NCBI GenBank assembly: GCA_947647735.1
Contig: CANSLJ010000009.1
Span: forward strand, 59,791-123,790
Source of the DNA: an uncultured bacterium
Lineage (GTDB): Bacteria > Bacillota > Clostridia > Lachnospirales > Lachnospiraceae
DNA length: 64,000 nucleotides
Direction of reading: 5' to 3'
The notes beneath the pieces were generated by a model. It was not told the DNA's origin. It searched no databases and saw only the letters and a program-made list of their open reading frames with translations. Within the stretch, counting starts at the first letter, position 1; each line of letters starts with the position of its first letter. Positions 1 to 64,000 of the stretch are shown here, piece by piece. The position numbers and the translations under genes were made by a program.

Positions 1-797
1 ACCGCATACAGATAACGTCCGATGGTTGTCTTATTTGTAATATAAGAATAGATAAGCAGTATAAGCGCGATCCAGACAAGAGCCGCTGAAATTCCTCTGA
101 AATTTGCCAGCTTGTAAAACAGCCATACGATCAGGACACTGATCAAAACAGTCTTTACGATCTCGCCTGCCAGCGGATTTACTTCATATCCTTTTGCTTT
201 TCTGGAAATTCTGTTTTTCACTGTCACTAAAATATAGAGAACAGCGATCACGATCCCGGCGATCAGACAGGTCATATTCATTGTCTCGCCGCCGAAGAAA
301 TCCGGTATGTAACATTCCGCACCGCCGCCGAAGATATTCAGGAAAGCCGCGTCCGTAACAGAAACCGCATACCCCTGCAGTACAACGTTCGACAGTCCTC
401 TGAACGCATACATGCCCGCCAGTGTCGCGATAAACGGCGGCACCTTGATATAGGCGATCCAGAATCCCTGGAACATACCTACTAATAGCCCGATCACCAG
501 CATCACGATGACTGCCAGGATCATATTAGTCCCATTCGCCATCATCACCGCACCGATACCGCCCACGAAACAGACAACGGAACCGACCGAAAGGTCGATG
601 TTACCGCCCGTTAGGATACAGAGCAGCATACCGGTCGCCAGCACGAAAACGTAAGCGTTCTGGGAGATCAGATTGTTGATATTCTGCGCAAACAGAATCT
701 TTCCCTCTGTTCCTATCTGAAAGAACACAATGACCAGGATCAGGGCGATGACCATAGTATATTTTTTCAAAACATCTGCTATTTTTATGTTTCCCAT
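1..797 (-). CDS. Sugar ABC transporter permease, MmsB/XylH type (3' end cut by window edge)
   Basis: Inner-membrane permease of a CUT2-type monosaccharide importer. About 265 residues are visible from an ATG at 797; the C-terminus lies beyond base 1. The protein begins MGNIKIADVLKKY and runs into hydrophobic segments, with the BPD_transp_2 hallmark LTGGNIDLSVGSVV followed by IGAVMMANG and GMYAFRGLSNVVLQG. A long central stretch ending near KGYEVNPLAGE is typical of the longer XylH/GguB-like permeases, not of RbsC. The gene begins 3 bases after the ATPase stop, so it is the third gene of a binding protein-ATPase-permease operon. Substrate (xylose, glucose or galactose type) cannot be fixed from sequence. 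Confidence 0.9.
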   Translation of the reverse strand, partial: MGNIKIADVLKKYTMVIALILVIVFFQIGTEGKILFAQNINNLISQNAYVFVLATGMLLCILTGGNIDLSVGSVVCFVGGIGAVMMANGTNMILAVIVMLVIGLLVGMFQGFWIAYIKVPPFIATLAGMYAFRGLSNVVLQGYAVSVTDAAFLNIFGGGAECYIPDFFGGETMNMTCLIAGIVIAVLYILVTVKNRISRKAKGYEVNPLAGEIVKTVLISVLIVWLFYKLANFRGISAALVWIALILLIYSYITNKTTIGRYLYA

Positions 798-800
798 CCT

Positions 801-2339
801 TTATGCCCCCTCTCCTGATTTTAAGATACTGCTCATGATCAGCTCCTGCGTTGCTTCCTCCGCATCCAGCTCTCCGACGATCTTCGCCGCGTTCATGATA
901 TAGATCCTGTCGCTCATGCCCAGCACCTCCGGAAGTTCGGAGGAGATCATCACTACAGACTTTCCTGCTGCCACAAGGTCATTGATGATACAGTAGATCT
1001 CATATTTTGCACCCACGTCGATACCCCTTGTGGGCTCATCCAGGATCAGCACATCCGGATCTGTAAACATCCATTTTGCGAGCAGTACCTTCTGCTGATT
1101 TCCGCCGGAAAGATTGCCGACGTTCTGTTCTACCGTAGGACATTTTGTTTTCAGCTTTCCTCTGTACTCCTCCGCCACCTGATATTCTTTATCTTTATCG
1201 ATCACCTTGTGATTGCTGATACTGTCCAGATTCGCCAGAGAGGTATTGATCTTAATGGAGTTTGTCAGTACCAGTCCGTTTCCTTTTCTGTCCTCCGTCA
1301 CGTAAGCCAGTTTATTTTTGATAGCTTCCTGCGGGGTTTTCAGATGAACTTCTTTGCCGCTCAGCATCAGCTTACCTGTAATATTCGCACCGTAAGACTG
1401 TCCGAAAATACTCATGGCAAGCTCGGTACGCCCTGCGCCCATAAGCCCGTAAATGCCGACCACTTCGCCTTTACGTACATTGAAGGAAACGTTATCCACC
1501 ACTTTCCTCTCAGGATACAGCGGATGATAAACAGTCCAGTCCTTCACTTCCATATTGATGTCACCGATCTTTACATCATGACGTTTCGGGAAACGATCTG
1601 TCAGTTCACGGCCGACCATGCCTTTTATGATTCTATCCTCTGAAATCTCTGTGGTATGCTTATCCATCGTCTCGATGGTGGAACCGTCACGGACAACCGT
1701 GATCTTATCCGATACATAAGCAACCTCATTTAACTTGTGAGATATAATGATCATTGTCATACCCTGTTTCTTGAACTCCAGCATCAGGTCAAGAAGGGCT
1801 TTGGAATCGGTCTCATTCAGGGATGAGGTAGGCTCATCCAGGATCAGCAGTTTCGCGTTTTTCGCAAGTGCTTTCGCGATCTCAACAAGCTGCTGTTTAC
1901 CGGTTCCGATCTCTTTTATCAGTACTCTGGAAGATTCGGATAACCCCACCATCTTCAGATACTTATCTGCTTCCGCATACGTCTTATCCCAGTCGATCGC
2001 CGCCTTTTTCCCCTGTTCATTGCCGAGAAACATATTCTCGCCGATGGACATATAAGGAACCAGCGCAAGCTCCTGATGGATAATAACAATTCCCTTTTGT
2101 TCAGAATCCTTGATCTTATTGAACTTACAGACCTCACCATTATAGATGATATCCCCTTCATAAGTACCATAAGGATAAATACCGCTCAAAACGTTCATAA
2201 GAGTGGACTTTCCCGCTCCGTTTTCCCCTACCAGAGCATGGATCTCACCCTCTTCCACTTTCAGGTTTACGTTGTCAAGCGCTTTTACACCAGGGAAAGT
2301 TTTGGTAATATTTTTCATTTCCAATAATACTTTTGCCAA
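801..2339 (-). CDS. Sugar ABC transporter ATP-binding protein, MmsA/XylG/GguA type
   Basis: Tandem-domain ATPase that powers the CUT2 importer. The first half carries Walker [10 protein letters not shown] near residue 40, a reduced signature GTGKQQL and Walker [12 protein letters not shown]. The second half has the degenerate Walker [10 protein letters not shown] usual for RbsA/XylG proteins, signature LSGGNQQKV and Walker [14 protein letters not shown] place the start at a TTG at 2339 (product begins [10 protein letters not shown]), because GGAGGG lies 7 bases before it; a longer TTG start at 2354 would lie inside that binding site. Length about 512 residues is normal. It sits between the binding-protein gene, after a hairpin, and the permease gene. 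Confidence 0.93.
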
Positions 2340-2388
2340 AATAACTCCCTCCAATCATTACGGACTACTCTCATAATTTTTAAGTAAG

Positions 2389-2418
2389 ATACAGGCGGGT
2401 AAGAAAACCCGCCTGTAT
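2389..2418 (-). terminator. Intercistronic hairpin between binding protein and ATPase genes
   Basis: A perfect 12-bp inverted repeat (arms 2389-2400 and 2407-2418, core ACAGGCGGGT) with a 6-base loop lies in the 118-bp gap. On the minus strand it is not followed by a U-run, so it looks like an mRNA-stabilising or partly terminating stem that keeps binding-protein expression above ATPase and permease expression, as is common in ABC import operons. Confidence 0.65.
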
Positions 2419-2457
2419 GTTGTTCTTTATAATGTTTCACTTCAGAGTCAGTTTATC

Positions 2458-3615
2458 TTACTGAAGCTGATCCTCTGTGTAGTAACCGGAATCGATCAGC
2501 AGCTCTTTGTAGTTGTTAGCATCTGCGAATACAGGCTCACAAAGGAAGGAAGGGATGATGCCTGTTCCGTTGTCATAAGTCTCTGTATCGTTTACTTCAA
2601 CTTCTTCGCCGTTTAAGATCTGGCCAACCATCTTAACAACCTGGGATGCCAGAGTACGTGTATCTTTGAATACGGACATGGACTGTTTGCCAGCGATCAT
2701 GTTCTTTGTATTCTCAATATCACAGTCCTGACCGGTAACGATCGGATATTCGCCGTTGTAGCTGTTTGCCAGAGCTGTCTCAACACCAAGTGCTGTAGAG
2801 TCGTTAGAGCAAAGCCATACGTCGATGTTTGTGCCGTCTGCGTAGAAGGAGCTGATGATATTATCTGCTCTGGACTGAGCTGTCTCTGTCTTCCACTGAG
2901 GTGTACCTACTTCTTCAAATGCTGTCTGGCCGGATTTTACTACCAGTTTGCCGGACTCGATGTAAGGTTTCAGAGTATCCATTGCACCGTTGTAGAAGAA
3001 AGGTGCATTGTTGTCACCCGGGTCACCTGCTGTGATCTCAAGGTTGAAAGGACCTTCTGCATTGTCAAGATCCAGAGTATCTACGATGTACTGTCCCTGT
3101 GTAACACCTACTTTGTAGTTATCGAATGTTGCATAGTAGGAAACTGCATCGGAGTTCATCAGAAGACGGTCATAAGCGATAACCGGAATATCAGCTGCTT
3201 TAGCCATATCCAGAGCTTCACCTAAGGAAGATGCTTCGATCGCCGCGATAACCAGTACGTTTGCGCCGTTGGAGATCATGTTCTCAATCTGGGAAACCTG
3301 AGTCTGAGGCTCGTTGTTTGCGTACTGAAGGTCTACTTCGTAGCCTGCTGCTTCCAGCTCGGACTGCATGTTTGCGCCGTCCTGATTCCATCTCTGCAGG
3401 TCCTTTGTCGGCATGGAAACGCCAACCTTTGTTCCGTTGGATTCTGCAGCAGGTGCTGCCTCCTCTGCGGGAGCTTCCTCCGTTGCTGCTTCTTCTGCGG
3501 GCGCTGCTTCCTCTGTTGCGGGTGCTTCTGTTTCTGCTGCAGAATTACCGCATCCAACAAGAAGAGCTGCTACCATTGCTGTGCTGAGTAAAACACTAAG
3601 TAACTTTTTGGACAT
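2458..3615 (-). CDS. Sugar-binding lipoprotein, ChvE/XylF-like
   Basis: Extracellular receptor of the CUT2 importer. The 385-residue product has a lipoprotein signal with lipobox LLVGC (Cys at about 22), then an Ala/Glu-rich linker of about 35 residues and a periplasmic-binding-protein fold beginning KVGVSMPTKDLQRWNQDG. The motifs DIPVIAYDRLLMN, NDSTALGVETAL and IVTGQDCDIENTKNMIAGKQSMSV are typical of ChvE/multiple-monosaccharide binding proteins. It is the first gene of the operon and has a 200-bp leader region to itself. The linker is longer and more repetitive than the fold needs, as usual for membrane-tethered receptors. Confidence 0.92.
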   Translation of the reverse strand: MSKKLLSVLLSTAMVAALLVGCGNSAAETEAPATEEAAPAEEAATEEAPAEEAAPAAESNGTKVGVSMPTKDLQRWNQDGANMQSELEAAGYEVDLQYANNEPQTQVSQIENMISNGANVLVIAAIEASSLGEALDMAKAADIPVIAYDRLLMNSDAVSYYATFDNYKVGVTQGQYIVDTLDLDNAEGPFNLEITAGDPGDNNAPFFYNGAMDTLKPYIESGKLVVKSGQTAFEEVGTPQWKTETAQSRADNIISSFYADGTNIDVWLCSNDSTALGVETALANSYNGEYPIVTGQDCDIENTKNMIAGKQSMSVFKDTRTLASQVVKMVGQILNGEEVEVNDTETYDNGTGIIPSFLCEPVFADANNYKELLIDSGYYTEDQLQ

Positions 3616-3683
3616 TTTTAATATCCTCCCTTTCTTTTTTCTGTGAAGCCATCTCAGGTTTTGAAATGCCTTCTACGTTTTTT

Positions 3684-3692
3684 ACTTTAGCA
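3684..3692 (-). promoter_or_regulatory. Possible extended -10 promoter for the binding-protein gene
   Basis: On the minus strand TGCTAAAGT forms a TGn-extended -10 about 70 bases before the start codon, with no clear -35. A separate perfect TTGACA hexamer lies about 65 bases further upstream, but no good -10 is found 16-18 bases after it. The call is weak. Confidence 0.3.
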
Positions 3693-3823
3693 CAGCTTCG
3701 CTAGCATTAACTTGTCAGTTTCTTCACTTTTTTATGTTCTTTTTTTGTCAATATGCACAAATCTGGATTTTTTTGTCACCAAAAATGTGCTAATCGCAAA
3801 AAAATGCTACTCCTTCTCCCCTC

Positions 3824-4846
3824 CTAATACTGTCCGTTAAAGATCTGAGCGATGGGTGAATCATCCGACAGGATCACTGTCTTGTTATCTCCCTTCACAC
3901 TCTCTTTTAAAGCATCCAGTGCCCGGACAAAGGAATAAAAGTCTGTTTTCTCCGGATCGGAATAGGCATCTGAAAGAATCTTCATATATTCCGCTTCCCC
4001 TTCCGCTATCGTGGCTTCCGCCTTCGCCTCGGCGTCGGAGATCATGATGGACACTTCCTTGTCCGTGGTATTTTCGATCATCTTTGCTTCAGATTTTCCC
4101 TCCGCCGTATACTGCGCCGCGATATTTTCCCGCTCCGAGATCATGCGGGCATATACTGCCTGCTTGTTGTCATCCGGCAGATCCAGTTTTTTCACTTCCA
4201 CCGCCAGGATCTCAATACCATACTGCTCCTCCACATGATCCATCTGTTCCATGATCTTTTCTGTCAGAGAGGTGATCTCCACCACTTCCTCCACCTTTGT
4301 GGAAAGTTCCAGGTCATTATTCTTCACCTCGGTGTCCGTCTCCTCCACCGTGATAGTCATCTTTCCGTCCCTGCTGCGGATCACTTCATCCTGCTTCATA
4401 TTGGATATCGTATTCTTTGTGGCATTATAGACGATGGCATCGATACGCCCCTCCGCATTGCTTACCGAACCGCTCAGCGTCTGAGCAAACTTCAGCGGAT
4501 CTGTGATATGCCAGAGCACATAACTGTCCACGATCATTGTCTTTTTATCGGAAGTGATCACATCCGACGCCGGCAGGTCATAGATCAGCAGTTCCTTCGG
4601 GATCGTGTCAACAGATTCCACAAACGGGATCTTAAAGCTTAAACCCGCCTGCGTCTGTACCCGCTCTACCCGTCCGAACTGCCGGATCAGTTTAAACTGA
4701 TTCTCCTTTGTGATCACCATGGAACTGAGCAGCAGAAAGATCGCTGCAATGATGAGGATCACCACCGGAACCATACCGAATTTATGATTTTTCTCCGCCG
4801 GCTCCGCTTTTCTCGTCCCGTCAGAATTAAAACGCTCGTATTCCAT
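3824..4846 (-). CDS. hflC: HflC-like SPFH/prohibitin membrane protein
   Basis: Membrane-anchored SPFH (band 7) protein of 340 residues. In enterobacteria HflC with HflK forms a large cage around the FtsH protease and modulates membrane-protein turnover. A short cytoplasmic N-terminus is followed by one hydrophobic segment (about residues 26-46, VVILIIAAIFLLLSSMVI) and the band 7 domain starting ENQFKLIRQFGRVERV, with AGLSFKIPFVESVDTIPKE. The long Ala/Glu-rich region around AEAKAEATIAEGEAEYM is the usual C-terminal coiled coil. It starts 2 bases after the hflK stop, so the two are co-translated. No ftsH is nearby. The last residues do not show a second membrane segment. Confidence 0.88.
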   Translation of the reverse strand: MEYERFNSDGTRKAEPAEKNHKFGMVPVVILIIAAIFLLLSSMVITKENQFKLIRQFGRVERVQTQAGLSFKIPFVESVDTIPKELLIYDLPASDVITSDKKTMIVDSYVLWHITDPLKFAQTLSGSVSNAEGRIDAIVYNATKNTISNMKQDEVIRSRDGKMTITVEETDTEVKNNDLELSTKVEEVVEITSLTEKIMEQMDHVEEQYGIEILAVEVKKLDLPDDNKQAVYARMISERENIAAQYTAEGKSEAKMIENTTDKEVSIMISDAEAKAEATIAEGEAEYMKILSDAYSDPEKTDFYSFVRALDALKESVKGDNKTVILSDDSPIAQIFNGQY

Positions 4847-4848
4847 CT

Positions 4849-5907
4849 TTATTCCTCCTCCCCTGCCTCTGTATCTTCCGTCTGTGCATCCGCCTGAGTC
4901 TCTCCTGCAGCCATGTTTCCGGAGCCGGATATACTGCCGCTTCCCGTGACAAAGCTGTCAAGCGGGAGCATAGTACTCATATTGCCGTCACTCCCCTGAA
5001 TGACCAGTTTGATATCCGGCAGAACATCCTCCATTGCCTCATAAAACATACGCTTTTTCGTGATGTCAGGGAACTTGACATATTCCTGATACATGGAATT
5101 AAAACGGGCAGCCTGACCATTTGCCTCATTGATCCTTTCCTGTTTTGCCGCTTCTGCATCCTGCAGGATACGGTCGGATTCTGCCTCGGCGTTGGGAATC
5201 TGTTCATTGCGGTATTTATTGGCATTATTTAAAGCGGTCTCCTTGCCCTGTTTCGCCGTTTCCACCTCCTTAAAGGCGTTCTCCACCTCCGCGGTAGGCG
5301 GCGTGGCATCCTGTATTGTGATGTTGACAAGAGCAATGCCGATATCATAGTCTTCGAGCTTGTCCAGGATCATCTGTTTGATATTGGACTGAATCTCATT
5401 TTTCCCGGTGGTCAGCACGCTGTCCACACTGTAGGAACCGATGGTCGTCCGGATACAGTTCTGGGCAATATTCTTTAACACCAGCTCCGGATCCTGGGAG
5501 GCATAGAGCGCTTTCACCGGATCAGTAACCCTGTATTCTGCATAGAAATCCACATAGATAAAGTTATAATCCGAGGTGATCATCAGCGCATCATCGTCGT
5601 CAATGCCATCCGCCTCATCCCGGTAGCCGATGGAAAGCCCCTGGATCGTGGTGTTCACTTTTGTCACAGTCTGGATCAGGGGGATCTTAAAATGAAGCCC
5701 CGGCGTTGTCACCGCTCTGGGCGATCCGAAAGTGCAGACCACAGCCTGCTCTTCCTCCTGAATAGAATAGAAAGAACCGCTGGCAAGAAGTAAAAGAATG
5801 ATCATGACCAGCACGGCTTTCACCATGCCGAATCCCTTTTTCATACTTTCCCTCATGCTCAGTGGTCCGTTCATCTGCCTGTTTGTCTGTCTGTTTCCTC
5901 TTAACAT
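4849..5907 (-). CDS. hflK: HflK-like SPFH/prohibitin membrane protein
   Basis: Partner of HflC. The 352-residue product has one membrane segment (about 29-46, VKAVLVMIILLLLASGS), then the band 7 domain EEEQAVVCTFGSPRAVTTPGLHFKIPLIQTV and a coiled coil around ENAFKEVETAKQGKETALNNANKYRN. The C-terminus is a low-complexity Gly/Ser then acidic tail (SGSISGSGNMAAGE onward). It is shorter than enterobacterial HflK and lacks its Gly-rich N-terminal region. The ATG at 5907 has GGAGGA 5 bases upstream and overlaps the stop of the preceding AAA/nuclease gene by 7 bases, so the three genes probably form one operon. Confidence 0.87.
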   Translation of the reverse strand: MLRGNRQTNRQMNGPLSMRESMKKGFGMVKAVLVMIILLLLASGSFYSIQEEEQAVVCTFGSPRAVTTPGLHFKIPLIQTVTKVNTTIQGLSIGYRDEADGIDDDDALMITSDYNFIYVDFYAEYRVTDPVKALYASQDPELVLKNIAQNCIRTTIGSYSVDSVLTTGKNEIQSNIKQMILDKLEDYDIGIALVNITIQDATPPTAEVENAFKEVETAKQGKETALNNANKYRNEQIPNAEAESDRILQDAEAAKQERINEANGQAARFNSMYQEYVKFPDITKKRMFYEAMEDVLPDIKLVIQGSDGNMSTMLPLDSFVTGSGSISGSGNMAAGETQADAQTEDTEAGEEE

Positions 5908-7646
5908 GGCTTTCCTCCTCTGCCGATCAACACTTTTTTCCCGCAGAAAGCAAACCCGTATTTTCGTATATGCTCTTCCGGGATTCCCTTTGCAGCAAGA
6001 TTTGATTCATAATTTTTCTGTTCTATCTGAGCCAGCGCAGCCTGAACCGTATCAGACAATTCTTTTTCATCATCCTCCTGTACTTTAAATTCCATAATAA
6101 TACCATTCATCACTGCTGCATTATGCTCCCCGCCTCTCGGCTCCAGCATGATATCATACCTTCCAAAACCGCTCTCCCGGTTGGATGTGATCACATACCG
6201 GTCCGAAAGTTCCACCATCAGTCCCAGCACAAAACCATGGTAAAAGCATTCCGGTCTTTTTTCGGAAGGCCGCTTCCCCGTATCAAACGAACTGAACATT
6301 TCTGTCGTAAACCTGTTCATATAAACGTTCATCGCCTTCAGGTCGTCTATCAGCAGCGCCCGGATAAAATCATTATAGTCATCACTTCCGGAAAACCAGT
6401 TGTCTATCATGTCCTCAAACATAATGTGGACTTCCCGGTTCGTCAGGGACAGCTCATACTGTGCGCGTCCTGTCCTTTCCACAAATGTTCTCCGCACAAC
6501 CTTCAGATAACCGCTGGCAAGCAGGAGGCTCCAGACGGCATTCCTTTTAGCATAGCCCGCCCGCGAGGCGTGTGAGTTATGGCTGGAAATCAGCTGATTA
6601 TATATGATCTGTTCGTCAATTTCCGTACAGAGCGTTCCGCCGTTTAACAGATCTTCGAATGTCTTTTTAATATCCGGTTTCCCTTCTCTGATCAGCTTTT
6701 CCACAAGAGAGTTGCTGCTGGAGTTTGCCCAATAGGCGCCTACTCTTCTTTCTTCCAGAAAATTAATAATTGACCACGGATTATAAATATCTTTCCTCTC
6801 CCCAAAAGAAAAGCCGTCATACCAGTCTTTCACCTGCTGTTTCAGCCCGGACAGACCATATTCCTCCAGTGCCTCAAACACTTCTTTTTCTGTAAATCCA
6901 AAACAATCTTCATATCTTTCGGAAGTTGTCGTTATTACTTTCAAATTATTTAAATCGGAAAAGATGGATTCTTTGCTTACCCGCGTGATCCCTGTCATAA
7001 CAGCACGTTCCAGATAAGGGTTTGTTTTAAAAGCGGAATTAAACAAACTCCTTGTGAAAGTCACCAGTTCCTCCCAGTACCCGTTCACGTACGCTTCCTG
7101 CATGGGCGTATCATACTCGTCCAAAAGAATGATCACTTTTTTTCCATAATATCTGGAAAGAAAATCTGACATTCTGTGAAGAGCCCATGCCGCTGTCACA
7201 TCATCCATATTACAGGTTACACTGCGGAAATATTCTTTCTCATTTTCTGTCAGTAGTCCGCTGTCCATTAAAAATATATTTTTATTATAAATATCTTCTA
7301 TGATCCGGTTAATGGACTGCTTTGTCCCCGCATAGTTCGATTCTTTCACATTGGCAAAAGACAGGCTTATGACCGGATAAGTCCCCTGAAGCTTCCGATA
7401 TTTTTCATCCTCCCAAACGGAAAGCCCTTCAAAAAGATCGCTCCTTCCTGCGTATCTGACAGAAAAAAACTGCTCCAGCATGCTCATATTTAACGTCTTG
7501 CCAAATCGTCTGGGACGCGTGATCAAAGTCACATCGTCATCCGACTCCCACCATTCCTTTATGAAGTTCGTTTTATCAACGTAAAAATTATTATTTATCC
7601 TGATCTTTTCAAAGTCCTGTCTCCCGATGCCTATCACTCTTGCCAT
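5901..7646 (-). CDS. AAA-ATPase_like / PD-(D/E)XK nuclease domain protein (DUF1703 type)
   Basis: Two-domain protein of 581 residues in a family very common in gut Bacteroidota and Clostridia and usually annotated 'AAA family ATPase'. The N-terminal domain (about 5-230) opens DFEKIRINNNFYVDKT and carries the P-loop-like TRPRRFGKT at 43-51 and Walker B VIILLDEYDTPM at 171-182. The C-terminal domain has the PD-(D/E)XK pattern D498 and E519-x-K521 (IIMEFKV), followed by the helix with QIEQKNY. Function is unproven; a mobile-element or defence role is often suspected. It has its own good promoter and overlaps hflK, an unusual operon partner. Confidence 0.85.
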   Translation of the reverse strand: MARVIGIGRQDFEKIRINNNFYVDKTNFIKEWWESDDDVTLITRPRRFGKTLNMSMLEQFFSVRYAGRSDLFEGLSVWEDEKYRKLQGTYPVISLSFANVKESNYAGTKQSINRIIEDIYNKNIFLMDSGLLTENEKEYFRSVTCNMDDVTAAWALHRMSDFLSRYYGKKVIILLDEYDTPMQEAYVNGYWEELVTFTRSLFNSAFKTNPYLERAVMTGITRVSKESIFSDLNNLKVITTTSERYEDCFGFTEKEVFEALEEYGLSGLKQQVKDWYDGFSFGERKDIYNPWSIINFLEERRVGAYWANSSSNSLVEKLIREGKPDIKKTFEDLLNGGTLCTEIDEQIIYNQLISSHNSHASRAGYAKRNAVWSLLLASGYLKVVRRTFVERTGRAQYELSLTNREVHIMFEDMIDNWFSGSDDYNDFIRALLIDDLKAMNVYMNRFTTEMFSSFDTGKRPSEKRPECFYHGFVLGLMVELSDRYVITSNRESGFGRYDIMLEPRGGEHNAAVMNGIIMEFKVQEDDEKELSDTVQAALAQIEQKNYESNLAAKGIPEEHIRKYGFAFCGKKVLIGRGGKPC

Positions 7647-7710
7647 ACTTTATTTCCACCTCCTCCATAACGATCCTGAATTAAAACTGTTCTCACTCTT
7701 TTTGAAGTAT

Positions 7711-7739
7711 AGTATATTCGTTTTTCCATCTAAAAGCAA
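7711..7739 (-). promoter_or_regulatory. Sigma-A-like promoter for the AAA/nuclease-hflK-hflC operon
   Basis: On the minus strand -35 TTGCTT (7734-7739) and -10 TATACT (7711-7716) are 17 bp apart, about 65 bases before the start at 7646. No promoter of comparable quality is seen between the three genes. Confidence 0.65.
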
Positions 7740-7802
7740 TAAGATCGTCCTGCCGGACTATGAAAATGTTTCTATTTTTATATAGCATTTTCACAGGAAT
7801 AT

Positions 7803-7844
7803 AAATGCCGGAACCTCTTGCATTTACAAAAGATTCCGGCATTT
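7803..7844 (-). terminator. Rho-independent terminator after the GH32 gene
   Basis: Perfect 11-bp inverted repeat, arms AAATGCCGGAA (7803-7813) and TTCCGGCATTT (7834-7844), with a 20-base loop. It lies about 40 bases beyond the stop of the GH32 gene on the minus strand and closes the importer/hydrolase operon. A short T-rich stretch flanks it on both sides, so it may act in both directions. Confidence 0.7.
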
Positions 7845-7882
7845 TATTTCATTCACGAAGAAAACAGATTCTCACAGATTTT

Positions 7883-9277
7883 TCAGGAAACTGCCAAATT
7901 GGTAGAAACAGTGCAGTTCTCCACCCGGATGGTCCCTTCCGTAACAAAGATTCCGAGTCCGTCTCCTGGTTTCGTGTAAAGCCTTGCATTGAGAGCCACG
8001 CCATCCACATAAATTGTCGCTATTGTATCATCCACTATCATCTGAATATGATATTTCTTTTCTGCCGTTAACTTTATGGGGCGCTCTGCACCCTGGCTTA
8101 AATAGCTGAACCACGGCCAATTTGGATTTTTCTCACAAAGATAACGGTTTTCATTGCAATGAAAAATAAACTGATAAGACTCTTCCGTTTCCGCGTTATC
8201 ATAACAGCGTACTCCAAAGGATCTGGTCCCCTCCGCAAAAGTAATATCTGCCTCAAAGCTGTACAGACTTCCACACTTTTCCTGGATGATCCTTTCACTT
8301 CTCTTCTCTCTGCTTTCTATTATAAAATCATCAATCCGCTTCCGGTCTTTAAAAGCATTCCATACTGTGTCCGGAATCTTTACTCCCAGCGTCCCATCGG
8401 GCCGCTGATATACTTCATGCGGTACAAATGTTCCTGCCCATTCATAATTTTTCTTATCGTCACAGTCTTCCTTTGTAGCAACCCAGCCAAATAATATCCT
8501 GTGCCCGTTTAACTCAAATGTCCTTCCGGCATAATATGCCCTTCCATCAAAAGCATCATCCTCCGGCGCGATCCATGGACCATTGATGCTTTTACTCATC
8601 CTGTAGATCATTTTACTTCGATCACTGTATTCCGTCACAACATGGTACCACCAATCCCCAATCTTAAACAGATCAACCATCTCGTGCATCACAAAAAGAT
8701 CGGGCGCCCAGAAATCTCCCTCAAATTTCCATTCTTTCAGATCTTTTGAGGTAAATTTCACAGTTCTGCCTGTCTGCTGTGTTTTTGGCCCCTTTTTTCT
8801 GGCTCCAAGAATCAGCAGGTACTGATCATTTTCCTCATCCCGCAAAACAAAGGGATCCCGCCAGTCATCAGGATCATATCCCTCCTGCGGCGTAAATGTC
8901 AGCTTATCCTGTGTTTTTGTCCAGTGGATCAGGTCATCACTGACTGCATGCATCAATACCTGAGAGGCTTTTCCAAGGTTGGGATATTCTCTGTTATAGC
9001 CTGTATAAAATGCATGATATCTGCCTTCTCCTTCAAAAATACTCCCTGCAAAAATAAATTGATCCTGCTCCTCGTCCGTTCCTCTTGGAATCGCAGTCCC
9101 CAGATCCTTATATTTTACAAAATCAGAAGTAACCGCCAGATCCCACCCAAACGGTTCTCCGAACGGCTCCGGGTTCCGATTGTCTCTCTGATGAAAAAGA
9201 TAAAATTCTTCTCCTTTTCCATAAGGCATACAGTCTCCAAACCATGTACCCGGAAATTGATAATATAATTGATGCAT
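7883..9277 (-). CDS. Glycoside hydrolase family 32, beta-fructosidase-like
   Basis: Probable fructoside hydrolase (sucrose, fructo-oligosaccharide or fructan fragments) of 464 residues. The five-bladed catalytic domain shows the three GH32 acidic sites: nucleophile D15 in WFGDCMPYG (family motif WMNDPNG), D141 in WRDPFVL (RDP motif), and probable acid/base E199 in HEMVDLFKIG (family WECPDLF). The first motif is clearly divergent, so substrate is uncertain. A C-terminal beta-sandwich (about 330-464) follows, beginning near REKRSERIIQEK. No signal peptide is present, so it works in the cytoplasm on imported sugar. It is the last gene of the ABC operon. Confidence 0.85.
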   Translation of the reverse strand: MHQLYYQFPGTWFGDCMPYGKGEEFYLFHQRDNRNPEPFGEPFGWDLAVTSDFVKYKDLGTAIPRGTDEEQDQFIFAGSIFEGEGRYHAFYTGYNREYPNLGKASQVLMHAVSDDLIHWTKTQDKLTFTPQEGYDPDDWRDPFVLRDEENDQYLLILGARKKGPKTQQTGRTVKFTSKDLKEWKFEGDFWAPDLFVMHEMVDLFKIGDWWYHVVTEYSDRSKMIYRMSKSINGPWIAPEDDAFDGRAYYAGRTFELNGHRILFGWVATKEDCDDKKNYEWAGTFVPHEVYQRPDGTLGVKIPDTVWNAFKDRKRIDDFIIESREKRSERIIQEKCGSLYSFEADITFAEGTRSFGVRCYDNAETEESYQFIFHCNENRYLCEKNPNWPWFSYLSQGAERPIKLTAEKKYHIQMIVDDTIATIYVDGVALNARLYTKPGDGLGIFVTEGTIRVENCTVSTNLAVS

Positions 9278-9311
9278 TCTTATATTCCCTCCTTAAACAA
9301 GTTGATAATAA

Positions 9312-10148
9312 TTATCCCTTCACCGCGCCCGAAGCCATTCCTGCAAGCATTCTCTTGCTGCTGAAGAAATAGAAAATGAAAACAGGAATTACTGTCACTG
9401 TGATTGCTGCAAATGTTGCTCCCCAGTCTGTCAGTCCCATACTTCCCACATAATCATTTAGGCCCAATGTGACTGTCTTCATGTCAGTGGATCTCGTAAA
9501 AGTATATGCATTAATATATTCATTCCAGCAGAATACAGCCTGCATAGTCGCCACTGTTATCACAGAATTCAGTGATAACGGAAGAACCATTCTAAAAAAA
9601 CAGCCTATTGGAGAGCATCCGTCAATGATAGCCGCTTCCAGAATCTCCTCTGGGAAAAACTTACTGAAAGAATAAAACAATTGTATAGAGTAAGACAATG
9701 AAAAAGCTATCTGCGGGAGAATGATCGCCGCATATGTATTGATCAGTCCCAGTTTATTAAAAATAGTAAACAGCGGGATCAACGCAACCTGCATTGGAAG
9801 CATCAAGCCAAGCAGAAAATAATTTAACAGAAACTTTTTCCCTTTGAATTTTATCTTGCTCAGTGCAAATCCGGCCATAAGCGCCATCAAAAGCAGCGGT
9901 ATCAGCACTCCGATCAACACGATAATACTGTTTTTAAAGTATGTCAGCATATGGCTTTTAGTAAATACTGTAATATAATTCCCAAAATAGAATGAGGAAG
10001 GCAGGGCATACGCCGGAAGCTTTCTGAAATCCTCCAATGATTTAAAGCTGGAAATCATCACATATATGAACGGATACACCTGTATAACTAATAGTAAAAC
10101 AACTAAAATCCACTTTATAACTGTCCCGGCCGTTATCTTTTTTTTCAT
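9312..10148 (-). CDS. Carbohydrate ABC transporter permease, MalG/UgpE type
   Basis: Second inner-membrane permease of a CUT1 sugar importer, 278 residues with about six membrane segments. The EAA loop that contacts the ATPase is ILEAAIIDGCSPIGCFFRMVLPLS. The end of the protein, FYFFSSKRMLAGMASGAVKG, is the standard C-terminus of MalG-type permeases. Its ATG overlaps the preceding permease's TAA by one base (TAATG), showing translational coupling. No ATPase gene is in the operon, so a shared MsmK-like ATPase elsewhere is expected. Confidence 0.93.
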   Translation of the reverse strand: MKKKITAGTVIKWILVVLLLVIQVYPFIYVMISSFKSLEDFRKLPAYALPSSFYFGNYITVFTKSHMLTYFKNSIIVLIGVLIPLLLMALMAGFALSKIKFKGKKFLLNYFLLGLMLPMQVALIPLFTIFNKLGLINTYAAIILPQIAFSLSYSIQLFYSFSKFFPEEILEAAIIDGCSPIGCFFRMVLPLSLNSVITVATMQAVFCWNEYINAYTFTRSTDMKTVTLGLNDYVGSMGLTDWGATFAAITVTVIPVFIFYFFSSKRMLAGMASGAVKG

Positions 10149-11032
10149 TATCCTTCTGCCTCCTCTCCTGTAAGCTTTTTAAATATTACACCTACGATCA
10201 GACAAATGATGACTATCATAATGGCAACTGCGCTGCCATATCCATATTTCATACTGGTAAACGCCTGCTTATACATGTATGTAGTCATCAGCTCAGACGC
10301 ATTTCCCGGTCCTCCGTGCGTCAAAAGATAAGAAAATTCAAAGGAACGGAGAGAACCATTTAAAACAAGAAGACAGTTTGCAATGATCACCGGTTTAATA
10401 TATGGGATCCTGACGCTCCAGTATTCTTGGAAAAGGGAAGCACCGTCAATCCTTGCCGCTTCTCCAAGTTCGTCCGGAACACCAATCAGCGCCGCATAGA
10501 AAATCACCATATACAGTCCCAGATATTTATATCCTTCTACAAACGCCGTAACATACAGTGAGATATTGGGATTGGAAGTCCATTCCATAACTTTCAATGC
10601 CGGATTAAATACGGATAATAACTGATTCACAACGCCCGTCGGTGTAACCGATAAGAGTTTTGAAAATATTTGACAGATTGCCACCGATGATATAACCACC
10701 GGCACATAATATAAAGTCTGCAGTATAGTTCTTCCTTTTGTTACTCTGCTGAGCAATATTGCAAACAGAAGTCCTCCGAATACCTGAATCAAAACGTTGA
10801 TCACTGTATAGATCACCGTATGCCAGACAGTAAGCCTGAATACTTCATCCTTTATCAGAAGTTCTGCATAATTCTGCAGGCCGATAAAAACTTTTTCACC
10901 CACACCGCTCCAGTCAAAAAAACTGTAATAGCCGGCCCAGATAATAGATACGATAACAAACAATGTATAAACTAAAAATGCCGGAAAGATAAATAATAAA
11001 ATAATTGATTTTTTTCCGAATGCTTTTTGCAT
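10148..11032 (-). CDS. Carbohydrate ABC transporter permease, MalF/UgpA type
   Basis: First permease of the CUT1 importer, 294 residues with six predicted membrane segments. The N-terminal segment IILLFIFPAFLVYTLFVIVSIIW and the EAA motif ELGEAARIDGASLFQEYWSVRIPYIKPV are diagnostic. It follows the binding-protein gene after a 65-bp gap holding a hairpin and is coupled to the MalG-type gene. Together with the GH32 enzyme and the YesMN system the permeases probably import a fructose-containing oligosaccharide; that substrate is inferred from the neighbour and not from the permease. Confidence 0.93.
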   Translation of the reverse strand: MQKAFGKKSIILLFIFPAFLVYTLFVIVSIIWAGYYSFFDWSGVGEKVFIGLQNYAELLIKDEVFRLTVWHTVIYTVINVLIQVFGGLLFAILLSRVTKGRTILQTLYYVPVVISSVAICQIFSKLLSVTPTGVVNQLLSVFNPALKVMEWTSNPNISLYVTAFVEGYKYLGLYMVIFYAALIGVPDELGEAARIDGASLFQEYWSVRIPYIKPVIIANCLLVLNGSLRSFEFSYLLTHGGPGNASELMTTYMYKQAFTSMKYGYGSAVAIMIVIICLIVGVIFKKLTGEEAEG

Positions 11033-11051
11033 AAAACACCTCTTTTCTGAA

Positions 11052-11075
11052 AGAGACCGACTTGCGCCGGTCTCT
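11052..11075 (-). terminator. Intercistronic hairpin after the binding-protein gene
   Basis: Arms AGAGACCG (11052-11059) and CGGTCTCT (11068-11075) with an 8-base loop, 22 bases beyond the binding-protein stop. No long U-run follows. It occupies the same position as the hairpin in the CUT2 operon and probably protects the binding-protein mRNA or lowers downstream expression. Confidence 0.55.
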
Positions 11076-11097
11076 CTGATCTTTTAGCCTCAGCCGC

Positions 11098-12438
11098 TTA
11101 CTTCGATATCAGCGAATCACATGTATCAATAAATTCGTCCGGCGTAGTAATACCCTGTGCCAGCTTCTGCTGTTCATCTACAATTTTAGTCAAAACATCG
11201 GAATCCAGTTTATCATCCCAGGATGTCCATGCAGTTTCTGCCGTAGCAAACATAGGCTGTGTGTCATAATATAACTGAGGAAGCCCTTCCGGAAGTTCTT
11301 CGTTGAACGGAGAGAATATCTGCGCCTTTGTATAACAGCTCTCTGAGAAATTTTCACACATATAATCAAAGAAATCCTGCATGGTATCGTCATAAGTCGC
11401 TTTATTGAATCCCTCTGCAAAGCCTGCATGAATCGGAACATTGGTAGACATATTATCCATCCCTTCTGTATCCGGAACAGGGAAGAACCCAAGCATGCCC
11501 TCATCGTACATATCTTCCGCAAGACCAATCTGGCCGGAACCTGTATAGAAAATTGCTCCTGTACCGCCAAAGAATAAATTGCATGCAGATGTAAAATCAA
11601 CACTTGCAAAACCAGGTTCGAAATACCCTTCTGTTCCCAGCCGGTTCAATAATTCAACTGCATACTCTGCCGACTCGTTTTCACTGAAAGAATCCGTGCC
11701 CGCCTGATAATCTGTGATAAAATCTGATCCCGTAACTCTCCAGGGGGAGAAAGATAAGTACCGCATCAGCTGCCAGGCATCCGATCCTCCTACAATAACC
11801 GGAATCTCGCCTGTTGCCGCTATCTTCTCACAGGCCTCCTCAAACTCAGCCCAGGTTGTCGGAGCCTCGGTCACGCCCGCCTGTTCAAAGATATCTGTCC
11901 TGTACATAAAATACTCACAGTATAATCCCTGCGGGAACAGATACAGATTACCATCGTCCGCATCTGTCAGAAAATCAATGATCGCACCATTCATCTTGTC
12001 ATAATAGCCATTTCTCTCCAGCTCGGCACCGACATCCACCATAGCGTCTATATCAAGACATGCCCTGGAAAGTGTTCCATTAGGACATCCATAAATATCC
12101 GGAAGCGTATTACTGTTAATATACATCTGCAGTTTTGTAAAGTAGTCCTGCATATCATTTACAAGCTCGATCTCATATTCCAGTCCTCTCTCCTCGCAGA
12201 AATTGCTGAGCAGATAGTCAAACACCTGAAACTGTTCTGTTGACTCCGTTCCTTTTAATAAAGCCGTAATTTTGGTTCTTTCCCCTGTACTCTGTGCAGA
12301 AGCATCACTGTTCCCCTGTGCATCCGATGCATTTTCCCCGGCTGCTCCGGTGCTGTCTGAAGACTGCCCGCATCCTGTCAGCACAGCTGAAACCGACACA
12401 ACTGCTGCAAGTAACACTGCAAACATCTTTTTCTTCAT
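11098..12438 (-). CDS. Extracellular sugar-binding lipoprotein (SBP family 1)
   Basis: Receptor of the CUT1 importer, 446 residues. The signal peptide ends in lipobox AVLTGCGQ (Cys about 23), followed by a Ser/Asp/Ala-rich linker to about residue 50. The mature domain begins RTKITALLKGTESTEQFQVFDYLL and has the family-1 features FTKLQMYINSNTLPDIY, PTTWAEFEEACEKIAATGEIPVI and a late Trp-rich stretch. First gene of the permease-permease-GH32 operon. The upstream YesN/YesM pair is the likely regulator, since such pairs commonly sit beside SBP-permease-permease operons. Confidence 0.92.
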   Translation of the reverse strand: MKKKMFAVLLAAVVSVSAVLTGCGQSSDSTGAAGENASDAQGNSDASAQSTGERTKITALLKGTESTEQFQVFDYLLSNFCEERGLEYEIELVNDMQDYFTKLQMYINSNTLPDIYGCPNGTLSRACLDIDAMVDVGAELERNGYYDKMNGAIIDFLTDADDGNLYLFPQGLYCEYFMYRTDIFEQAGVTEAPTTWAEFEEACEKIAATGEIPVIVGGSDAWQLMRYLSFSPWRVTGSDFITDYQAGTDSFSENESAEYAVELLNRLGTEGYFEPGFASVDFTSACNLFFGGTGAIFYTGSGQIGLAEDMYDEGMLGFFPVPDTEGMDNMSTNVPIHAGFAEGFNKATYDDTMQDFFDYMCENFSESCYTKAQIFSPFNEELPEGLPQLYYDTQPMFATAETAWTSWDDKLDSDVLTKIVDEQQKLAQGITTPDEFIDTCDSLISK

Positions 12439-12547
12439 TTCTTTCCTCCTCCTGCCAGGCGGCTTTTATTTTACCGCTCTGAACAATATATTTTTACGTT
12501 TTTTGTAATTATAATTATAATTTTTTTCGGGAAATATAGTAATCTAA

Positions 12548-12592
12548 AAAATGGTCAAAAATGTGAAAAACGCACACATTTTTGACCATTTT
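12548..12592 (-). terminator. Long hairpin terminator after the YesN-type gene
   Basis: A perfect 18-bp inverted repeat, arms AAAATGGTCAAAAATGTG (12548-12565) and its complement at 12575-12592, with a 9-base loop, about 65 bases past the response-regulator stop. On the minus strand the stem ends in a run of six T. It fits a terminator of the kinase-regulator transcript. Its length and position before the SBP operon also leave open a role as a regulatory site. The rest of the 218-bp gap is AT-rich with no clear promoter. Confidence 0.7.
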
Positions 12593-12656
12593 ACATTTTA
12601 ATTTTAGTGTTTATGCACAAATTTTATATTTTTATCCAAATTTTACACTTATTATT

Positions 12657-14267
12657 TTATATCGTTTTCCTATATTCATTGGGTGTGACACCATATTTCT
12701 TTTTAAATGCTTGAATAAAATAACTAAAGTCATTATAACCGACTCTTTCGGCAATTTCATACATTTTATACTTATCCTCCATGATCATCTTTCTGGCGGC
12801 ATCCATTCGGATATCAATCAGTATTTTGAGAAAGCTTTGATTTATATACCGCTTCAAAAGTCTGCTTACATAAGTTCTGCTCATATAAAACTGATCCGCA
12901 ATAGAATCCAGTGTCAGATTTTCACTATAATGCTCTTTCAGATAATCCATAATATTGTTGACGACATTCTGATATCGGTCCTCCGCATTTTTATTATTCT
13001 GTGCCGCCAGAAGACTGAAACTCTTTGTCAGGTACTGCACAATCTCATCAACCGAATGTGCATTGTCAATTACCTTGATACCATCCTGCAGAAAAGAAAA
13101 ATCATATTCCTCCTCCTGAATCCTGCACTTGATCCTGCACATAAACGGATATCTCATACAGGCAATCAAAAGATCCAGGGCCATATATTTGCAGTCACTC
13201 AATTCTATGTCCGGTATGGAAAACATTTCTTCTATATCTCTGTTTGCCTCACTGATCTGTCTTGAATAAATCTTCATAAACAGGCGCTGTTTTCTGCCTT
13301 CTGTGATCTCATGGTCAGGTTTCACAACGTCATCCAGGTCCTTATAATGGATGATTGTATTATCTCCCAGGTAAACGCTCTGGCTGCATGCCCGGCACGC
13401 CTCAATATACTTTTCATTCACGCTGTAAACATCTGTTTCTGTATTACTAATACCCACACATATCTTATAACGAATGACTTCCTCCGCCACCTGCTTTAAC
13501 TTTTCTGATGCCAATACAGCCTGTTCCATACAGTACCGGTCTGCATCCTCCTTTTTAAACAGCAGAATAAAATTAAACTGCAGGTTCATATCATCATATT
13601 CACAGAGAACTTCCTCACAAAATTCTCCAAAAACCTCCTCGCCGATATTTAAAAAAGCATATTGCTCCGGCCAGGAATCTTCATTGCCCGCATGCGCATT
13701 TTCCCGTGTAATTGCGATAAAAACATATTTTTCAATATGTATTCCAACAGCTTTTGTCTGGTACTCCAGGTCATAACGTGTCCGTATTCGTCCATGTACC
13801 AGATCATTAACAAATTTACTTCGGATATATGGAAGTTCGTTCTCAAAAGTTTTTTCCAGATCTCTGTAATATTTATTTGTCTGCTTTTCCTCCATGATAG
13901 CTGCATGAAGTTTTTTAATTAAAAGATCAAGCTTCACAAAATTCATGGGCTTTAAAAGATAGTCGGATGCTCCCAGCCTCACAGCCTCCTGAGCAAATTC
14001 AAAATTGTCATATCCTGTAAGAAAGACCATCTTTACTTTGTCATTTATTTTTCTCGCTTCTGACGCAAATTGAAGCCCGTCCATTTCAGGCATTTTGACA
14101 TCCGTAAAAATAAGATCCGGGCCAAATGCCAGTACTTTTTCTAAGCCTTCCCGTCCGTTTTCTGCCGTTGCCACCAGCTCACAGCCATACTTCTCCCATG
14201 GAAATGATGACATTCCATCTAAAATAATATACTCATCATCTACGACCATTACTTTTACTTTCATCAT
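12657..14267 (-). CDS. YesN-type response regulator with AraC DNA-binding domain
   Basis: Transcription factor of a two-component system, 536 residues. The receiver domain (1-120) has the acidic pocket D10/D11, phosphoacceptor D56 (LIFTDVKMPEMDG) and K106 (DYLLKPMNF). A long middle region (about 125-420) of the YesN type has no named motif. The C-terminal AraC domain (about 430-536) has two helix-turn-helix units, LTLDSIADQFYMSRTYVSRL and YKMYEIAERVGYNDFSYF, ending KKYGVTPNEYRK. It overlaps the kinase stop by 4 bases. It probably activates the adjacent SBP operon in response to the extracellular sugar. Confidence 0.94.
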   Translation of the reverse strand: MMKVKVMVVDDEYIILDGMSSFPWEKYGCELVATAENGREGLEKVLAFGPDLIFTDVKMPEMDGLQFASEARKINDKVKMVFLTGYDNFEFAQEAVRLGASDYLLKPMNFVKLDLLIKKLHAAIMEEKQTNKYYRDLEKTFENELPYIRSKFVNDLVHGRIRTRYDLEYQTKAVGIHIEKYVFIAITRENAHAGNEDSWPEQYAFLNIGEEVFGEFCEEVLCEYDDMNLQFNFILLFKKEDADRYCMEQAVLASEKLKQVAEEVIRYKICVGISNTETDVYSVNEKYIEACRACSQSVYLGDNTIIHYKDLDDVVKPDHEITEGRKQRLFMKIYSRQISEANRDIEEMFSIPDIELSDCKYMALDLLIACMRYPFMCRIKCRIQEEEYDFSFLQDGIKVIDNAHSVDEIVQYLTKSFSLLAAQNNKNAEDRYQNVVNNIMDYLKEHYSENLTLDSIADQFYMSRTYVSRLLKRYINQSFLKILIDIRMDAARKMIMEDKYKMYEIAERVGYNDFSYFIQAFKKKYGVTPNEYRKTI

Positions 14268-16057
14268 TTTTTCCCCAATAAATCACCGTATTTTTCATAT
14301 ATCTTCTGCGAATTTTCCAAATATGGAATGCGGATCACCACCGTAGTCCCTTCTCCCTCCATCGACTGTACGGTCAAACCATAATCTTCCCCATATAAAA
14401 ACTTCAGCCTCTTATGTACTGCATACATTCCCAGATTAGTATGGGAGGCATTACTGCTCTTGACTGCTTCCGGTTCTTTCAACAGATTCTGCACCTTTTC
14501 CTCGGACATTCCCACTCCCGTATCCCGGACTATAATATCAATATTAGAACCTATACGGATTGCACTGATATATAATGTGTTCTTACCATGGGAGCCTTCA
14601 ATGCCATGGACAATTGCATTCTCCACAATGGGCTGTACGATCAATTTGGGAACCACCTGATTCAGCAATGATTCATCGACATCATAAACTGTCTTAAGCC
14701 TGCCTTTATACCGCATATTTTGAATATAAAGATAATCCCTCACATATCCCAGCTCCTGTTCCAACGGAATAAGACTCTGTCTATTGCTGATACTGATCCT
14801 CATCAGGTTGCTGATCGCACTGACCAGATTACAGATTTCTGTTTGTCCTTCCTTAAATGCCATCCAGTTAATTGCATCAAGCGTATTATAAAGAAAATGC
14901 GGGTTCATCTGCGACTGCAGCGTTTTAAATTCCATTTCCTTCTCCAATATCTCCGCCTGTGTAAGCTTCTGCATCAGCTCTTTGATATCCTTGATCGCTT
15001 TATTAAAAACAATATTCATCTTGCCGATCTCGTCCGATCGATCTTCCGGAAGCCTTACTTCAAAATCACCCTTAGAAAACTGCTCCAGCGCATCGGCCGT
15101 ATCTTCTATCGGAGATACCAGCCCGCGGGCTATATACATACTCACCAGAATACCTATCAAAACCGCCAGTACGATCAGCACGATCGATACACTTTGTATG
15201 CCCACTAACTCCCTCCCAAGATATTCCATCGGAATAAGTCCAATCGTATCCAGACCGGTTATATTAGAATGAACATAAACTGCTATACATTTACTTTTCC
15301 CCCTCCCATATTCAAAACTGCCTTCGGATGATTTTTCCTGTACCATATAGGACATCAGTATATCATCTATTTTTCCGCTGATAATTCTATCCTGTTCGTC
15401 CAGAATTGTAATATTTCCATTACTTCCAAAGCTGATATTACTGGTCATTTTATCGATATAATCTCTTTTCAGGCCGATTCTCACATATCCGATGGGCTTA
15501 TATGTCTGCAAGTCTTTAATAAGTTTAATGACATGCAGTGTGTCGTTTGTTTCATCTTCATTTACCAATACCCATCTTCCTCTTGCCTCATCCGCTTTTC
15601 TAAAAAGCTCATCCTCATTCTCTATCTCTCTTTTCTGAGACCAGACAGAAAAGTAGTAGCTGGCACCATTCATCCCATACAGTTCCATGTCATTCATCGT
15701 TACACTGGAATACTCCTGAATCATGATCCTGCGTATCTGCTTGCTTCTGGAATAAAAAGAATCGCTCACGATATTGACTTCATCCGATTCCGCATTCAAT
15801 TCTTCCTGAATGATCGGACTGTCTGCCATTATTTCCATTTTATTGATAATCAATGTCATATAGTTATCCAGGGAATTGGAAAACTGTTCAACTGTCTCAC
15901 TTGTCTGCTCTAACGTTTTATCCAGGATTATATCTGCTGAATATGTATACAATGAGACAACCAATATAATGCAGATTGGAATAAGTTCTACAAGAAATCC
16001 CAGCATCAGTTTTTTCCAAATACTGAAGTTCTGATACCTTTTTAAGAAATAAGACAT
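14264..16057 (-). CDS. YesM-type sensor histidine kinase
   Basis: Membrane sensor kinase of 597 residues. A first membrane helix (about 17-38) and a second (about 288-311) flank an extracellular sensor domain of about 250 residues. A HAMP region follows (RGLVSPIEDTADALEQFSKGDFEVRL). The His_kinase domain has H387 in QSQMNPHFLYNTLDAINWM and the ATPase boxes VPKLIVQPIVENAIVHG and VRDTGVGMSEE. This is the LytS/YesM class. It is the first gene of its operon and overlaps the regulator gene by 4 bases. The promoter contains an inverted repeat described separately. Confidence 0.94.
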   Translation of the reverse strand: MSYFLKRYQNFSIWKKLMLGFLVELIPICIILVVSLYTYSADIILDKTLEQTSETVEQFSNSLDNYMTLIINKMEIMADSPIIQEELNAESDEVNIVSDSFYSRSKQIRRIMIQEYSSVTMNDMELYGMNGASYYFSVWSQKREIENEDELFRKADEARGRWVLVNEDETNDTLHVIKLIKDLQTYKPIGYVRIGLKRDYIDKMTSNISFGSNGNITILDEQDRIISGKIDDILMSYMVQEKSSEGSFEYGRGKSKCIAVYVHSNITGLDTIGLIPMEYLGRELVGIQSVSIVLIVLAVLIGILVSMYIARGLVSPIEDTADALEQFSKGDFEVRLPEDRSDEIGKMNIVFNKAIKDIKELMQKLTQAEILEKEMEFKTLQSQMNPHFLYNTLDAINWMAFKEGQTEICNLVSAISNLMRISISNRQSLIPLEQELGYVRDYLYIQNMRYKGRLKTVYDVDESLLNQVVPKLIVQPIVENAIVHGIEGSHGKNTLYISAIRIGSNIDIIVRDTGVGMSEEKVQNLLKEPEAVKSSNASHTNLGMYAVHKRLKFLYGEDYGLTVQSMEGEGTTVVIRIPYLENSQKIYEKYGDLLGKK

Positions 16058-16098
16058 CGCAAGCCTCCTGTATCCTTTTTCTTATCGTACTGCCCGTT

Positions 16099-16127
16099 AT
16101 TATCCGATATTGTAACATATCGGTCAA
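16099..16127 (-). promoter_or_regulatory. Promoter of the YesM/YesN operon with an internal inverted repeat
   Basis: Minus-strand -35 TTGACC (16122-16127) and -10 GATAAT (16099-16104) are 17 bp apart. The spacer and the edges of both hexamers contain a perfect repeat CCGATAT (16104-16110), 6-base gap, ATATCGG (16117-16123), which looks like a repressor or autoregulatory site. Confidence 0.6.
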
Positions 16128-16195
16128 AAAACAAAAAGCATAAACATAATAAAGAAAACAGCTTATCTGCTATCATAGACTAATCTATATACTCA

Positions 16196-16204
16196 TGCTA
16201 TAAT
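16196..16204 (+). promoter_or_regulatory. Extended -10 promoter for the unknown gene/DJ-1 pair
   Basis: TGCTATAAT is a TGn-extended -10 ending about 60 bases before the ATG at 16264. The -35 region is weak (TAGACT, 17 bp upstream). Confidence 0.55.
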
Positions 16205-16263
16205 AGTTACGGATAAAATAAACATAATTATTGCTTTAATTGTATTATAAATGGAGGCAACAC

Positions 16264-17277
16264 ATGCAGCTTTCCTATTTAGAAGAAATCCCGAACGAAT
16301 GGCATAAACTTCTCGTCATCGGGAGAACTATTGAGAGAGACGATAAAAAGTATCACATCATCGGTATGACCATAGGCGAATGTGCAAACCTGTATATTCT
16401 TGAGCCCTTTACCGAACCGGAACATTCAGGGCGCAGGCAGAGAGCACACTGCAATAACCGGGCGCGGTTAAAACAATATGAAGAAAGGCAGGAAAGTTAC
16501 CTGCACTGCAGTGAGATCAGCCTTGGCGATAAGCGCCTGAAGATACAGGGCGGTTCCGGTTCCCCCTTACACTTTGCCGACAGGGATTTCAGGACGATCT
16601 GTCTGTTTGTCGATATGATGCGCGCCGGATGGAAGGTTCCCGACTGGTTAAAGGAGGAGGAATGGGATAACCTGCAGCTTGTGACTCTGCATATCGCAGA
16701 TTTAAAGAGACCTCCCAAATATACACCGGATATGCCCATAATCATAAAGCACAGGCCTGGTCATATCCAACATATCATCGAGAAAACCGTTACGCTGACT
16801 GTCGGAAAAAGCCGTACTTTCTCTTTTAAAGATCACTGTGGCGAGGAAGTACAGTGTTATATTAACAGGGTCACCCTGATCGATGTATGGAAGGACATCG
16901 AGAGGCAGTTTCAAGATCCCCGCTATATCAAAAAGCTTACGTCGGAACGGTTACAGGAAGCAAAAGAACATTGTCGTAAAGCATTGGAACAGAGTGTTCC
17001 GGAAGGAATGTGTTATGTCGGGATCGAATATGAATGTAGCAAAGATATCAGCCTGCAGTTTTGCGCGAAAGAATATCTGAGATCTTACCCCGAAAGCCAT
17101 AACGGCAGCGCTTCTTTTTTGATGATGAACTTAAAACCGGATCAGGAGACAGGAACCCACGGGCTTCCTTTAAAGGGTGCTGTGATACAGACGCCGGTTT
17201 CTCCGGATACGGTTAAAATACCGGCGGAAATGTTTATGTATTTTGAGAGAACAAAAGAGTGGGAGGAGCAGATATGA
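16264..17277 (+). CDS. Unknown protein of 337 residues
   Basis: I do not recognise this family. The start is an ATG at 16264 with GGAGG 6 bases upstream; an in-frame TTG at 16240 has no binding site. The product begins MQLSYLEEIPNEWHKLLVIGR, is soluble and basic, and has no membrane segment or signal. Two halves can be seen: an N-terminal part with repeated ligand-like phrases (HIIGMTIGECANLYILEPFTE) and a second part starting near TVTLTVGKSRTFSFKDHCGEEVQ, ending with CYVGIEYECSKDISLQFC. Five cysteines are spread over the C-terminal half but form no obvious cluster. It is coupled to a DJ-1/PfpI gene by an ATGA overlap. Confidence 0.75.
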   Translation: MQLSYLEEIPNEWHKLLVIGRTIERDDKKYHIIGMTIGECANLYILEPFTEPEHSGRRQRAHCNNRARLKQYEERQESYLHCSEISLGDKRLKIQGGSGSPLHFADRDFRTICLFVDMMRAGWKVPDWLKEEEWDNLQLVTLHIADLKRPPKYTPDMPIIIKHRPGHIQHIIEKTVTLTVGKSRTFSFKDHCGEEVQCYINRVTLIDVWKDIERQFQDPRYIKKLTSERLQEAKEHCRKALEQSVPEGMCYVGIEYECSKDISLQFCAKEYLRSYPESHNGSASFLMMNLKPDQETGTHGLPLKGAVIQTPVSPDTVKIPAEMFMYFERTKEWEEQI

Positions 17278-17789
17278 AAGATGTCGTTTTGCTGTACAAT
17301 GACTGCTGTATTTACGAAATTGTTAATTTAACCTATTTCCTGAAAGCTACGGGAAGCGAACTTGTCTTTTGCTCTTTGGACGGCGGAAAAATTACTGCCT
17401 TTGAGGGTTATTCTATTTTGCCCGATACCGCACTGAAAAATATTGACTTGTCAGATGTCAGAAGTTTTATTATTCCCGGCGGCGAAATATCCAATATTGA
17501 TCAGGATATTGTATATGACTGCCTGAGAACGCTGCATAACTCAAATGCTTTAATCGCGGGTATCTGCGCCGGTGTGGATGTTTTAGATAAGGCGGGATTG
17601 TTGAAAGATATCCATTCGGCACAGCTGGAAGAATACGATTGTATTCTGGACGACAATATCCTCACTGCCAGAGCCAATGCCTATGTTGACTTTGCAATCG
17701 AGGCGGCAAAGGCTCTGGATCTATTTGAAGATGAAGCAGATCTGCAGGAAACCATCGCATTCTGGAAAGAGTTTAAGCGGGCTCCTTGA
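17274..17789 (+). CDS. DJ-1/PfpI family protein
   Basis: Class I glutamine amidotransferase-like fold of 171 residues. The nucleophile-elbow cysteine is C98 in ALIAGICAGVDVLDKAG, and E15 in the first helix (YNDCCIYEIVNLTYFL) corresponds to the conserved Glu that lowers the cysteine pKa in DJ-1 proteins. IIPGGEISNID is the usual GG loop. Family members act as glyoxalases, chaperone-like or stress proteins, so the reaction is open. The ATG at 17274 overlaps the upstream stop as ATGA and has GGAGGA; a GTG at 17259 is less likely. It is translationally coupled to the unknown 337-residue protein, which may be its partner. Confidence 0.88.
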   Translation: MKDVVLLYNDCCIYEIVNLTYFLKATGSELVFCSLDGGKITAFEGYSILPDTALKNIDLSDVRSFIIPGGEISNIDQDIVYDCLRTLHNSNALIAGICAGVDVLDKAGLLKDIHSAQLEEYDCILDDNILTARANAYVDFAIEAAKALDLFEDEADLQETIAFWKEFKRAP

Positions 17790-17822
17790 TCATACAGATT
17801 CCAACAGTGGAAGTACACAATA

Positions 17823-19034
17823 TTAAAATTCTTTACTCAGCAGAAAATCTGCCGCATGCATGGTTTTAATTCCCTCATAATTTCCGCCTGCGAATTCATC
17901 CGTGCGGAGTACATACTTGGGATAATTATCATGAATTTCCAGCAGCCTTTCATATTCTCTTTTTTCGGTCTGCTCAGAATTTATCTGCTGTGTTACCTGT
18001 ATATATAACTTTTCATTTTGACGAACTGCTGCAAAATCAATCTCATGGGTTCCCATTTTTCCAATATATACCTGATACCCTCTGCGGCACAACTCCAGAT
18101 ATACAACATTTTCCAGAGCAGCCGCCAGCGTATCTGCATTATATCCAAGTACACAGTATCTTAACGCAGTGTCCGCAAGATAGAACTTTTCCTGCGTTTT
18201 CAATATTTCCTTCCCCCGCAGATCATATCTTGAACAACGGTGCAGCAAATACGCCTTCTCCAGTTTCTCAAGGTAACCGTAAACCGTTTCATTATCTACC
18301 TTTCTCTTTTCAGACTTCAAATAATCAGAAATAGACTTTGCCGAAAAGGTATTGCCCACATTATTAAATGTATATTTCACAACCCGTTCCAGCTGATCGA
18401 TCTTCCTTATCTGATTACGCCTTACAATATCAGAAAAAATAGTTGAATTATAAATATCTTTGACGATTGTATATACTTCTTCCCTGCTGTAGTCCTGTAA
18501 ATGTACTGCTGGAAATCCACCCAGGCGGATGTATTCTGCCAGTTCTGATCTTATATCGCCGACTGCCGTATATTGTTTTTTAAAAGTAAGATATTCCTCA
18601 AAGGATAATGTATAAATACGAAAGGCTACATATCTTCCGGTAAGATAAGTCGAAATCTCCGATGACATCATACGCGAATTAGACCCTGTCACATACAGAT
18701 CTACATCATAGTCTGATAACAGAGAATTTACCACTCTTTCCCATCCTTGAATCTCCTGCATTTCGTCAAGAAAATAATAGGTTTTTTTTCCCTCACAGAG
18801 TTTCCCCTTTAACTCCTCATACATCTGCTTTGCGGTCATATCTTCATATTCCATAGAATCAAAGCGATAGCTCACAATCTGCTTCTCCTCTATATTTTTT
18901 TCTGCGCGCAGTTTTTCCATAATCATTTTTAGTATAGTTGACTTGCCGCATCTTCGCACGCCCGTGAGAATTTTTACAAAGGGCGTATCTGTGTATGCCA
19001 TGATCTTATCTATATAAGCCGGTCTGTAAATCAT
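17823..19034 (-). CDS. AAA_14/DUF4143 ATPase
   Basis: Protein of 403 residues from the ATPase family found in many copies in gut Clostridia and Bacteroidota. The AAA_14 domain has P-loop ILTGVRRCGKST (about 22-33) and Walker B YYFLDEMQEIQGWERVVNSLL. The C-terminal DUF4143 domain contains YLEKLEKAYLLHRCSRYDLRGKEIL and an endonuclease-like end, MGTHEIDFAAVRQNEKLYIQVTQQI (E-x-D and Q-V-x-Q residues reminiscent of PD-(D/E)XK). I chose the ATG at 19034, with a G-rich binding site 5 bases away, over a GTG at 19043. It stands alone behind a strong promoter. No toxin or mobile gene is beside it. Confidence 0.85.
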   Translation of the reverse strand: MIYRPAYIDKIMAYTDTPFVKILTGVRRCGKSTILKMIMEKLRAEKNIEEKQIVSYRFDSMEYEDMTAKQMYEELKGKLCEGKKTYYFLDEMQEIQGWERVVNSLLSDYDVDLYVTGSNSRMMSSEISTYLTGRYVAFRIYTLSFEEYLTFKKQYTAVGDIRSELAEYIRLGGFPAVHLQDYSREEVYTIVKDIYNSTIFSDIVRRNQIRKIDQLERVVKYTFNNVGNTFSAKSISDYLKSEKRKVDNETVYGYLEKLEKAYLLHRCSRYDLRGKEILKTQEKFYLADTALRYCVLGYNADTLAAALENVVYLELCRRGYQVYIGKMGTHEIDFAAVRQNEKLYIQVTQQINSEQTEKREYERLLEIHDNYPKYVLRTDEFAGGNYEGIKTMHAADFLLSKEF

Positions 19035-19057
19035 CGTTACCACCCCCAGTTACAGGT

Positions 19058-19086
19058 AGTATACCGTAATTTATGTATTCTATCAA
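19058..19086 (-). promoter_or_regulatory. Sigma-A-like promoter for the AAA_14 ATPase
   Basis: Minus-strand -35 TTGATA (19081-19086), 17-bp spacer and -10 TATACT (19058-19063). The expected transcript start is about 17 bases before the ATG, giving a very short leader. Confidence 0.7.
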
Positions 19087-19157
19087 TAAGTTTTTCTGTT
19101 TATAACCGCAAAAATTTTTAAAATAATATATTTTACGGTTTTATTCTCATCTTTATA

Positions 19158-20339
19158 TCAATCTGCCATCTTCCTCGCCCGCTTCAACACCCTCTCATGC
19201 ATCAAAACCATCAGCGCCAGAATCACCAACAGATACACCGGAAACAGCACAATACTGATATGGTTTGCGATCAATCCGAACACCGGCGGCATAAGACAGG
19301 TTCCCACATACGCCGCCGCCATCTGCACCCCTATCATCGCCTGCGACTTATCCGCACCGAAATGCTCCGGCGTGGAATGGATGATGGACGGATAGATCGG
19401 CGCACACCCCACTCCTACCGCGATCAGTCCCAAAAGCGCGGTTTCCTTTCCGACCGGCAACAGTAACAAAATAACCCCGCCCAGAATGACCGCCTGCCCC
19501 AAACGGATCATCTGCTCATCCTTCAGTTTCATTGTCAAAAACCCGCTGAACGCCCGGCCGGCTGTAATCCCAATGTAAAACATACTTGCAAAATTAGCCG
19601 CTGTCTCAGAGCCCATGCCCCAGTGCAGAACAAGATAACTGCTCGCCCAGAGCCCTGCTGTCGCTTCCACCGCACAGTAGCAGAAAAATGTGACCATCAC
19701 TTCCTTTGCGCCCGGAATCTGAAAGATCTGCGCCAGAGATAACGGCCTGCTCTGAGCCGTTTCTTCCCCCTCTGCACCTTCTGCGTCCGCATTCTTCTTT
19801 TTCCACAGCGGCAGACTGAGCAGCAGGACCGCTGTCAGCAGAATTTGTAAGATCCCTATGTAACGATAACCCATATTCCAGCTCTTACCGCCCGACAGGG
19901 CATATCCCATCACATATGGACCGAGCGACGCCCCCACGCCCCACATACAATGCAGCCAGCTCATATGCCTGCTTGCATAGTGAAGCGCCACATAATTATT
20001 GAGAGAGGCGTCCACACAGCCGGCGCCCAGGCCGTAGGGAACCGCCCATATACACAAAGCAATAAATGAATGACTGACAGAAAAGCCGAATAATGCGGCG
20101 GCGGTCATTAATACGCTGAGCGCCGTCACTTTTCCTGTGCCCAGCTTTTTTGTCAGCCGATCGCACTGCAGACTGGATACGATCGTTCCTGCCGCAATGA
20201 TCATTGAGATCACGCCCGCATAGGAAACCGGCACCGAAAATTCCTGATACATGACCGGCCACGCCGAGCCCAGAAGGGAATCCGGCAGCCCCAGACTGAT
20301 AAACGCAAGGTAAATAATAGCCAATAATAACTGAAACAT
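19158..20339 (-). CDS. Major facilitator superfamily transporter
   Basis: Twelve-helix MFS protein of 393 residues. It begins MFQLLLAIIYLAFISLGLPDSLLGSAWPVMYQEF, a sequence type seen in the FucP/YbjJ-like group of sugar or drug transporters, with the A-motif remnant CDRLTKKLGTGKVTALS. A hydrophilic loop (about 185-200) separates the two six-helix halves. The end is basic (HERVLKRARKMAD). The gene is divergent from an AraC regulator and their promoters share bases, so the regulator probably controls it. Substrate unknown. Confidence 0.88.
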   Translation of the reverse strand: MFQLLLAIIYLAFISLGLPDSLLGSAWPVMYQEFSVPVSYAGVISMIIAAGTIVSSLQCDRLTKKLGTGKVTALSVLMTAAALFGFSVSHSFIALCIWAVPYGLGAGCVDASLNNYVALHYASRHMSWLHCMWGVGASLGPYVMGYALSGGKSWNMGYRYIGILQILLTAVLLLSLPLWKKKNADAEGAEGEETAQSRPLSLAQIFQIPGAKEVMVTFFCYCAVEATAGLWASSYLVLHWGMGSETAANFASMFYIGITAGRAFSGFLTMKLKDEQMIRLGQAVILGGVILLLLPVGKETALLGLIAVGVGCAPIYPSIIHSTPEHFGADKSQAMIGVQMAAAYVGTCLMPPVFGLIANHISIVLFPVYLLVILALMVLMHERVLKRARKMAD

Positions 20340-20372
20340 TTTTATCTCCTCTGTAATCTGATGTTTTTTGTT

Positions 20373-20401
20373 ATTATATCGACACTTTCCCCTTGATACA
20401 A
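20373..20401 (-). promoter_or_regulatory. Promoter of the MFS gene
   Basis: Minus-strand -35 TTGTAT (20396-20401), 17-bp spacer and consensus -10 TATAAT (20373-20378), about 34 bases before the start. The -35 overlaps the -35 of the divergent AraC promoter. Confidence 0.7.
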
Positions 20402-20421
20402 TTTAATTCCCGACATATACT
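20393..20421 (+). promoter_or_regulatory. Promoter of the AraC-type regulator
   Basis: Plus-strand -35 TTGATA (20393-20398), 17-bp spacer and -10 TATACT (20416-20421), 30 bases before the ATG. It shares three bases of its -35 with the opposing MFS promoter, so one bound protein could affect both. Confidence 0.7.
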
Positions 20422-20450
20422 ATAAAAAAACCGCCCAAACAGGAGAATCT

Positions 20451-21344
20451 ATGGCGCTGCAGAAATGTATGTTAAATCTGAATCAGAGATTAAAAGAATT
20501 GGATCCTCACGGTACGCTGGAATTTCCCTGTGCCGGATATTCTTCCTATTATACTGACAGGGAGGAAGAATCGATTCCCTGGCACTGGCATGAAGACCTG
20601 GAGATCATACATATCGTAGAGGGATGCCTGGAACTGAAAATGCCCTCGGAAACCGTTTATATAGAGGCAGGAAGTGCCTTTTTCATCAATTCCAACATCC
20701 TTCATTATGGAGCAGGCGCAGACCGCTGTCATCTGCACTCTCTTGTTTTCAGCCCTGCACTCATTTCCGGAAACGAGGATTCTGTATTTGCCCGGAAATA
20801 CATACAGCCTCTGATCTCCAGTAACAGCTTTTCAGGTTTTTCCATACTGCCTGCAGAATATCCTGAACTCCTCCAATGGTTTTGTCAGGCTTTTCATGCC
20901 ATGAAGCAGGAACCTGACGGATTTGAGTTCATTGTCCGGGAAAATCTGTCCCGGATCTGTCTATTTCTGACACAGAAATTCGCTGATAAGCCGGACCTGC
21001 AGGGCACTGCACAAAACCAGAATAACCTGCGCATCCGTAAAATGCTTGAGTATATACACAAAAACTATGCCGACGCTGTCACTTTATCCAATATTGCATG
21101 TGCGGCGGACATCAGCGAAAGAGAATGCCTGCGCTGTTTCCAGAAAACAATACAGCTTTCACCCATTCAGTATCTGCTGAAATACCGGATCATGAGAGGA
21201 GCGGAAAAACTGCTTGACTGCCCGGAGGAAAGCATTTCCGCTATCGCCATATCCTGCGGCTTTGACAGCCCAAGCAGCTTTTCTCAGCTGTTTAAGCGTT
21301 TTTACAACCGCACACCGCGGGAATACAGAAGATCAAAAGCGTAA
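20451..21344 (+). CDS. AraC family regulator with N-terminal cupin domain
   Basis: Transcription factor of 297 residues. An N-terminal cupin-like sensor domain contains IPWHWHEDLEIIHIVEGCLELKMP and INSNILHYGAGADRCHLHSLVF. The C-terminal AraC domain (about 195-297) has two helix-turn-helix units, VTLSNIACAADISERECLRCFQ and ISAIAISCGFDSPSSFSQLFKRF, ending RTPREYRRS. AGGAGA precedes the ATG. Its 3' end overlaps the convergent ABC ATPase gene by 12 bases. It likely regulates the divergent MFS gene. Confidence 0.92.
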   Translation: MALQKCMLNLNQRLKELDPHGTLEFPCAGYSSYYTDREEESIPWHWHEDLEIIHIVEGCLELKMPSETVYIEAGSAFFINSNILHYGAGADRCHLHSLVFSPALISGNEDSVFARKYIQPLISSNSFSGFSILPAEYPELLQWFCQAFHAMKQEPDGFEFIVRENLSRICLFLTQKFADKPDLQGTAQNQNNLRIRKMLEYIHKNYADAVTLSNIACAADISERECLRCFQKTIQLSPIQYLLKYRIMRGAEKLLDCPEESISAIAISCGFDSPSSFSQLFKRFYNRTPREYRRSKA

Positions 21345-21968
21345 ACATCCATCCTCCATCTCATATACTTTATCGCACAATTCATCCATATCTTCCTTAT
21401 GATGGCTTGCCAGCAAAATTGTGGTCCCCTCTTTCTTCAGCTCCAGAAAAAGCTGCCTGATCCTGGCCGCTCCTACCCTGTCCAGTCCGTTCATAGGTTC
21501 ATCCAGGATCAGCAGCTTCGGATGCTCCATGATCGCCTGTGCAATGCCGAGCCTCTGACGCATACCGAGGGAATATTTTTTCACTTTTTTTCTGCTGTCC
21601 GGATCAAGCCCCACTGTTTTCATGCTCATTCGAATTTCCTCTTTTCCAATCTGCTTTTTGATACTGGCCAGATATTCCAGATTTTTATATCCGCTGAATC
21701 CCCCGAGGAAACCGGGCGTCTCAATGATCATGCCGATATCTTCCGCGAAATCCGTATCCTTTCCAATCTCTTTACCATTTACAAAAATTTTACCTGTGGT
21801 TGGTCTTAAAAAACCGATGAGCATCTTAAACAACACGGTCTTTCCCGAACCGTTTCTGCCCGTTATCCCATATATCCTGCCGGGCTCCAGCGACAACGAC
21901 ACCTCTCTGACCACCGTCTCATCCCCGAATCTTTTGCTCACATTCTTGATTTCCGCTATATATTCCAT
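21333..21968 (-). CDS. ABC transporter ATP-binding protein (exporter type)
   Basis: ATPase of an ABC-2 exporter, 211 residues, smaller than usual because little follows the H-loop. Walker A is GRNGSGKT at 37-44, the Q-loop position is replaced by E in GMIIETPGF, the signature is the variant YSLGMRQRL, Walker B is LLILDEPMNGLD, and the H-loop is LLASHHKED. The BcrA/CcmA class shares these variants. I start it at the ATG at 21968; longer in-frame sequence upstream is only the other reading frame of the membrane gene. The start overlaps that gene's end by 13 bases. Last gene of a five-gene operon. Confidence 0.9.
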   Translation of the reverse strand: MEYIAEIKNVSKRFGDETVVREVSLSLEPGRIYGITGRNGSGKTVLFKMLIGFLRPTTGKIFVNGKEIGKDTDFAEDIGMIIETPGFLGGFSGYKNLEYLASIKKQIGKEEIRMSMKTVGLDPDSRKKVKKYSLGMRQRLGIAQAIMEHPKLLILDEPMNGLDRVGAARIRQLFLELKKEGTTILLASHHKEDMDELCDKVYEMEDGCLRF

Positions 21969-22615
21969 TTTATATCCCTCCGCTCCAGCATCTTCATGCC
22001 GAACTGCCTCGCCGCCAAAATCATCAAACTCTCCAAAATAAGCACCGCCGCCGGAGAAAACCCGAAAAGCGCCTCCTCCAGACTGCTCTGCCTGTACATT
22101 CCCCAGCATCCGAACATATACTTCGACAGATTCCTTAGATAAAAACCCACTATAAAACTTGACACCTCTGTCACAAACAGTAAAGCCGCCGCCGCCGTCC
22201 GCATCTTGGTCAGACTCAATACGCAGAACATACTGACTATCACCATCATATGCACCAGCCACAGCAGCAGGATCCATATTTCCTCTGCGCCATCCGGCTT
22301 CGTCTTTCCAGACAAGCAGTCCAATCCCATCATACAAAATGCATAGAGAACACATCCCGCCGTCCCCTTTAAAAAAAGATCCCGGAACCGTGCATTCCAC
22401 CACTGTTTTCTACTTTCAAAACGCACCATCTCAAAAGGCATGATCTTCCGTTTTTCCTCAAGCCAGAGCCCCGCTCCAAACAAAAGAAACACAATACCCG
22501 CAAGCCACTTTGCCAGATGCCCTCCGCTAAAACCAAAATAGTCGATCCCCGCCAGAAAATCATACATGAATCCTTCCTTCATGCTGTCTCCAATTATGAT
22601 AAATCCTTCTCCCAT
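21956..22615 (-). CDS. ABC exporter membrane subunit (third permease)
   Basis: Integral membrane protein of 219 residues. The start is the ATG at 22615 (MGEGFIIIGDSMKEGFMYDF), with AGGAGA 6 bases upstream; the open frame before it is a shadow of the preceding gene. About five or six hydrophobic segments can be seen, including WLAGIVFLLFGAGLWL, MVIVSMFCVLSLTKM and AAVLILESLMILAAR. The sequence RKIMPFEMVRFESRKQWW precedes the second segment. I recognise no named family beyond the ABC-2 context, which comes from the two preceding permeases and the following ATPase. Confidence 0.75.
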   Translation of the reverse strand: MGEGFIIIGDSMKEGFMYDFLAGIDYFGFSGGHLAKWLAGIVFLLFGAGLWLEEKRKIMPFEMVRFESRKQWWNARFRDLFLKGTAGCVLYAFCMMGLDCLSGKTKPDGAEEIWILLLWLVHMMVIVSMFCVLSLTKMRTAAAALLFVTEVSSFIVGFYLRNLSKYMFGCWGMYRQSSLEEALFGFSPAAVLILESLMILAARQFGMKMLERRDIKWNI

Positions 22616-22632
22616 TTTTTCTCCTGATATTA

Positions 22633-23475
22633 TTATGATGCCTTTGTGCCAAGATCCACTCTGCCGATCAGCAGATTTTCCAAAACGACAAGCACTATGA
22701 CAACCGCCAGCATCGTCCCCGTTGGTTTCATAAGATGCACCCCTGCGTAGTCTGCAAAATTCCCCGGCCTGGCATATCTGATCAGCGCAAGCTTTCCAAG
22801 TCCCAGAAAAGACAGCCCGGTCCCGCCGATCTGAACCATAAACGTAATGATCAAACCGCGGACACTTCCGAAAGGCAGGCTCAGCGTATACAGGATCACG
22901 CCGGTCACCGCAAGATACAAAAACAGGCACAACAGTGCTGCCGCGAAAGTCTGCGGTACATTCATCCGCCTCATCATATTCTGATGGAGAAAAGATATTC
23001 CATATTCCGCTCCGGGTCCCTGTTCGATATCCAGCGACAGCATATAAACCGGATTGCTCCACATTTTTCCTTTAAATCCATAGGGAAGGGAAATCAGCAC
23101 CGCAGGCAGTGCTGACAATATGGTATAAAAGGCCGCCTGCACAAAAATATAGCACACCATAGCGCTGTTCCAGCTCCGTTTTTTCGTGCGGTACAAGGAG
23201 TAATAAGTATTTCCGTTGACAAAAGGTGCATCAGAAACTACAAGGAGCCACCCCAGCGTCAAAAACAATATACTGCCGCCCTCATGCTCTATCACCAAAA
23301 ACGCCTCCAGAATATTGACCGGCTCACCTGTGCTGACAGCATAATTCAGAAAATTTTTCAACCAGTAAAACGGCGTCACCATCCCCACGAGAAATCCCAT
23401 TATGACCCGCTTTTCAGACCATTCATAAAAAAACAGGTTTTTCGCCATAATTAATATACTTTTTATATTTTTCAT
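22633..23475 (-). CDS. ABC-2 type permease
   Basis: Membrane subunit of 280 residues. It begins MKNIKSILIMAKNLFFYEWSEKRVIMG, with an amphipathic N-terminus before the first helix, and has about six membrane segments, ending with VVIVLVVLENLLIG. The large loop after the first helix and the phrase PFVNGNTYYSLYRTKKRSW are typical of bacteriocin/peptide-type ABC-2 permeases. Its ATG overlaps the previous stop as ATGA, so the two permeases are made together. Confidence 0.8.
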   Translation of the reverse strand: MKNIKSILIMAKNLFFYEWSEKRVIMGFLVGMVTPFYWLKNFLNYAVSTGEPVNILEAFLVIEHEGGSILFLTLGWLLVVSDAPFVNGNTYYSLYRTKKRSWNSAMVCYIFVQAAFYTILSALPAVLISLPYGFKGKMWSNPVYMLSLDIEQGPGAEYGISFLHQNMMRRMNVPQTFAAALLCLFLYLAVTGVILYTLSLPFGSVRGLIITFMVQIGGTGLSFLGLGKLALIRYARPGNFADYAGVHLMKPTGTMLAVVIVLVVLENLLIGRVDLGTKAS

Positions 23476-24230
23476 CCGCTTTTCTCCTGCCTTAACCCTC
23501 TGTAAATAACAGGAATCGTCATCCCGATATAAACGATCCCGATCAAAACCGCCAGCGGATAATTCCCGTGATCTACATTGTCCCCGGTTACCAGATACCC
23601 CGGATTATACGGCACATCCCCCATAAACATCCACAACGCCTCATACAGCACAAAAGGCGCAAGCAGTCCCACATAACGGTTCGGGATCCACACAGAGAAC
23701 GCCAGCCCGACCAGCGCCCACAACGCCCCGAACAGAAAACCGATCAGCACCTTCCCTGCAATGATATACCAGTCCCCATACTTCATGACCGCCGCCATGA
23801 TTTTCGTTCCCTCCAGAAAACCCTCGTCAGTACCCGCCGGAATTCCATGTGCTCCGCCCGCATAAGCAGTCAGGGAAGCTAAAAGAAACGGCACCGCGAT
23901 CATCAGCCCGCCGGAAACCGCCGCCGCCGAGATCCTCACTTTCGCAAACCGGGCAAAGCCCGCTCTGTGCAGTATCATCCACAGATAACCTTCATTATGC
24001 TCCTTACAATAAACCGTAGAGTAGGCAAGCACCGGAAAGACTGCCGCAAGAGGCGTAAAGCCGGAAGCATGAAAGATATTCGCCAGACCGTACAGATAAC
24101 TCCTGCTGCCATCCATCGGCGCATCCAGAACCGCCACAGGCAGCAGCACCGCTGACACAAGCAGCATCCCGGCAAAAAAGCCCTTATTTAAAATACCCCT
24201 CTTCAAGTCCTGCACAAAAAAACTTTTCAT
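23472..24230 (-). CDS. ABC-2 type permease
   Basis: Membrane subunit of 252 residues, starting MKSFFVQDLKRGILNKGFFAGM at the ATG at 24230, preceded by AGAAGG; a TTG 18 bases earlier lies inside that binding site. About six hydrophobic helices, with HNEGYLWMILHRAGFARFAKVRISAAAVSGG after the second resembling the ABC-2 coupling region. It starts one base after the lipoprotein gene's stop and is followed by the sister permease through an ATGA overlap. Confidence 0.82.
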   Translation of the reverse strand: MKSFFVQDLKRGILNKGFFAGMLLVSAVLLPVAVLDAPMDGSRSYLYGLANIFHASGFTPLAAVFPVLAYSTVYCKEHNEGYLWMILHRAGFARFAKVRISAAAVSGGLMIAVPFLLASLTAYAGGAHGIPAGTDEGFLEGTKIMAAVMKYGDWYIIAGKVLIGFLFGALWALVGLAFSVWIPNRYVGLLAPFVLYEALWMFMGDVPYNPGYLVTGDNVDHGNYPLAVLIGIVYIGMTIPVIYRGLRQEKSG

Positions 24231-24231
24231 T

Positions 24232-25458
24232 TTACCGTACCTTCTCAAGCTCCCCGCTCACAGCATCTATATAAATATTCCAGACGGAATCATCCACGCC
24301 GCTTTCCCCGCAGTAATCGATATATTCCCCCAGATCCATACACACGCTCCACATCGGCACAAGCTCCAGTTCCTTCCCTCTCAGCTTCGGATACCAGACC
24401 AGCTCCGCCGTGGAAAATGGAACATTCTCCCTGCACTGCAGCATACCGTTGTCAAGATAAGTTTCCAGAAGCTCCGCCGCTTTATCGAAACTCAGTATCC
24501 GGCACCCTTCCTCCACAGACGCCTGCTCCATACAGAAATTCCATAATCCGATCTCGGCAGTGCCCTCCTCACAGACCCACGCATATCCGTTCGGGTGAAC
24601 CTCACCAGGCTCCTCCTGCCCAAAGGAATACGCTAAGGGAATATGATCCACAACAGGAGAAAACTGCATCTCATAAAATACAAAACCGTTTTCCTCCCAG
24701 AAATGCACCTCGAATAAATTGACATCCTCTATCCCGAGGTAAGAAAGCTTTTGCAGCAAGATCCCCTTTGCGTCCTGCAGGGAAAAAGAAGCACCGCCCG
24801 CCTCCATATCTTTCGCATCCAGTTCCTGCGCCTCCTGCCCTGCTATAGCACGGCATTTTTCTTCCAATAGAGCATCTTTATAGCTTCCTCCCGCTGCGCC
24901 GGAAAAAACCGCCTCCCTGTTTCCATCAGACAGCGCAAGATAACTCTCATTCCCGAATGTAGCAATCTCCACGATACTGCTGCCCTCCCCAAGTTTTTCA
25001 TCGATCTCCTCTATCCTCTTTTTCTCTGCCTCCCATTCCGCCAGCAGTTTTTCTGTGATATTCTCCACTTCCCCCTGAGGCTCCAGAAAAGCGCGCAGCG
25101 TTTCTTCATTTAAACCGCTGTCACCCCGCATGGTATAAAGATTCACCGTCTCCGGCACCACCGGGACTTCCGCCTCGATCTTCATACGGTTTTCGCCGCT
25201 GCCCAGCACCATACTCACCTTCCGGCTTTCCGCTGATCCTTCCATCATGCCTGCTTCCTCTGCCTTTTCTTCTCCCTCCCCTTCATCTGCACTGCCTGTC
25301 TCATCTCCGCCTATAATATCCTCCACTGCCTCCTCCGCAGAACCCTTTGCCCGCAGAATCTCATCATCACTTGATACTTCCGGTGCTTTCTGGCAGCCTG
25401 CCAAAAGAATGAAAGACATGAAAAACGGTATCAGTGTCTTTCCTGTTTTCTTCCTCAT
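24232..25458 (-). CDS. Lipoprotein of an ABC exporter operon, unknown function
   Basis: Secreted lipoprotein of 408 residues. The ATG at 25458 has GGAGG 8 bases upstream. Signal peptide MRKKTGKTLIPFFMSFILLAGC, with lipobox LLAGC. An acidic Glu/Gly/Ala-rich linker (about 35-75, EGEGEEKAEEAGMMEG) leads to a domain with many aromatic residues and WYPKLRGKELELVPMWSV, then a PepSY/DUF-like ending YIDAVSGELEKV resembling the 'DAxTGEV' phrase of PepSY-type domains. It is first in an operon with three membrane proteins and one ATPase. The arrangement lipoprotein plus FEG-type transporter recalls lantibiotic immunity systems, but no sequence match is claimed. Confidence 0.8.
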   Translation of the reverse strand: MRKKTGKTLIPFFMSFILLAGCQKAPEVSSDDEILRAKGSAEEAVEDIIGGDETGSADEGEGEEKAEEAGMMEGSAESRKVSMVLGSGENRMKIEAEVPVVPETVNLYTMRGDSGLNEETLRAFLEPQGEVENITEKLLAEWEAEKKRIEEIDEKLGEGSSIVEIATFGNESYLALSDGNREAVFSGAAGGSYKDALLEEKCRAIAGQEAQELDAKDMEAGGASFSLQDAKGILLQKLSYLGIEDVNLFEVHFWEENGFVFYEMQFSPVVDHIPLAYSFGQEEPGEVHPNGYAWVCEEGTAEIGLWNFCMEQASVEEGCRILSFDKAAELLETYLDNGMLQCRENVPFSTAELVWYPKLRGKELELVPMWSVCMDLGEYIDYCGESGVDDSVWNIYIDAVSGELEKVR

Positions 25459-25584
25459 ATATTTATCCTCCTGCTCCCGGGGCAATCCTGCGCCCCTTTT
25501 TGAAAAAATATATCATAATCTTTTCTTTTACCCGGGGCAGTGACGAAATCCGCCCATATTTTTGGCGAAAATTAACCCTTAATG

Positions 25585-25609
25585 AAAAAGGAGCTGTAAA
25601 AGCAGCTCC
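25585..25609 (-). terminator. Rho-independent terminator of the DUF4411/Xre pair
   Basis: Arms GGAGCTG (25590-25596) and CAGCTCC (25603-25609), 6-base loop, followed on the minus strand by five T (25585-25589). It lies about 20 bases after the DUF4411 stop and separates the toxin-antitoxin-like pair from the exporter operon. Confidence 0.85.
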
Positions 25610-25627
25610 CAAAATTTTATTATCTTT

Positions 25628-26155
25628 TTAAATCCTTATATTTAACTGACGCATCATATAATACAGATTATGTACTTTTACGCCAAAATGTTTTGCAATA
25701 TCCGGTATTTTAACCCTGCCGCTTTTGTTCTTTTTGCTCAAATTCCCTGCAGATTCCTCAAATGTTACTACCGTATAACCTTTTGCCGCCGCCGTCGCTA
25801 TAAGCCACGGATCTGCAATATCATTTCTTGCCCATTCATGTAATCCTTTTTCATTATAATACCCACACGTTTGAATATATTGCATGATTTCCGCATATTT
25901 CACAATAATATCCCGTTCCACATGATTACAGATTTCAAGTTTCGATTCTATTTTATCCAACCAGTTTTTCAATACATCCTGCTCCTGTCCCCTATCAATT
26001 TCATCTCTCACAATATCCAACAAAATAAATCTTTTTTCCTCAGCCTTCTGTGACAGAATTTCCCAAAAAGTCGGAACCAAATCTGAAGCATAATACAGCC
26101 TTGAAGCACTGATCAGCACATTAGCATCCAGTAAAAACTGTTCCTGTCCTACCAT
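25628..26155 (-). CDS. DUF4411 family PIN-like protein, probable toxin
   Basis: Protein of 175 residues with a PIN-like nuclease fold. Acidic residues in the PIN pattern are D10 (FLLDANVLI), E in LLDIVRDEIDRG near residue 52, and D residues in ARNDIADPWLIATAAAKGYTVVTFE near 110-116. DUF4411 proteins are commonly encoded beside an Xre-ImmA/IrrE protein and predicted to be toxin ribonucleases. Its start overlaps the upstream Xre-ImmA gene by 7 bases, and a strong terminator follows. The C-terminal phrase KIPDIAKHFGVKVHNLYYMMRQL is the conserved DUF4411 tail. Toxicity is inferred from family and context. Confidence 0.88.
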   Translation of the reverse strand: MVGQEQFLLDANVLISASRLYYASDLVPTFWEILSQKAEEKRFILLDIVRDEIDRGQEQDVLKNWLDKIESKLEICNHVERDIIVKYAEIMQYIQTCGYYNEKGLHEWARNDIADPWLIATAAAKGYTVVTFEESAGNLSKKNKSGRVKIPDIAKHFGVKVHNLYYMMRQLNIRI

Positions 26156-27309
26156 AAAACACCCCCCAGCCGACTTGCAACTTCAAAAAATGTTTTTCCT
26201 GTCGTATTTGTCAGTCTATATGCCTCCGCATAAGAAGTTTTTCCATGATTAACGCTTTCACATAGCGCACGGACAAATGTAGCGTCCAATCTGCTTTGTG
26301 CTGTATTGTAATAATTTCCCCCGGAACCTTTCTCCTGTTTCCATTTTGTAAAAGCTTCTATTGATTCCTGCACAATTTTCTCATATTGCTTTTTACTGAT
26401 TTTTTTATGACAAAATGCTTTTCTTGCAATTACATTTTCGCTGCACAAAAAATTCTTTGCCAGTTCTTTTATTTTTTCACGGCTATCTTCTTTACCTTCA
26501 ACCCACATCTTCAAAAAAATACTATCCGGAACCATCAATTCTCCGGCAACCGCATTACAGATCACCTCCATTGTATTTACAGCATTATCCGAATTTCTAC
26601 GATCATTATAAAAATCATCTCTGCCAAGCCATATATGAACAGCTTCATGATATAAGGAAAATAATCTTCCACCCCAGGAATCCGCCCCGTTAATAAAAAT
26701 AAGTGGTGCATAATCATTTATCATAGCAAAAGCCCTGAATTCTTCCAGATCAAGTGCCCGGTGGGTATTTTTTGCCACAACACCATTCATCATTACGATA
26801 ATCCCGCATTCACCCAAAAGGTTTCTTACCTTGTGAAATGCGTCCTGTATGCTGCTGCATTCTTTATACCATTCATTTCCAATACCCAGATCTTCTCGGA
26901 TCTTTTCAGCAATTACATCTCTCCCCGCTGTATTTTCAATACAACCAACATAAGGATTGGGTTCATAACCCGACTCCTTTCTATAACTGCTCATCCATTG
27001 CTGTATAGATTCCATCTCGCGAATCGTATCAATCAAATCACGGCTTGGCTCAGCCGATTGAATACTGTTTATTGTTCTATATTCCAGTAAGCTGATTTTT
27101 TCTTCCGGAGGTGTCTGTAAAAAGAAATAGCCTAAAGGAATATTGGAAATCTTACTAAAATTTTCAATTTGGCTAAAAGTAGGATTCTTTGTGCCCGCAA
27201 GCCATTGTTCAATATTTTTCATTAATTTACTGCTCAGCCTTTCTTTCTTTGTCTGACTGAGCGCCCAACTTATAATCGCTGGTTGTACTTTCACACTTAC
27301 CGTCGGCAT
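26149..27309 (-). CDS. Xre helix-turn-helix plus ImmA/IrrE metallopeptidase, probable antitoxin
   Basis: Protein of 386 residues with an Xre-like N-terminal domain (about 10-65; SSKLMKNIEQWLAGTKNPTFSQIENFSKISNIPLGYFF) and an ImmA/IrrE zinc-peptidase domain. The zinc motif is HEAVH at 221-225, with the downstream Glu probably in NAVAGELMVP. In the well-known paired arrangement the Xre part represses the operon and the partner is a DUF4411 toxin. An ATG preceded by GGAGGA is used. The C-terminal 80 residues (after AFTKWKQEKGSGGNYYNT) look like a separate helical tail. The pair sits between an exporter operon and a two-component system. Confidence 0.88.
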   Translation of the reverse strand: MPTVSVKVQPAIISWALSQTKKERLSSKLMKNIEQWLAGTKNPTFSQIENFSKISNIPLGYFFLQTPPEEKISLLEYRTINSIQSAEPSRDLIDTIREMESIQQWMSSYRKESGYEPNPYVGCIENTAGRDVIAEKIREDLGIGNEWYKECSSIQDAFHKVRNLLGECGIIVMMNGVVAKNTHRALDLEEFRAFAMINDYAPLIFINGADSWGGRLFSLYHEAVHIWLGRDDFYNDRRNSDNAVNTMEVICNAVAGELMVPDSIFLKMWVEGKEDSREKIKELAKNFLCSENVIARKAFCHKKISKKQYEKIVQESIEAFTKWKQEKGSGGNYYNTAQSRLDATFVRALCESVNHGKTSYAEAYRLTNTTGKTFFEVASRLGGVLW

Positions 27310-27342
27310 ATCTGTGTCCTCCTTTCAGCTATTATTATATAT

Positions 27343-27384
27343 ATTATATCAAATCTGCTACAATTTGCACTACATTTTTACAAA
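27343..27384 (-). promoter_or_regulatory. Promoter region of the Xre/DUF4411 pair with short direct repeats
   Basis: Minus-strand -10 TATAAT at 27343-27348; no good -35. Just upstream the 9-mers TGTAGTGCA and TGTAGCAGA occur as direct repeats 12 bases apart, over the expected -35, which could be an autoregulatory site for the Xre protein. Confidence 0.35.
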
Positions 27385-27427
27385 ACTTACACAAATATTC
27401 TGGAAAAATAAACTGTCTGTCCGCAGC

Positions 27428-28537
27428 TCACATCTCATTCATATACAACATCACTTCCGCCGCAAACACCCCGTCTGCATACCGAAACTCAATATTCCCG
27501 TTCTGTCTCTCCACCATACGCCTCACATTCTGCAGCCCGATGCCATGCTCCCCCGCATTCTCCTTTGTCGATAAAAAACCATGCCCTTTCTTTTTCGGCA
27601 TCTCCTCACAACTGTTGGCAATATGGATTAAAAACACACCCCTGTCAGCTTTCAGCACCAGCTTCAGCCATTTCCTGTCACTCCCCTGTGCCGCCTCGAT
27701 CGCATTATCCAGAAGGTTTCCCAGGATCACATTGATATCAAAAGATTTCGGCATCCACTCCATCGGCACATGGATATCACTCTCAACAGCCGATAAAACC
27801 AGTTCCGCCTTCCGCAGCTTATAATTTAAAAGACTGTCGATCTCCTTATTCCCGCATTTCACATACTCCGCAGGATTTTGCAGCTCCTCCTGCATATCCT
27901 CCAGATAATGCAATGCATCTTCATAATTCCCCTGACGCAGTTCCGCCTCCAGATGCAGCATATGATTTTTCATATCATGCCGCAGCGCCCGAAGCCGGCT
28001 CTGGGACTCCTCAATCACCTCAAGCTGATTCCGGTAGAGATCTGTCTGCCGCCTGTAAATATCCCGCTGTCTGATATGGGTATCGTTCTTCACGAGAATA
28101 TGATACAGATAAAACACGCTTAAATCTGCCGCAAGAATGCACCCGCAGCAGAGAGCCGAAAAAAAATACGGCTCTAAATCCCCCAAAAACAGACAGATCA
28201 TCGCAAGCAGCCCTGTCACCGGTATAACCATCAAAAGCATTGTTTTCTTTCCATCTGCTTTTTCTTCCTCCACATCCACTGTCCCTGTTCTTATGATCAT
28301 CACATAAGAAAACAAAAACAACAGCACTCCTGCTGTCATTTCCCGCAGATAAAATGTCCGCCCGCAGGCAAAATAGGGAATCAGATAACATGCCGTCTCC
28401 ACGCTGCAGAGCGTTATGATCAGCCAGATCCTTCTCCCGGCAAACGCCTCAACCAGCTTTTTCAATAAGGCGATATTCAGAAAAACGACTATCCCGGCAG
28501 CGGCCGCCCCATATATATTTATATTATATCCCCACAT
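27428..28537 (-). CDS. GHKL-domain sensor histidine kinase, AgrC-like
   Basis: Sensor kinase of 369 residues with about six N-terminal membrane segments (residues 8-150), then a coiled coil (RRQTDLYRNQLEVIEESQSRL) and the AgrC-type phosphoacceptor motif with H187 in LRALRHDMKNHMLHLE. The ATPase domain has N-box NVILGNLLDNAIEAA and HGIGLQNVRRMVERQNGNIEF. The polytopic sensor type usually detects peptides or membrane-active antimicrobials. It overlaps the LytTR regulator gene by 14 bases. No AgrD-like peptide gene was seen nearby. The exporter operon further downstream is a possible target. Confidence 0.92.
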   Translation of the reverse strand: MWGYNINIYGAAAAGIVVFLNIALLKKLVEAFAGRRIWLIITLCSVETACYLIPYFACGRTFYLREMTAGVLLFLFSYVMIIRTGTVDVEEEKADGKKTMLLMVIPVTGLLAMICLFLGDLEPYFFSALCCGCILAADLSVFYLYHILVKNDTHIRQRDIYRRQTDLYRNQLEVIEESQSRLRALRHDMKNHMLHLEAELRQGNYEDALHYLEDMQEELQNPAEYVKCGNKEIDSLLNYKLRKAELVLSAVESDIHVPMEWMPKSFDINVILGNLLDNAIEAAQGSDRKWLKLVLKADRGVFLIHIANSCEEMPKKKGHGFLSTKENAGEHGIGLQNVRRMVERQNGNIEFRYADGVFAAEVMLYMNEM

Positions 28538-29315
28538 GCAGTCTCTCTTTCTCCAGTTCCTTTATCCTGCTCCTCACGGCTTTCCGGTAAGGCCTGCTGA
28601 TGCTCAGAAGGCTTCCGTCCTGCATTTTCACAGTCTCATAGGTATACTCGGCAGCATAATCGCTGTTTATGATATAAGATTGATGGATCATCATAAAACC
28701 CGCCGGAAGCTTTTCTAAAACCCCTTTTAATTTCCCATAGAATTCATGCATGCCGATCCGTTCAGCAGTTATGCTGTCCTGTGCGCTTCCTTCTACATAA
28801 CGGCTTTCTTCTTTTACCTTCTCCTTTGTTACTATACTTATCTTCTTATCATTACTCATAAAGTACAAAATATCCCTGCACGGAATCTGATAAAACACAC
28901 CGCCCTTCTGATACTCAAACAGCGCCCTTCCCTGTGCCCGCTGTTTCATACTCCGCTCCAATACCTCTCTGATCTGCTCCTTCGAAACCGGCTTGATCAG
29001 AAAATCCAGCGGCTGCAACCGGAAAAGCTGCATGGCGTACTCCTGTTTGGAAGAAACATAGACAATATGCGTCGTATAATCATCTCCCCTCCGGATAAAT
29101 TTCCCCACGTCGATCCCGCTTTTTTCATATAACTCAATATCCAGAAACAAAATATCCGGGCACGGCATCTTTTCCAAATCCCGCATGATGCTCTCACCGG
29201 AATACCACACTTCTGTCTCTATTTTCTGATGCAGTTTCTCCGCCAGATCAGAAATGACCTCCTCCAGTCCGGCACAGAAAATCTTGTCGTCATCGCAAAT
29301 GCCTACATGATACAT
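28524..29315 (-). CDS. LytTR-type response regulator, AgrA-like
   Basis: Response regulator of 263 residues. The receiver has D8/D9/D10 acidic residues, phosphoacceptor D59 in DILFLDIELYEKSG and K in FLIKPVSKEQ. The LytTR DNA-binding domain (about 150-255) contains ILYFMSNDKKISIVT, FYGKLKGVLEKLPAGFMMIHQSYIIN and ISRPYRKAVRSRIKE. It is the first gene of the pair with the GHKL kinase. A broken sigma-factor gene lies 90 bases upstream. Confidence 0.93.
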   Translation of the reverse strand: MYHVGICDDDKIFCAGLEEVISDLAEKLHQKIETEVWYSGESIMRDLEKMPCPDILFLDIELYEKSGIDVGKFIRRGDDYTTHIVYVSSKQEYAMQLFRLQPLDFLIKPVSKEQIREVLERSMKQRAQGRALFEYQKGGVFYQIPCRDILYFMSNDKKISIVTKEKVKEESRYVEGSAQDSITAERIGMHEFYGKLKGVLEKLPAGFMMIHQSYIINSDYAAEYTYETVKMQDGSLLSISRPYRKAVRSRIKELEKERLHVGI

Positions 29316-29405
29316 TTTTATTTTCCTTTGTCTTATACTTTTTATGATCCTTCAAAGTATCAGCCACTCTGACTGTCCGCCTTTTGTTACAGGCAGCCTT
29401 CAAAC

Positions 29406-29663
29406 TTATTCATGAAAAAAACTGCTTCCTGAAATCTTACTCATCCAGCATCCGCTTCCTATACGCATTACCCGCCTCTGCATCAAACCCGGCAGGCCGA
29501 TACGCAGATCAGAATCCCCTTTAAATGTATCAATAGATCTTATGGCCCGGCAGATTGTCTCCTGTGTCAGTTCCTCCGCCAGATATTCATCTCTGGAAAG
29601 CCCTCTCGGGAAACGCATCACATCTTCATAGTATTCTTCAAATAAAATATCTGATTTATCCAC
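29406..29663 (-). pseudogene. Truncated ECF sigma factor gene
   Basis: Region 2 of a sigma-70 family (ECF-type) factor is clear: VDKSDILFEEYYEDVMRF then GLSRDEYLAEELTQETICRAIRSIDTFKGDSDLR. At the point where intact relatives continue with WLxxIARN the frame becomes unrelated (IGLPGLMQRRVMRIG) and stops, so region 4 is missing. A neighbouring frame after the break reads AYRPAGFDAEAGNAYRKRMLDE and then a stop, which looks like the 3' end of another lost gene. I read this as a deletion scar. The start is a GTG at 29663 with an AGGA-like site. It is probably not functional. Confidence 0.75.
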
Positions 29664-29782
29664 CTTGTTTCCTTCTTTCCTATAAGACTCTCCAAAACCC
29701 AAAATATCAAATAATTCTATAAAATTATATCACAAATTGTTGCAGTAAGCATTTGCTTTAATATCTCTCCACAAATAAAAAA

Positions 29783-29837
29783 TGGTAAAATTCCTTTTCA
29801 CTTTTAAGAAATTCTTTAAAGAAAAGAAATTTTACCA
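29783..29837 (-). terminator. Terminator closing the large sugar operon
   Basis: Outer arms TGGTAAAATT (29783-29792) and AATTTTACCA (29828-29837) extend inward, past one mismatch, to about 17 bp in total. On the minus strand the stem is followed by a T-rich run (six T, then ATTTG). It lies 16 bases after the acetyltransferase stop and marks the end of the transcript. Confidence 0.75.
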
Positions 29838-29853
29838 CCATATAAATACTATC

Positions 29854-30480
29854 TTAAATTGTAAACCCCGGGAAACCATGTTTATATTTTTCATCATCTG
29901 TTGAATCCAACTTTCTGATCACTCTGCATGGATTTCCCGCTGCCAGCACCCCCGCCGGAATGTCTTTTACAACAACACTTCCGGCAGCAATTACAGAATT
30001 ATCTCCAATGGAAATACCTCCTACGATTGCAGTTCCAGCACCGATCCATACATTATTCCCAATTTTCACAGGCCATGTATATTCAATTCCTGCTATTCTG
30101 TCCTCCGGGTCAAACGGATGTCCTGCCGCATATATTCCACAATTTGGAGCAAACCTGACGTCATCACCAATTATAATTTTATTTGGAGCAAGAATAATAA
30201 AATTATAATTAGAGAAAAAATTGTTCCCAACCGTGACGTTTTTCCAAAAGTCACAGTAAAAAGGCTGCTCGATCCGAAAGCCCTCCCCTATACTCCCTAT
30301 CTCCTTTTTGATAAATTCTTCTCTCTTTTTTTGTTCTAATGGTGATAATAAATTGTACTGATAGGAGAGTCCTTGAGAACGAATTCTCTCTTTATCTATT
30401 TCTTTATCCTGCGCGTCATAAAACATTCCTGCCAACGCTTTCTCTTCTTCTGTCATATCCTGTTCCCTTTCTCTGATCAT
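29854..30480 (-). CDS. Sugar O-acetyltransferase, maltose/galactoside acetyltransferase type
   Basis: Left-handed beta-helix acetyltransferase of 208 residues. It has the Mac domain (EEEKALAGMFYDAQDKEIDKERIRSQGLSYQYN) and hexapeptide repeats from about 75 to 190 (PFYCDFWKNVTVGNNFFSNYNF through VWIGAGTAIVGGISIGDNSVIAAGSVV), with catalytic His in the loop IYAAGHPFDPEDR. It transfers acetyl from acetyl-CoA to sugar hydroxyls. The first ATG at 30480 overlaps the flavin reductase stop by 4 bases; an ATG at 30456 is an alternative. It ends the operon and may detoxify a surplus non-metabolisable sugar, as proposed for LacA. Confidence 0.93.
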   Translation of the reverse strand: MIREREQDMTEEEKALAGMFYDAQDKEIDKERIRSQGLSYQYNLLSPLEQKKREEFIKKEIGSIGEGFRIEQPFYCDFWKNVTVGNNFFSNYNFIILAPNKIIIGDDVRFAPNCGIYAAGHPFDPEDRIAGIEYTWPVKIGNNVWIGAGTAIVGGISIGDNSVIAAGSVVVKDIPAGVLAAGNPCRVIRKLDSTDDEKYKHGFPGFTI

Positions 30481-30986
30481 CTGCTTTCCTGCACATTTGT
30501 AATCGTGTCAAGATATCGGTAACCCTCCCACGCAAACAATTGCTCTCCGGTATTACCCGAATGAATTTTCACGATCTCTGCAATATACAACCAATGATCC
30601 GACGCTTCCATACTGGAAACCACTTTACACTCAAGTGCTATTTTATATCTGTCGATCAGTTTTGTACCAATTACATCTGCATCCTGTAATAAAAATCCAA
30701 ATTCTTTTACTTTATCTGTATTTCTCCCCGAACACCGGCCGCACTTCATTGCCATTTCCTGATATTCGTTTCCGATAAGATGGAACCCAAATTCTCCTGT
30801 TTCATCAATCAGCTCATGAGTATATCCCTTTTTGCTTAGGCAGATCGCCATCATCGGCGGTTTGTTTGACACAAACGTCCACCAGGATAATGCCATAATA
30901 TTACTTTTTTCTCCTGTTCCCGATGTAATCAGGGCAAAAGGATTGGGGGAAGTCATCTTCTGAACTTCATTAATTGAAATTTCCAT
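30477..30986 (-). CDS. Flavin reductase-like FMN-binding protein
   Basis: Split-barrel flavin reductase-like protein of 169 residues. The opening MEISINEVQKMTSPNPFALITSGTGEKSNIMALSWW and the following NKPPMMAICLSKKGYTHELIDETGEFGFHLIG are typical of the family that binds FMN on a dimer. Members reduce flavins with NAD(P)H or are small flavoproteins of unknown role. The gene is separated from the creatininase-like gene by 80 bp but overlaps the acetyltransferase start, so it may belong to the sugar operon. What oxidation or reduction it serves is not evident. Confidence 0.87.
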   Translation of the reverse strand: MEISINEVQKMTSPNPFALITSGTGEKSNIMALSWWTFVSNKPPMMAICLSKKGYTHELIDETGEFGFHLIGNEYQEMAMKCGRCSGRNTDKVKEFGFLLQDADVIGTKLIDRYKIALECKVVSSMEASDHWLYIAEIVKIHSGNTGEQLFAWEGYRYLDTITNVQESR

Positions 30987-31066
30987 ATTCTTTCCTCTTT
31001 CTAACTAAAATGATTCAAAACTGTTTTTTCATATGATAATAAAACATCTTTATCCTATTCCGGATA

Positions 31067-31804
31067 TCATTGAATTTCTTTATCCAGATATTCCAACGTA
31101 CAGCGGACAATTTCATCACCAAATTCTTTACTGGCTTCGTTTGCGCTTTGAGCATACCACTCTGTATTATCTTTTCTGCGGTCCATATCTACCCTTTCAG
31201 GATACAGACTTAACATCATACTCGTCTCTACCTTTCCGGCATGATCGAATCCGCAGACCTTCTCCTGCACTTCTGCGCCCAGAAGAGGAATAACTTTAAT
31301 ATAAGAAAATGGATCATCACCTGTTTTGCAGTTCTCATAATAGTCTGCATAGGAATCTTTTCCCCACCAGCCTAAGCCCTGTGTATCTTCCAGATATTCC
31401 ATAATTACTTTTTTGGCTGCCTTATGACATGCAAGCGTCATAGGCATCAATCCCGCATTTTCTGTCTGATGATGCGGGATGCAATAAATATTCTTGACTC
31501 CCCCATAAACCAGAGATTTTAAAATACAATAAATATACTGCTCATATGCATCTACATCTACATGAATCGTCCCACTTTCCGGTCCGGCTACCGCATAGCT
31601 TGCCACACCATACCAGATAGGAGGACAGACAACAATCTCTTTACGTTTTTCCAATTCTTTTAAAACACCTGTAATAACAAATGTATCTGTTCCTGAACTT
31701 AAATGTCTTGTATGATATTCAATCGTTCCGATCGGAATCACAAACGGAACCCTTCTTTCTCTCGCGTCTTTAATCTCTTCAAAAAATATATCCAGTAACT
31801 GCAT
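31067..31804 (-). CDS. Creatininase-family (creatinine amidohydrolase fold) protein
   Basis: Protein of 245 residues in PF02633. The metal motif is PIGTIEYHTRHLSSGTD, giving E29, H31 and D40 with the same spacing as E34/H36/D45 of creatininase. HHQTEN (111-116) takes the place of the usual GHGGN/GHYEN motif and HAGKVETS (188-195) that of HAGExETS. These changes make true creatinine hydrolysis unlikely. Other members act in riboflavin and mycofactocin pathways and on amides or lactams. It lies among sugar kinases and a mutarotase, so a sugar-lactone or related small cyclic substrate is possible, which is inference only. Confidence 0.85.
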   Translation of the reverse strand: MQLLDIFFEEIKDARERRVPFVIPIGTIEYHTRHLSSGTDTFVITGVLKELEKRKEIVVCPPIWYGVASYAVAGPESGTIHVDVDAYEQYIYCILKSLVYGGVKNIYCIPHHQTENAGLMPMTLACHKAAKKVIMEYLEDTQGLGWWGKDSYADYYENCKTGDDPFSYIKVIPLLGAEVQEKVCGFDHAGKVETSMMLSLYPERVDMDRRKDNTEWYAQSANEASKEFGDEIVRCTLEYLDKEIQ

Positions 31805-31822
31805 CAGGCTACCTCCTTTATT

Positions 31823-32158
31823 CTAATTTACATAAAAAATCTGCTTCATATCATGATAATATGGGCTTTTCTGATCAAAAGCATACTCCTCAAAGCACGG
31901 ATGCGTATGCCCCCACCACTGTTGAGTGACCGGATCCTCTTCCATCCTTTTCATATCTGCCGCATAATCATCTCCTGTATACTCATAATAAGAAAAAACC
32001 ATTCTGCCATGAAGGAAAATCGAATAATTTGTCAGATTGCATTCCTGTATCATTTTCACCACATCCGGCCAAGGATCCGCATGCAGCCCAACATATTCCT
32101 CTACCATATTCGCTTTCAACATTCCCACCTGCCCAAAATATTTAATTTTTTGGCCCAT
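31823..32158 (-). CDS. RhaM-like sugar mutarotase
   Basis: Protein of 111 residues in the L-rhamnose mutarotase family (PF05336), which interconverts alpha and beta anomers. The catalytic pair Y22 and H26 in EEYVGLHADPWPDV has the spacing of Y18 and H22 in the E. coli enzyme, and RMEEDPVTQQWWGHTHPCFE carries the conserved Trp pair. It overlaps the 3' end of the PfkB kinase gene by 17 bases and is 18 bases before the creatininase-like gene. Substrate might be a 6-deoxy or other pyranose. No rhamnose isomerase or kinase is present. Confidence 0.92.
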   Translation of the reverse strand: MGQKIKYFGQVGMLKANMVEEYVGLHADPWPDVVKMIQECNLTNYSIFLHGRMVFSYYEYTGDDYAADMKRMEEDPVTQQWWGHTHPCFEEYAFDQKSPYYHDMKQIFYVN

Positions 32159-33101
32159 TCCTTTTCCCTTCCTTTACTAAATCTTCTATTTGCTCCCATT
32201 GCGGCATTGCGGCAACACCTGTTCTTCCTGTTGCACAGATTGCCGCTGCCGCATTTGCATATGTTATCATTTTCTTCAAATCCCAATCAGAATGATAGAT
32301 CATAAGATAGTGCATCGTTCCCAAAAAAGAATCCCCACATCCAGTTGTATCAACTGCTTTTACAGAAAACGCCTTTTCAAACCCGCTGGTATACTTATCT
32401 CCGTACCAGGCTCCCTTGTCTCCTTCTGTGATAAATACATAGGAGATTCCCTTGTTTAAGAATTTCTCTAATGCATCTGACGGATGGATCGTCTCCGAAT
32501 CTAAGATCAGTTGCATCTCCTCCCTTGATATCTTTAAAATGTCACAATATTGCAGGCATTCCATGATTATTCTTCTGGCTTCCTCCGGAGAATTCCATAG
32601 ATTTTCTCTGTAATTGGGATCAAATGATAATCTGATCCCATGCTCCTTTACCATTCTGAGCATCTTTCGTATTGTTGATGCACATGGCTCATCCGTAAAA
32701 CTTAATGTCCCATAATGAAAAATTTTCGTCTCCAGCCAATGATCATTCGGGATTTTCTCAAACTCAAGCCTTGTATCTGCCCCCGGATTGCGGAAAAACG
32801 CAAACTTTCGTTCCCCATCCGCGCTGTTTGCGACAAAATCTATAGTCGTAAATTCCGGCACTTTTATCACATTCTCCACATCAATTTGCAGCAATTTTAA
32901 CTGTTCTATCAAAAATTCTCCAAAAAAATCATCACCGATACTTCCAACAAATGCACAATTTCCACCCAGTTTTGCATTTGCTGCCAAACAATTTGCCGGC
33001 GCTCCACCCGGATTCATTTCAAAACCCGGATTTCCCATCGGACCTTGACAGGACGGAGAAAAATCAATTAATACTTCACCCATTCCAACAACATCATACA
33101 T
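32142..33101 (-). CDS. PfkB family carbohydrate kinase
   Basis: Ribokinase-fold kinase of 319 residues that phosphorylates a sugar or sugar phosphate with ATP. Signature 1 appears as NPGGAPANCLAANAKLGGNCAFVGSIGDDFFG; the anion-hole/catalytic motif is DTTGCGDSFLG with catalytic Asp before SF (family DTxGAGD, here Ala replaced by Cys). The lid phrase FAFFRNPGADTRL matches fructokinase/KDG-kinase-type proteins. It overlaps the FGGY kinase gene by 8 bases. Two kinases plus a class II aldolase suggest formation and cleavage of a sugar bisphosphate. Confidence 0.93.
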   Translation of the reverse strand: MYDVVGMGEVLIDFSPSCQGPMGNPGFEMNPGGAPANCLAANAKLGGNCAFVGSIGDDFFGEFLIEQLKLLQIDVENVIKVPEFTTIDFVANSADGERKFAFFRNPGADTRLEFEKIPNDHWLETKIFHYGTLSFTDEPCASTIRKMLRMVKEHGIRLSFDPNYRENLWNSPEEARRIIMECLQYCDILKISREEMQLILDSETIHPSDALEKFLNKGISYVFITEGDKGAWYGDKYTSGFEKAFSVKAVDTTGCGDSFLGTMHYLMIYHSDWDLKKMITYANAAAAICATGRTGVAAMPQWEQIEDLVKEGKRNGPKN

Positions 33102-34620
33102 ATTCTCTTTCCTCTCTTTGAATCTTTCTCAATGCGTGAAAGCTATCTTTTAATGAAGGATATAAAGTGCGGTAAATCTGATAATAAGGATCATACCGGT
33201 TCCCTCTTTCTTTAGAAGGTATAAATATCCGTCCCTTTTTTGAGAAAATCTCTGATGCTCTTTCCCAGCCTGCCTTTTCATTTAATGCAACCATTGCCGA
33301 CATTGCTCCTGCAGCACAGCCTGCCTCTTCATTTTTCATCCTCACGATTGTTCTTCCTGTAATATCAGCCTTCAATTGTAACCAGTAATCCGATTTTGCC
33401 CCGCCGCCAACTGCCCTGATCTCCTTTATTTCCGCACCACACCCGCTTTCGATCATTTCCAGATTTTGCCGCAATTCATAAGTAATTCCTTCCAGAATCG
33501 CCTGCAAAATATCTTTCTTCGCTGTATTTGTCTGAAGCCCGATCATCGCTCCCATGGAATCTGCATCTTTATATGGCGGTCCTGATCCTGCAAAATGCGG
33601 CAGTACCAATAATCCTGATGGCTTTGTACTGCATTGATCGATCACAGCATCATATCCTGACGCTTTTATACCGGATTTTTCCATTTCGTCAAAATACCAG
33701 TTAACGATCGCACTTCCGCCAACGTTGGTCGCCGTACAAATATATAAATCCGGATATAGATGGTAATTTGTCGGGTATTGGCTTTTCATAAAATATGGAG
33801 CCAGCAGCGGCTTATCTGTAGAAATACTTAAAGATTCCATCGTCCCCGATCCGACTACTGCCGTCCCGCTTTTTGAAAGCCCTGCACCTGTTGCCGCACA
33901 GGATTGATCGAAACCTCCTGTTGCTACATAAACCGGATATTTAAAGCCAAGCGCCCTGGCTTTTTCAGTCTCGATCTGCCCTGCTATTTTTCCGGATTCC
34001 GCCATCTCAGAAAACCATTCTCTCTGTAAACCGGCTGCAGATATAACATCATCCAGATAACATTTTTTTTCTAAATCAACCAGCATCAGTCTGGCAGCTG
34101 AAGAATAGCTGCAAACAGGTTTCGCAATTCCGATCCTCGCCTGTAAAAAATCTTCCCATGTCATCACATGCCGGATTTTTTGAAAAAAAGCAGGCTCATG
34201 TGTTTTGTACCACATGAGCCTGAAAACACCATACTTTCTATGTATCGGCAATCCTGTTTTTTTAAACAAAGACTCGGCTGAAAATCTGGCCATAAGCTGT
34301 TCCAGTTCCTCCTGTCCTCTGCGGTCACGCGACATTATCACTGGCCCTAAGCTCCTCATTTGTTCATCCAGAATAACGCATTCATCTCCGGAAACACTGA
34401 TAGATACTCCCTCTGCTGTTTCCGTTCCCATGTTTGTATTATTTTCTATAATACATTCCTGTACAAGCTCTGCCGCCAACTCTGGGTCCAATTCCTCCAG
34501 CCCTGAATCATTTTTCTGACATGGGTATTTACGATACGCTCTGTACAGTAAATCTCCACTTTCCGAAAATGTACAGACTTTGCATCCCGTTGTACCAAGA
34601 TCAATTCCCATATAATTCAT
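33094..34620 (-). CDS. FGGY family carbohydrate kinase
   Basis: Kinase of 508 residues of the xylulokinase/gluconokinase type. The N-terminal phosphate loop is GIDLGTTGCKVCTF, the catalytic aspartate is probably in YVATGGFDQSCAATGAG and the ADP motif is VGGGAKSDYWLQLKADITGRTIVRM. MSRDRRGQEELEQL is the sugar-contact region in FGGY domain I. The gene lies between the aldolase and the PfkB kinase. With both, it could phosphorylate a free ketose before a second phosphorylation. The exact sugar cannot be read from sequence. Confidence 0.93.
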   Translation of the reverse strand: MNYMGIDLGTTGCKVCTFSESGDLLYRAYRKYPCQKNDSGLEELDPELAAELVQECIIENNTNMGTETAEGVSISVSGDECVILDEQMRSLGPVIMSRDRRGQEELEQLMARFSAESLFKKTGLPIHRKYGVFRLMWYKTHEPAFFQKIRHVMTWEDFLQARIGIAKPVCSYSSAARLMLVDLEKKCYLDDVISAAGLQREWFSEMAESGKIAGQIETEKARALGFKYPVYVATGGFDQSCAATGAGLSKSGTAVVGSGTMESLSISTDKPLLAPYFMKSQYPTNYHLYPDLYICTATNVGGSAIVNWYFDEMEKSGIKASGYDAVIDQCSTKPSGLLVLPHFAGSGPPYKDADSMGAMIGLQTNTAKKDILQAILEGITYELRQNLEMIESGCGAEIKEIRAVGGGAKSDYWLQLKADITGRTIVRMKNEEAGCAAGAMSAMVALNEKAGWERASEIFSKKGRIFIPSKERGNRYDPYYQIYRTLYPSLKDSFHALRKIQREEREYV

Positions 34621-34647
34621 TGTTTTGCCTTATACACCTTATTATGA

Positions 34648-35487
34648 TCAGCGATTTGAAAAAATATCAATCAAATGCTCTACCTCTGCGGTTACCCCTT
34701 TCTTCGCCTCCACAAGAAGTTCCGGGAACCTCATCCTTCCATTCTCTAAAACATTGGCAATCTCATTCACCGCCGCTGTGGAAACTCTTGTAAAAATACT
34801 GATCTTCTCAACACCAATGTCGATAGCACGCCTGTAAGAATCATCCGCAACCCCGCTTCCTCCATGCAGGGAAATATACACGTTCGTCCTGTCACAGATT
34901 TTCTGAAGCCTGTCGTAATCCAAATGACTTTCTCCTGCTGCTCTTCCATGAATGGTTCCAACAGACACAGCAAGAATATCCACACCGGTCTTTGTTGTAA
35001 ATTCTTCTACAAGTTCCGGATCTGTCACCGCATCATGGTCGTATTTTGCTTCTGCTTCTTTCCCTACTGTCCCGATTTTTCCTAATGGTGCCTCCACCAG
35101 CACGCCATGTCTGTGAGCCATCTCTACAATATCTCTTGTCTGATGGATCTTTTCCTCAAACGGCAGCTCGTACCCGTCAAACATAACTGTAGAAAATCCT
35201 GCCTCTATCGCTTTTTCGATCGTTTCCACTTTTTTTGCATGATCAAGCTGAAGCGCGATCGGCACAGATGCTTTTTTTGCCTGGTTTTTCATGATATAGG
35301 AAATCAATTCCCAGTCAGAAAATTTAATGTGACTTTCTGCCAAAGGAAGGATTAACGGATACTTTTTCTCCTCTGCTGCCGCAATGATACCCTGAACCAT
35401 TTCGATATTGAAACAATTAAACGCTCCAACAGCATATTTCCCTTTTCTTGCCTCTTCCAGCATATTCTTCATTTCAACAACAGCCAT
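34648..35487 (-). CDS. Class II aldolase, GatY/KbaY-like
   Basis: Zinc-dependent ketose-bisphosphate aldolase of 279 residues. Catalytic D82 and zinc ligands H83 (LQLDHAKK), H180 (GTIHGRA) and H208 (LHGGSG) have the exact numbering of tagatose-bisphosphate aldolases. An oddity is VEAPLGKIG at 131-139, where most relatives have EAELG; the Glu replaced by Pro is not a zinc ligand, but might change the acceptor pocket. It is 27 bases before the FGGY kinase and 2 bases after the TIM-barrel gene. Product is likely DHAP plus an aldehyde. Confidence 0.92.
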   Translation of the reverse strand: MAVVEMKNMLEEARKGKYAVGAFNCFNIEMVQGIIAAAEEKKYPLILPLAESHIKFSDWELISYIMKNQAKKASVPIALQLDHAKKVETIEKAIEAGFSTVMFDGYELPFEEKIHQTRDIVEMAHRHGVLVEAPLGKIGTVGKEAEAKYDHDAVTDPELVEEFTTKTGVDILAVSVGTIHGRAAGESHLDYDRLQKICDRTNVYISLHGGSGVADDSYRRAIDIGVEKISIFTRVSTAAVNEIANVLENGRMRFPELLVEAKKGVTAEVEHLIDIFSNR

Positions 35488-35489
35488 TT

Positions 35490-36176
35490 CTATACATCCC
35501 CTTCCTCATTAAGATAATCCAATACCGCATTGATATTATCAGCAAATGTTCCTTTACAAAACTTCTTTTCAAAAAATGCGCCGCCAATTGTAAATGCCCA
35601 GGCACCGGCTGCTTTTATTTCCGACAGTCTCTGAAAGCTGGATACACTTCCTGCAAGGCAGACATTTCCTTTTACATGTTTTACAAATTCCTGATTCAAT
35701 TTCACCGCATCCCCGGTATATCGATATCCCAAAAGATCAAAACCTTTAATACCCTTTTTCTGAACCAGTTCATTTGCCTCTGCGATCATACCCTCGATCG
35801 TCCCTTTCAGAACGCTTGGCCTTCCTTCGATCGTTCCGACAAAGGGATAATATACAACGCCATTATCTTCTGCGATTTTCTGCACACTCTCAAAATACAT
35901 TGTGCCCATGAGTATATCAAACCCGCACTCTGCACATACTTTTGCCCCGTCTATACATGCATCCTCTGTATATGCAACAACCTCCAGGACGGCTGTTTTT
36001 CCTGCCTCATGGATCAGCTTTACCAGCCTTATCATTTCTTCCTTCGGGAGCCCTACTTCCTTAAATCCCCAGTAATTTACATCCGTATGCTTTGCGCCTT
36101 CAAAAACTTCAATCGCATTTTCAACTGTTTTATCATTCCAAGTTAGCATAACGATAAGTTCAGATTTTTTTTTCAT
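35490..36176 (-). CDS. Unassigned TIM-barrel protein with a C-terminal phosphate-binding signature
   Basis: Protein of 228 residues, starting MKKKSELIVMLTWNDKTVENA at an ATG at 36176 with AAAGGAG in front; a TTG 18 bases earlier is unlikely. The beta-alpha repeats are easy to see: VLEVVAY, DILMGTMYF, VYYPFVGTIEG, GIKGFDLLGYRYTGD, NVCLAGSVSS and AWAFTIGGAFF. The last two resemble the phosphate-binding loops of the HisA/TrpF/ribulose-phosphate barrels. An epimerase, isomerase or aldolase-like role on a sugar phosphate is plausible but not proven. It sits between the M24-fold protein and the class II aldolase. Confidence 0.7.
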   Translation of the reverse strand: MKKKSELIVMLTWNDKTVENAIEVFEGAKHTDVNYWGFKEVGLPKEEMIRLVKLIHEAGKTAVLEVVAYTEDACIDGAKVCAECGFDILMGTMYFESVQKIAEDNGVVYYPFVGTIEGRPSVLKGTIEGMIAEANELVQKKGIKGFDLLGYRYTGDAVKLNQEFVKHVKGNVCLAGSVSSFQRLSEIKAAGAWAFTIGGAFFEKKFCKGTFADNINAVLDYLNEEGDV

Positions 36177-36187
36177 ATGGCTCCTTT

Positions 36188-37357
36188 CTAGCAATCTATT
36201 TCATAAATCGTTCCAATCTGAGGACTCAGCAGATCACATCCGTTCTCCGTAATAACGATCGGTTTTTCCCAACGCAGGCCGAAATCCGGTCCCATAGCAA
36301 ATGTATCGATCTGGAATGTCATATTTTTCTTCAGCGGATAATCAGATATTGTTTCCATCCATGGCGCTTCTACCTCGATCAATCCCAGACCATGACACGG
36401 ACCATATAATAGATTCTCACCATATCCGTTCTCCTGGAAGAATGTAATAAAATCTTTTGCGATCTGGGAAGCCATAACGCCGGCCTTCAGCTGCCCTTCT
36501 GTCCACATATGCGCTTTCAGGCAAAATTCCACCAACTCACGTTTAAATCCGGTCAACGGTCCCATGGAAACCGGCATGCCAATAGACGGTGAATAGCCGT
36601 CAATCTTGGCAGCAAGATTGATCTGAACAATATCTCCCTTTTTAATTTCTCTATAGCTTGATCTGGATATCGCATGCTGTGTGGACTTCTCCGAAAATAC
36701 ATAAAGTGGCAACCCCTCATACTCTGCTCCGTTTTCATAGATACACTGCTGTGCAATGCCGACCATCTGAAGCTCTGTCATACCAGGTTTTAACTTTCTG
36801 ATCACTTCTTCCGTTGCAATCTTTGTAATACGCGCCGCTTCTCTTAAACATGCAATTTCATTATCGGATTTTACAGAACGAAGCGTTGTCATGATGTCAT
36901 CACACCTTACTATCTCTGCTTCCGGGTATGCCTCTTTAATTCCTTCATATACAACAAGGTTTGTATCCAGCCATGCCGCCATACCAATACGGATATGATC
37001 CCCGGTTACATGAAGCTCTTGAAAAACATCTCTAAATGTCTGGCATTTTAATTCAGGATACGATGGATTTGCAGATTCTCTGTACTCCCTCAATACCCGT
37101 ACCTTTTCAATCCTGCCAAAATCACTCGCAAAAATTTCGCTTTCCGGACCTACCATTAACGCACAGTCTCCTGCTGGTGTGATTGCAACACCAACCCTTT
37201 CAAATACCGGCCAAAACCCCGAAAAATATCTGGTATTCGCATAATCAGCCTCAGAACCATTTATTACAAGAATATCCAGTTCCCTTTCTTTAGCAAGTTT
37301 TGCCGCATTCTGAATTCTTTCTTTGTATTCATAGTCAGGTATACAAATTCTACTCAT
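36188..37357 (-). CDS. M24 (creatinase/aminopeptidase P fold) protein with lost metal ligands
   Basis: Pita-bread-fold protein of 389 residues with a creatinase-type N-terminal domain (1-150) and an M24 C-terminal domain. Alignment by motif to aminopeptidase P gives N247 (INLAAKIDGY) instead of Asp, S258 (GYSPSIG) instead of Asp, H322 (GPCHGLGL) retained, D351 (FQIDTFAMG) instead of Glu, and E364 (LRWEKPIVI) retained. Thus the dinuclear metal site is probably absent, as it is in creatinase. It is therefore unlikely to be a peptidase and may bind or transform a small molecule in the sugar pathway. Twenty-two bases follow the ASRT-like gene. Confidence 0.85.
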   Translation of the reverse strand: MSRICIPDYEYKERIQNAAKLAKERELDILVINGSEADYANTRYFSGFWPVFERVGVAITPAGDCALMVGPESEIFASDFGRIEKVRVLREYRESANPSYPELKCQTFRDVFQELHVTGDHIRIGMAAWLDTNLVVYEGIKEAYPEAEIVRCDDIMTTLRSVKSDNEIACLREAARITKIATEEVIRKLKPGMTELQMVGIAQQCIYENGAEYEGLPLYVFSEKSTQHAISRSSYREIKKGDIVQINLAAKIDGYSPSIGMPVSMGPLTGFKRELVEFCLKAHMWTEGQLKAGVMASQIAKDFITFFQENGYGENLLYGPCHGLGLIEVEAPWMETISDYPLKKNMTFQIDTFAMGPDFGLRWEKPIVITENGCDLLSPQIGTIYEIDC

Positions 37358-37379
37358 ATATTTTCTTCTCCTCTATTCT

Positions 37380-37751
37380 TTAATCTACCGCATAGCCCAT
37401 CACGGTATAATATGCCAGGTTTGTCTGCCTTGAGTCCAGCCTGCCATATTGCACTATAACCGGAACGGAACTTTCTACTTTCAACGCATACTGCGTCTCT
37501 ATGGGCTGAGCTTTATCCTTAAAATATTTTTCTTCATGTGTTTTCATGCAACACACGCGCTCTGCATCCACAATAATCTCATCTGTTGTTACAGGATCTT
37601 TATCTTCATAATAAAATGTAATTTTTATAACTGCCTGCCCCTTATTGGGGTTTAAAACAACAATGGATTCATGCCCTTTTAACGGACTGTCCCCAAATGG
37701 CGGCCTGTCTCCATCCGGAAAGAACCATATTCTCTTTCCATATTCTTCCAT
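37380..37751 (-). CDS. Anabaena sensory rhodopsin transducer (ASRT) family protein
   Basis: Small protein of 123 residues. The opening EEYGKRIWFFPDGDRPP, then GHESIVVLNPNKGQAVIKITFYYEDKDPV and VESSVPVIVQYGRLDSRQTNLAYYTVMGYA match the ASRT family (PF07100/DUF1362), a beta-sandwich tetramer first known as the soluble partner of Anabaena sensory rhodopsin. Most family members are far from rhodopsins and have been proposed to bind small carbohydrates. Here it is the first enzyme-operon gene after LacI and an inverted repeat. No rhodopsin is present. It may be a sugar sensor or a small enzyme. Confidence 0.85.
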   Translation of the reverse strand: MEEYGKRIWFFPDGDRPPFGDSPLKGHESIVVLNPNKGQAVIKITFYYEDKDPVTTDEIIVDAERVCCMKTHEEKYFKDKAQPIETQYALKVESSVPVIVQYGRLDSRQTNLAYYTVMGYAVD

Positions 37752-37770
37752 ATTTTTATCCTTTCAGCTT

Positions 37771-37810
37771 ATTTTGCTCGTTGAGCAATCGTTTGCTCAA
37801 CGGGCAAAAT
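37771..37810 (-). promoter_or_regulatory. Long inverted repeat containing a probable LacI-family operator
   Basis: Two 18-base arms (37771-37788 and 37793-37810) match with one mismatch around a TCGT centre. The inner 20 bases, TTGAGCAATCGTTTGCTCAA (37781-37800), have the CG-centred symmetry of LacI-family operators. The half site GTTTGCTCA recurs twice before the importer operon. It lies between the LacI stop and the ASRT start. The RNA could also form a strong hairpin, but no U-run follows. Confidence 0.65.
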
Positions 37811-37813
37811 GAA

Positions 37814-38815
37814 TTACTTTTTACTTTTTAATGTTTCTCCTTCTGAAAACTTATACGGTAACAGTTTACGGCTATGTTTTCCCGGCGTTTTCATATTATT
37901 TAAGACCATCTCTATCGCCACTTCTGCAATTTCTTCAACCGGCTGAATGATTCCAGTAATACTCTTATCCCGCATTGACATAGAATCCTCGCCATCAAAG
38001 CAGACCAGCGCAATATCCTCCGGTATGCGGATTCCATATTTCCTCAAAGCAGCATATGCGCCAAACGCCTCCACATTATTATGTGCATAAATACATTCCG
38101 GCAACCTTTTCCTGATGATCAGGTCCTCTGTAATCTCATAACCACTCTTGTAATGGCAGTCCCCAAAATACACCCTGTCATGTGTCCATTCTATATTATT
38201 GGCTCTGAGACAATTTTGAAAACCTATCAGCCTCTGGTTGCTGGATGTTTCATCCAGATCACCAGTGATCATAACGATATCCCTGTATCCCCTGTCTATC
38301 ACGCGCTGCGTCAATTCCATAGAAGCTTCGCAATTATTAATACTTACAAAAGAATACGGTTTCTCCGTTATATACGGTTCGTTGTCTACAAAAACACAAT
38401 TAATATTCTGCTTCTCATTCTCATATATCATGCTTCGGCTGGCGGGCGATACAATGATCCCTGCCACATTTTTTTCCTTCAGCAGCTGATAATACTCTAA
38501 TTCCCGTTCCACATTTTCATCTGTATCACAGAAAATAATGTTATAGCCCTGTTCCCATAATCTGTGATCAATACTTTTAAGCATTCTTACAAAAAAAGTA
38601 TTTGTAATATCAGGTATAATCACGCCAATTGTAGAGCTTGTCTGTTTTTTCAATTCCCTTGCATTTGCATTTGGTGTATAATTCAATCTTTTAACGGCTT
38701 CAAAAACAGCTTTTCTCTTTTCATCACTGATTCTGCCAGTATTGTTTATTACCCGTGATACACTGGATACAGATAATCCAACTTCCTCCGCGATATCCCT
38801 TAACGTTACTCCCAT
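37814..38815 (-). CDS. LacI family transcriptional regulator
   Basis: Sugar-responsive repressor of 333 residues. The helix-turn-helix is VTLRDIAEEVGLSVSSVSRVINNTGRISDEKR (2-33), followed by the hinge helix LNYTPNANARELKKQ and a periplasmic-binding-protein-like core (TIGVIIPDITNTFFVRML through IPEDIALVCFDGEDSM). It has its own promoter and is followed by the ASRT-M24 enzyme operon. Three candidate operators in the two flanking promoter regions are described separately. The inducer is probably the sugar imported by the neighbouring Rbs-type transporter. Confidence 0.95.
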   Translation of the reverse strand: MGVTLRDIAEEVGLSVSSVSRVINNTGRISDEKRKAVFEAVKRLNYTPNANARELKKQTSSTIGVIIPDITNTFFVRMLKSIDHRLWEQGYNIIFCDTDENVERELEYYQLLKEKNVAGIIVSPASRSMIYENEKQNINCVFVDNEPYITEKPYSFVSINNCEASMELTQRVIDRGYRDIVMITGDLDETSSNQRLIGFQNCLRANNIEWTHDRVYFGDCHYKSGYEITEDLIIRKRLPECIYAHNNVEAFGAYAALRKYGIRIPEDIALVCFDGEDSMSMRDKSITGIIQPVEEIAEVAIEMVLNNMKTPGKHSRKLLPYKFSEGETLKSKK

Positions 38816-38860
38816 ACCTTATCCTCTGTTAATCTAAAAACCACCAATTATTTTAGCTTT

Positions 38861-38889
38861 AGAATAACATTTTAATCCTTAAAAGTCAA
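38861..38889 (-). promoter_or_regulatory. Promoter of the lacI-type gene and enzyme operon
   Basis: Minus-strand -35 TTGACT (38884-38889), 17-bp spacer and -10 TATTCT (38861-38866), in the 86-bp gap after the binding-protein gene, about 46 bases before the LacI start. Confidence 0.6.
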
Positions 38890-38901
38890 AACTTTACAAT
38901 T

Positions 38902-39918
38902 TTAATCATAGAGCAGCGGAGCAATCTTTTCATCATCTATATTTGATGCATCATACCAGTAACATCCCGTATCTATAAAAGACTCTACCGTCTCACCATT
39001 GATAAGTTTTACTGCGCTTTCAACCGCTGCACGTCCCATGCCGATCGGGTCCTGTGTAATAGCCCCAACGATCTCACCATTTCTTACAGCCTCTTTCATT
39101 GCCGCTGAAGAATCAAATCCGACAAGCATAACTTCTCCAATCTTTCCGGCTTCCTTTAATCCATTGTAAGCACCTACGCAGGATCCTTCGTTAGATGTAT
39201 AGATTAAATCCAAATCCGGTGTAGCTGTTACCATGCTCTTGGCAATTTCGGCGGACTTCATCTGATCGCCTTCCCCATACTGAATATCAACGATCTCAAT
39301 ATCCGGATATTCTTCTTTGAGCTTTTCTTCAAATCCGGCTACACGTTCCACCGCGTCGATCACTGTCTGAGAATGCCCGATAATAGCAACCTTTCCTTTT
39401 CCACCAAGTAATTCTCCTGCATGTTCTGCAGCAAGAGCGCCTGCCGCCATCGAATCCGTAGAGCATTTTACATCTGATTCCGCCTCACCAACGCCGGAAT
39501 CAAAGCCGATTACAGGAACCCCTTTCGCCTTTTCCTCCTGCAGAATTCCTGCAACGGACTCTGTATCAATGGCCGCCATGCAAATAGCATCCGGGTTATT
39601 CTGAACCGCTGTTTTCAGCATATCCACCTGCTTGTCCACCATAGTCTCCTGCTCCGGTCCCTCGAATGTGATCCGATAGCCCAGCTCATCCGCCGCCTCT
39701 TCAGCTCCCTGCTTCACAGCCTGCCAGTACTGGTGCGAGAATCCAAGCGCAATCATTGCAATGTACTTATCATCCTCTGTCTCCGCACTTGCTTCGCTGC
39801 CTGATTCTTCTGTTTTCACCTCTGCCGATTCGTTTGTGCTTTCGCCTGAGGAACATCCCACCAACATTGTTGATAACATTCCTATCACTGCTAATACCGC
39901 CACCAATCTCCTTTTCAT
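38902..39918 (-). CDS. Sugar-binding lipoprotein, RbsB-like
   Basis: Receptor of an Rbs-type importer, 338 residues, with lipobox MLVGCSS (Cys 22) and an acidic Ser-rich linker. The PBP type 1 core starts KYIAMIALGFSHQYWQAVKQGAEEAADELGY and includes KAKGVPVIGFDSGV, LIYTSNEGSCVGAYNGLKEAG and GAITQDPIGMGRAAVESAVKLI. It is the third gene of an ATPase-permease-binding protein set. The 86-bp gap after it holds the lacI promoter. Confidence 0.93.
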   Translation of the reverse strand: MKRRLVAVLAVIGMLSTMLVGCSSGESTNESAEVKTEESGSEASAETEDDKYIAMIALGFSHQYWQAVKQGAEEAADELGYRITFEGPEQETMVDKQVDMLKTAVQNNPDAICMAAIDTESVAGILQEEKAKGVPVIGFDSGVGEAESDVKCSTDSMAAGALAAEHAGELLGGKGKVAIIGHSQTVIDAVERVAGFEEKLKEEYPDIEIVDIQYGEGDQMKSAEIAKSMVTATPDLDLIYTSNEGSCVGAYNGLKEAGKIGEVMLVGFDSSAAMKEAVRNGEIVGAITQDPIGMGRAAVESAVKLINGETVESFIDTGCYWYDASNIDDEKIAPLLYD

Positions 39919-39973
39919 CTAGTTACCTCCTTTTTTCTTTTTCATTTATTTATAATGGCTTATGCCACTATAT

Positions 39974-40966
39974 TCATGCGTTGCTTTTACCTGCCACTTT
40001 TTTTCTCTTTTTTCTTCTCTGATCAAACGCTACAGTTAAGATCAGCACAACACCGATAATAGCATACTGTGTTTCTGTCGATATCTGTAAGATACGAAGC
40101 CCGTTTTGCAGGGAACTGATGATCAGGGCTCCTATCAGTGTTCCAACTATTGTACCTTCTCCACCCATGAGAGAATTACCGCCGATAACGGCTGCCGCAA
40201 TCGCATCCATTTCATATCCAGGCCCCAACGCCGGCTGTGCCGAATTTAATCTGGAGGATAATACCAGTCCCGCGATTCCTGCATATGTACCACAAAGCGT
40301 GTATACACCTATCTGCCAGTTATCTGTATTAATACCGGAAAGTCTTGTTGCTTCTGCATTAGAACCAATTGCAAGCGTATATCTCCCGAAAATTGTTTTT
40401 GAAAAAATAATATAAGAAACTACGCACATTCCAAGAAGAATGATGATCGCATTATAAAATCCGTTAATTCCCAGAAAATTCCCCGTCGCAATTTTTTGAT
40501 ACCAGGGACATCCTGTAAAATAAACCGGTTTACAGCCTGAAATAACTAGTGAAAGCCCTTTTGTAATCATTTGCATTGCCAAAGATGCGATCATAGGCGG
40601 CAGTCCCAGCTTTGCACTCATGAACCCGTTCAGAAAACCACAAAATGAACCTACTAATATTCCTAATATAATACAAAGCCCGATCGGGAGACCTGCCGCA
40701 TTAAATGCAACACCGCTAAGCACACAACTAAAAGTCATCACAGTACCGACAGAGATATCAATGCCTGCTGTCATAATAGGCCAGGATACCGCAAATGCGA
40801 GTAATCCGTTTGTGCTGGTTGCCAGCAAAATCGTCATAATATTGTTGTAGCTCAAATATGCCGGATTAATTATTCCAAATGCCAGCAAAAGAACTACAAG
40901 AGCAAGAACAATTACAATTTTTCTTTTAAACTCTGATTGTTTGGTTAAATTTTTCAGCTTTTCCAT
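39974..40966 (-). CDS. Sugar ABC transporter permease, RbsC-like
   Basis: Inner-membrane permease of 330 residues with about eight to ten hydrophobic helices. FAVSWPIMTAGIDISVGTVMTFSCVLSG and YEMDAIAAAVIGGNSLMGGEGTIVGTLIGALIISSLQNGLRIL are the standard BPD_transp_2 signatures, and IIFSKTIFGRYTLAIGSNAEATRLSGI matches RbsC closely. The basic C-terminus (FDQRRKKRKKVAGK) is cytoplasmic. It starts 3 bases after the ATPase stop and is followed by the binding-protein gene after 55 bases. Confidence 0.95.
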   Translation of the reverse strand: MEKLKNLTKQSEFKRKIVIVLALVVLLLAFGIINPAYLSYNNIMTILLATSTNGLLAFAVSWPIMTAGIDISVGTVMTFSCVLSGVAFNAAGLPIGLCIILGILVGSFCGFLNGFMSAKLGLPPMIASLAMQMITKGLSLVISGCKPVYFTGCPWYQKIATGNFLGINGFYNAIIILLGMCVVSYIIFSKTIFGRYTLAIGSNAEATRLSGINTDNWQIGVYTLCGTYAGIAGLVLSSRLNSAQPALGPGYEMDAIAAAVIGGNSLMGGEGTIVGTLIGALIISSLQNGLRILQISTETQYAIIGVVLILTVAFDQRRKKRKKVAGKSNA

Positions 40967-40969
40967 ACC

Positions 40970-42472
40970 CTATTCTCCTTTACTTCTCTGGGTCGCAAAT
41001 TTCATAATGATATCCTGATCGATATCCGCCCCTGTCACTTCTCCCGTCAGCCTGCCTTCACACATAACCAATACTCTATGACAGCATCTTATAATTTCCG
41101 GCAGTTCGGAAGAAATTACAATAATCGTCTTACCCTGTTCTGCTAAAGCATTCATCAACTTGTAAATCTCACTTTTAGCGCCTACATCTATTCCCCTGGT
41201 AGGTTCATCAAAAATAATAATTTCCGCATCCTTCGTCAACCATTTGGCAAGAACCACTTTTTGCTGATTACCTCCTGACAAAAATTTTACAAGCTGTTTC
41301 ACTGAAGGCGTTTTTATGGCAAGATCATCCAGCTGTTTATCAGCATTTGCCGCACATTCTTTAAATTTGATAAATCCCACCTTAGACATTTTTCGAAGAT
41401 TCGCCATGGAGATATTCGTTTCAACATCAAGCCCCGTCGCTACCCCGTAACGTTTTCTGTCTTCTGATAAATATGCTATTCCCGCTTTCACCGCATCCGA
41501 TGGAGAATTAATCTTTTGTTCCTTTCCATGGATAATGATTTTCCCTGAGCTATGTGGATCTGCTCCAAAGACCGCTCTTGCTGTTTCCGTCCTTCCCGCT
41601 CCGACCAGTCCTGCAAACCCGAGAATTTCTCCAGCATATGCCTTAAAACTAATATCCTGCACCAATGGGCCTGCATTTAAATGCTCTACTTCCAAAGTCA
41701 ACTCAAGATCCTGCTTCTCCAGTGGCTTTTGTTTCTCGACAAAAATTTCACGCCCGACCATCATCCTGATCAACTCATCTACCGTCACATCTTTTGTGTC
41801 AACCGTATCAATGTACTTACTATCCCGCATCACAGTAATTCTGTCCGCTATCAGTTTTAATTCCTCCAGCCTGTGTGAAATATGAATGATCGATTTGCCT
41901 TCTTCTCTCAGCATCTTGATCACTTCAAACAAATCTTCTATTTCATTATCCGTTAATGAAGCAGTGGGTTCATCCATGATCAATACTTTAATATCAAATG
42001 AAAGAGCTTTGGCGATTTCTACCATCTGCTGCTGTGCTACTGTAAGATTGCCAACCTTCTCTCTCGGATTGATTTTGACATGAAGTTTTTCAAATAATTT
42101 TTCAGCCTCTTCATTTTGTGTCTTTTTATCGAGGAATATCTTATCCTTTTTAAATTCCCTTCCAATAAAAATATTTTCTGCCACGCTCAAATGATTCATA
42201 AGATTCAGTTCCTGATGGATCATGATTACTCCCGCGTTCTGAGCTTCCTTCACATTTTGAAAGTTAACCTCCCTGCCCTCCAGAAAGATCTTTCCCGAAT
42301 CTTTTGCGTAGACCCCTGTCAGGACCTTCATCAATGTAGATTTTCCCGCGCCGTTTTCACCAACCAACGCATGTACCTCTCCTGCATCAAGCGAAAATTT
42401 TACATCCGACAAAGCTTTAACGCCTGGAAATTCTTTTGTAATCCCCTCCATCCTAACAACTTCCTTTGACAT
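40970..42472 (-). CDS. Sugar ABC transporter ATP-binding protein, RbsA-like
   Basis: Tandem ATPase of 500 residues. Domain 1: Walker [10 protein letters not shown] near 38-46, signature replaced by LTVAQQQMVEIAKAL and Walker B VLIMDEPTASL. Domain 2: degenerate Walker A GLVGAGRTE, signature LSGGNQQKV, Walker [13 protein letters not shown], all typical of RbsA-type ATPases. First gene of the importer operon. The upstream 354 bases contain a good promoter and two of the three candidate LacI operators. Confidence 0.95.
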   Translation of the reverse strand: MSKEVVRMEGITKEFPGVKALSDVKFSLDAGEVHALVGENGAGKSTLMKVLTGVYAKDSGKIFLEGREVNFQNVKEAQNAGVIMIHQELNLMNHLSVAENIFIGREFKKDKIFLDKKTQNEEAEKLFEKLHVKINPREKVGNLTVAQQQMVEIAKALSFDIKVLIMDEPTASLTDNEIEDLFEVIKMLREEGKSIIHISHRLEELKLIADRITVMRDSKYIDTVDTKDVTVDELIRMMVGREIFVEKQKPLEKQDLELTLEVEHLNAGPLVQDISFKAYAGEILGFAGLVGAGRTETARAVFGADPHSSGKIIIHGKEQKINSPSDAVKAGIAYLSEDRKRYGVATGLDVETNISMANLRKMSKVGFIKFKECAANADKQLDDLAIKTPSVKQLVKFLSGGNQQKVVLAKWLTKDAEIIIFDEPTRGIDVGAKSEIYKLMNALAEQGKTIIVISSELPEIIRCCHRVLVMCEGRLTGEVTGADIDQDIIMKFATQRSKGE

Positions 42473-42490
42473 TCACTCACCTCTCTTTCT

Positions 42491-42510
42491 TTGGTCTATC
42501 GTTTGCTCAC
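42491..42510 (-). promoter_or_regulatory. Candidate LacI operator in the importer leader
   Basis: TTGGTCTATCGTTTGCTCAC on the plus strand. The right half matches the ASRT-side operator in 9 of 10 bases, the left half in 7 of 10. It lies about 60 bases downstream of the importer promoter's -10, a position suited to blocking elongation or supporting a loop. Confidence 0.5.
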
Positions 42511-42572
42511 TTTTCAAAAATTGTCAAAATATTTTGCATAATTTACACAATTTTCTTTCTTTTTGCCTTTTT

Positions 42573-42601
42573 AATATACCACCCCTTGGCCATATTTTCA
42601 A
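42573..42601 (-). promoter_or_regulatory. Promoter of the Rbs-type importer operon
   Basis: Minus-strand -35 TTGAAA (42596-42601), 17-bp spacer and -10 TATATT (42573-42578), about 100 bases before the ATPase start. The leader is AT-rich and contains the downstream candidate operator. Confidence 0.65.
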
Positions 42602-42691
42602 CAAAATATTTTGTTTTTTACTATTTTTATTAAAATTCAACACTATTTTTTACTATTTCCCTCGATTTCACACCATATTTTTGTGCATATT

Positions 42692-42711
42692 GACGGCATA
42701 CGTTTGCTCAA
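42692..42711 (-). promoter_or_regulatory. Second candidate LacI operator before the importer
   Basis: GACGGCATACGTTTGCTCAA on the plus strand, with the same conserved right half around a CG centre. It lies about 90 bases upstream of the importer -35 and 201 bases from the site at 42491, close to a whole number of helical turns, which fits looping. Confidence 0.5.
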
Positions 42712-42759
42712 TGGTGTTTCATCAATAAATATAAATGCTATCAGATCCAGAATAATTCA

Positions 42760-42788
42760 TTGCTTTTAAAAAAAGAAAAGGATATACT
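42760..42788 (+). promoter_or_regulatory. Promoter of the flavoprotein gene
   Basis: Plus-strand -35 TTGCTT (42760-42765), 17-bp spacer and -10 TATACT (42783-42788), 39 bases before the ATG; GGAGG follows at a normal distance. The gap 42473-42826 holds only this, the importer promoter and the two operator-like sites. Confidence 0.65.
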
Positions 42789-42826
42789 ATCATCAAAAAT
42801 AAAATTTCAAATGGAGGTAACTCAAA

Positions 42827-43447
42827 ATGAAAGTCTTAATGCTAAACGGCAGCGCAAAACCAAACGGAAATACATACGCTGCCCTGTCGGAAGTAGGAAA
42901 ACAATTAGAAAAAGAAGGGATTTCTTATGAGATCTTTCAGATGGGCCCGGATGCCGTCAGGGACTGCATCGGATGCGGACAGTGCACCGAGAAAGGATGC
43001 ATTTTTACGGATGACAAAGTAAACGAATTTATCGCAAACGCAAAAGAGGCGGACGGCTTCGTATTCGGCACGCCGGTATACTATGCGCATCCCAGCGGCA
43101 GGATCCTTTCCTTCCTGGACAGGGCATTCTACAGCAGCAGTTCGTCCTTCGCTTTCAAACCCGCAGCCTCCGTTGCCGTTGCGCGAAGAGGCGGTTCCTC
43201 CGCATCCTTTGATGTACTGAATAAATACTTCGGCATCTCACAGATGCCGGTCGCAGGTTCCACCTACTGGAACTCTGTCCACGGGCGCGTTCCCGGTGAG
43301 GCGGCTCAGGACGCGGAAGGGCTTCAGACCATGCGCAATCTGGCAAGAAATCTGGCATGGATGATGAAATGCTTTGAAGCCGGAAAAGAAAAAGGTATTT
43401 CTCTGCCTGATACAGAGAGGGGAAATACGACAAACTTTATCAGGTAA
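42827..43447 (+). CDS. NADPH-dependent FMN reductase-like flavoprotein
   Basis: Flavodoxin-fold protein of 206 residues in the NAD(P)H-dependent FMN reductase/iron-sulfur flavoprotein group. FMN-phosphate loop MKVLMLNGSAKPNGNTYAAL, then DCIGCGQCTEKGCIF, with four cysteines in a spacing used by iron-sulfur flavoproteins, and GTPVYYAHPSGRILSFLDRAFYS as the flavin contact. The exact electron donor and acceptor are not known. It is monocistronic with its own promoter; a possible terminator lies inside the convergent small gene. Confidence 0.9.
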   Translation: MKVLMLNGSAKPNGNTYAALSEVGKQLEKEGISYEIFQMGPDAVRDCIGCGQCTEKGCIFTDDKVNEFIANAKEADGFVFGTPVYYAHPSGRILSFLDRAFYSSSSSFAFKPAASVAVARRGGSSASFDVLNKYFGISQMPVAGSTYWNSVHGRVPGEAAQDAEGLQTMRNLARNLAWMMKCFEAGKEKGISLPDTERGNTTNFIR

Positions 43448-43667
43448 TCTGCCTGATAAATGCCAGAAGTTTATTTACCGGGATATTGGACATATGCAAT
43501 ATCCCGGTTTCCGTATGCACATTCCACCCCTTATATACATCGATCCGCCCGTTGCTGTCCTTCACACACCAGAAGCCTTTTATAAAAAATTCTTCCTGTT
43601 TATCATATTTCCGGATATATTTCCAGCCACTTTTTTGTAATTCGTTTCTCACAGATATCGGAATCAT
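43440..43667 (-). CDS. Small unknown protein of 75 residues
   Basis: A short reading frame with a good binding site (GAGGG, 6 bases before the ATG at 43667). The product begins MIPISVRNELQKSGWKYIRKYDKQEEFFIKGF and is basic and aromatic-rich, with no membrane segment. I recognise no family. It is convergent with the flavoprotein gene and overlaps its 3' end by 8 bases. A perfect 11-bp inverted repeat lies inside it, which could be a terminator for the opposite gene and weakens the case for coding. Confidence 0.45.
   Translation of the reverse strand: MIPISVRNELQKSGWKYIRKYDKQEEFFIKGFWCVKDSNGRIDVYKGWNVHTETGILHMSNIPVNKLLAFIRQIT
43477..43508 (+). terminator. Possible terminator of the flavoprotein gene
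   Basis: Perfect 11-bp repeat, ACCGGGATATT (43477-43487) and AATATCCCGGT (43498-43508), with a 10-base loop, 30 bases after the flavoprotein stop. Only a short T-run follows, so termination would be weak. Confidence 0.4.
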
Positions 43668-43702
43668 TTTTATCCCTCGCTTCAATCAAAAATTATTACA
43701 TG

Positions 43703-44368
43703 TCAGCTTCTTATCCTCTCCCAGAAATCGCTTGCAAGCACCACATCCCAAATCGTGTCTGATACTAAAGATTTTAAGCAAAACCCGATGAAAAATGCAA
43801 GTCCCAAAACAATGATCGGTTCATATTTCCCACATTTTTTACCATAATTACTGTCTATTTTTTCTGACAGCTTCCACGGCAGCCGGAAAGAAAACCGCTT
43901 AGCCGCATAATATCCCAGCACCGCACCCGCCGTATTAGTGATCAGATCATCCACATCTGTCAGCCTGAACGTAAAGATCTGCAAGACCTCAATAAAGAGC
44001 GACAGCCCCAGCCCCATCACCAGAACAATACGCAAAGAACGGTATTCCTTCCAGATAACCGGCACCAGAAATCCCAACGGCATAAATAAAATGATATTGA
44101 GAATCGTATTCCTGATATAATCCGGCGGACTGTTCACAATATCGATCAACGGTATCAGATTAAACTCAGGACGCACGTGCCAGGATGCTATTGTGGGAAT
44201 CCCTACCGCCGAAAAAACAGCCATCAGATAACATGCAAAAATCATCACTGCTGCCATTTTGAAAAAACTGCGCTGTCTCAGCACCGCATACTGTAAAACA
44301 AGAACCGCCGGCACAATAAAAATCAATGATGAAAACACTTCTATTCCAATACTGAGCAAACGAACCAT
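43703..44368 (-). CDS. VanZ-like membrane protein
   Basis: Membrane protein of 221 residues in the VanZ family. The signature is seen in NLIPLIDI, NTILNIILFMPLGFLVPVIW and SLFIEVLQIFTFRLTDVDDLITNTAGAVLGYY. Five or six helices. VanZ-type proteins are linked to low-level teicoplanin and lipoglycopeptide resistance in some hosts but most have no known role. It stands alone, convergent with nothing and divergent from the ECF sigma gene, with the 259-bp gap upstream. No van genes are nearby. Confidence 0.9.
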   Translation of the reverse strand: MVRLLSIGIEVFSSLIFIVPAVLVLQYAVLRQRSFFKMAAVMIFACYLMAVFSAVGIPTIASWHVRPEFNLIPLIDIVNSPPDYIRNTILNIILFMPLGFLVPVIWKEYRSLRIVLVMGLGLSLFIEVLQIFTFRLTDVDDLITNTAGAVLGYYAAKRFSFRLPWKLSEKIDSNYGKKCGKYEPIIVLGLAFFIGFCLKSLVSDTIWDVVLASDFWERIRS

Positions 44369-44627
44369 CTTAACTCCTCCTGCCTTTTCCGATCAGCCAA
44401 CTGTGTGATCATCTGTTTTCAGGCTTCACACGTTCTCTGTCTAAAAAAGCCCCCTGTTTTTCTACTGTTTCAATATCTTACCACGGACTCAGTTTAACTT
44501 TCTATTATCCAGATTTTAAGATTTTATGAAAAATATTCTTTTTTGATCATTTTCCCCAAATCAACCGTTATAATAAATAACATTACCAAAACAACTCTGC
44601 ATATCACGGAAAGGAGGGTGCCGTATC
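44369..44627. other. Intergenic region between VanZ-like and ECF sigma genes
   Basis: AT-rich 259-bp gap. On the plus strand TATAAT at 44569-44574 could be a -10 for the sigma operon, with no convincing -35; an ECF-specific promoter was looked for and not found. The binding site AAGGAGG precedes the sigma ATG. Nothing else is clear. Confidence 0.4.
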
Positions 44628-45143
44628 ATGAGTGATGATGAATTGATAAAACAAGCACGATCCGGCGATGAAAGCGCTGCCGAGCTGTTAATAAAACGAT
44701 ACTACACTCCGATCCTCAGATATTGCAGATGGCACTGCCCGAATATCGAGACGGCGGAAGACCTGACACAGGAAACCTTCATCCGCCTCTTCCGCCATTT
44801 GGAGGAATATCACGGCAAGGGAAAATTCAGATCCTACCTCTATACGATTGCAAACCGCCTGTGCATTGACGAAAGCAGAAAAACTCATTTTCTTCCGCTG
44901 GAGAATATCGAAACCCTCACAGACAGCTATAACGATCTGCACCGGATCGAGGATCAGGATGAAATAGCACACCTTTTAGCACTTCTCTCGGCGGAACAAC
45001 GGGAAGCCGTTATCCTTCGGTTTGGCGCAGAACTCAGCTTTCCCGAGATCGCCAAAGTGACCGGCTGCGGCCTGCGGACTGCCCAGAGCAGAGTCAGAAA
45101 CGCTTTGAAGATCATGCGAAAGGAGATAAAATATGCCCGATAA
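44628..45143 (+). CDS. ECF-type RNA polymerase sigma factor
   Basis: Sigma-70 family factor of 171 residues. Region 2: LLIKRYYTPILRYCRWHCPNIETAEDLTQETFIRLFRHLEEYHGKGKFRSYLYTIANRLCIDESRK. Region 4: AHLLALLSAEQREAVILRFGAELSFPEIAKVTGCGLRTAQSRVRNALKIMRKE. It is intact, unlike the broken ECF gene near 29.5 kb. It overlaps the next gene by 11 bases and heads an operon with a membrane protein, an ABC ATPase and a permease. It may respond to membrane or antimicrobial stress, as similar clusters do. Confidence 0.94.
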   Translation: MSDDELIKQARSGDESAAELLIKRYYTPILRYCRWHCPNIETAEDLTQETFIRLFRHLEEYHGKGKFRSYLYTIANRLCIDESRKTHFLPLENIETLTDSYNDLHRIEDQDEIAHLLALLSAEQREAVILRFGAELSFPEIAKVTGCGLRTAQSRVRNALKIMRKEIKYAR

Positions 45144-45906
45144 AAAAACAGAAAATATGTTAAAGCAATCCCTTCAACATTCTTTTCAGAAAGAAATACA
45201 GCCGCAAAAGCTGGAAGAAACCATAAACATATGTACAGGTATCGTTCGTGCGTATCCGGACATGGAAGAAACGGCGCGGACCGGCTTCTGGCAGTATCTG
45301 TCCGATGTGTTCCGATTTGACGGACTTCCTATACTGGGCCTGCAGGCAGTAACGCTTTTTCTCATCTGCCTTGTTGCTTCACCCCTGACAGATGAGCCCT
45401 CCATCCTTCCGATCCTCATGCCGCTATTTGTGCTTGTTCTCCTGCCTGTATTGTTCCGCAGCCAGTATTGCGGAATGAGCGAACTGGAAGCGGCAACAAG
45501 AGCCTCCGGCGCCCAGATCTTTCTGGCGAGACTGTTTCTGGCGGGAGGCGCAAATCTTGTATGCATCACAATATTGCTATGGCTTGAACTTTATCTGCAG
45601 GGTTCCGCCCTGTACACAGGACAGCTGATCCTGTACACCCTTGTCCCTTACCTGATCTGCATGGCGTTGATGCTCCGCAATATCCGTCTCAAAAGTAGTA
45701 AAGGCATGCAGAAATGCGCTCTGGAGATGCTCGGACTCATCCTTTGCCTGGCCGCCGCCGCAAATATGGCGCCGGGAATTTACGAAACTTCCGCCATCGG
45801 TATATGGACCATCGCATTTTTTATATTCGGTACATTCTTTTTAAGAGAGATCATCTACATTTTGGACACGAAAAAAGGAGGAAAAATGTATGGAATTGTC
45901 GCTTGA
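45133..45906 (+). CDS. Membrane protein of the ECF-ABC operon, possible sigma regulator
   Basis: Protein of 257 residues with a soluble N-terminal part of about 70 residues (MPDKKTENMLKQSLQHSFQKEIQPQKLEETINIC) and about six hydrophobic helices. It has no zinc-finger anti-sigma motif. Its position directly after and overlapping the ECF gene suggests an anti-sigma or signalling role, or a membrane subunit for the following ABC ATPase. It overlaps that gene by 17 bases. Family not recognised. Confidence 0.75.
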   Translation: MPDKKTENMLKQSLQHSFQKEIQPQKLEETINICTGIVRAYPDMEETARTGFWQYLSDVFRFDGLPILGLQAVTLFLICLVASPLTDEPSILPILMPLFVLVLLPVLFRSQYCGMSELEAATRASGAQIFLARLFLAGGANLVCITILLWLELYLQGSALYTGQLILYTLVPYLICMALMLRNIRLKSSKGMQKCALEMLGLILCLAAAANMAPGIYETSAIGIWTIAFFIFGTFFLREIIYILDTKKGGKMYGIVA

Positions 45907-46765
45907 CCGCCTGACAAAACATTATGGGAGCAAAATTGCCGTGGATCAGGTCAATGCCTGTTTAACCCCCGGCGTCTATGGACTTTTAGGCGCAAACGGC
46001 GCCGGAAAGACAACCCTGATGCGCATGTTGTGCGCTATTATGGAATCCACTTCCGGCGAAGTGCTACTGGATGGAAAGGAAGTCACCTCCATGGGCGCCT
46101 CCTACAGAGATCTGCTGGGATATCTGCCTCAGGATTTCGGCTATTATCCAAATTATACCGCTGAAGAATTTTTACACTATATTGCCGCCCTGAAAGGGAT
46201 ACCAAAGGGAAAGGCGCGAAAAAAAACAAAAGAACTCCTGCATACCGTAGGACTTGATACCGTTGCCAAAAAAAAGCTGAAAACCTTCTCCGGCGGCATG
46301 AAACAGAGGATCGGCATCGCGCAGGCGCTTTTAAACAACCCGAAAATATTGATCCTGGACGAGCCCACCGCCGGGCTTGATCCAAAAGAACGGGTGCGCT
46401 TCCGCAACCTGTTATCCGATTACGCAGACAATAAGATCGTCATTCTGTCCACTCATATCGTATCAGATATCGAAGCGATCGCTGATGAAGTATTTCTGAT
46501 GAAAAAGGGAAGATTTATCATGCATGGCAGTGTGCCGGAACTGACCTCAAAGGCGGAAGGAAAAGTCTGGGAACTGACCGTACCGCAGAAAGAATCCCGA
46601 AAATGGCAGGAACAGGCAGCCGTAGCCAATTTAAGGCATGAGGAAGGGCAGGTCATACTGCGCATCATTTCCGACACAAAGCCTGCCGAAAATGCCATTC
46701 CCTGCGAAGCTGTTCTCGAAGACTTGTATTTATATTATTTCGGCATGGAAAAAGAAAATGTCTGA
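45890..46765 (+). CDS. ABC transporter ATP-binding protein (BcrA/CcmA type)
   Basis: ATPase of 291 residues. Walker A is LLGANGAGKTTLMRM, Q-loop LGYLPQDFGYYP, signature TFSGGMKQRIGIAQAL, Walker B ILILDEPTAGLDPKER and H-loop ILSTHIVSDIEAIADEV. A C-terminal extension after HGSVPELTSKAEG (about 80 residues) is typical for exporters of the bacitracin/lantibiotic-resistance and ABC-2 class. It follows the unknown membrane protein and precedes an ABC-2-like permease. Confidence 0.94.
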   Translation: MELSLDRLTKHYGSKIAVDQVNACLTPGVYGLLGANGAGKTTLMRMLCAIMESTSGEVLLDGKEVTSMGASYRDLLGYLPQDFGYYPNYTAEEFLHYIAALKGIPKGKARKKTKELLHTVGLDTVAKKKLKTFSGGMKQRIGIAQALLNNPKILILDEPTAGLDPKERVRFRNLLSDYADNKIVILSTHIVSDIEAIADEVFLMKKGRFIMHGSVPELTSKAEGKVWELTVPQKESRKWQEQAAVANLRHEEGQVILRIISDTKPAENAIPCEAVLEDLYLYYFGMEKENV

Positions 46766-46814
46766 TGCCTCAAAAAGAAAACAAGATCAAGAAGAAAGAT
46801 TCAGGAGGAAAACT

Positions 46815-48026
46815 ATGGAATTAGTCAGATTGGAACATAAAAAAATATGGCGCAGAAGCAGTGTAAAGATCAGTGTTCTTTTGTGCTTTATCTATATCGT
46901 GGTCTTCGGCACCGCCCTCTCCTTTCAATGGTTCAGTTTCGGAAGTTCAGACGATCACACCAGTTCCTTCGGAAATAATTTCGACGGATATTCCATGATA
47001 AAGGAAAGCCAGAAATACTCTTACCGTTTCGGCGGTGCCCTGACAGATGAATCCCTGCAGCAGATAGTAAGAAACTATCAGGAAAAGAAAGCTGCCGGAC
47101 TGGATCGGGAAGCAGATCAGACTGACTGGCAGACCATCAACAGCTATCTGGGCATGCTCTATCCGGAACTGAAAGAAGAAGAACTTTACCAGACGATGAT
47201 CAGCTATGTAAATCCCGAAGAATTAACCGATTTTTACGGACGCAGAGAACAGGCGATCGAAGATTTTCTGGAGGTCTCCGGGCAGGACGGCGCTGAAAGA
47301 GAATATCTGCTACAGATGGAAGCCAGAACAGAAAAGCCTTTTTCCTATGAATTTGTGGAAGGATGGTCATGCCTTTTGGGAAGCATGGCCGCTGACCTCG
47401 GCACGGTTATGGCGCTCTTTCTCGCTATTGTATTATCCTCCGTCTTCTCGGGTGAGTGGCATGAAAACACAACCGCCCTCCTGCTCACAACAAAAAACGG
47501 ATGGGGCAGTATCGCCCGTGCCAAGATCATTGCCGGACTTCTTTTTACAGTAGAATTTTTCCTGCTTCTCACCCTGGGTATGCTGCTCCTCCAGAGCTTT
47601 TTCCTCGGGTGGACCGGGTGGGACATGCCGATCCAGACAATAAAGCTGATCGCCATCGCTCCCCTCAATATGCTGCAGGCGGAACTCTACGAATACGGCT
47701 TCGCCTTTTTCGGGGCGATCGGGTTTGCCGGCGTTGTCCTTATGATATCCGCGGCGGCAAAAAATAACGTACTCTCCCTGCTCCTTGGCCTGACGGCAGT
47801 ATACGGTCCGATGATGATCGTAAAATATCTGCCCTACAACCTGCAAAAAGCACTGGATCTGCTTCCCCTTGTCGGGAGCTCCACAGATATTTTCCGAACC
47901 AATACTTTCCGTATTTTCGGAGTCTATATCTGGTCGCCTTATCTGCTGATCACAGTGCCTGTCCTGATCGGTATTTTATGTATGCCCATCGCAGTAAGCA
48001 GATGGTCCAGACGGATAAAAAAGTAA
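46815..48026 (+). CDS. ABC-2 type permease
   Basis: Membrane subunit of 403 residues. The ATG at 46815 has AGGAGGA 6 bases upstream (product begins MELVRLEHKKIWRRSSVK); the longer open frame before it runs across the ATPase 3' end. One N-terminal helix (about 20-38) is followed by a large extracytoplasmic part of about 150 residues, then five or six helices including GTVMALFLAIVLSSVFSGEWHENTTALLLTTKNG, which is the ABC-2 coupling motif. Its stop lies 4 bases from the convergent yjjW stop. Export of a peptide or antibiotic is likely but not specific. Confidence 0.85.
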   Translation: MELVRLEHKKIWRRSSVKISVLLCFIYIVVFGTALSFQWFSFGSSDDHTSSFGNNFDGYSMIKESQKYSYRFGGALTDESLQQIVRNYQEKKAAGLDREADQTDWQTINSYLGMLYPELKEEELYQTMISYVNPEELTDFYGRREQAIEDFLEVSGQDGAEREYLLQMEARTEKPFSYEFVEGWSCLLGSMAADLGTVMALFLAIVLSSVFSGEWHENTTALLLTTKNGWGSIARAKIIAGLLFTVEFFLLLTLGMLLLQSFFLGWTGWDMPIQTIKLIAIAPLNMLQAELYEYGFAFFGAIGFAGVVLMISAAAKNNVLSLLLGLTAVYGPMMIVKYLPYNLQKALDLLPLVGSSTDIFRTNTFRIFGVYIWSPYLLITVPVLIGILCMPIAVSRWSRRIKK

Positions 48027-48030
48027 TGTC

Positions 48031-48876
48031 TTAAATGATCACGATATCTCTCCAGCCCATCTCTCTCAGGCGCTCCGCATAATCTTCAAGGAGCGCCTGT
48101 TCCGGCACAGGATAATGGGAATAACTCTCCCTCACTCCCATCGGACGATAGGCTATAATTTTATAACGCACCTGCCCGCAATAATCTTTCAAAAGCTTCC
48201 CCGTCTCCAGAACTGTCTGCTCCGTATCATAGAGCCCGGGTACAATCACTGTCCGCACCTCAAACAGTTTTCCCTCCTCTGCCAGAAACAGCGCATTCTT
48301 CAGCACCTGCCTGTTGTCACAGGCGGTCACTGTCAGATGATCCTCCCCGGAAAACGCCTTGATATCCAGCATAACGCCATCCGTCACCGCCATAAGTTCC
48401 GGATCTGAAGCGAAATCATAAGTACCGTTGCTGTCTATAAAAGTAGACAGGGAAACCTCCTTACAGAGGGCAAAAAGCTCACGCAGAAAATCGGGATACA
48501 ATGTACATTCCCCGCCGGAAACAGTGACACCCCTGATATACGGCATCTGTCGTTTCACCGCCTCAAAAGCCTCCGCCGCCGTCATAGGGCGGATACGGGG
48601 ACTGGCGTCATGGGGACAGATATGGATACAGGTATCACAGGAAACACATTTTTCCGGCAGAAAAACAACCTGTCCGCCATTTTCTTCTGATCTCTGGAGC
48701 GCTCCCGCCGGGCATTTTGTCACACAGGTCCCGCAACCGATACAGAGCCTTCTTGTCTCCGGATTATGGCAGTATTTACAGTCAAAATTGCAGCCCTGTA
48801 AAAAGATGACGGTCCTGTTGCCAGGACCATCTACGCTGCTGAAAAGTATGATTTTATTCACAGGGTATTTTGTCAT
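48031..48876 (-). CDS. yjjW: Glycyl radical enzyme activase, YjjW-like
   Basis: Radical SAM enzyme of 281 residues that installs the glycyl radical on its partner YjjI. The SAM [4Fe-4S] motif is C29-x3-C33-x2-C36 (GCNFDCKYCHNPE), followed by two ferredoxin-type clusters, CIGCGTCVTKCP and CVSCDTCIHICP. SGGECTLYPDFLREL and DSNGTYDF are standard in activases. It overlaps the yjjI stop by 4 bases. A perfect 10-bp inverted repeat (48067-48076 and 48090-48099) lies inside its 3' end. Confidence 0.94.
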   Translation of the reverse strand: MTKYPVNKIILFSSVDGPGNRTVIFLQGCNFDCKYCHNPETRRLCIGCGTCVTKCPAGALQRSEENGGQVVFLPEKCVSCDTCIHICPHDASPRIRPMTAAEAFEAVKRQMPYIRGVTVSGGECTLYPDFLRELFALCKEVSLSTFIDSNGTYDFASDPELMAVTDGVMLDIKAFSGEDHLTVTACDNRQVLKNALFLAEEGKLFEVRTVIVPGLYDTEQTVLETGKLLKDYCGQVRYKIIAYRPMGVRESYSHYPVPEQALLEDYAERLREMGWRDIVII

Positions 48877-50417
48877 CTTACTTTCCGCTCCTCAATTCTG
48901 CAGTTATCCGCCGCACCCATGCCGAGCGCTGTGGTATCCTGTAACACAGCCACACCGCTTCTGAGCTTCTCGATCTCCGAACGTTTTACCAGATAGCCGG
49001 TAATACGGATCACATCGCTGTCAGATGAATAGAAGGACAGGTAGCGCAGATTATCTTTAAAGGAACCCTTGATGATATCCAGCAGGAATTCCGGGTTTTT
49101 ATGTACTGTTGTATCGATCGGGAAGATATCGCCCGTGCCTGACGGGAAATATTTATGGAATAAGCTGCAGTGCTTTAAGTGCTCAAACAGCTCTTCCGGC
49201 TCCTCGCCGATGGGGATTCTTGTCCCAGGGCTCACCTCTCTGTCATCAGAAAGCCCTACCTGCGCATGCAGCAGGAAATGTCCGCCGGTAACGGAGCAGT
49301 AAGGATTCACATGCTGCTCATTGAAGTCATTGATCTGCTCCATGATCGCAACGCCCAGTTCATCCGCTTCTTTATCATGTCCGAAACGCCCGCTCTTTCC
49401 TTCCTTTTCCATCAGGATATTGACACACTCTGCCAGCCCTACCATACCGAACATAGCAGTAAATCTGTCCTGATGAATAAAGCCTTCCTTTGCAAGGAAA
49501 TTATTCTGGAAGAAACCGCTCTCCTCCACCTCAAATTTGATCCTCGCATCCATATAGCGGGCCATGATATCCATCACATAGGGAAGCTGTTTTTCCTGAA
49601 AATCTTTCAGGGAATCCGCCCGCTTTGCGATATTGGAAAGAATCATACGGCACAGCGTATAGGAGCCGCCGCCCAGTTTTAAACCGTTGTAGCAACTTGC
49701 GATCACATAATCTTCACCCAGCTCGGATGAGAACATCTTATGATTTGCAAAACTCGGCTTTGCGCTGCGAAGAGATGTTTTGATCGCCTGCAGGGCAAAA
49801 TCATCATCCGTAAGTTCCGCATCATACTTCATTGTCAGATTCGGCACCGCCTGCTCTAAGTCCTCCTCCACTTCCAGAAGAAGCCTGCCCGCTTTAGTCG
49901 GCTTCGGACCGATATTCGCATGGGAGAAAGAATCCAGTACAGTCCGGTCCACATGGATCAGGAAAAGACGAAGCAGTTTTTTTGCGGTCTCCTCATCCAC
50001 ATCATTGATGAACGGCTCCAGCAGTTCATCCAGCGCCCCCACATAAACAGGGAAATTGGTCACGCTGGGCACATGCTTATAGAAGATCAGCAGACTGTTC
50101 AGCGCCTCAAACAGATCCTTCGGCGGATCGAGCTGCAAAAATTCGGAACCCTCCCGCATGAATTTTGCGTAATCCGGGATGATGTATCTCGGGCGCACCG
50201 GCGCATGCCCTTCGTTTAAGTCGCAGATGCATTTTGTGTCGATAGATTCGTTCAACAGCTCATCCAAACCCTCCGGCAGATCAAGCACCTCCATCAGGGA
50301 ATCTGCTTTGTTTGCCATCGTTGCAACTTTCTGCTCGTGCGTCAGCACCGGGCTCTTAATTGTTTCAAGAATTTCCGCGCGTGTCTGCTCTACGCGCTCC
50401 ATGGTGATTGGTCTCAT
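48873..50417 (-). CDS. yjjI: YjjI family glycyl radical enzyme
   Basis: Glycyl radical enzyme of 514 residues, shorter than pyruvate formate-lyase (about 760). The radical glycine is G474 in IRITGYLVKRSEIE and the probable active-site cysteine is C242 in IASCYNGLKLGGGSYTL. MRPITMERVEQTRAEILETIKSPVLTHEQ is the YjjI (DUF3029) N-terminus. The reaction of YjjI is not settled in what I know. It is strictly anaerobic and oxygen-sensitive by mechanism. It is paired with its activase and driven by a consensus promoter, suggesting high expression. Confidence 0.94.
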   Translation of the reverse strand: MRPITMERVEQTRAEILETIKSPVLTHEQKVATMANKADSLMEVLDLPEGLDELLNESIDTKCICDLNEGHAPVRPRYIIPDYAKFMREGSEFLQLDPPKDLFEALNSLLIFYKHVPSVTNFPVYVGALDELLEPFINDVDEETAKKLLRLFLIHVDRTVLDSFSHANIGPKPTKAGRLLLEVEEDLEQAVPNLTMKYDAELTDDDFALQAIKTSLRSAKPSFANHKMFSSELGEDYVIASCYNGLKLGGGSYTLCRMILSNIAKRADSLKDFQEKQLPYVMDIMARYMDARIKFEVEESGFFQNNFLAKEGFIHQDRFTAMFGMVGLAECVNILMEKEGKSGRFGHDKEADELGVAIMEQINDFNEQHVNPYCSVTGGHFLLHAQVGLSDDREVSPGTRIPIGEEPEELFEHLKHCSLFHKYFPSGTGDIFPIDTTVHKNPEFLLDIIKGSFKDNLRYLSFYSSDSDVIRITGYLVKRSEIEKLRSGVAVLQDTTALGMGAADNCRIEERKVR

Positions 50418-50502
50418 GATATACCCCTCCTTTTATAACCGGTTGTTATTGTTATCCGTTTCTTCATTGCAGATTATCTTTTTCATAATATATAGTACAC
50501 AC

Positions 50503-50532
50503 ATTATAATTGGTGCCAAAGAACAATGTCAA
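50503..50532 (-). promoter_or_regulatory. Consensus promoter of yjjI-yjjW
   Basis: Minus-strand -35 TTGACA (50527-50532) and -10 TATAAT (50503-50508), both perfect consensus, 18 bp apart, about 86 bases before the start. GGAGGGG precedes the ATG. The 206-bp gap shows no clear FNR or Rex site. Confidence 0.8.
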
Positions 50533-50622
50533 CGACAGATGGCGCAATTTAAAATTAATTTTCCCTCTTCAAATACAAAACGAAAAGAAAAAATTGATGA
50601 TAATTTATTTTGTATAAATAAG

Positions 50623-51645
50623 TCACTTCAAAACCAGCGAAAAATTATATTCCCCCACGAAAAAAACACAGGTATTAAGCACCCAGATAAAGCCTTCTGC
50701 CAGATCTCTGCTGACTTCATTCTGTATCTTCAAAATTTCCATCAAATCTAATTTTTCAAAATATACTCTATCTCTATTTTTCTCTATCTGTTCCTGATTC
50801 CATTGAATCCTATATGCCTTGGAAATATTATGTATGATGATCTGCTGAAAAACATTCCGCATAAATTCCCAGTATGTCTTTCCGCTTTGCACATATCCTA
50901 TTCTTGAAATCACTTCTGTAAAATAACATTCTGCCGCTTGTTTTTCCTTCCCGTCTAATACATTCTTCACTATCTTTCCTATATTTTCTTTTATCTCATC
51001 CTTCTCTGAAATAGCCAGAAGCGCTTCACAGCACCTTTTACGTTCCTGCTCCCTTTCATCTCCAAGGCTTCCAAGTAAAAATTTTTCTATCTTTGAGGGA
51101 AAATTCACCCAATCCTCAATTATCGTCTCATTCCTAACAAGTTCCTTATACTTTTTTCCCGGTTGCAGAGATACCGGAATCTTCCTGTCAATAAAACCAC
51201 CATCCGGCAGCCCGCATAAATGCTGATAGGATTCTATCATCGGATAATTGATATACAACTTTCCCATATCCGCCGCATCCATAAAACAGTTTTGTATTTC
51301 CAGAATCTTTGTTTCAGAAAAATTAATATCATGGCGTTCATAGTCAAATATTAAAATAATATTTACAAAATCATTTTTATAACAAAGCGGCGTTTTCCCC
51401 TGTTTCTTACTGATCACAAATGGCAAATCGATATCCTCTTCCGTCCATCCCTCACCATATTCACTTTCGATGTCTTTATATAATGCATAAATATTTGTTC
51501 CATAAACCCAGACATCATCCATGTCAATATTTATTTCCGGAAAACATCTGAAAACAAGCCGGAACAACTCATCTTTCTCATGTTTTCCCTCTACGACCAG
51601 AAGCGTTCTGCTCCTTAGCCTTTCCTCATTCGTGTATTCACTCAT
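50623..51645 (-). CDS. TOPRIM-like nuclease-type partner of an AAA15 ATPase
   Basis: Protein of 340 residues. The start is probably the ATG at 51645; a TTG at 51654 is possible. A TOPRIM-type core is suggested by E19 in LLVVEGKHEKDELF, then D101, E103 and D106 in IILIFDYERHDIN, followed by a P-x-x-E motif (LYINYPMIESYQHL) like the NPCFExW of RloB/AbiLii proteins. The C-terminal half is helical with no known motif. It overlaps the ATPase gene by 8 bases. AriB of PARIS and AbiLii are the nearest organisational analogues; which family it belongs to is not resolved. Confidence 0.7.
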   Translation of the reverse strand: MSEYTNEERLRSRTLLVVEGKHEKDELFRLVFRCFPEINIDMDDVWVYGTNIYALYKDIESEYGEGWTEEDIDLPFVISKKQGKTPLCYKNDFVNIILIFDYERHDINFSETKILEIQNCFMDAADMGKLYINYPMIESYQHLCGLPDGGFIDRKIPVSLQPGKKYKELVRNETIIEDWVNFPSKIEKFLLGSLGDEREQERKRCCEALLAISEKDEIKENIGKIVKNVLDGKEKQAAECYFTEVISRIGYVQSGKTYWEFMRNVFQQIIIHNISKAYRIQWNQEQIEKNRDRVYFEKLDLMEILKIQNEVSRDLAEGFIWVLNTCVFFVGEYNFSLVLK

Positions 51646-52792
51646 GCTCCGCAAATTCCCCGCTGATATACATCTTCTCCAGATTATGCCCTTCTCGAAG
51701 CTCCCGCGACGTTGCCTCGTGGAGAGCTGTCAGTTTTCCGCTTTCCGACAAGATAAACAAGCAGTCCGGGCGCATTAACCTGTTAGCCATCAGATTCGTG
51801 TTGTGCGATGTCAGTATGATCTGACATGCCGGATATTTTTTCTTTAAAAATCTGATCACTTTCTCCGCCATTTCATAATGATAAAAAGCATCGAATTCAT
51901 CTAAATACATAAAGGAAGTATTTCTCGCTACAGAGACAAATCTGCGATAGAGTGTGGCGAGAGCCCTTGTTCCGCTGGATGCATTTTCATAAAACGGAAT
52001 CAGTCTTTTATGTGCAAAATATAATTCTCTCTGACCATCCGGTAATCTTTTTAACGCCAGCCTGCACTTTACTCCCATTGCGTTGAGAAACTCTTCAAAA
52101 TCGTTTAATTCCGACAGATTCTCTAATTGTTCAAAAAAACTTTCATTTCTTTCCCGCTTTTTATATGCCTCATCATTCTTCAATGTTATCATATTCATTT
52201 TTCTGACATAGTCAGCGAATTCCAACAGCAGAGAATCTGCTCTCAACGCTACATTAAATATGACCCATCTGAGAAACGGCAGTTTCATTGTATCTGCTTC
52301 CTCTGTACCGCTGCTCTTCTCCAAAGACTGCAGATATCGTTCAATATTTGCGGTTTCTGCCTCAACATACTCTAAATTGCCAAAATCAAATTTATAGTTA
52401 AAAAAGTCACATTGAAAAATTTTTCGCCGGTCTATTATAAGTTCTTCACTCTTTAAATCCATATCTGAAAACAATGCGTAATTATATATCAACTCATGGC
52501 TTCCAAATTGAAACTCATATGAAAAAGAAGCCGCATCTTCTGCTGAATCAGCATTCAAAAAGACACCTTCCTGCAAAAATGACGGCTTCCCAAACAATAT
52601 ACCTCTTATATCCATCAGAGCCTTTCCCAAGTTCGTCTTCCCTGTCGCGTTCCTGCCATAAATCAGCATTTTACTGATCATCTTATCAGTAATACAGTCT
52701 GTGCTGAACTGATATCCTGATATATTTTGAAAATCTATCACTATATCTTCCTTAAAGTTTTTATAACTCCTTACAGCAAATTTTTTTAGCAT
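51638..52792 (-). CDS. AAA15 (ABC-like) ATPase, COG1106 type
   Basis: ATPase of 384 residues of the RecF/SMC-like ABC class. Walker A is YGRNATGKT (45-53), ABC-type signature ASSGTRAL (271-278), Walker B FMYLDEFDAF (294-303) and H-loop H330 in IILTSHNTN. It begins MLKKFAVRSYKNFKEDIVIDF, as expected for AbiLi/AriA-like and other defence ATPases. A single-gene role in the cell is not known; with a TOPRIM-like protein in overlap it is best read as the sensor of an anti-phage pair. It has a promoter of its own. Confidence 0.85.
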   Translation of the reverse strand: MLKKFAVRSYKNFKEDIVIDFQNISGYQFSTDCITDKMISKMLIYGRNATGKTNLGKALMDIRGILFGKPSFLQEGVFLNADSAEDAASFSYEFQFGSHELIYNYALFSDMDLKSEELIIDRRKIFQCDFFNYKFDFGNLEYVEAETANIERYLQSLEKSSGTEEADTMKLPFLRWVIFNVALRADSLLLEFADYVRKMNMITLKNDEAYKKRERNESFFEQLENLSELNDFEEFLNAMGVKCRLALKRLPDGQRELYFAHKRLIPFYENASSGTRALATLYRRFVSVARNTSFMYLDEFDAFYHYEMAEKVIRFLKKKYPACQIILTSHNTNLMANRLMRPDCLFILSESGKLTALHEATSRELREGHNLEKMYISGEFAEHE

Positions 52793-52899
52793 ATATTATT
52801 TATTCCCTTCCCCGTCTCTGCTGCAATACATATACAGCCAATACCCTTTACAGCCAATTTCCATAAAAAACAATAATAAGCAATGATATCTATAATTCC

Positions 52900-52928
52900 A
52901 GTATAACCAATCCAAATCTGCAGCGCAA
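52900..52928 (-). promoter_or_regulatory. Promoter of the ATPase/TOPRIM pair
   Basis: Minus-strand -35 TTGCGC (52923-52928), 17-bp spacer and -10 TATACT (52900-52905), about 108 bases before the ATPase start. A small perfect hairpin (CCGTAA, 5-base loop, TTACGG) lies just upstream at 52936-52952, near the end of the YkgJ-type gene. Confidence 0.55.
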
Positions 52929-52958
52929 CATTTATCCGTAAAAAAATTACGGCAGAAT

Positions 52959-53630
52959 TTATACGCCAAGTCTCCCCATCCTCTCCTCAAACTCCTCATA
53001 AAAATCCCGCCCTTTCTCATAGGGCTTCCTGTAAAACAGCTCCAGCATGGCGAGGTTGATCTTCTTCACCCTCTCGTCCTCCCCCGCATCCAGAAGCGCC
53101 TGCATCTCCTCCTGAAAATCCTTACAGAAATAATGCCATTTTACAATAAAAGCCTCATTCTTTTTCAGGTTCGGGATCCCCAGCCATTTCTCTATCTTCA
53201 CCTTCGTCCCGTTAAGCTTCGGACAGGCATCTTTCAAAACAAAATACTGAAAACCCTTTACCGCTTTCACCCCGTCCTCAGTCTCGATCTCCCGCACCTC
53301 ATAATTTCTTCCCAGCGGAAACAGCCTGCACAGCCCCGGGCGGAACGCATGAATACTGCATCTGCCCTCCTCATTTAAGAAACCGCAGACCTCCCTCTCC
53401 CCGGCCATTTTCAGATTCGGCAGCACCATCCCGTCTGTCATATAAAGTTCTATCTTATCTTCCATCAGCTCATCAAAACTTTTGCGGAGGTTCCGTGTCA
53501 GTTCACAGATATCAAAAGGAGTCAGTATAACTGACTCCCCCATTTCCTGACAGCAATAGGAGCAGCCCTTGCAATCGTTACATCCTATCCTTGCCATATC
53601 TCCTGCAGTATATAATTTATCCGGTGTCAT
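52959..53630 (-). CDS. YkgJ family cysteine-cluster protein
   Basis: Protein of 223 residues with the CxxCxxCxxCC-type motif GCNDCKGCSYCCQEMGESV (about 16-34) and further cysteines in REVCGFLNEEGRCSIHAFRPGLCRLFP, which together make a zinc- or iron-sulfur-binding domain (CxxCxxxxC...). The C-terminal half is helical and charged (VKWHYFCKDFQEEMQALLDAGED). The family is widespread and has no settled role. It sits 63 bases after the GH13 gene with no obvious functional link. Confidence 0.88.
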   Translation of the reverse strand: MTPDKLYTAGDMARIGCNDCKGCSYCCQEMGESVILTPFDICELTRNLRKSFDELMEDKIELYMTDGMVLPNLKMAGEREVCGFLNEEGRCSIHAFRPGLCRLFPLGRNYEVREIETEDGVKAVKGFQYFVLKDACPKLNGTKVKIEKWLGIPNLKKNEAFIVKWHYFCKDFQEEMQALLDAGEDERVKKINLAMLELFYRKPYEKGRDFYEEFEERMGRLGV

Positions 53631-53693
53631 GATCGTCCTTTATCTCACAATTCTATGAATCCTGGATGCAAAGCATCTCTTTAACATTTCCGC

Positions 53694-55928
53694 CTATTTT
53701 ATGATCCTCTGGATCCTCCCCAGAAAAGACTTCTCCGTTATTTCCGATTCCGGATTTTCATGTTCAAAGATCGAAGAACTGCCTCTTTCATCTTCCTGTT
53801 TTTTATCCACATAATTTCTCTGCACATCATCTTCCTGACAGAAGATAGCCGCCGATGTTTTCCCGAGCGTCACTTCCAGCCTGCCGCCTTCCACCTTATA
53901 CTCCACCGGCTCCACGTTGAATCCGTTTTCATCCGTCAGCATGACCCGTACCATCTTCGCTTCCTTCGGCACGCCCAGCGCCCATACTTCCAGCTTTCTG
54001 GTCACCTCATGGTCGTTATTATTCACGACAGTCAGCGTTCTTGAACTGTCGCTGAAGCGCCCGAAAGCGATCAGGTTAAATTCACCGATGATCGGCTTCA
54101 AAGAACCAGTGCGCAGTTCCGGACGGGACTTGTGGATCCTGATGATCTCCTGATGGAATCTGATCAGCTCCTGATCCTCATGCCCCCAGGGATAGGTTCT
54201 CCGGTTATCCGGATCTGTAAACCCGCAGACGCCCGCCTCATCTCCATAATAGACCGTGGGCGCACCGGTCCATGTCATCTGGATCATCACAGCTTCCCTG
54301 AATACCGCCTTATTGACCTCTCTCTCAGCCGCTTCCGGACCGAGATAATTTGTCCGCCCTACCTTCCGGTTTGTCCTTGTCAGAAAACGGGAATGATCGT
54401 GGTTCGACAATTCGTTCATCGCAACCATCCTCGCCGGCCCCATCAGCCTTGCCCCGTTATATTTCATGGCGCCCCAGAAATTATCCGCATGTCCCAGCAT
54501 ATCCATCCTGAAATCATCGCTGTGCTTTTCCATGCCGGTTAAAAACCATGTGACAGGCTCCATAAAAGCGTCATAGTTCATCACGCTGTCCCATTCTTTT
54601 CCGTTCAGCCAGGGCTTCGGATTCCCGTACTGCTCCGCCAGGATTAGCGCGTCGGGATTGGCATTTTTCACACGCCTTCTGAACTCCTGCCAGAAGTGAT
54701 GGTTCATCTCCGGGGACATCCCGAGATCCGCCGCCACGTCCAGACGCCAGCCGTCCGCATTGTACGGCGGGGAAACCCATTTTTCCCCGACATTTAAAAT
54801 ATACTCCATCAGTTCATGGGAATTCTCATAATAGAGCTTCGGCAGCGTATCATGCCCCCACCAGCCGTCGTAGGTATTATTGTAGGGCCACCTGTTCTGA
54901 TCATGAAACAGAAACCAGTTGCGATAGGGACTTTCAGCCGAGACATAAGCTCCCTTTTCATAGCTTTCCGCCTCCTCATAGATCCGCTCCCTGTCCAGCC
55001 ATTTGTTAAAAGAACCGCAGTGATTGAACACACCGTCTATAATGACGCGGATGCCCCGCTTATGCGCCTCCTCCACAAGCTTTGCAAAAAACTCGTTGCT
55101 CGCCTCCAGATTCCGCTTATCCGTCACACGGTTGATATAGCGGGAAGCAAATCTGTTTTCCTTCTGCCCGTCCTTCAGCAGTTCCCCCTCGTCATATACG
55201 ATCTTACCGATGTGGGGATCTATATACTCATAATCCTGAATATCATATTTATGATTGGACGGGGAGACAAACAGCGGATTGAAATAGATCGCCTCGATCC
55301 CCATCTTCTCCAGATAATCCAGCTTATCCATCACGCCCTGCAGATCGCCGCCGTAAAACTCACGGATACCCATCTGTGCCGGGTATTTATCCCACTGCTC
55401 CTCCGGCACCCGCGCGGAATAGTCTCCGATATAAAAATATTCCTTATCTAATACATCATTACTCTTGTCCCCGTTATAGAAACGATCCACCAGAATCTGG
55501 TACATGACCGCTCCCTTTGCCCAGTCCGGCGTTTTAAAACCGGGAATGATCGTAAAATAATAATCCGGATCAGCGTCTTTTACCGCCCCGCGCTGATCAA
55601 AGTAAAGCGTCATCTTGCCCGACTGTACCTTAAAACAGTAGGAAATGCTCTCATCAGAAAGTTCCAACACCAGTTCATAATATTCAAACAGATCCGTCTC
55701 CTCTGTCTTTTCCATCAGATGAGAGGTACCGCCCCACTCCAGAAAAACCCTGTCGATATTGTTCTTTTCCGCACGGAAACGTACTGTCACCTCGCTGTAA
55801 GGCGCCGGCTCCGCCGGATAAAGATAGTTTTCCGTGTTATCTGAATATAAAGCCCGCTTATTGAAAACAGGGCGCATTGCCGAAACATAATACTGGGGAT
55901 TAAACGATGACTGAAATCCAGAACTCAT
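53694..55928 (-). CDS. GH13 alpha-glucan hydrolase, neopullulanase-like
   Basis: Cytoplasmic glycoside hydrolase of 744 residues acting on malto-oligosaccharides, pullulan or cyclodextrin. An N-terminal CBM34-like beta-sandwich (1-120) precedes the TIM barrel with conserved regions: DGVFNH (298-303), nucleophile D397 in GWRLDVAADLG, proton donor E432 in LILAEQYG, and D511 in NHDHSRF. There is no signal peptide. I start at the ATG at 55928; a start at 55970 would lie at the predicted transcript start. The last 40 residues are an Asp/Glu/Arg-rich tail (QEDDVQRNYVDKKQEDE), unusual for the family. Confidence 0.93.
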   Translation of the reverse strand: MSSGFQSSFNPQYYVSAMRPVFNKRALYSDNTENYLYPAEPAPYSEVTVRFRAEKNNIDRVFLEWGGTSHLMEKTEETDLFEYYELVLELSDESISYCFKVQSGKMTLYFDQRGAVKDADPDYYFTIIPGFKTPDWAKGAVMYQILVDRFYNGDKSNDVLDKEYFYIGDYSARVPEEQWDKYPAQMGIREFYGGDLQGVMDKLDYLEKMGIEAIYFNPLFVSPSNHKYDIQDYEYIDPHIGKIVYDEGELLKDGQKENRFASRYINRVTDKRNLEASNEFFAKLVEEAHKRGIRVIIDGVFNHCGSFNKWLDRERIYEEAESYEKGAYVSAESPYRNWFLFHDQNRWPYNNTYDGWWGHDTLPKLYYENSHELMEYILNVGEKWVSPPYNADGWRLDVAADLGMSPEMNHHFWQEFRRRVKNANPDALILAEQYGNPKPWLNGKEWDSVMNYDAFMEPVTWFLTGMEKHSDDFRMDMLGHADNFWGAMKYNGARLMGPARMVAMNELSNHDHSRFLTRTNRKVGRTNYLGPEAAEREVNKAVFREAVMIQMTWTGAPTVYYGDEAGVCGFTDPDNRRTYPWGHEDQELIRFHQEIIRIHKSRPELRTGSLKPIIGEFNLIAFGRFSDSSRTLTVVNNNDHEVTRKLEVWALGVPKEAKMVRVMLTDENGFNVEPVEYKVEGGRLEVTLGKTSAAIFCQEDDVQRNYVDKKQEDERGSSSIFEHENPESEITEKSFLGRIQRIIK

Positions 55929-55973
55929 ATAAAAACGCAACCTTTCTATATTTCTTTTTAATCCTGCCATTAT

Positions 55974-56002
55974 ATTTTATTATGTTTACCCTGCTCTTTC
56001 AA
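55974..56002 (-). promoter_or_regulatory. Promoter of the GH13 gene
   Basis: Minus-strand -35 TTGAAA (55997-56002), 17-bp spacer and -10 TAAAAT (55974-55979). The expected transcript start lies near 55967, just past the ATG at 55970, which supports the downstream start at 55928. Confidence 0.6.
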
Positions 56003-56015
56003 GTAAAAAATCAGA

Positions 56016-57533
56016 TCAGTTTTTCTTTTCATCCTTTTTTAACATTTTATACAGTATCCAGAGTGTCAGCCCGCACACAAATATCATAGGCAGCCCGGTG
56101 AGCACACTGGCTGTCTGCATTGTCTCCAGCCCGCCGATCCTCGTCAGCGCCAGTGCGAATAAAACAAATACAGCCGCCCATGTCAGCCTGTTCCAGCGGG
56201 GAGGCTGCTCATCGCCCCCCAGATTTTTTGTCGTTGCCGACGCCAGTATATACGCTGATGAATCAATAGTCGTTGCCATAAATATAATGGTGAGCAATGT
56301 AAATATAATACCTGTCAGCATCGGAAACGGCAGCGTGTCAAGTATCGCTATCACAGCAGCCTCCTTGCCCTGCGTCGCAAGGATCGTCACCAGATCCACT
56401 TTCCCGCTCAGCTGAAGGTCAAGAGAATAGCACCCCAGCGTGGAAAAACTTAACAGGCATCCTAAAGATCCATAGCCGATCATGCCTAAAATAACCTGCC
56501 TGATCGTCCTTCCCCTGGAGATCCTCGCTGTAAACAACCCCATGATCGGTATATAGGAAAGCCACCATCCCCAGTAAAATACAGTCCAGTTCTGCGGAAA
56601 ACCGCTTTTTCCAAAAGGATCGGTATTAAAACTCATGTGAAAAAAGTTTGAGATAAACAGGCCGATACTATTCAGTTCCACATCAGCCACACGGTTTACT
56701 CCCACGATCATCATTACAAAAAAGATAAAGGCTACCGCGACATAAATATTGATATTGCTGAGTACTTTAATCCCTTTATCAAGCCCTCTCCACACACTGG
56801 TGGAAAAAATAGCGAACCACAAAACAAATACACCCATCAGCAGTGTTCCGTTGTTCGGAATATGAAATGTCCTGCTGATGATCTGGCAGACAAGCGGAGC
56901 GGCAAGCCCCATGGAAGTTCCTATCCCGCCTAAAACAGCAAAAACCGTGAATATATCGATTGCTCCTGACACAAATCTGTTATTGCCCAACCGGGATTCC
57001 CTGCACAGATCTCCAAGCCGCACGGAAGTTCCTTTTCTGACAAACAGATTATATGCGATAGCGATCGTTGCCGGTGTATAAAAAAGCCATGCACTGGGTC
57101 CCCAGTGAAACTGTCCGTACATATGCGCATACTCATAGGCCTCCGTTGACAAAGGTTCTATGCCAAACGGTGTGTCCGTGAGATAATATATCGGCTCAAT
57201 GAACGAAAAGATCATCAGGGAACTGGCGATTCCCGTGCAGAACATCATTGCCATCCAGCTGAAATTGTCATATTCCGGCTTTTCGTCCGGATCACCCAGA
57301 ACCACTTTTCCATACTTGCTGAAAGTCAGGCACATCAGAAAGATCACCAGTATCACGTACATAAGAATATATAAAAATCCCAGCTTGTGTGTAAAAATAT
57401 ACATCAATCGGTCAACTGCTGTTTTACTTGCCTCCGGAAACAGCAAAAGCAGCCCGATGATAACTATGATACATCCCACGGAAAGAAAAAATATTGTTTT
57501 TTCAAGGCTGCCGCCCTTCTTCTTGTTTTCCAT
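56016..57533 (-). CDS. BCCT family transporter
   Basis: Twelve-helix transporter of 505 residues in the betaine/choline/carnitine family. The diagnostic stretch is VFYWGWWLSYIPIMGLFTARISRGRTIRQVILG; FFLSVGCIIVIIGLLLLFPEASK opens the first helix and the protein ends with the basic tail KMLKKDEKKN. Such proteins move quaternary amines or other zwitterions, often with Na+ or H+. It is the last gene of an operon with an Fe-alcohol dehydrogenase, aldolase and dihydroxyacetone kinase, so its substrate may be an unusual C3-C6 compound. Confidence 0.92.
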   Translation of the reverse strand: MENKKKGGSLEKTIFFLSVGCIIVIIGLLLLFPEASKTAVDRLMYIFTHKLGFLYILMYVILVIFLMCLTFSKYGKVVLGDPDEKPEYDNFSWMAMMFCTGIASSLMIFSFIEPIYYLTDTPFGIEPLSTEAYEYAHMYGQFHWGPSAWLFYTPATIAIAYNLFVRKGTSVRLGDLCRESRLGNNRFVSGAIDIFTVFAVLGGIGTSMGLAAPLVCQIISRTFHIPNNGTLLMGVFVLWFAIFSTSVWRGLDKGIKVLSNINIYVAVAFIFFVMMIVGVNRVADVELNSIGLFISNFFHMSFNTDPFGKSGFPQNWTVFYWGWWLSYIPIMGLFTARISRGRTIRQVILGMIGYGSLGCLLSFSTLGCYSLDLQLSGKVDLVTILATQGKEAAVIAILDTLPFPMLTGIIFTLLTIIFMATTIDSSAYILASATTKNLGGDEQPPRWNRLTWAAVFVLFALALTRIGGLETMQTASVLTGLPMIFVCGLTLWILYKMLKKDEKKN

Positions 57534-57559
57534 CTGCTCTCCTTTTCAGGTGTTTTCGC

Positions 57560-58723
57560 CTATCGATATGAACGCTCCAGTATTTCCATCACTCTTTCTC
57601 TGGAAAGCGGCTGCGGCTCTATCTCAAATAACTCTCCCTGGTATTCAACTGCGTTCCTGCAGATTATTTCCAGTTCTTCTCTTGTAATACCATATTCGGA
57701 CATCCGAAGGCTTTCTACCCCGCACTCTTTTTCCATTTCATATAATATTTTAACCAGATCTTCCGCCCCTGCTTCCTGATTTCCTGAAAGCGCTCTCGCT
57801 ATGTCGGCATATCGCTCCGGTATAACGTTTTCAAAGCTTTTAAAATATTCATTTGCTATCATAAGCAGCGCGGCGCCGTGAGGCAGGTTATCATGATATG
57901 CTCCCATTGCCTGCGCTATAGAATGGTTCGATGTGCAATTTGATAAAGATTCCACAATGCCTGAAAGCGAACTTGCCATAGCGACCGCCTCCCGGGCCTC
58001 GATATTCTGCCCGTCCCTGCACACATCCACCAGATACCGCCCCAAAAGGGAAATGCTCTTTAATGCAAAAATATCGCTGATCGGGGTTGCAACTGTCGCA
58101 ATATAACCTTCCATGGCATGAAACAACGCATCAAACCCCTGAAAAGCAGTCAGCTTCTGAGGCACCGACACCATCAACTCCGCGTCGACAAATGCATATG
58201 CCGCAAACATCTCAGGCGCTCCAAAGCCAAGCTTTTCATTTGTTTCCTCTTTGGTGATCACCACCCAGGGGTCCGCTTCCGTTCCCGTTCCCGCCGTTGT
58301 CGGTACTGCGATAACAGGCAGCGGCTTATTTTTGATCTCATATCCTTTTCCGGAGCCCGTCACCACATAATCCCAGAAATCGCCGTCATTGGTGGATAAC
58401 AATGCGATCGACTTCGCGGTATCGATGCTGCTCCCGCCTCCAAAGCCCAGCACCATATCGCAGCCTTCCTCCCTGCATATCTTTGCCGCTTCTTCGACCT
58501 GCTTTTTCCCGGGATTGGGATGAACGCCATTGTACAGGATACTCTCCGCCCCGTTTTTCTTTAACAGGGTTTTGAGCCGGTCAAGATGCCCCCCATCCAC
58601 GATCCACTTGTCAGGCGTTGTTACGATCATTGCCTTTCTCCCCGGAAGCTTCACCTCCCCAAGCTTATCGAGGCATCCCCTTCCAAAGAATATTTTTGTT
58701 GGTATGTAAAATTCATGGTTCAT
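57560..58723 (-). CDS. Iron-containing alcohol dehydrogenase
   Basis: Group III Fe-dependent dehydrogenase of 387 residues. NAD(P) loop VLGFGGGSSIDTAKSIA, then IPVPTTAGTGTEAD-like text (VIAVPTTAGTGTEADPW), and the metal site around DAELMVSVP, GFDALFHAMEGY and NHSIAQAMGAYHDNLPHGAALL. It interconverts an alcohol and its aldehyde or ketone, for instance a C3 or C4 polyol. It is encoded between the aldolase and the BCCT transporter; the order suggests reduction of an aldolase product or oxidation of an imported alcohol. Confidence 0.93.
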   Translation of the reverse strand: MNHEFYIPTKIFFGRGCLDKLGEVKLPGRKAMIVTTPDKWIVDGGHLDRLKTLLKKNGAESILYNGVHPNPGKKQVEEAAKICREEGCDMVLGFGGGSSIDTAKSIALLSTNDGDFWDYVVTGSGKGYEIKNKPLPVIAVPTTAGTGTEADPWVVITKEETNEKLGFGAPEMFAAYAFVDAELMVSVPQKLTAFQGFDALFHAMEGYIATVATPISDIFALKSISLLGRYLVDVCRDGQNIEAREAVAMASSLSGIVESLSNCTSNHSIAQAMGAYHDNLPHGAALLMIANEYFKSFENVIPERYADIARALSGNQEAGAEDLVKILYEMEKECGVESLRMSEYGITREELEIICRNAVEYQGELFEIEPQPLSRERVMEILERSYR

Positions 58724-58760
58724 TGATTTCTCTACTCCTCTATCTCTCTTTGATCTTCAT

Positions 58761-59612
58761 TCAGATCTTATTTGCAGAGCCACACATGTCCATCAGTTTC
58801 ACGATCTCTTCCGCGAGCACCACGGTGGCTTTTCCCATACATTCCTCCATTGTAAGATCACAGTTTTCTTTGACGCAGTCCATGTAACAGTTGTAAAGCT
58901 GGGTATAATAATTTACCTTGCAGATCCCCATCGTGACTGCTTTCCTGATATCACTCTCCGGTATCCCTGAAGCACCGTGAAGTACCAGCGGAACGCCACA
59001 GGAATCGTGAAGTTTCTGCAGAAGTTCAAAATTCAATCTGGGCGCCTGTTTTATCGTTCCATGACAGCCATGGATATTTCCGATGGATACCGCTATGGCA
59101 TCCGCCCCTGTCTTTGCAAGAAAATCTACAAGCTGCTCCGGATCGCTTTCGATGATCGAGGCTTCCGCATCTACTCCTTTTCCTTCCTCACCGCCCACAT
59201 GTCCTACTTCTGCCTCCACGCACCTGTGCGGCCCTGCAAGTTCCTTCAATCTTTTCGTTATTTTTACATTATCCTCATAGCTGCCGCTGGAACCATCGTA
59301 CATGATCGACAAAAAACCGCCCTCCAGCGCTGCCGTGCACTCCTCCTGTGTCATACCATGATCAAGATGAATACAATATGGAACGGCCTCATACCGCCTG
59401 CCGATCGCTCTGATGATCCCGGCGAGATCTCCCGCCGTAATAAACTGGGGATTCATCTCTGAATATGCCGACTGGATGATAACCGGCGATCCGGCTTTCT
59501 CCGCCGCCATAAAGCATGCCAGCACAGATTCCATATTGCTGACACAGATCGCCGGAATCGCATACTTTCCTTTATATGCTCTGTGCAACAGATCTGACAT
59601 TACAAATTCCAT
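58761..59612 (-). CDS. Class II aldolase, fructose-bisphosphate family
   Basis: Zinc aldolase of 283 residues. D84 and H85 (IHLDHGMT), H181 (IGNIHGCHG) and H212 (VLHGASG) match the catalytic Asp and three zinc histidines; CVEAEVGHVGG is intact, unlike the VEAPLG of the aldolase at 34.6 kb. GGGAGG precedes the first ATG at 8 bases. It lies between dhaK and the Fe-dehydrogenase. With a dihydroxyacetone kinase it probably condenses or cleaves a DHAP-containing bisphosphate or monophosphate. Confidence 0.92.
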   Translation of the reverse strand: MEFVMSDLLHRAYKGKYAIPAICVSNMESVLACFMAAEKAGSPVIIQSAYSEMNPQFITAGDLAGIIRAIGRRYEAVPYCIHLDHGMTQEECTAALEGGFLSIMYDGSSGSYEDNVKITKRLKELAGPHRCVEAEVGHVGGEEGKGVDAEASIIESDPEQLVDFLAKTGADAIAVSIGNIHGCHGTIKQAPRLNFELLQKLHDSCGVPLVLHGASGIPESDIRKAVTMGICKVNYYTQLYNCYMDCVKENCDLTMEECMGKATVVLAEEIVKLMDMCGSANKI

Positions 59613-59640
59613 TCTCTTTTCCTCCCTGGCCGTAAGTCCC

Positions 59641-60657
59641 TTATTTTCTCAAAACAGGAAATGCTGTGGCATCCGTCGGAAGAAGCCATGCCTCCTTCAT
59701 CTCTTCACTTGCCATCTTACAGACATCCAGTACAATACCGGAACTCTCCTGAATAGTGGACAACGTTCCCACGATCGGCTTGAATACCTTAAATCCTTTC
59801 TCCTCCAGAATATTCCACACATCGTTATAGAAGATCAGCAGCTCCATCATCGTTGTTCCGCCGGTACCATTCACGATAAAACTCAGTTCATCTCCGGGTA
59901 CGAAAGGCTTATCCCTGATGATCATCTCCAGCACATCCTCCGCCAGTTTTCTTGACGTGCACATGGGAATATTCTCAGCCCCTGCTTCTCCATGTCCGCC
60001 GGCGCCCAATGTCAGTTCGTCATCCGCCAGCTCATACATCAGATCCCCTGTGGACGGTGAAGTTCCCGGACGGATCCCGATCGTAATGGCGCGTACATTA
60101 TCGATCACAAAATCACCGAATTTTATCACTTCATCCAGCGTATGCCCCATTCCGGCATAACCGCATATCATCTTTGTCTCAAAAAGAGCCACGCCCATAC
60201 GGCGGTCCATACGCTTTCCGGTATAGGGATCCGCCACATTTGTTCCTCCAAGGAGAATCCCTTTTGCATTGATGTCGTCATCCTCACACATCTCCAGCGC
60301 CATTTTTGCATTCAGCACATCGCCGGCACAGTTACTGATCAGGATAAGAGATCCCGCTCCGGTGTCCGCAGCTTTCAGCGCCTCATAGATAGGCTGAGGG
60401 CCCGGCGCCGCAAAAAGGCCGCCGATAGCCTGTGCGTCCATATAGTTTTTCCCCATATAGCCGATCGCATCCGGCTCATGTCCTGCTCCATAGCCCATAA
60501 CAACGCCTACCTTCCCCTTATCCAGTTCATTTCTGACAATGACCTGCGTTCCGGGAATCTGATGGATCCTGTCCTGTTGGAATCTGCAATATCCGGCTAT
60601 AGTTTCCTTTACGATATTTTCCTGTTCATTTATGATCTTTTTTGCCTTATTGTTCAT
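59641..60657 (-). CDS. dhaK: Dihydroxyacetone kinase subunit DhaK-like
   Basis: Substrate-binding subunit of a dihydroxyacetone kinase, 338 residues. H60 (GYGAGHEPD) and H222 (GAGGHGEAG) match the two active-site histidines, the second making a covalent hemiaminal bond with the ketone. D113 lies in SNCAGDVLNAKMAL where most relatives have NYTGDVMNF; this altered loop hints at a substrate other than dihydroxyacetone, such as erythrulose. The kinase needs DhaL (next gene upstream) and a phosphoryl source: ATP or a PTS-type DhaM, which is not in the window. Confidence 0.9.
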   Translation of the reverse strand: MNNKAKKIINEQENIVKETIAGYCRFQQDRIHQIPGTQVIVRNELDKGKVGVVMGYGAGHEPDAIGYMGKNYMDAQAIGGLFAAPGPQPIYEALKAADTGAGSLILISNCAGDVLNAKMALEMCEDDDINAKGILLGGTNVADPYTGKRMDRRMGVALFETKMICGYAGMGHTLDEVIKFGDFVIDNVRAITIGIRPGTSPSTGDLMYELADDELTLGAGGHGEAGAENIPMCTSRKLAEDVLEMIIRDKPFVPGDELSFIVNGTGGTTMMELLIFYNDVWNILEEKGFKVFKPIVGTLSTIQESSGIVLDVCKMASEEMKEAWLLPTDATAFPVLRK

Positions 60658-60672
60658 TACTCTTACCTCCCG

Positions 60673-61305
60673 TTAAGATTCCTTTACAAATTCACTGATA
60701 CATTTCAACATAAAATAGAGGGATGTCGCACCGGCATCCTGATGGCCGACTGATTTTTCACGCAGAAAATGAGAACGTCCCATTTTCGCCTGCATATTGA
60801 TCGTACTCTTGACACCCGCTTTAGCGGCAAGCTCTGCCGCCCTAGCAATCTCCGCCAGAGACTTCCCCTTATTTTCCTCCGCTGCCTCCGCCGCGGGAAC
60901 GAGCGCGTCCACCAGTGTTTTATCTCCCGGAACAGCCCCGCCAAGATCCATAACCTTGTCGGCCGCCTTTCTGAGCCCTGCCACGTATTCTTCCGCACCG
61001 ATCTCGCCGCCTGCCTTTGCGCATCTGCCAAATTCCATGATCACTGTGGAAAAGATGGGACCGATAGCGCCTCCTATCGTCGCCAGCATCGCTCTGCTGT
61101 AAGCCTTAAAGCACTCAAATACGGAAGCATCCTCCGGTAAAGCGCACACCGCCTCATATCCCTCTTTCGTCCCCCGCGCCATGCTGTCTCCGTGATCGCC
61201 GTCTCCTATGGCACGGTCATATCCACAGAGCTCTTCCTTATGTTCCTCGAAAGCATCCGTGATCGCTTTTAATAATTCTTTTATATTTTTCTGTGTAATA
61301 TTCAT
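60673..61305 (-). CDS. dhaL: Dihydroxyacetone kinase subunit DhaL
   Basis: ADP/ATP-binding subunit of 210 residues. The Mg-nucleotide loop is DRAIGDGDHGDSMARG, and AMLATIGGAIGPIFSTVIMEFGR and GAVPGDKTLVDALVPA complete the family signature. MGRSHFLREKSVGHQDAGATSLYFML is the C-terminal nucleotide lid. First gene of the dhaL-dhaK-aldolase-dehydrogenase-BCCT operon. Sixteen bases separate it from dhaK. It is divergent from a MerR regulator, which is its probable controller. Confidence 0.94.
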   Translation of the reverse strand: MNITQKNIKELLKAITDAFEEHKEELCGYDRAIGDGDHGDSMARGTKEGYEAVCALPEDASVFECFKAYSRAMLATIGGAIGPIFSTVIMEFGRCAKAGGEIGAEEYVAGLRKAADKVMDLGGAVPGDKTLVDALVPAAEAAEENKGKSLAEIARAAELAAKAGVKSTINMQAKMGRSHFLREKSVGHQDAGATSLYFMLKCISEFVKES

Positions 61306-61370
61306 AGCTAACTCCTTTTCCCTGTTCCGCCATCTGACATTTTAATTTCATTTAAATTTAATGACTGTTA

Positions 61371-61379
61371 TGATATAAT
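61371..61379 (+). promoter_or_regulatory. Extended -10 promoter of the MerR gene
   Basis: TGATATAAT, a TGn-extended consensus -10, lies 34 bases before the ATG at 61414. The -35 region is weak. A clear minus-strand promoter for dhaL was not found in the 108-bp gap. Confidence 0.5.
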
Positions 61380-61413
61380 GCATTTAATCTTGATTTCTGC
61401 CGGGAGGATAGTC

Positions 61414-62268
61414 ATGGATAACCTGAATGATAAATTTACGATCGGTCAGTTCGCCAGCTTCAATAATATCTCCGAGCAAACGCTCCGCTATTATGACAAG
61501 ATCGGCTTACTTCGGCCTGCATCTCAGAATAATCAAACCGGCTACCGTTATTACAATATCACGCAATGCGCAACCCTGGATATTATCATGCATTTGAAAT
61601 CTCTGGGAATCTCCCTGAAAGATATCAAATCCTATCTTGATTCCTACGATAAGCAGTGGCTGCTGGAAACATTGACCGAAAAACAGAATCACATTTCTCA
61701 GCAGATCAAACTGCTTATGGATACGCAGGCCGTTATTGACCGTAAACTCCTTGATTACCAAAACCATGCCATTCTCCCTCAATCGGGTATCCCGTTTATT
61801 GAGGTAATGAATAAAAGAACCATTTTCAGATATGACACATCCGTAAACTATTATTATAATGAAAACTCTATCGCAAATTATGAATACATGCTTCATGTTT
61901 TCAAAAACAAGCTTCGTGAGCAGAATGTGCCTGATGTATACTTTTATAATGTCAGCAGCATAATGAGTAAAAATAATCTCCTTGCCCGCAACTTTTTTAC
62001 GACGGACCTGTTTGTTTTTGTCAATGAAAACGACAGAAACCGTTTTATCGCCTGTGATACTATTGCCGCCAATACCTACCTGTGCATGATCTGTGACGAT
62101 TCTAAAAATGAGACTGCCTTTATCAACCGCCTGCTGGATGAAATTGATAAAAACGGCTATACAATATGCGGCGATTATATCTGTGAAGTTGTGAGTGAAT
62201 TCTTATCCACCAGAGATGATATCCGGAGCATGATATTGAAGCTCCAGATTCCCATCTCTTTTCAATAA
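61414..62268 (+). CDS. MerR family transcriptional regulator
   Basis: Regulator of 284 residues. The start is the ATG at 61414 with GGGAGG 7 bases upstream. Winged helix: FTIGQFASFNNISEQTLRYYDKIGLLRPASQNNQTGYRYY, then the dimer helix LDIIMHLKSLGISLKDIKSYLDSYDKQWLLETLTEKQNHISQQIKLL. The C-terminal effector part (about 120-284) is long and has no metal-binding cysteine cluster, so it probably senses an organic ligand. It is divergent from the dhaLK operon and convergent with an MFS gene whose promoter has the 19-bp spacer used by MerR activators. Confidence 0.93.
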   Translation: MDNLNDKFTIGQFASFNNISEQTLRYYDKIGLLRPASQNNQTGYRYYNITQCATLDIIMHLKSLGISLKDIKSYLDSYDKQWLLETLTEKQNHISQQIKLLMDTQAVIDRKLLDYQNHAILPQSGIPFIEVMNKRTIFRYDTSVNYYYNENSIANYEYMLHVFKNKLREQNVPDVYFYNVSSIMSKNNLLARNFFTTDLFVFVNENDRNRFIACDTIAANTYLCMICDDSKNETAFINRLLDEIDKNGYTICGDYICEVVSEFLSTRDDIRSMILKLQIPISFQ

Positions 62269-62269
62269 G

Positions 62270-63595
62270 CTATACCTGTGCAGTCACCTCTGCCGTTTTG
62301 CTCTTCCTCAATCTGTAGAGAAGGGCGAGGCCGCTCCCTGCCATCAGCGCGCATCCAAAGATAGCAAGATACCAGATGCGGTTGTATGCCGCCTGCGGTG
62401 CCAGATTTTCCTGCCATGAGCCGATCACTGTGTAGATCCATGTATCCGATGAATAACCTATAAAGGATACTACGCCGGTCATAGTTCCAAAAATTTTCGG
62501 ATCAACGCCTGTCTCACCTGTGCAGGCAAAATTATTTGCCTTGCCAAGAAGTGCAAATAAACTCAGGATGATCGCCACACCCATAAGTACCGGGAGCACC
62601 GCCGGGCTTGCCGGCATGAGCAGTGTCGCAACAAGTCCGACAACACTCAAAAAGCCGGATACGATACAAAGCCTTGTCGGCGAACTTTTTAATATTGCCG
62701 TCGACATCAATACTACGGAAAGCGGTCCTGCCACGATCTTCATTACCTGATTACGGACAATGGAAAAATAGGATGCCGTTGTCATATCCATACCATAGAT
62801 ATCACACAGGAAAGACTGTGTATATGTCAGGCAGGAATAAACAATATAAGATCCCAGTACGATAAATGCCGCGATATACGTCATGGGATTTTTCAGAACC
62901 TGTCCCAGTACATTCCGATTTTCTTTTTTCTTTTCCTCTTTTTCTGTCGTTGTCAGTTTTACTTTCTCCGCAACCGGCTTGTCCTCATAGAGCGTTTTAG
63001 CCGGAATGAAAAGATAAGAAGCAATGGCGATCAGTATCCCCCATACCGCATATACGATCCAGACTACCCGAAGACTGTTCGGATTTGCATTTGCACCGAT
63101 CCTGCTGAAAATAAAAGTAGCGGTAAATGTTGTAATAAATGCACCAACACCTTCAAAAGAACTCACCATTGGCAATATCTTCCCCTGCTCTTTCTGCGTT
63201 CCCAGAAGGGCGGCGACTTTGGCGACAGGGCTCCATAACAGCGCGATCGTTGTGATCACCCACAAAAATTCCACCGAGAGAGCTACCCAGAACGGCGGAT
63301 AGAGCGCCATGATACCGCATCCAAAAGATGTTGCCAGCAGAGAAACGACTATCAGGCTGCGGCAGGAAAAACGATCCGCGCTCACACCTCCTATTACATA
63401 GAATAAAAGAGCGGCCGTCCCGTAAACACTGAGCATTAACCCTAACTGAACATCCGTATACCCACACAGATCAACTAACTGTTCATGAAATGTGTAACGA
63501 ATGTACGGCGGCTCATATGAGAATCCCCATGTGAGGCCCAGAATCGCTACGATCAACCAACGATTGATCTTAATTTTAGCTGATGTTAAATCCAT
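62270..63595 (-). CDS. Major facilitator superfamily transporter
   Basis: MFS protein of 441 residues with 12 helices and a central charged loop (AEKVKLTTTEKEEKKKENR). MDLTSAKIKINRWLIVAILGLTWGFSYEPPYIRYTFHEQL opens it, and GGVSADRFSCRSLIVVSLLATSFGCGIMALYPP is the A-motif. The C-terminus is Arg/Lys-rich (RLRKSKTAEVTAQV). It stops 2 bases from the convergent MerR stop. Its promoter carries a MerR-type dyad. It may import the same compound handled by the dhaLK operon. Confidence 0.88.
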   Translation of the reverse strand: MDLTSAKIKINRWLIVAILGLTWGFSYEPPYIRYTFHEQLVDLCGYTDVQLGLMLSVYGTAALLFYVIGGVSADRFSCRSLIVVSLLATSFGCGIMALYPPFWVALSVEFLWVITTIALLWSPVAKVAALLGTQKEQGKILPMVSSFEGVGAFITTFTATFIFSRIGANANPNSLRVVWIVYAVWGILIAIASYLFIPAKTLYEDKPVAEKVKLTTTEKEEKKKENRNVLGQVLKNPMTYIAAFIVLGSYIVYSCLTYTQSFLCDIYGMDMTTASYFSIVRNQVMKIVAGPLSVVLMSTAILKSSPTRLCIVSGFLSVVGLVATLLMPASPAVLPVLMGVAIILSLFALLGKANNFACTGETGVDPKIFGTMTGVVSFIGYSSDTWIYTVIGSWQENLAPQAAYNRIWYLAIFGCALMAGSGLALLYRLRKSKTAEVTAQV

Positions 63596-63673
63596 ATACT
63601 TTTCTCCTCCTTTTCGTTATAAGATGTATTCAGCCTTTTGCTCACTAAAAAGCCGGATTTTTCAACTACCTAT

Positions 63674-63704
63674 ATGGTACTCTTTGCAGTTGCTATAAAG
63701 TCAA
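63674..63704 (-). promoter_or_regulatory. MerR-type promoter with 19-bp spacer
   Basis: Minus-strand -35 TTGACT (63699-63704) and -10 TACCAT (63674-63679) are 19 bp apart, too long for normal sigma-A use but right for MerR activation. The spacer holds the imperfect dyad ACTTTATAGCAACTGCAAAG. The position is about 80 bases before the MFS start. Confidence 0.65.
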
Positions 63705-63868
63705 TCTAAAAAGGGGTCTTTTTTTCTTGTGATTATTTACAAGAATTTGAAGGGATTTTTATACTAATTTCCTAATAGTCTTTCCCGGTATCTTCAATAA
63801 CTCGTGTCCATCTCCTCTTCTTTTCCCGTTCTATTACTCAAAAAGAAAATTTTATTGGAAAAAAGAAA

Positions 63869-63898
63869 CCTTGTAGTTACTATAAAGTTTACAAGGTG
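63869..63898. promoter_or_regulatory. Second MerR-type dyad in the right-end intergenic region
   Basis: Perfect 8-bp repeats ACCTTGTA (63869-63876) and TACAAGGT (63891-63898) enclose TTGTAGTTACTATAAAGT (63872-63889), which matches the MFS promoter motif TTGCAGTTGCTATAAAGT in 16 of 18 bases. A plus-strand TTGGAA/TACTAT pair 17 bp apart overlaps it. No reading frame or RNA gene was found that it would serve. Confidence 0.5.
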
Positions 63899-63946
63899 AA
63901 TTAAAAGATCAGATTTCCTGTCAATGATCAGATATAAAACTGCAGG

Positions 63947-63978
63947 TAAAAAGGACAGCCTTTCGACTGTCCTTTTTA
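63947..63978. terminator. Bidirectional Rho-independent terminator
   Basis: Perfect 12-bp repeat, TAAAAAGGACAG (63947-63958) and CTGTCCTTTTTA (63967-63978), with an 8-base loop and A/T runs on both sides. It probably ends a minus-strand transcript from a gene beyond the right edge. Between 63705 and 63868 nothing is seen. Confidence 0.8.
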
Positions 63979-64000
63979 GAGAAGGTATTTCTTTCTTATG

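Follow-up and report, generated by a model that had tools for sequence, protein, structure and literature searches.

An M24 metallopeptidase carries five metal ligands (D-D-H-E-E), and creatinase, which shares the M24 fold, works without a metal centre. In the ectoine system, an M24-fold hydrolase (DoeA/EutD) is paired with a deacylating hydrolase (DoeB/EutE), the partner being of a fold other than that of creatininase. The inositol pathway of Thermotoga joins the creatininase-fold protein IolN to a PfkB kinase in a sugar-type pathway; as IolN cleaves a C–C bond, the creatininase fold alone does not imply amide hydrolysis. The ydj cluster of Escherichia coli combines a class II aldolase (YdjI) with a PfkB kinase (YdjH). 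ASRT proteins are predicted small-molecule sensors that are found in sugar isomerase–aldolase–kinase loci of Thermotoga and others, according to excerpts of PMC2739507. Here we describe a locus, within a 64,000-nucleotide stretch of DNA (the window) from a gut-type bacterium, that brings M24, creatininase-fold and ASRT genes together with a sugar importer, two kinases and an aldolase.

Results

The locus comprises 14 genes between 29854 and 42472, all on the minus strand and spaced by −17 to +86 bp (Table 1); the spacing at the TIM-barrel gene is reckoned from an upstream TTG start, its likely ATG start being 36176. All of the genes named by the first-pass annotation were found in place, and the Pfam matches for the listed enzyme domains lie above the gathering cut-off, among them the M24 fold (PF00557, 95.3 bits against a cut-off of 23) and the creatininase fold (PF02633, 114.7 against 31.3). 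The small ASRT protein (PF07100, 110 against 25) reads GHESIVVLN at the signature SHEshChhN given in excerpts of PMC2739507, with the His kept and the Cys replaced by Val. Two copies of a LacI-type operator precede the transporter (RbsA) and the ASRT–M24 genes, and these are the only two sites in the host's own 4.1-Mb assembly when up to three mismatches are allowed; the reversed sequence gave no site there. Loci L070–L073 have the operator in both corresponding places. An operator common to transporter and enzyme genes is the mark of a LacI-controlled sugar ABC operon, and the idea of a single LacI-controlled sugar regulon is supported by the gene spacing and by the two-site operator kept in L070–L073. 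The sequence predicts a tightly regulated gene set for the uptake and use of an unusual sugar.

Table 1 Genes and predicted operator sites of the locus (window positions).
Feature	Position	Strand	Remarks
LacI-type operator, copy with 3 mismatches to TGAGCAAACGATTGCTCA	42492..42509	-	upstream of RbsA; same place in L070-L073
RbsA-like sugar ABC ATPase	40970..42472	-	
RbsC-like permease	39974..40966	-	
Sugar-binding protein of transporter	38902..39918	-	best NCBIfam RhaS, 127.9 against cut-off 342
LacI-family regulator	37814..38815	-	
Perfect operator copy TGAGCAAACGATTGCTCA	37782..37799	-	between LacI and ASRT
Small ASRT-family protein, predicted to sense small molecules (core)	37380..37751	-	PF07100; excerpts of PMC2739507
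M24 pita-bread protein without both metal Asp (core)	36188..37357	-	PF00557 and Creatinase_N PF01321
TIM-barrel protein (variable part)	35490..36176	-	weak HisA/NanE-type similarity, no Pfam family
Class II aldolase, ISIFT replacing INxNT	34648..35487	-	F_bP_aldolase PF01116
FGGY kinase	33094..34620	-	PF00370/PF02782; best NCBIfam XylB, 270 against cut-off 380
PfkB kinase	32142..33101	-	PF00294; best NCBIfam fructokinase, 185 against cut-off 450
RhaM-family mutarotase (variable part)	31823..32158	-	rhaM PF05336
Creatininase-fold metallohydrolase, dimetal ligands kept (core)	31067..31804	-	Creatininase PF02633
Flavin-reductase-like protein	30477..30986	-	Flavin_Reduct PF01613; goes with TIM
Mac/LacA-type sugar O-acetyltransferase	29854..30480	-	Mac/Hexapep

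In the stretch from ASRT to Mac (ten genes), none of the NCBIfam matches listed, 25 of 44 in the case of Mac, attained its equivalog cut-off; the same held among the matches listed for LacI, the binding protein and the permease, and among the 25 listed of 193 for RbsA. Pfam and NCBIfam scans of the same ten genes found no isomerase or dehydrogenase, which bears out the earlier remark that no known enzyme of either kind is present. The locus contains no nitrogen-specific gene and has the defining membership of none of the known pathways compared. A second remark, that no described pathway has this gene set, agrees with the absence of any curated equivalog match and with our search of openly licensed PMC papers, which yielded no such pathway and no description of the chemistry of the M24 and creatininase-fold enzyme pair, which recurs in many bacteria; a neighbourhood figure in PMC2739507, a source available to us in excerpts, may show M24 or creatininase neighbours.

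To place the locus among its relatives, we used the M24 protein to scan a collection of 84,980 species, each represented by a single genome; 352 relatives passed the scan and the 80 best were analysed. The genes are co-conserved in four other genomes, which have a near-complete set. Around the 80 best M24 genes, ASRT was present at 62 loci, the creatininase-fold gene at 54 and the two together at 48. Relatives of the lower-pathway genes were few near this core: tblastn found FGGY at 6, PfkB at 5 and the aldolase at 4 of the 80 best loci, and clustering put FGGY at 8 of them. FGGY and PfkB genes also adjoin the module in L105. The conserved core is therefore the metal-poor M24 protein, ASRT and the creatininase-fold hydrolase, and in most cases neither kinases nor aldolase accompany it. 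Among 397 genomes of the host's family, 12 have an M24 match at E ≤ 1e-50. The creatininase subfamily was found in 10 genomes, each of them one of these 12 and each with the gene within about 5 kb of M24; ASRT occurs in 19 of the 397, including 10 of the 12 M24-bearing genomes, and by coordinates is beside M24 in 9. Of the 80 best loci, the 11 from Kiritimatiellae, Verrucomicrobia and Lentisphaerae lack ASRT, although the creatininase-fold gene is present at 4 of them. Judged by record titles, many of the 80 belong to Clostridia of gut, rumen or digester origin; Paenibacillaceae, Kiritimatiellae and others supply some of the remainder. Given the operator, the whole-set relatives and these co-occurrence counts, the gene set is beyond chance.

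Glycosidase-like genes lie near the module at 20 of the 80 best loci, 5 of a GH20-domain type and 15 of a group that we call GHx. A GH20 domain 2 match was seen in 4/4 members of the former, with weak DUF4838 and GHL6 matches in one member each; GHx gave solely a GH20b match below cut-off and no PDB relative. An aminoglycoside-3-N-acetyltransferase-like gene occurs at 4 loci (family verified on the L082 copy), too few to build on.

The first-pass annotation had singled out M24, ASRT and the TIM-barrel protein as a trio. The neighbourhood comparison speaks against this unit, and we rejected it: the TIM-barrel gene is present in 3 of the 5 full loci and in 2 of the 80 best M24 loci, against 62 for ASRT and 54 for the creatininase-fold gene. 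No Pfam family matched it at E ≤ 0.01; at E 0.1 there was a His_biosynth match below cut-off. Its absence from L068 and L071, both of which have the kinases and aldolase, weakens a role as general isomerase. Elsewhere the family adjoins YqeG/VanW-like genes or genes for four-carbon acid sugar kinase and PdxA; a part in the latter pathway was also set aside, as a tblastn search of L014, L020–L030, L069 and L070, which left out the window, found neither gene.

The M24 protein had been described as lacking metal ligands, which is partly correct. Aligned to 2zsg, whose metal-ligand positions we took as reference, the window protein reads N247, S258, H322, D351 and E364: both metal Asp are lost and one Glu has become Asp, but the His and the other Glu remain. 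Of 94 aligned rows, none has the second Asp and 93 have Asn for the first, so that both are missing in 93/94 and the five ligands of a metallopeptidase are not in place. As H228, H322, D351 and E364 are invariant in 94/94 rows, the protein looks like an enzyme whose active site is poor in metal ligands yet strictly conserved.

In the creatininase-fold protein, E29, H31, D40 and H112, which we take to be dimetal ligands, are invariant in 17/17 sampled rows, and the last Glu is shifted by one residue. At 11 of the 80 best loci a NodB-fold deacetylase replaces this gene, with D13, H75 and H79 invariant in 11/11. The two never occur together (creatininase-fold 54, NodB-fold 11, both 0, neither 15), a pattern with P = 7e-7 by chance when kinship is ignored, and a quick M24 tree, with SH-aLRT support only, implies at least five changes between them. 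At least 8 of the 15 loci with neither are on short contigs or cut just past M24; the rest are not. NodB-fold enzymes cleave esters too, and the alternation makes metal-dependent hydrolysis of an amide or ester the probable function of the third core member.

Both kinases and the aldolase are present in all five full loci and form a plausible lower pathway. The aldolase exceeds the subfamily cut-off of TIGR00167 (cbbA; 216.9 against 215.6 bits) but falls below the fructose- and tagatose-bisphosphate equivalogs (243.9 against 343 and 200 against 443.6), and the motif that reads INxNT in five class II aldolases of known structure is ISIFT in 5/5 full loci. A mutarotase-family gene is found in three of these five; at the 80 best loci we found RhaM at 2 and DUF4432 at 11, with no locus having both, and a separate locus set has RhaM at 7 of 13. 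L-rhamnose genes, searched for with the loci's own genes, occur at 3 or more of the 80 best loci: L096 has an L-rhamnose isomerase above cut-off, L090 has RhaA- and RhaB-like genes below cut-off, and L082 and L096 a RhaB-like gene. The mutarotases and these rhamnose genes suggest a free reducing sugar. The window itself has neither rhamnose isomerase nor rhamnulose aldolase and does not amount to an L-rhamnose catabolic locus; its RhaM (TIGR02625) scores 41 against 99.6 and its FGGY kinase 90 against 528 for rhamnulokinase.

Discussion

What can be read from the sequence is an Rbs-type importer, a mutarotase-family protein, a ligand-kept creatininase-type protein, a metal-poor M24 protein, two kinases, an aldolase and one operator pair. 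Our tentative interpretation, held at less than even confidence, is a LacI-controlled regulon serving the use of a modified (masked) sugar, which would be unmasked by the two hydrolases and then processed by the kinases and aldolase. The importer would take up a sugar bearing an amide, ester or other C–N substituent, RhaM would interconvert its anomers, and ASRT would sense it. The creatininase-fold enzyme, or the NodB-fold deacetylase in other bacteria, would hydrolyse the amide or ester, and the M24 protein, with no dimetal centre, might break a neighbouring C–N bond in a creatinase-like manner. The FGGY and PfkB kinases would phosphorylate the freed sugar, the atypical class II aldolase would split it into smaller products, and Mac may acetylate surplus sugar. 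Should the M24 step both deaminate and isomerise an amino sugar, it would yield a ketose, which would account for the absence of an isomerase.

The same missing isomerase could instead mean that the sugar is rare but unmodified, with the M24 and creatininase-fold proteins serving as its isomerase and lactonase and yielding a ketose for the kinases and aldolase. That these genes recur in 5/5 full loci, with a mutarotase-family gene in 3/5, and that FGGY and PfkB also flank the module in L105 agree with this, but the core mostly has no kinase or aldolase relatives nearby and the NodB-fold swap fits amide or ester hydrolysis better. We therefore think it unlikely, and the earlier suggestion that the odd folds supply an isomerisation for two kinases is weakened. 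Improbable too, in our estimate, is a module for L-rhamnose or rhamnose-like sugar esters, in which the hydrolases strip O-acyl groups, RhaM mutarotates and the downstream genes vary with the strain. RhaM itself, a binding protein closest to RhaS among the NCBIfam matches listed, the isomerase of L096 with the RhaA/RhaB-like genes of L090 and RhaB-like genes of L082 and L096, and the sugar isomerase–aldolase–kinase loci, in Thermotoga and others, in which excerpts of PMC2739507 place ASRT point that way. Rhamnose genes were nevertheless found at just 3 of the 80 best loci in a search with those loci's own genes, the window's RhaM and FGGY scores and its lack of both rhamnose enzymes are discordant, and a 6-deoxy sugar lacks the 6-OH that a second phosphorylation would need. 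An ordinary hexose or ketose pathway of tagatose, sorbose or fructose type, with the three core proteins as regulators or repair enzymes, would suit an aldolase within the general ketose-bisphosphate subfamily, a PfkB kinase closest to fructokinase and a predicted sensor (excerpts of PMC2739507); we regard it as quite improbable, given ISIFT for INxNT in 5/5 loci, the unreached bisphosphate equivalogs, and M24 and creatininase active-site residues that are strictly conserved over many lineages.

Some observations run counter to the masked-sugar interpretation. The locus has no nitrogen-specific gene, 15 of the 80 best loci have neither hydrolase, and the loci of Kiritimatiellae, Verrucomicrobia and Lentisphaerae lack ASRT. 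The L-rhamnose genes at 3 or more of the 80 best loci fit an ordinary aldose as product equally well, and a ketose made by the M24 protein would leave L096 with no need for the L-rhamnose isomerase that it has. A ureidoglycolate-lyase-like neighbour in L061 led us to consider a glycosyl-ureide or an N-glycoside as substrate; this rests on one locus and we do not claim it.

Extending the unmasking interpretation beyond the window is more speculative, and we hold the following as doubtful: M24, ASRT and a creatininase- or NodB-fold hydrolase would form an exchangeable module, so far undescribed, for unmasking sugars that carry a nitrogen substituent. The metallohydrolase would remove or open an amide and the metal-free pita-bread enzyme would then break the sugar C–N bond; it might be the first deaminase-isomerase of this fold that takes an amino sugar in unphosphorylated form. 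In the window the module would feed a two-kinase, atypical-aldolase route needing no classical isomerase. Loci with the M24 protein number in the hundreds, and the strict active-site conservation of the enzyme pair, the clean swap with a second hydrolase fold and the LacI operator make the substrate question directly testable. If the C–N reading is true, gut bacteria would have an added route for opening modified sugars, and the pita-bread fold a new activity.

Among known systems, the Thermotoga inositol pathway differs in that no inositol dehydrogenase-like gene is among the ten window genes scanned, and the window creatininase-fold protein scores 62.4 against 245 for IolN (NF041098). The YdjI/YdjH part of the ydj cluster offers a likeness to the aldolase and PfkB kinase: YdjI is a PDB relative of the window aldolase (154 bits), with INIHT in place of ISIFT. 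Thermotoga TM1070-type loci likewise have ASRT near sugar kinase and aldolase genes (excerpts of PMC2739507), and the window resembles them in its RhaM and RhaS-like binding protein; it differs in having no isomerase that we could find, in its M24 and creatininase genes and in a kinase that is not of the rhamnulokinase type. DoeA of the ectoine system is among the matches of the window M24 protein, below its cut-offs (49 against 575 and 38 against 613), and the sugar context sets the window apart. Creatinine degradation, by creatininase and creatinase, likewise places a ligand-kept creatininase-fold metallohydrolase near an M24-fold protein; the window proteins are distant from both (73.4 against 235 for the creatininase equivalog TIGR04448, and a weak 3.5e-6 match to creatinase 1chm), and their pair sits in a sugar operon with ASRT, an importer and a mutarotase.

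Gene content of the locus and its relatives

The locus is a single run of 14 genes separated by intergenic gaps of −17 to +86 bp. The gene set described in the first-pass annotation was borne out: all 14 genes are present, and Pfam families were assigned to nine of the ten from ASRT through Mac. The remaining gene, encoding the TIM barrel, had no Pfam family at E ≤ 0.01. No NCBIfam equivalog cut-off was reached by any of the ten among the matches listed (25 of 44 for Mac), and the aldolase passed one general NCBIfam subfamily cut-off.

Features of the locus and related elements in its source genome
Feature	Position	Remark
Sugar gene set	window 29854-42472, minus strand	RbsA, RbsC, binding protein, LacI, ASRT, M24, TIM barrel, class II aldolase, FGGY, PfkB, RhaM, creatininase-fold, flavin reductase-like, Mac acetyltransferase
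Predicted operator TGAGCAAACGATTGCTCA	window 37782-37799	exact copy
Predicted operator, TGAGCAAACGATTGCTCA-type	window 42492-42509	3 mismatches
Additional match to TGAGCAAACGATTGCTCA	window 38918	4 mismatches; within binding-protein gene; the one extra window match at this level
Second ASRT gene	G000:C28:12042-12353	same genome, outside the window
PIN-like protein overlapping XRE/ImmA-like protein	window 25628-27309	looks like a toxin-antitoxin pair, judged from the translation
Predicted GHKL-type histidine kinase and LytTR-type regulator	window 27428-29315	agr-like, judged from the translation; just downstream of the locus

We searched genome contigs from one genome for each of 84,980 species using two peptide patterns from M24 (residues 325-332 and 46-53, the conservation of which is thus partly by construction), and kept the best 80 of 352 relatives. 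Nearly the whole set was found in four of these 80 loci at 60-93% identity: L068-L071, by record title Merdimonas sp., an uncultured bacterium, Bacterium 1XD8-76 and Candidatus Merdisoma merdipullorum. All four share the binding protein, LacI, ASRT, M24, aldolase, FGGY, PfkB, creatininase-fold and Mac genes. The TIM barrel and flavin reductase go as a pair, with both present in L069 and L070 and both missing from L068 and L071; RhaM is present in L068 and L071 and missing from L069 and L070. All three are present in the window, and their presence varies across the relatives; they are therefore variable parts of the set.

A conserved core of M24, ASRT and creatininase-fold genes

M24 had been described as lacking metal ligands. 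This holds for the two aspartates among the five metal positions, both of which are lost; His322 and Glu364 are kept, and an aspartate replaces one glutamate. H228, H322, D351, E364 and R362 are invariant in 94 of 94 aligned rows, and N247 is present in 93. A sister subfamily (L063, L065 and L066; 36-38% identity), likewise without both metal aspartates, sits in Rbs-type operons with more M24 genes close by; in L066, a phosphotriesterase-like protein was seen by eye.

Among 397 genomes of the same family, M24 matches (E ≤ 1e-50) were found in 12; in one of these (G570) the match is solely of the 37% sister type. Ten genomes, all inside those 12, had the creatininase subfamily at E ≤ 1e-30, and its coordinates placed it about 5 kb or less from M24 in each. 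ASRT was found in 19 genomes, ten of them among the 12, and adjoins M24 in nine. Co-occurrence with M24, calculated at genome level and ignoring kinship, gave P = 3e-18 for the creatininase subfamily and P = 2e-13 for ASRT. Thirteen loci from the family (L050-L062) carried ASRT (10), creatininase-fold (9), RhaM (7) and Mac (5) genes; TIM, FGGY and PfkB were found in none of the 13, and L058 had one partial aldolase match about 9 kb off. The M24 rows of L050 and L051 are identical to those of L073 and L074.

In the best 80 of 352, counted by tblastn within ≤10 kb on contigs that are often short, ASRT was present in 62 loci, the creatininase-fold gene in 54 and both in 48. Regulators and transport were represented by AraC (33), LacI (17) and RbsA (12), and other genes of the set by FGGY (6), PfkB (5), aldolase (4), RhaM (2) and TIM (2); tblastn overlooks distant kinases, and clustering recovered FGGY in 8 of 80 versus 6. 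Ten loci show a bare M24-ASRT-creatininase run, for example L133, which has a divergent AraC gene. The 11 loci assigned by record title to Kiritimatiellae, Verrucomicrobia and Lentisphaerae had no ASRT match, and four of these had a creatininase gene.

Eleven of the 80 loci have a different hydrolase close to M24, a polysaccharide deacetylase of the NodB fold (PF01522; family checked on the L088 copy). None of these also has the creatininase-fold gene, and 15 loci have neither, at least eight of them being short contigs or ending right after M24. The lack of overlap has P = 7e-7 if loci are assumed to be independent, which they are not. Judged by record titles, loci with M24, ASRT and creatininase are Clostridia-type or unplaced, and loci of Paenibacillus, Cohnella, Actinomyces and Spirochaetales combine M24 and ASRT with NodB. 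A quick IQ-TREE tree was built from 97 M24 rows, on which at least five changes of the creatininase/NodB label are required; scoring NodB against all other rows gave eight changes, six of them forced by starred branches. The simplest reading is that the two genes repeatedly replaced one another, which suggests that the hydrolases perform the same chemical task. E29, H31, D40 and H112 of the creatininase-fold protein (17 of 17 sampled rows) and D13, H75 and H79 of the NodB-fold protein (11 of 11) are invariant. We take these residues to be active-site ligands, and judged from the alignments both active sites look intact.

A shared operator

The palindrome TGAGCAAACGATTGCTCA is common to intergenic stretches of the window and its relatives. 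Across the whole source assembly (4.1 Mb, 86.6% complete) it occurs, at ≤3 mismatches, solely at the two predicted operator sites; because the motif was derived from the window and relatives, the window matches are partly by construction, but the absence elsewhere is not. Over 100 shuffles the window averaged 0.07 matches, and the reversed motif gave none in the assembly. The motif is found at both places in L070, L071 and two further M24 loci (L072 and L073), and at one place in L068 and L069, the contigs of which end at the transporter side. In the window as well as in L070 and L071, a degenerate copy, TGAGCAAACGTATGCCGT (5 mismatches), precedes RbsA at a greater distance. Five more loci were scanned; three had no match and two had a single match with 4 mismatches.

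Lower pathway and substrate

By eye, the aldolase keeps its zinc histidines. Five solved class II aldolases have an INxNT stretch (INIHT in the case of YdjI), for which the aldolases of the window and L068-L071 have ISIFT; the substrate is therefore probably not the common one. A 15-row profile of the TIM barrel matched HisA, and NanE more weakly, through its C-terminal part (best E, 9.7e-6), and 12 of 15 family members had a His_biosynth match at E ≤ 0.1. This region binds phosphate in HisA and NanE, so a phosphorylated sugar may be what the TIM barrel acts on. In L105, too, the module is flanked by FGGY and PfkB genes; a SIS protein, an amidohydrolase, an aldose epimerase and a triose-phosphate-isomerase-like protein are encoded there as well.

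Elsewhere, the TIM family has other neighbours. In other Firmicutes, translations read by eye placed it by YqeG-type HAD and VanW-like genes in L022-L024, by a VanW-like gene in L020, L021 and L025, and alongside one long ORF in L026 and L014 (annotated in L014 only). Distant members on alpha- and betaproteobacterial plasmids (L015, L016 and L019) lie directly 3' of four-carbon acid sugar kinase and PdxA genes, and are annotated as hypothetical, cupin protein or 4-hydroxythreonine-4-phosphate dehydrogenase.

Genes of different families that we read as mutarotase-type by role (RhaM, DUF4432, aldose epimerase and YiaL) recur near the module, which suggests a free reducing sugar as substrate. L-rhamnose isomerase or rhamnulokinase-like genes, used as search queries, were near the module in 3 of 80 loci (L082, L090 and L096). 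Of two glycosidase-like gene types, the GH20-domain type was near the module in 5 of 80 loci and GHx in 15, and single GH94, GH4 and GH1 genes were seen in others. In four loci (L082, L115, L137 and L138), a member of the aminoglycoside 3-N-acetyltransferase family is encoded near the M24 module; it falls below NCBIfam cut-offs, and the family was checked on the L082 copy only.

Proposed working and comparison with known systems

The locus combines an importer, a regulator and its predicted operator, a member of a mutarotase family, a metallohydrolase with its ligands kept, a conserved metal-poor M24, two kinases and an altered aldolase. We propose that the sugar is a modified one whose amide or ester bond the metallohydrolase would cleave, that M24, working with no dimetal centre, would next act on a C-N bond, and that the product would pass into the two-kinase route.

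We liken the module to creatininase/creatinase and to ectoine hydrolase/deacetylase by function class only; wherever a family model exists, the proteins did not fall within either system. Searches in a library of openly licensed PMC papers yielded no description of the M24-ASRT-creatininase combination or of the full set. ASRT was predicted to be a sugar sensor within sugar operons by De Souza et al. 2009 (PMC2739507); the text consulted makes no mention of M24 or creatininase neighbours. The pathway falls within an already known type, LacI-controlled sugar catabolism.
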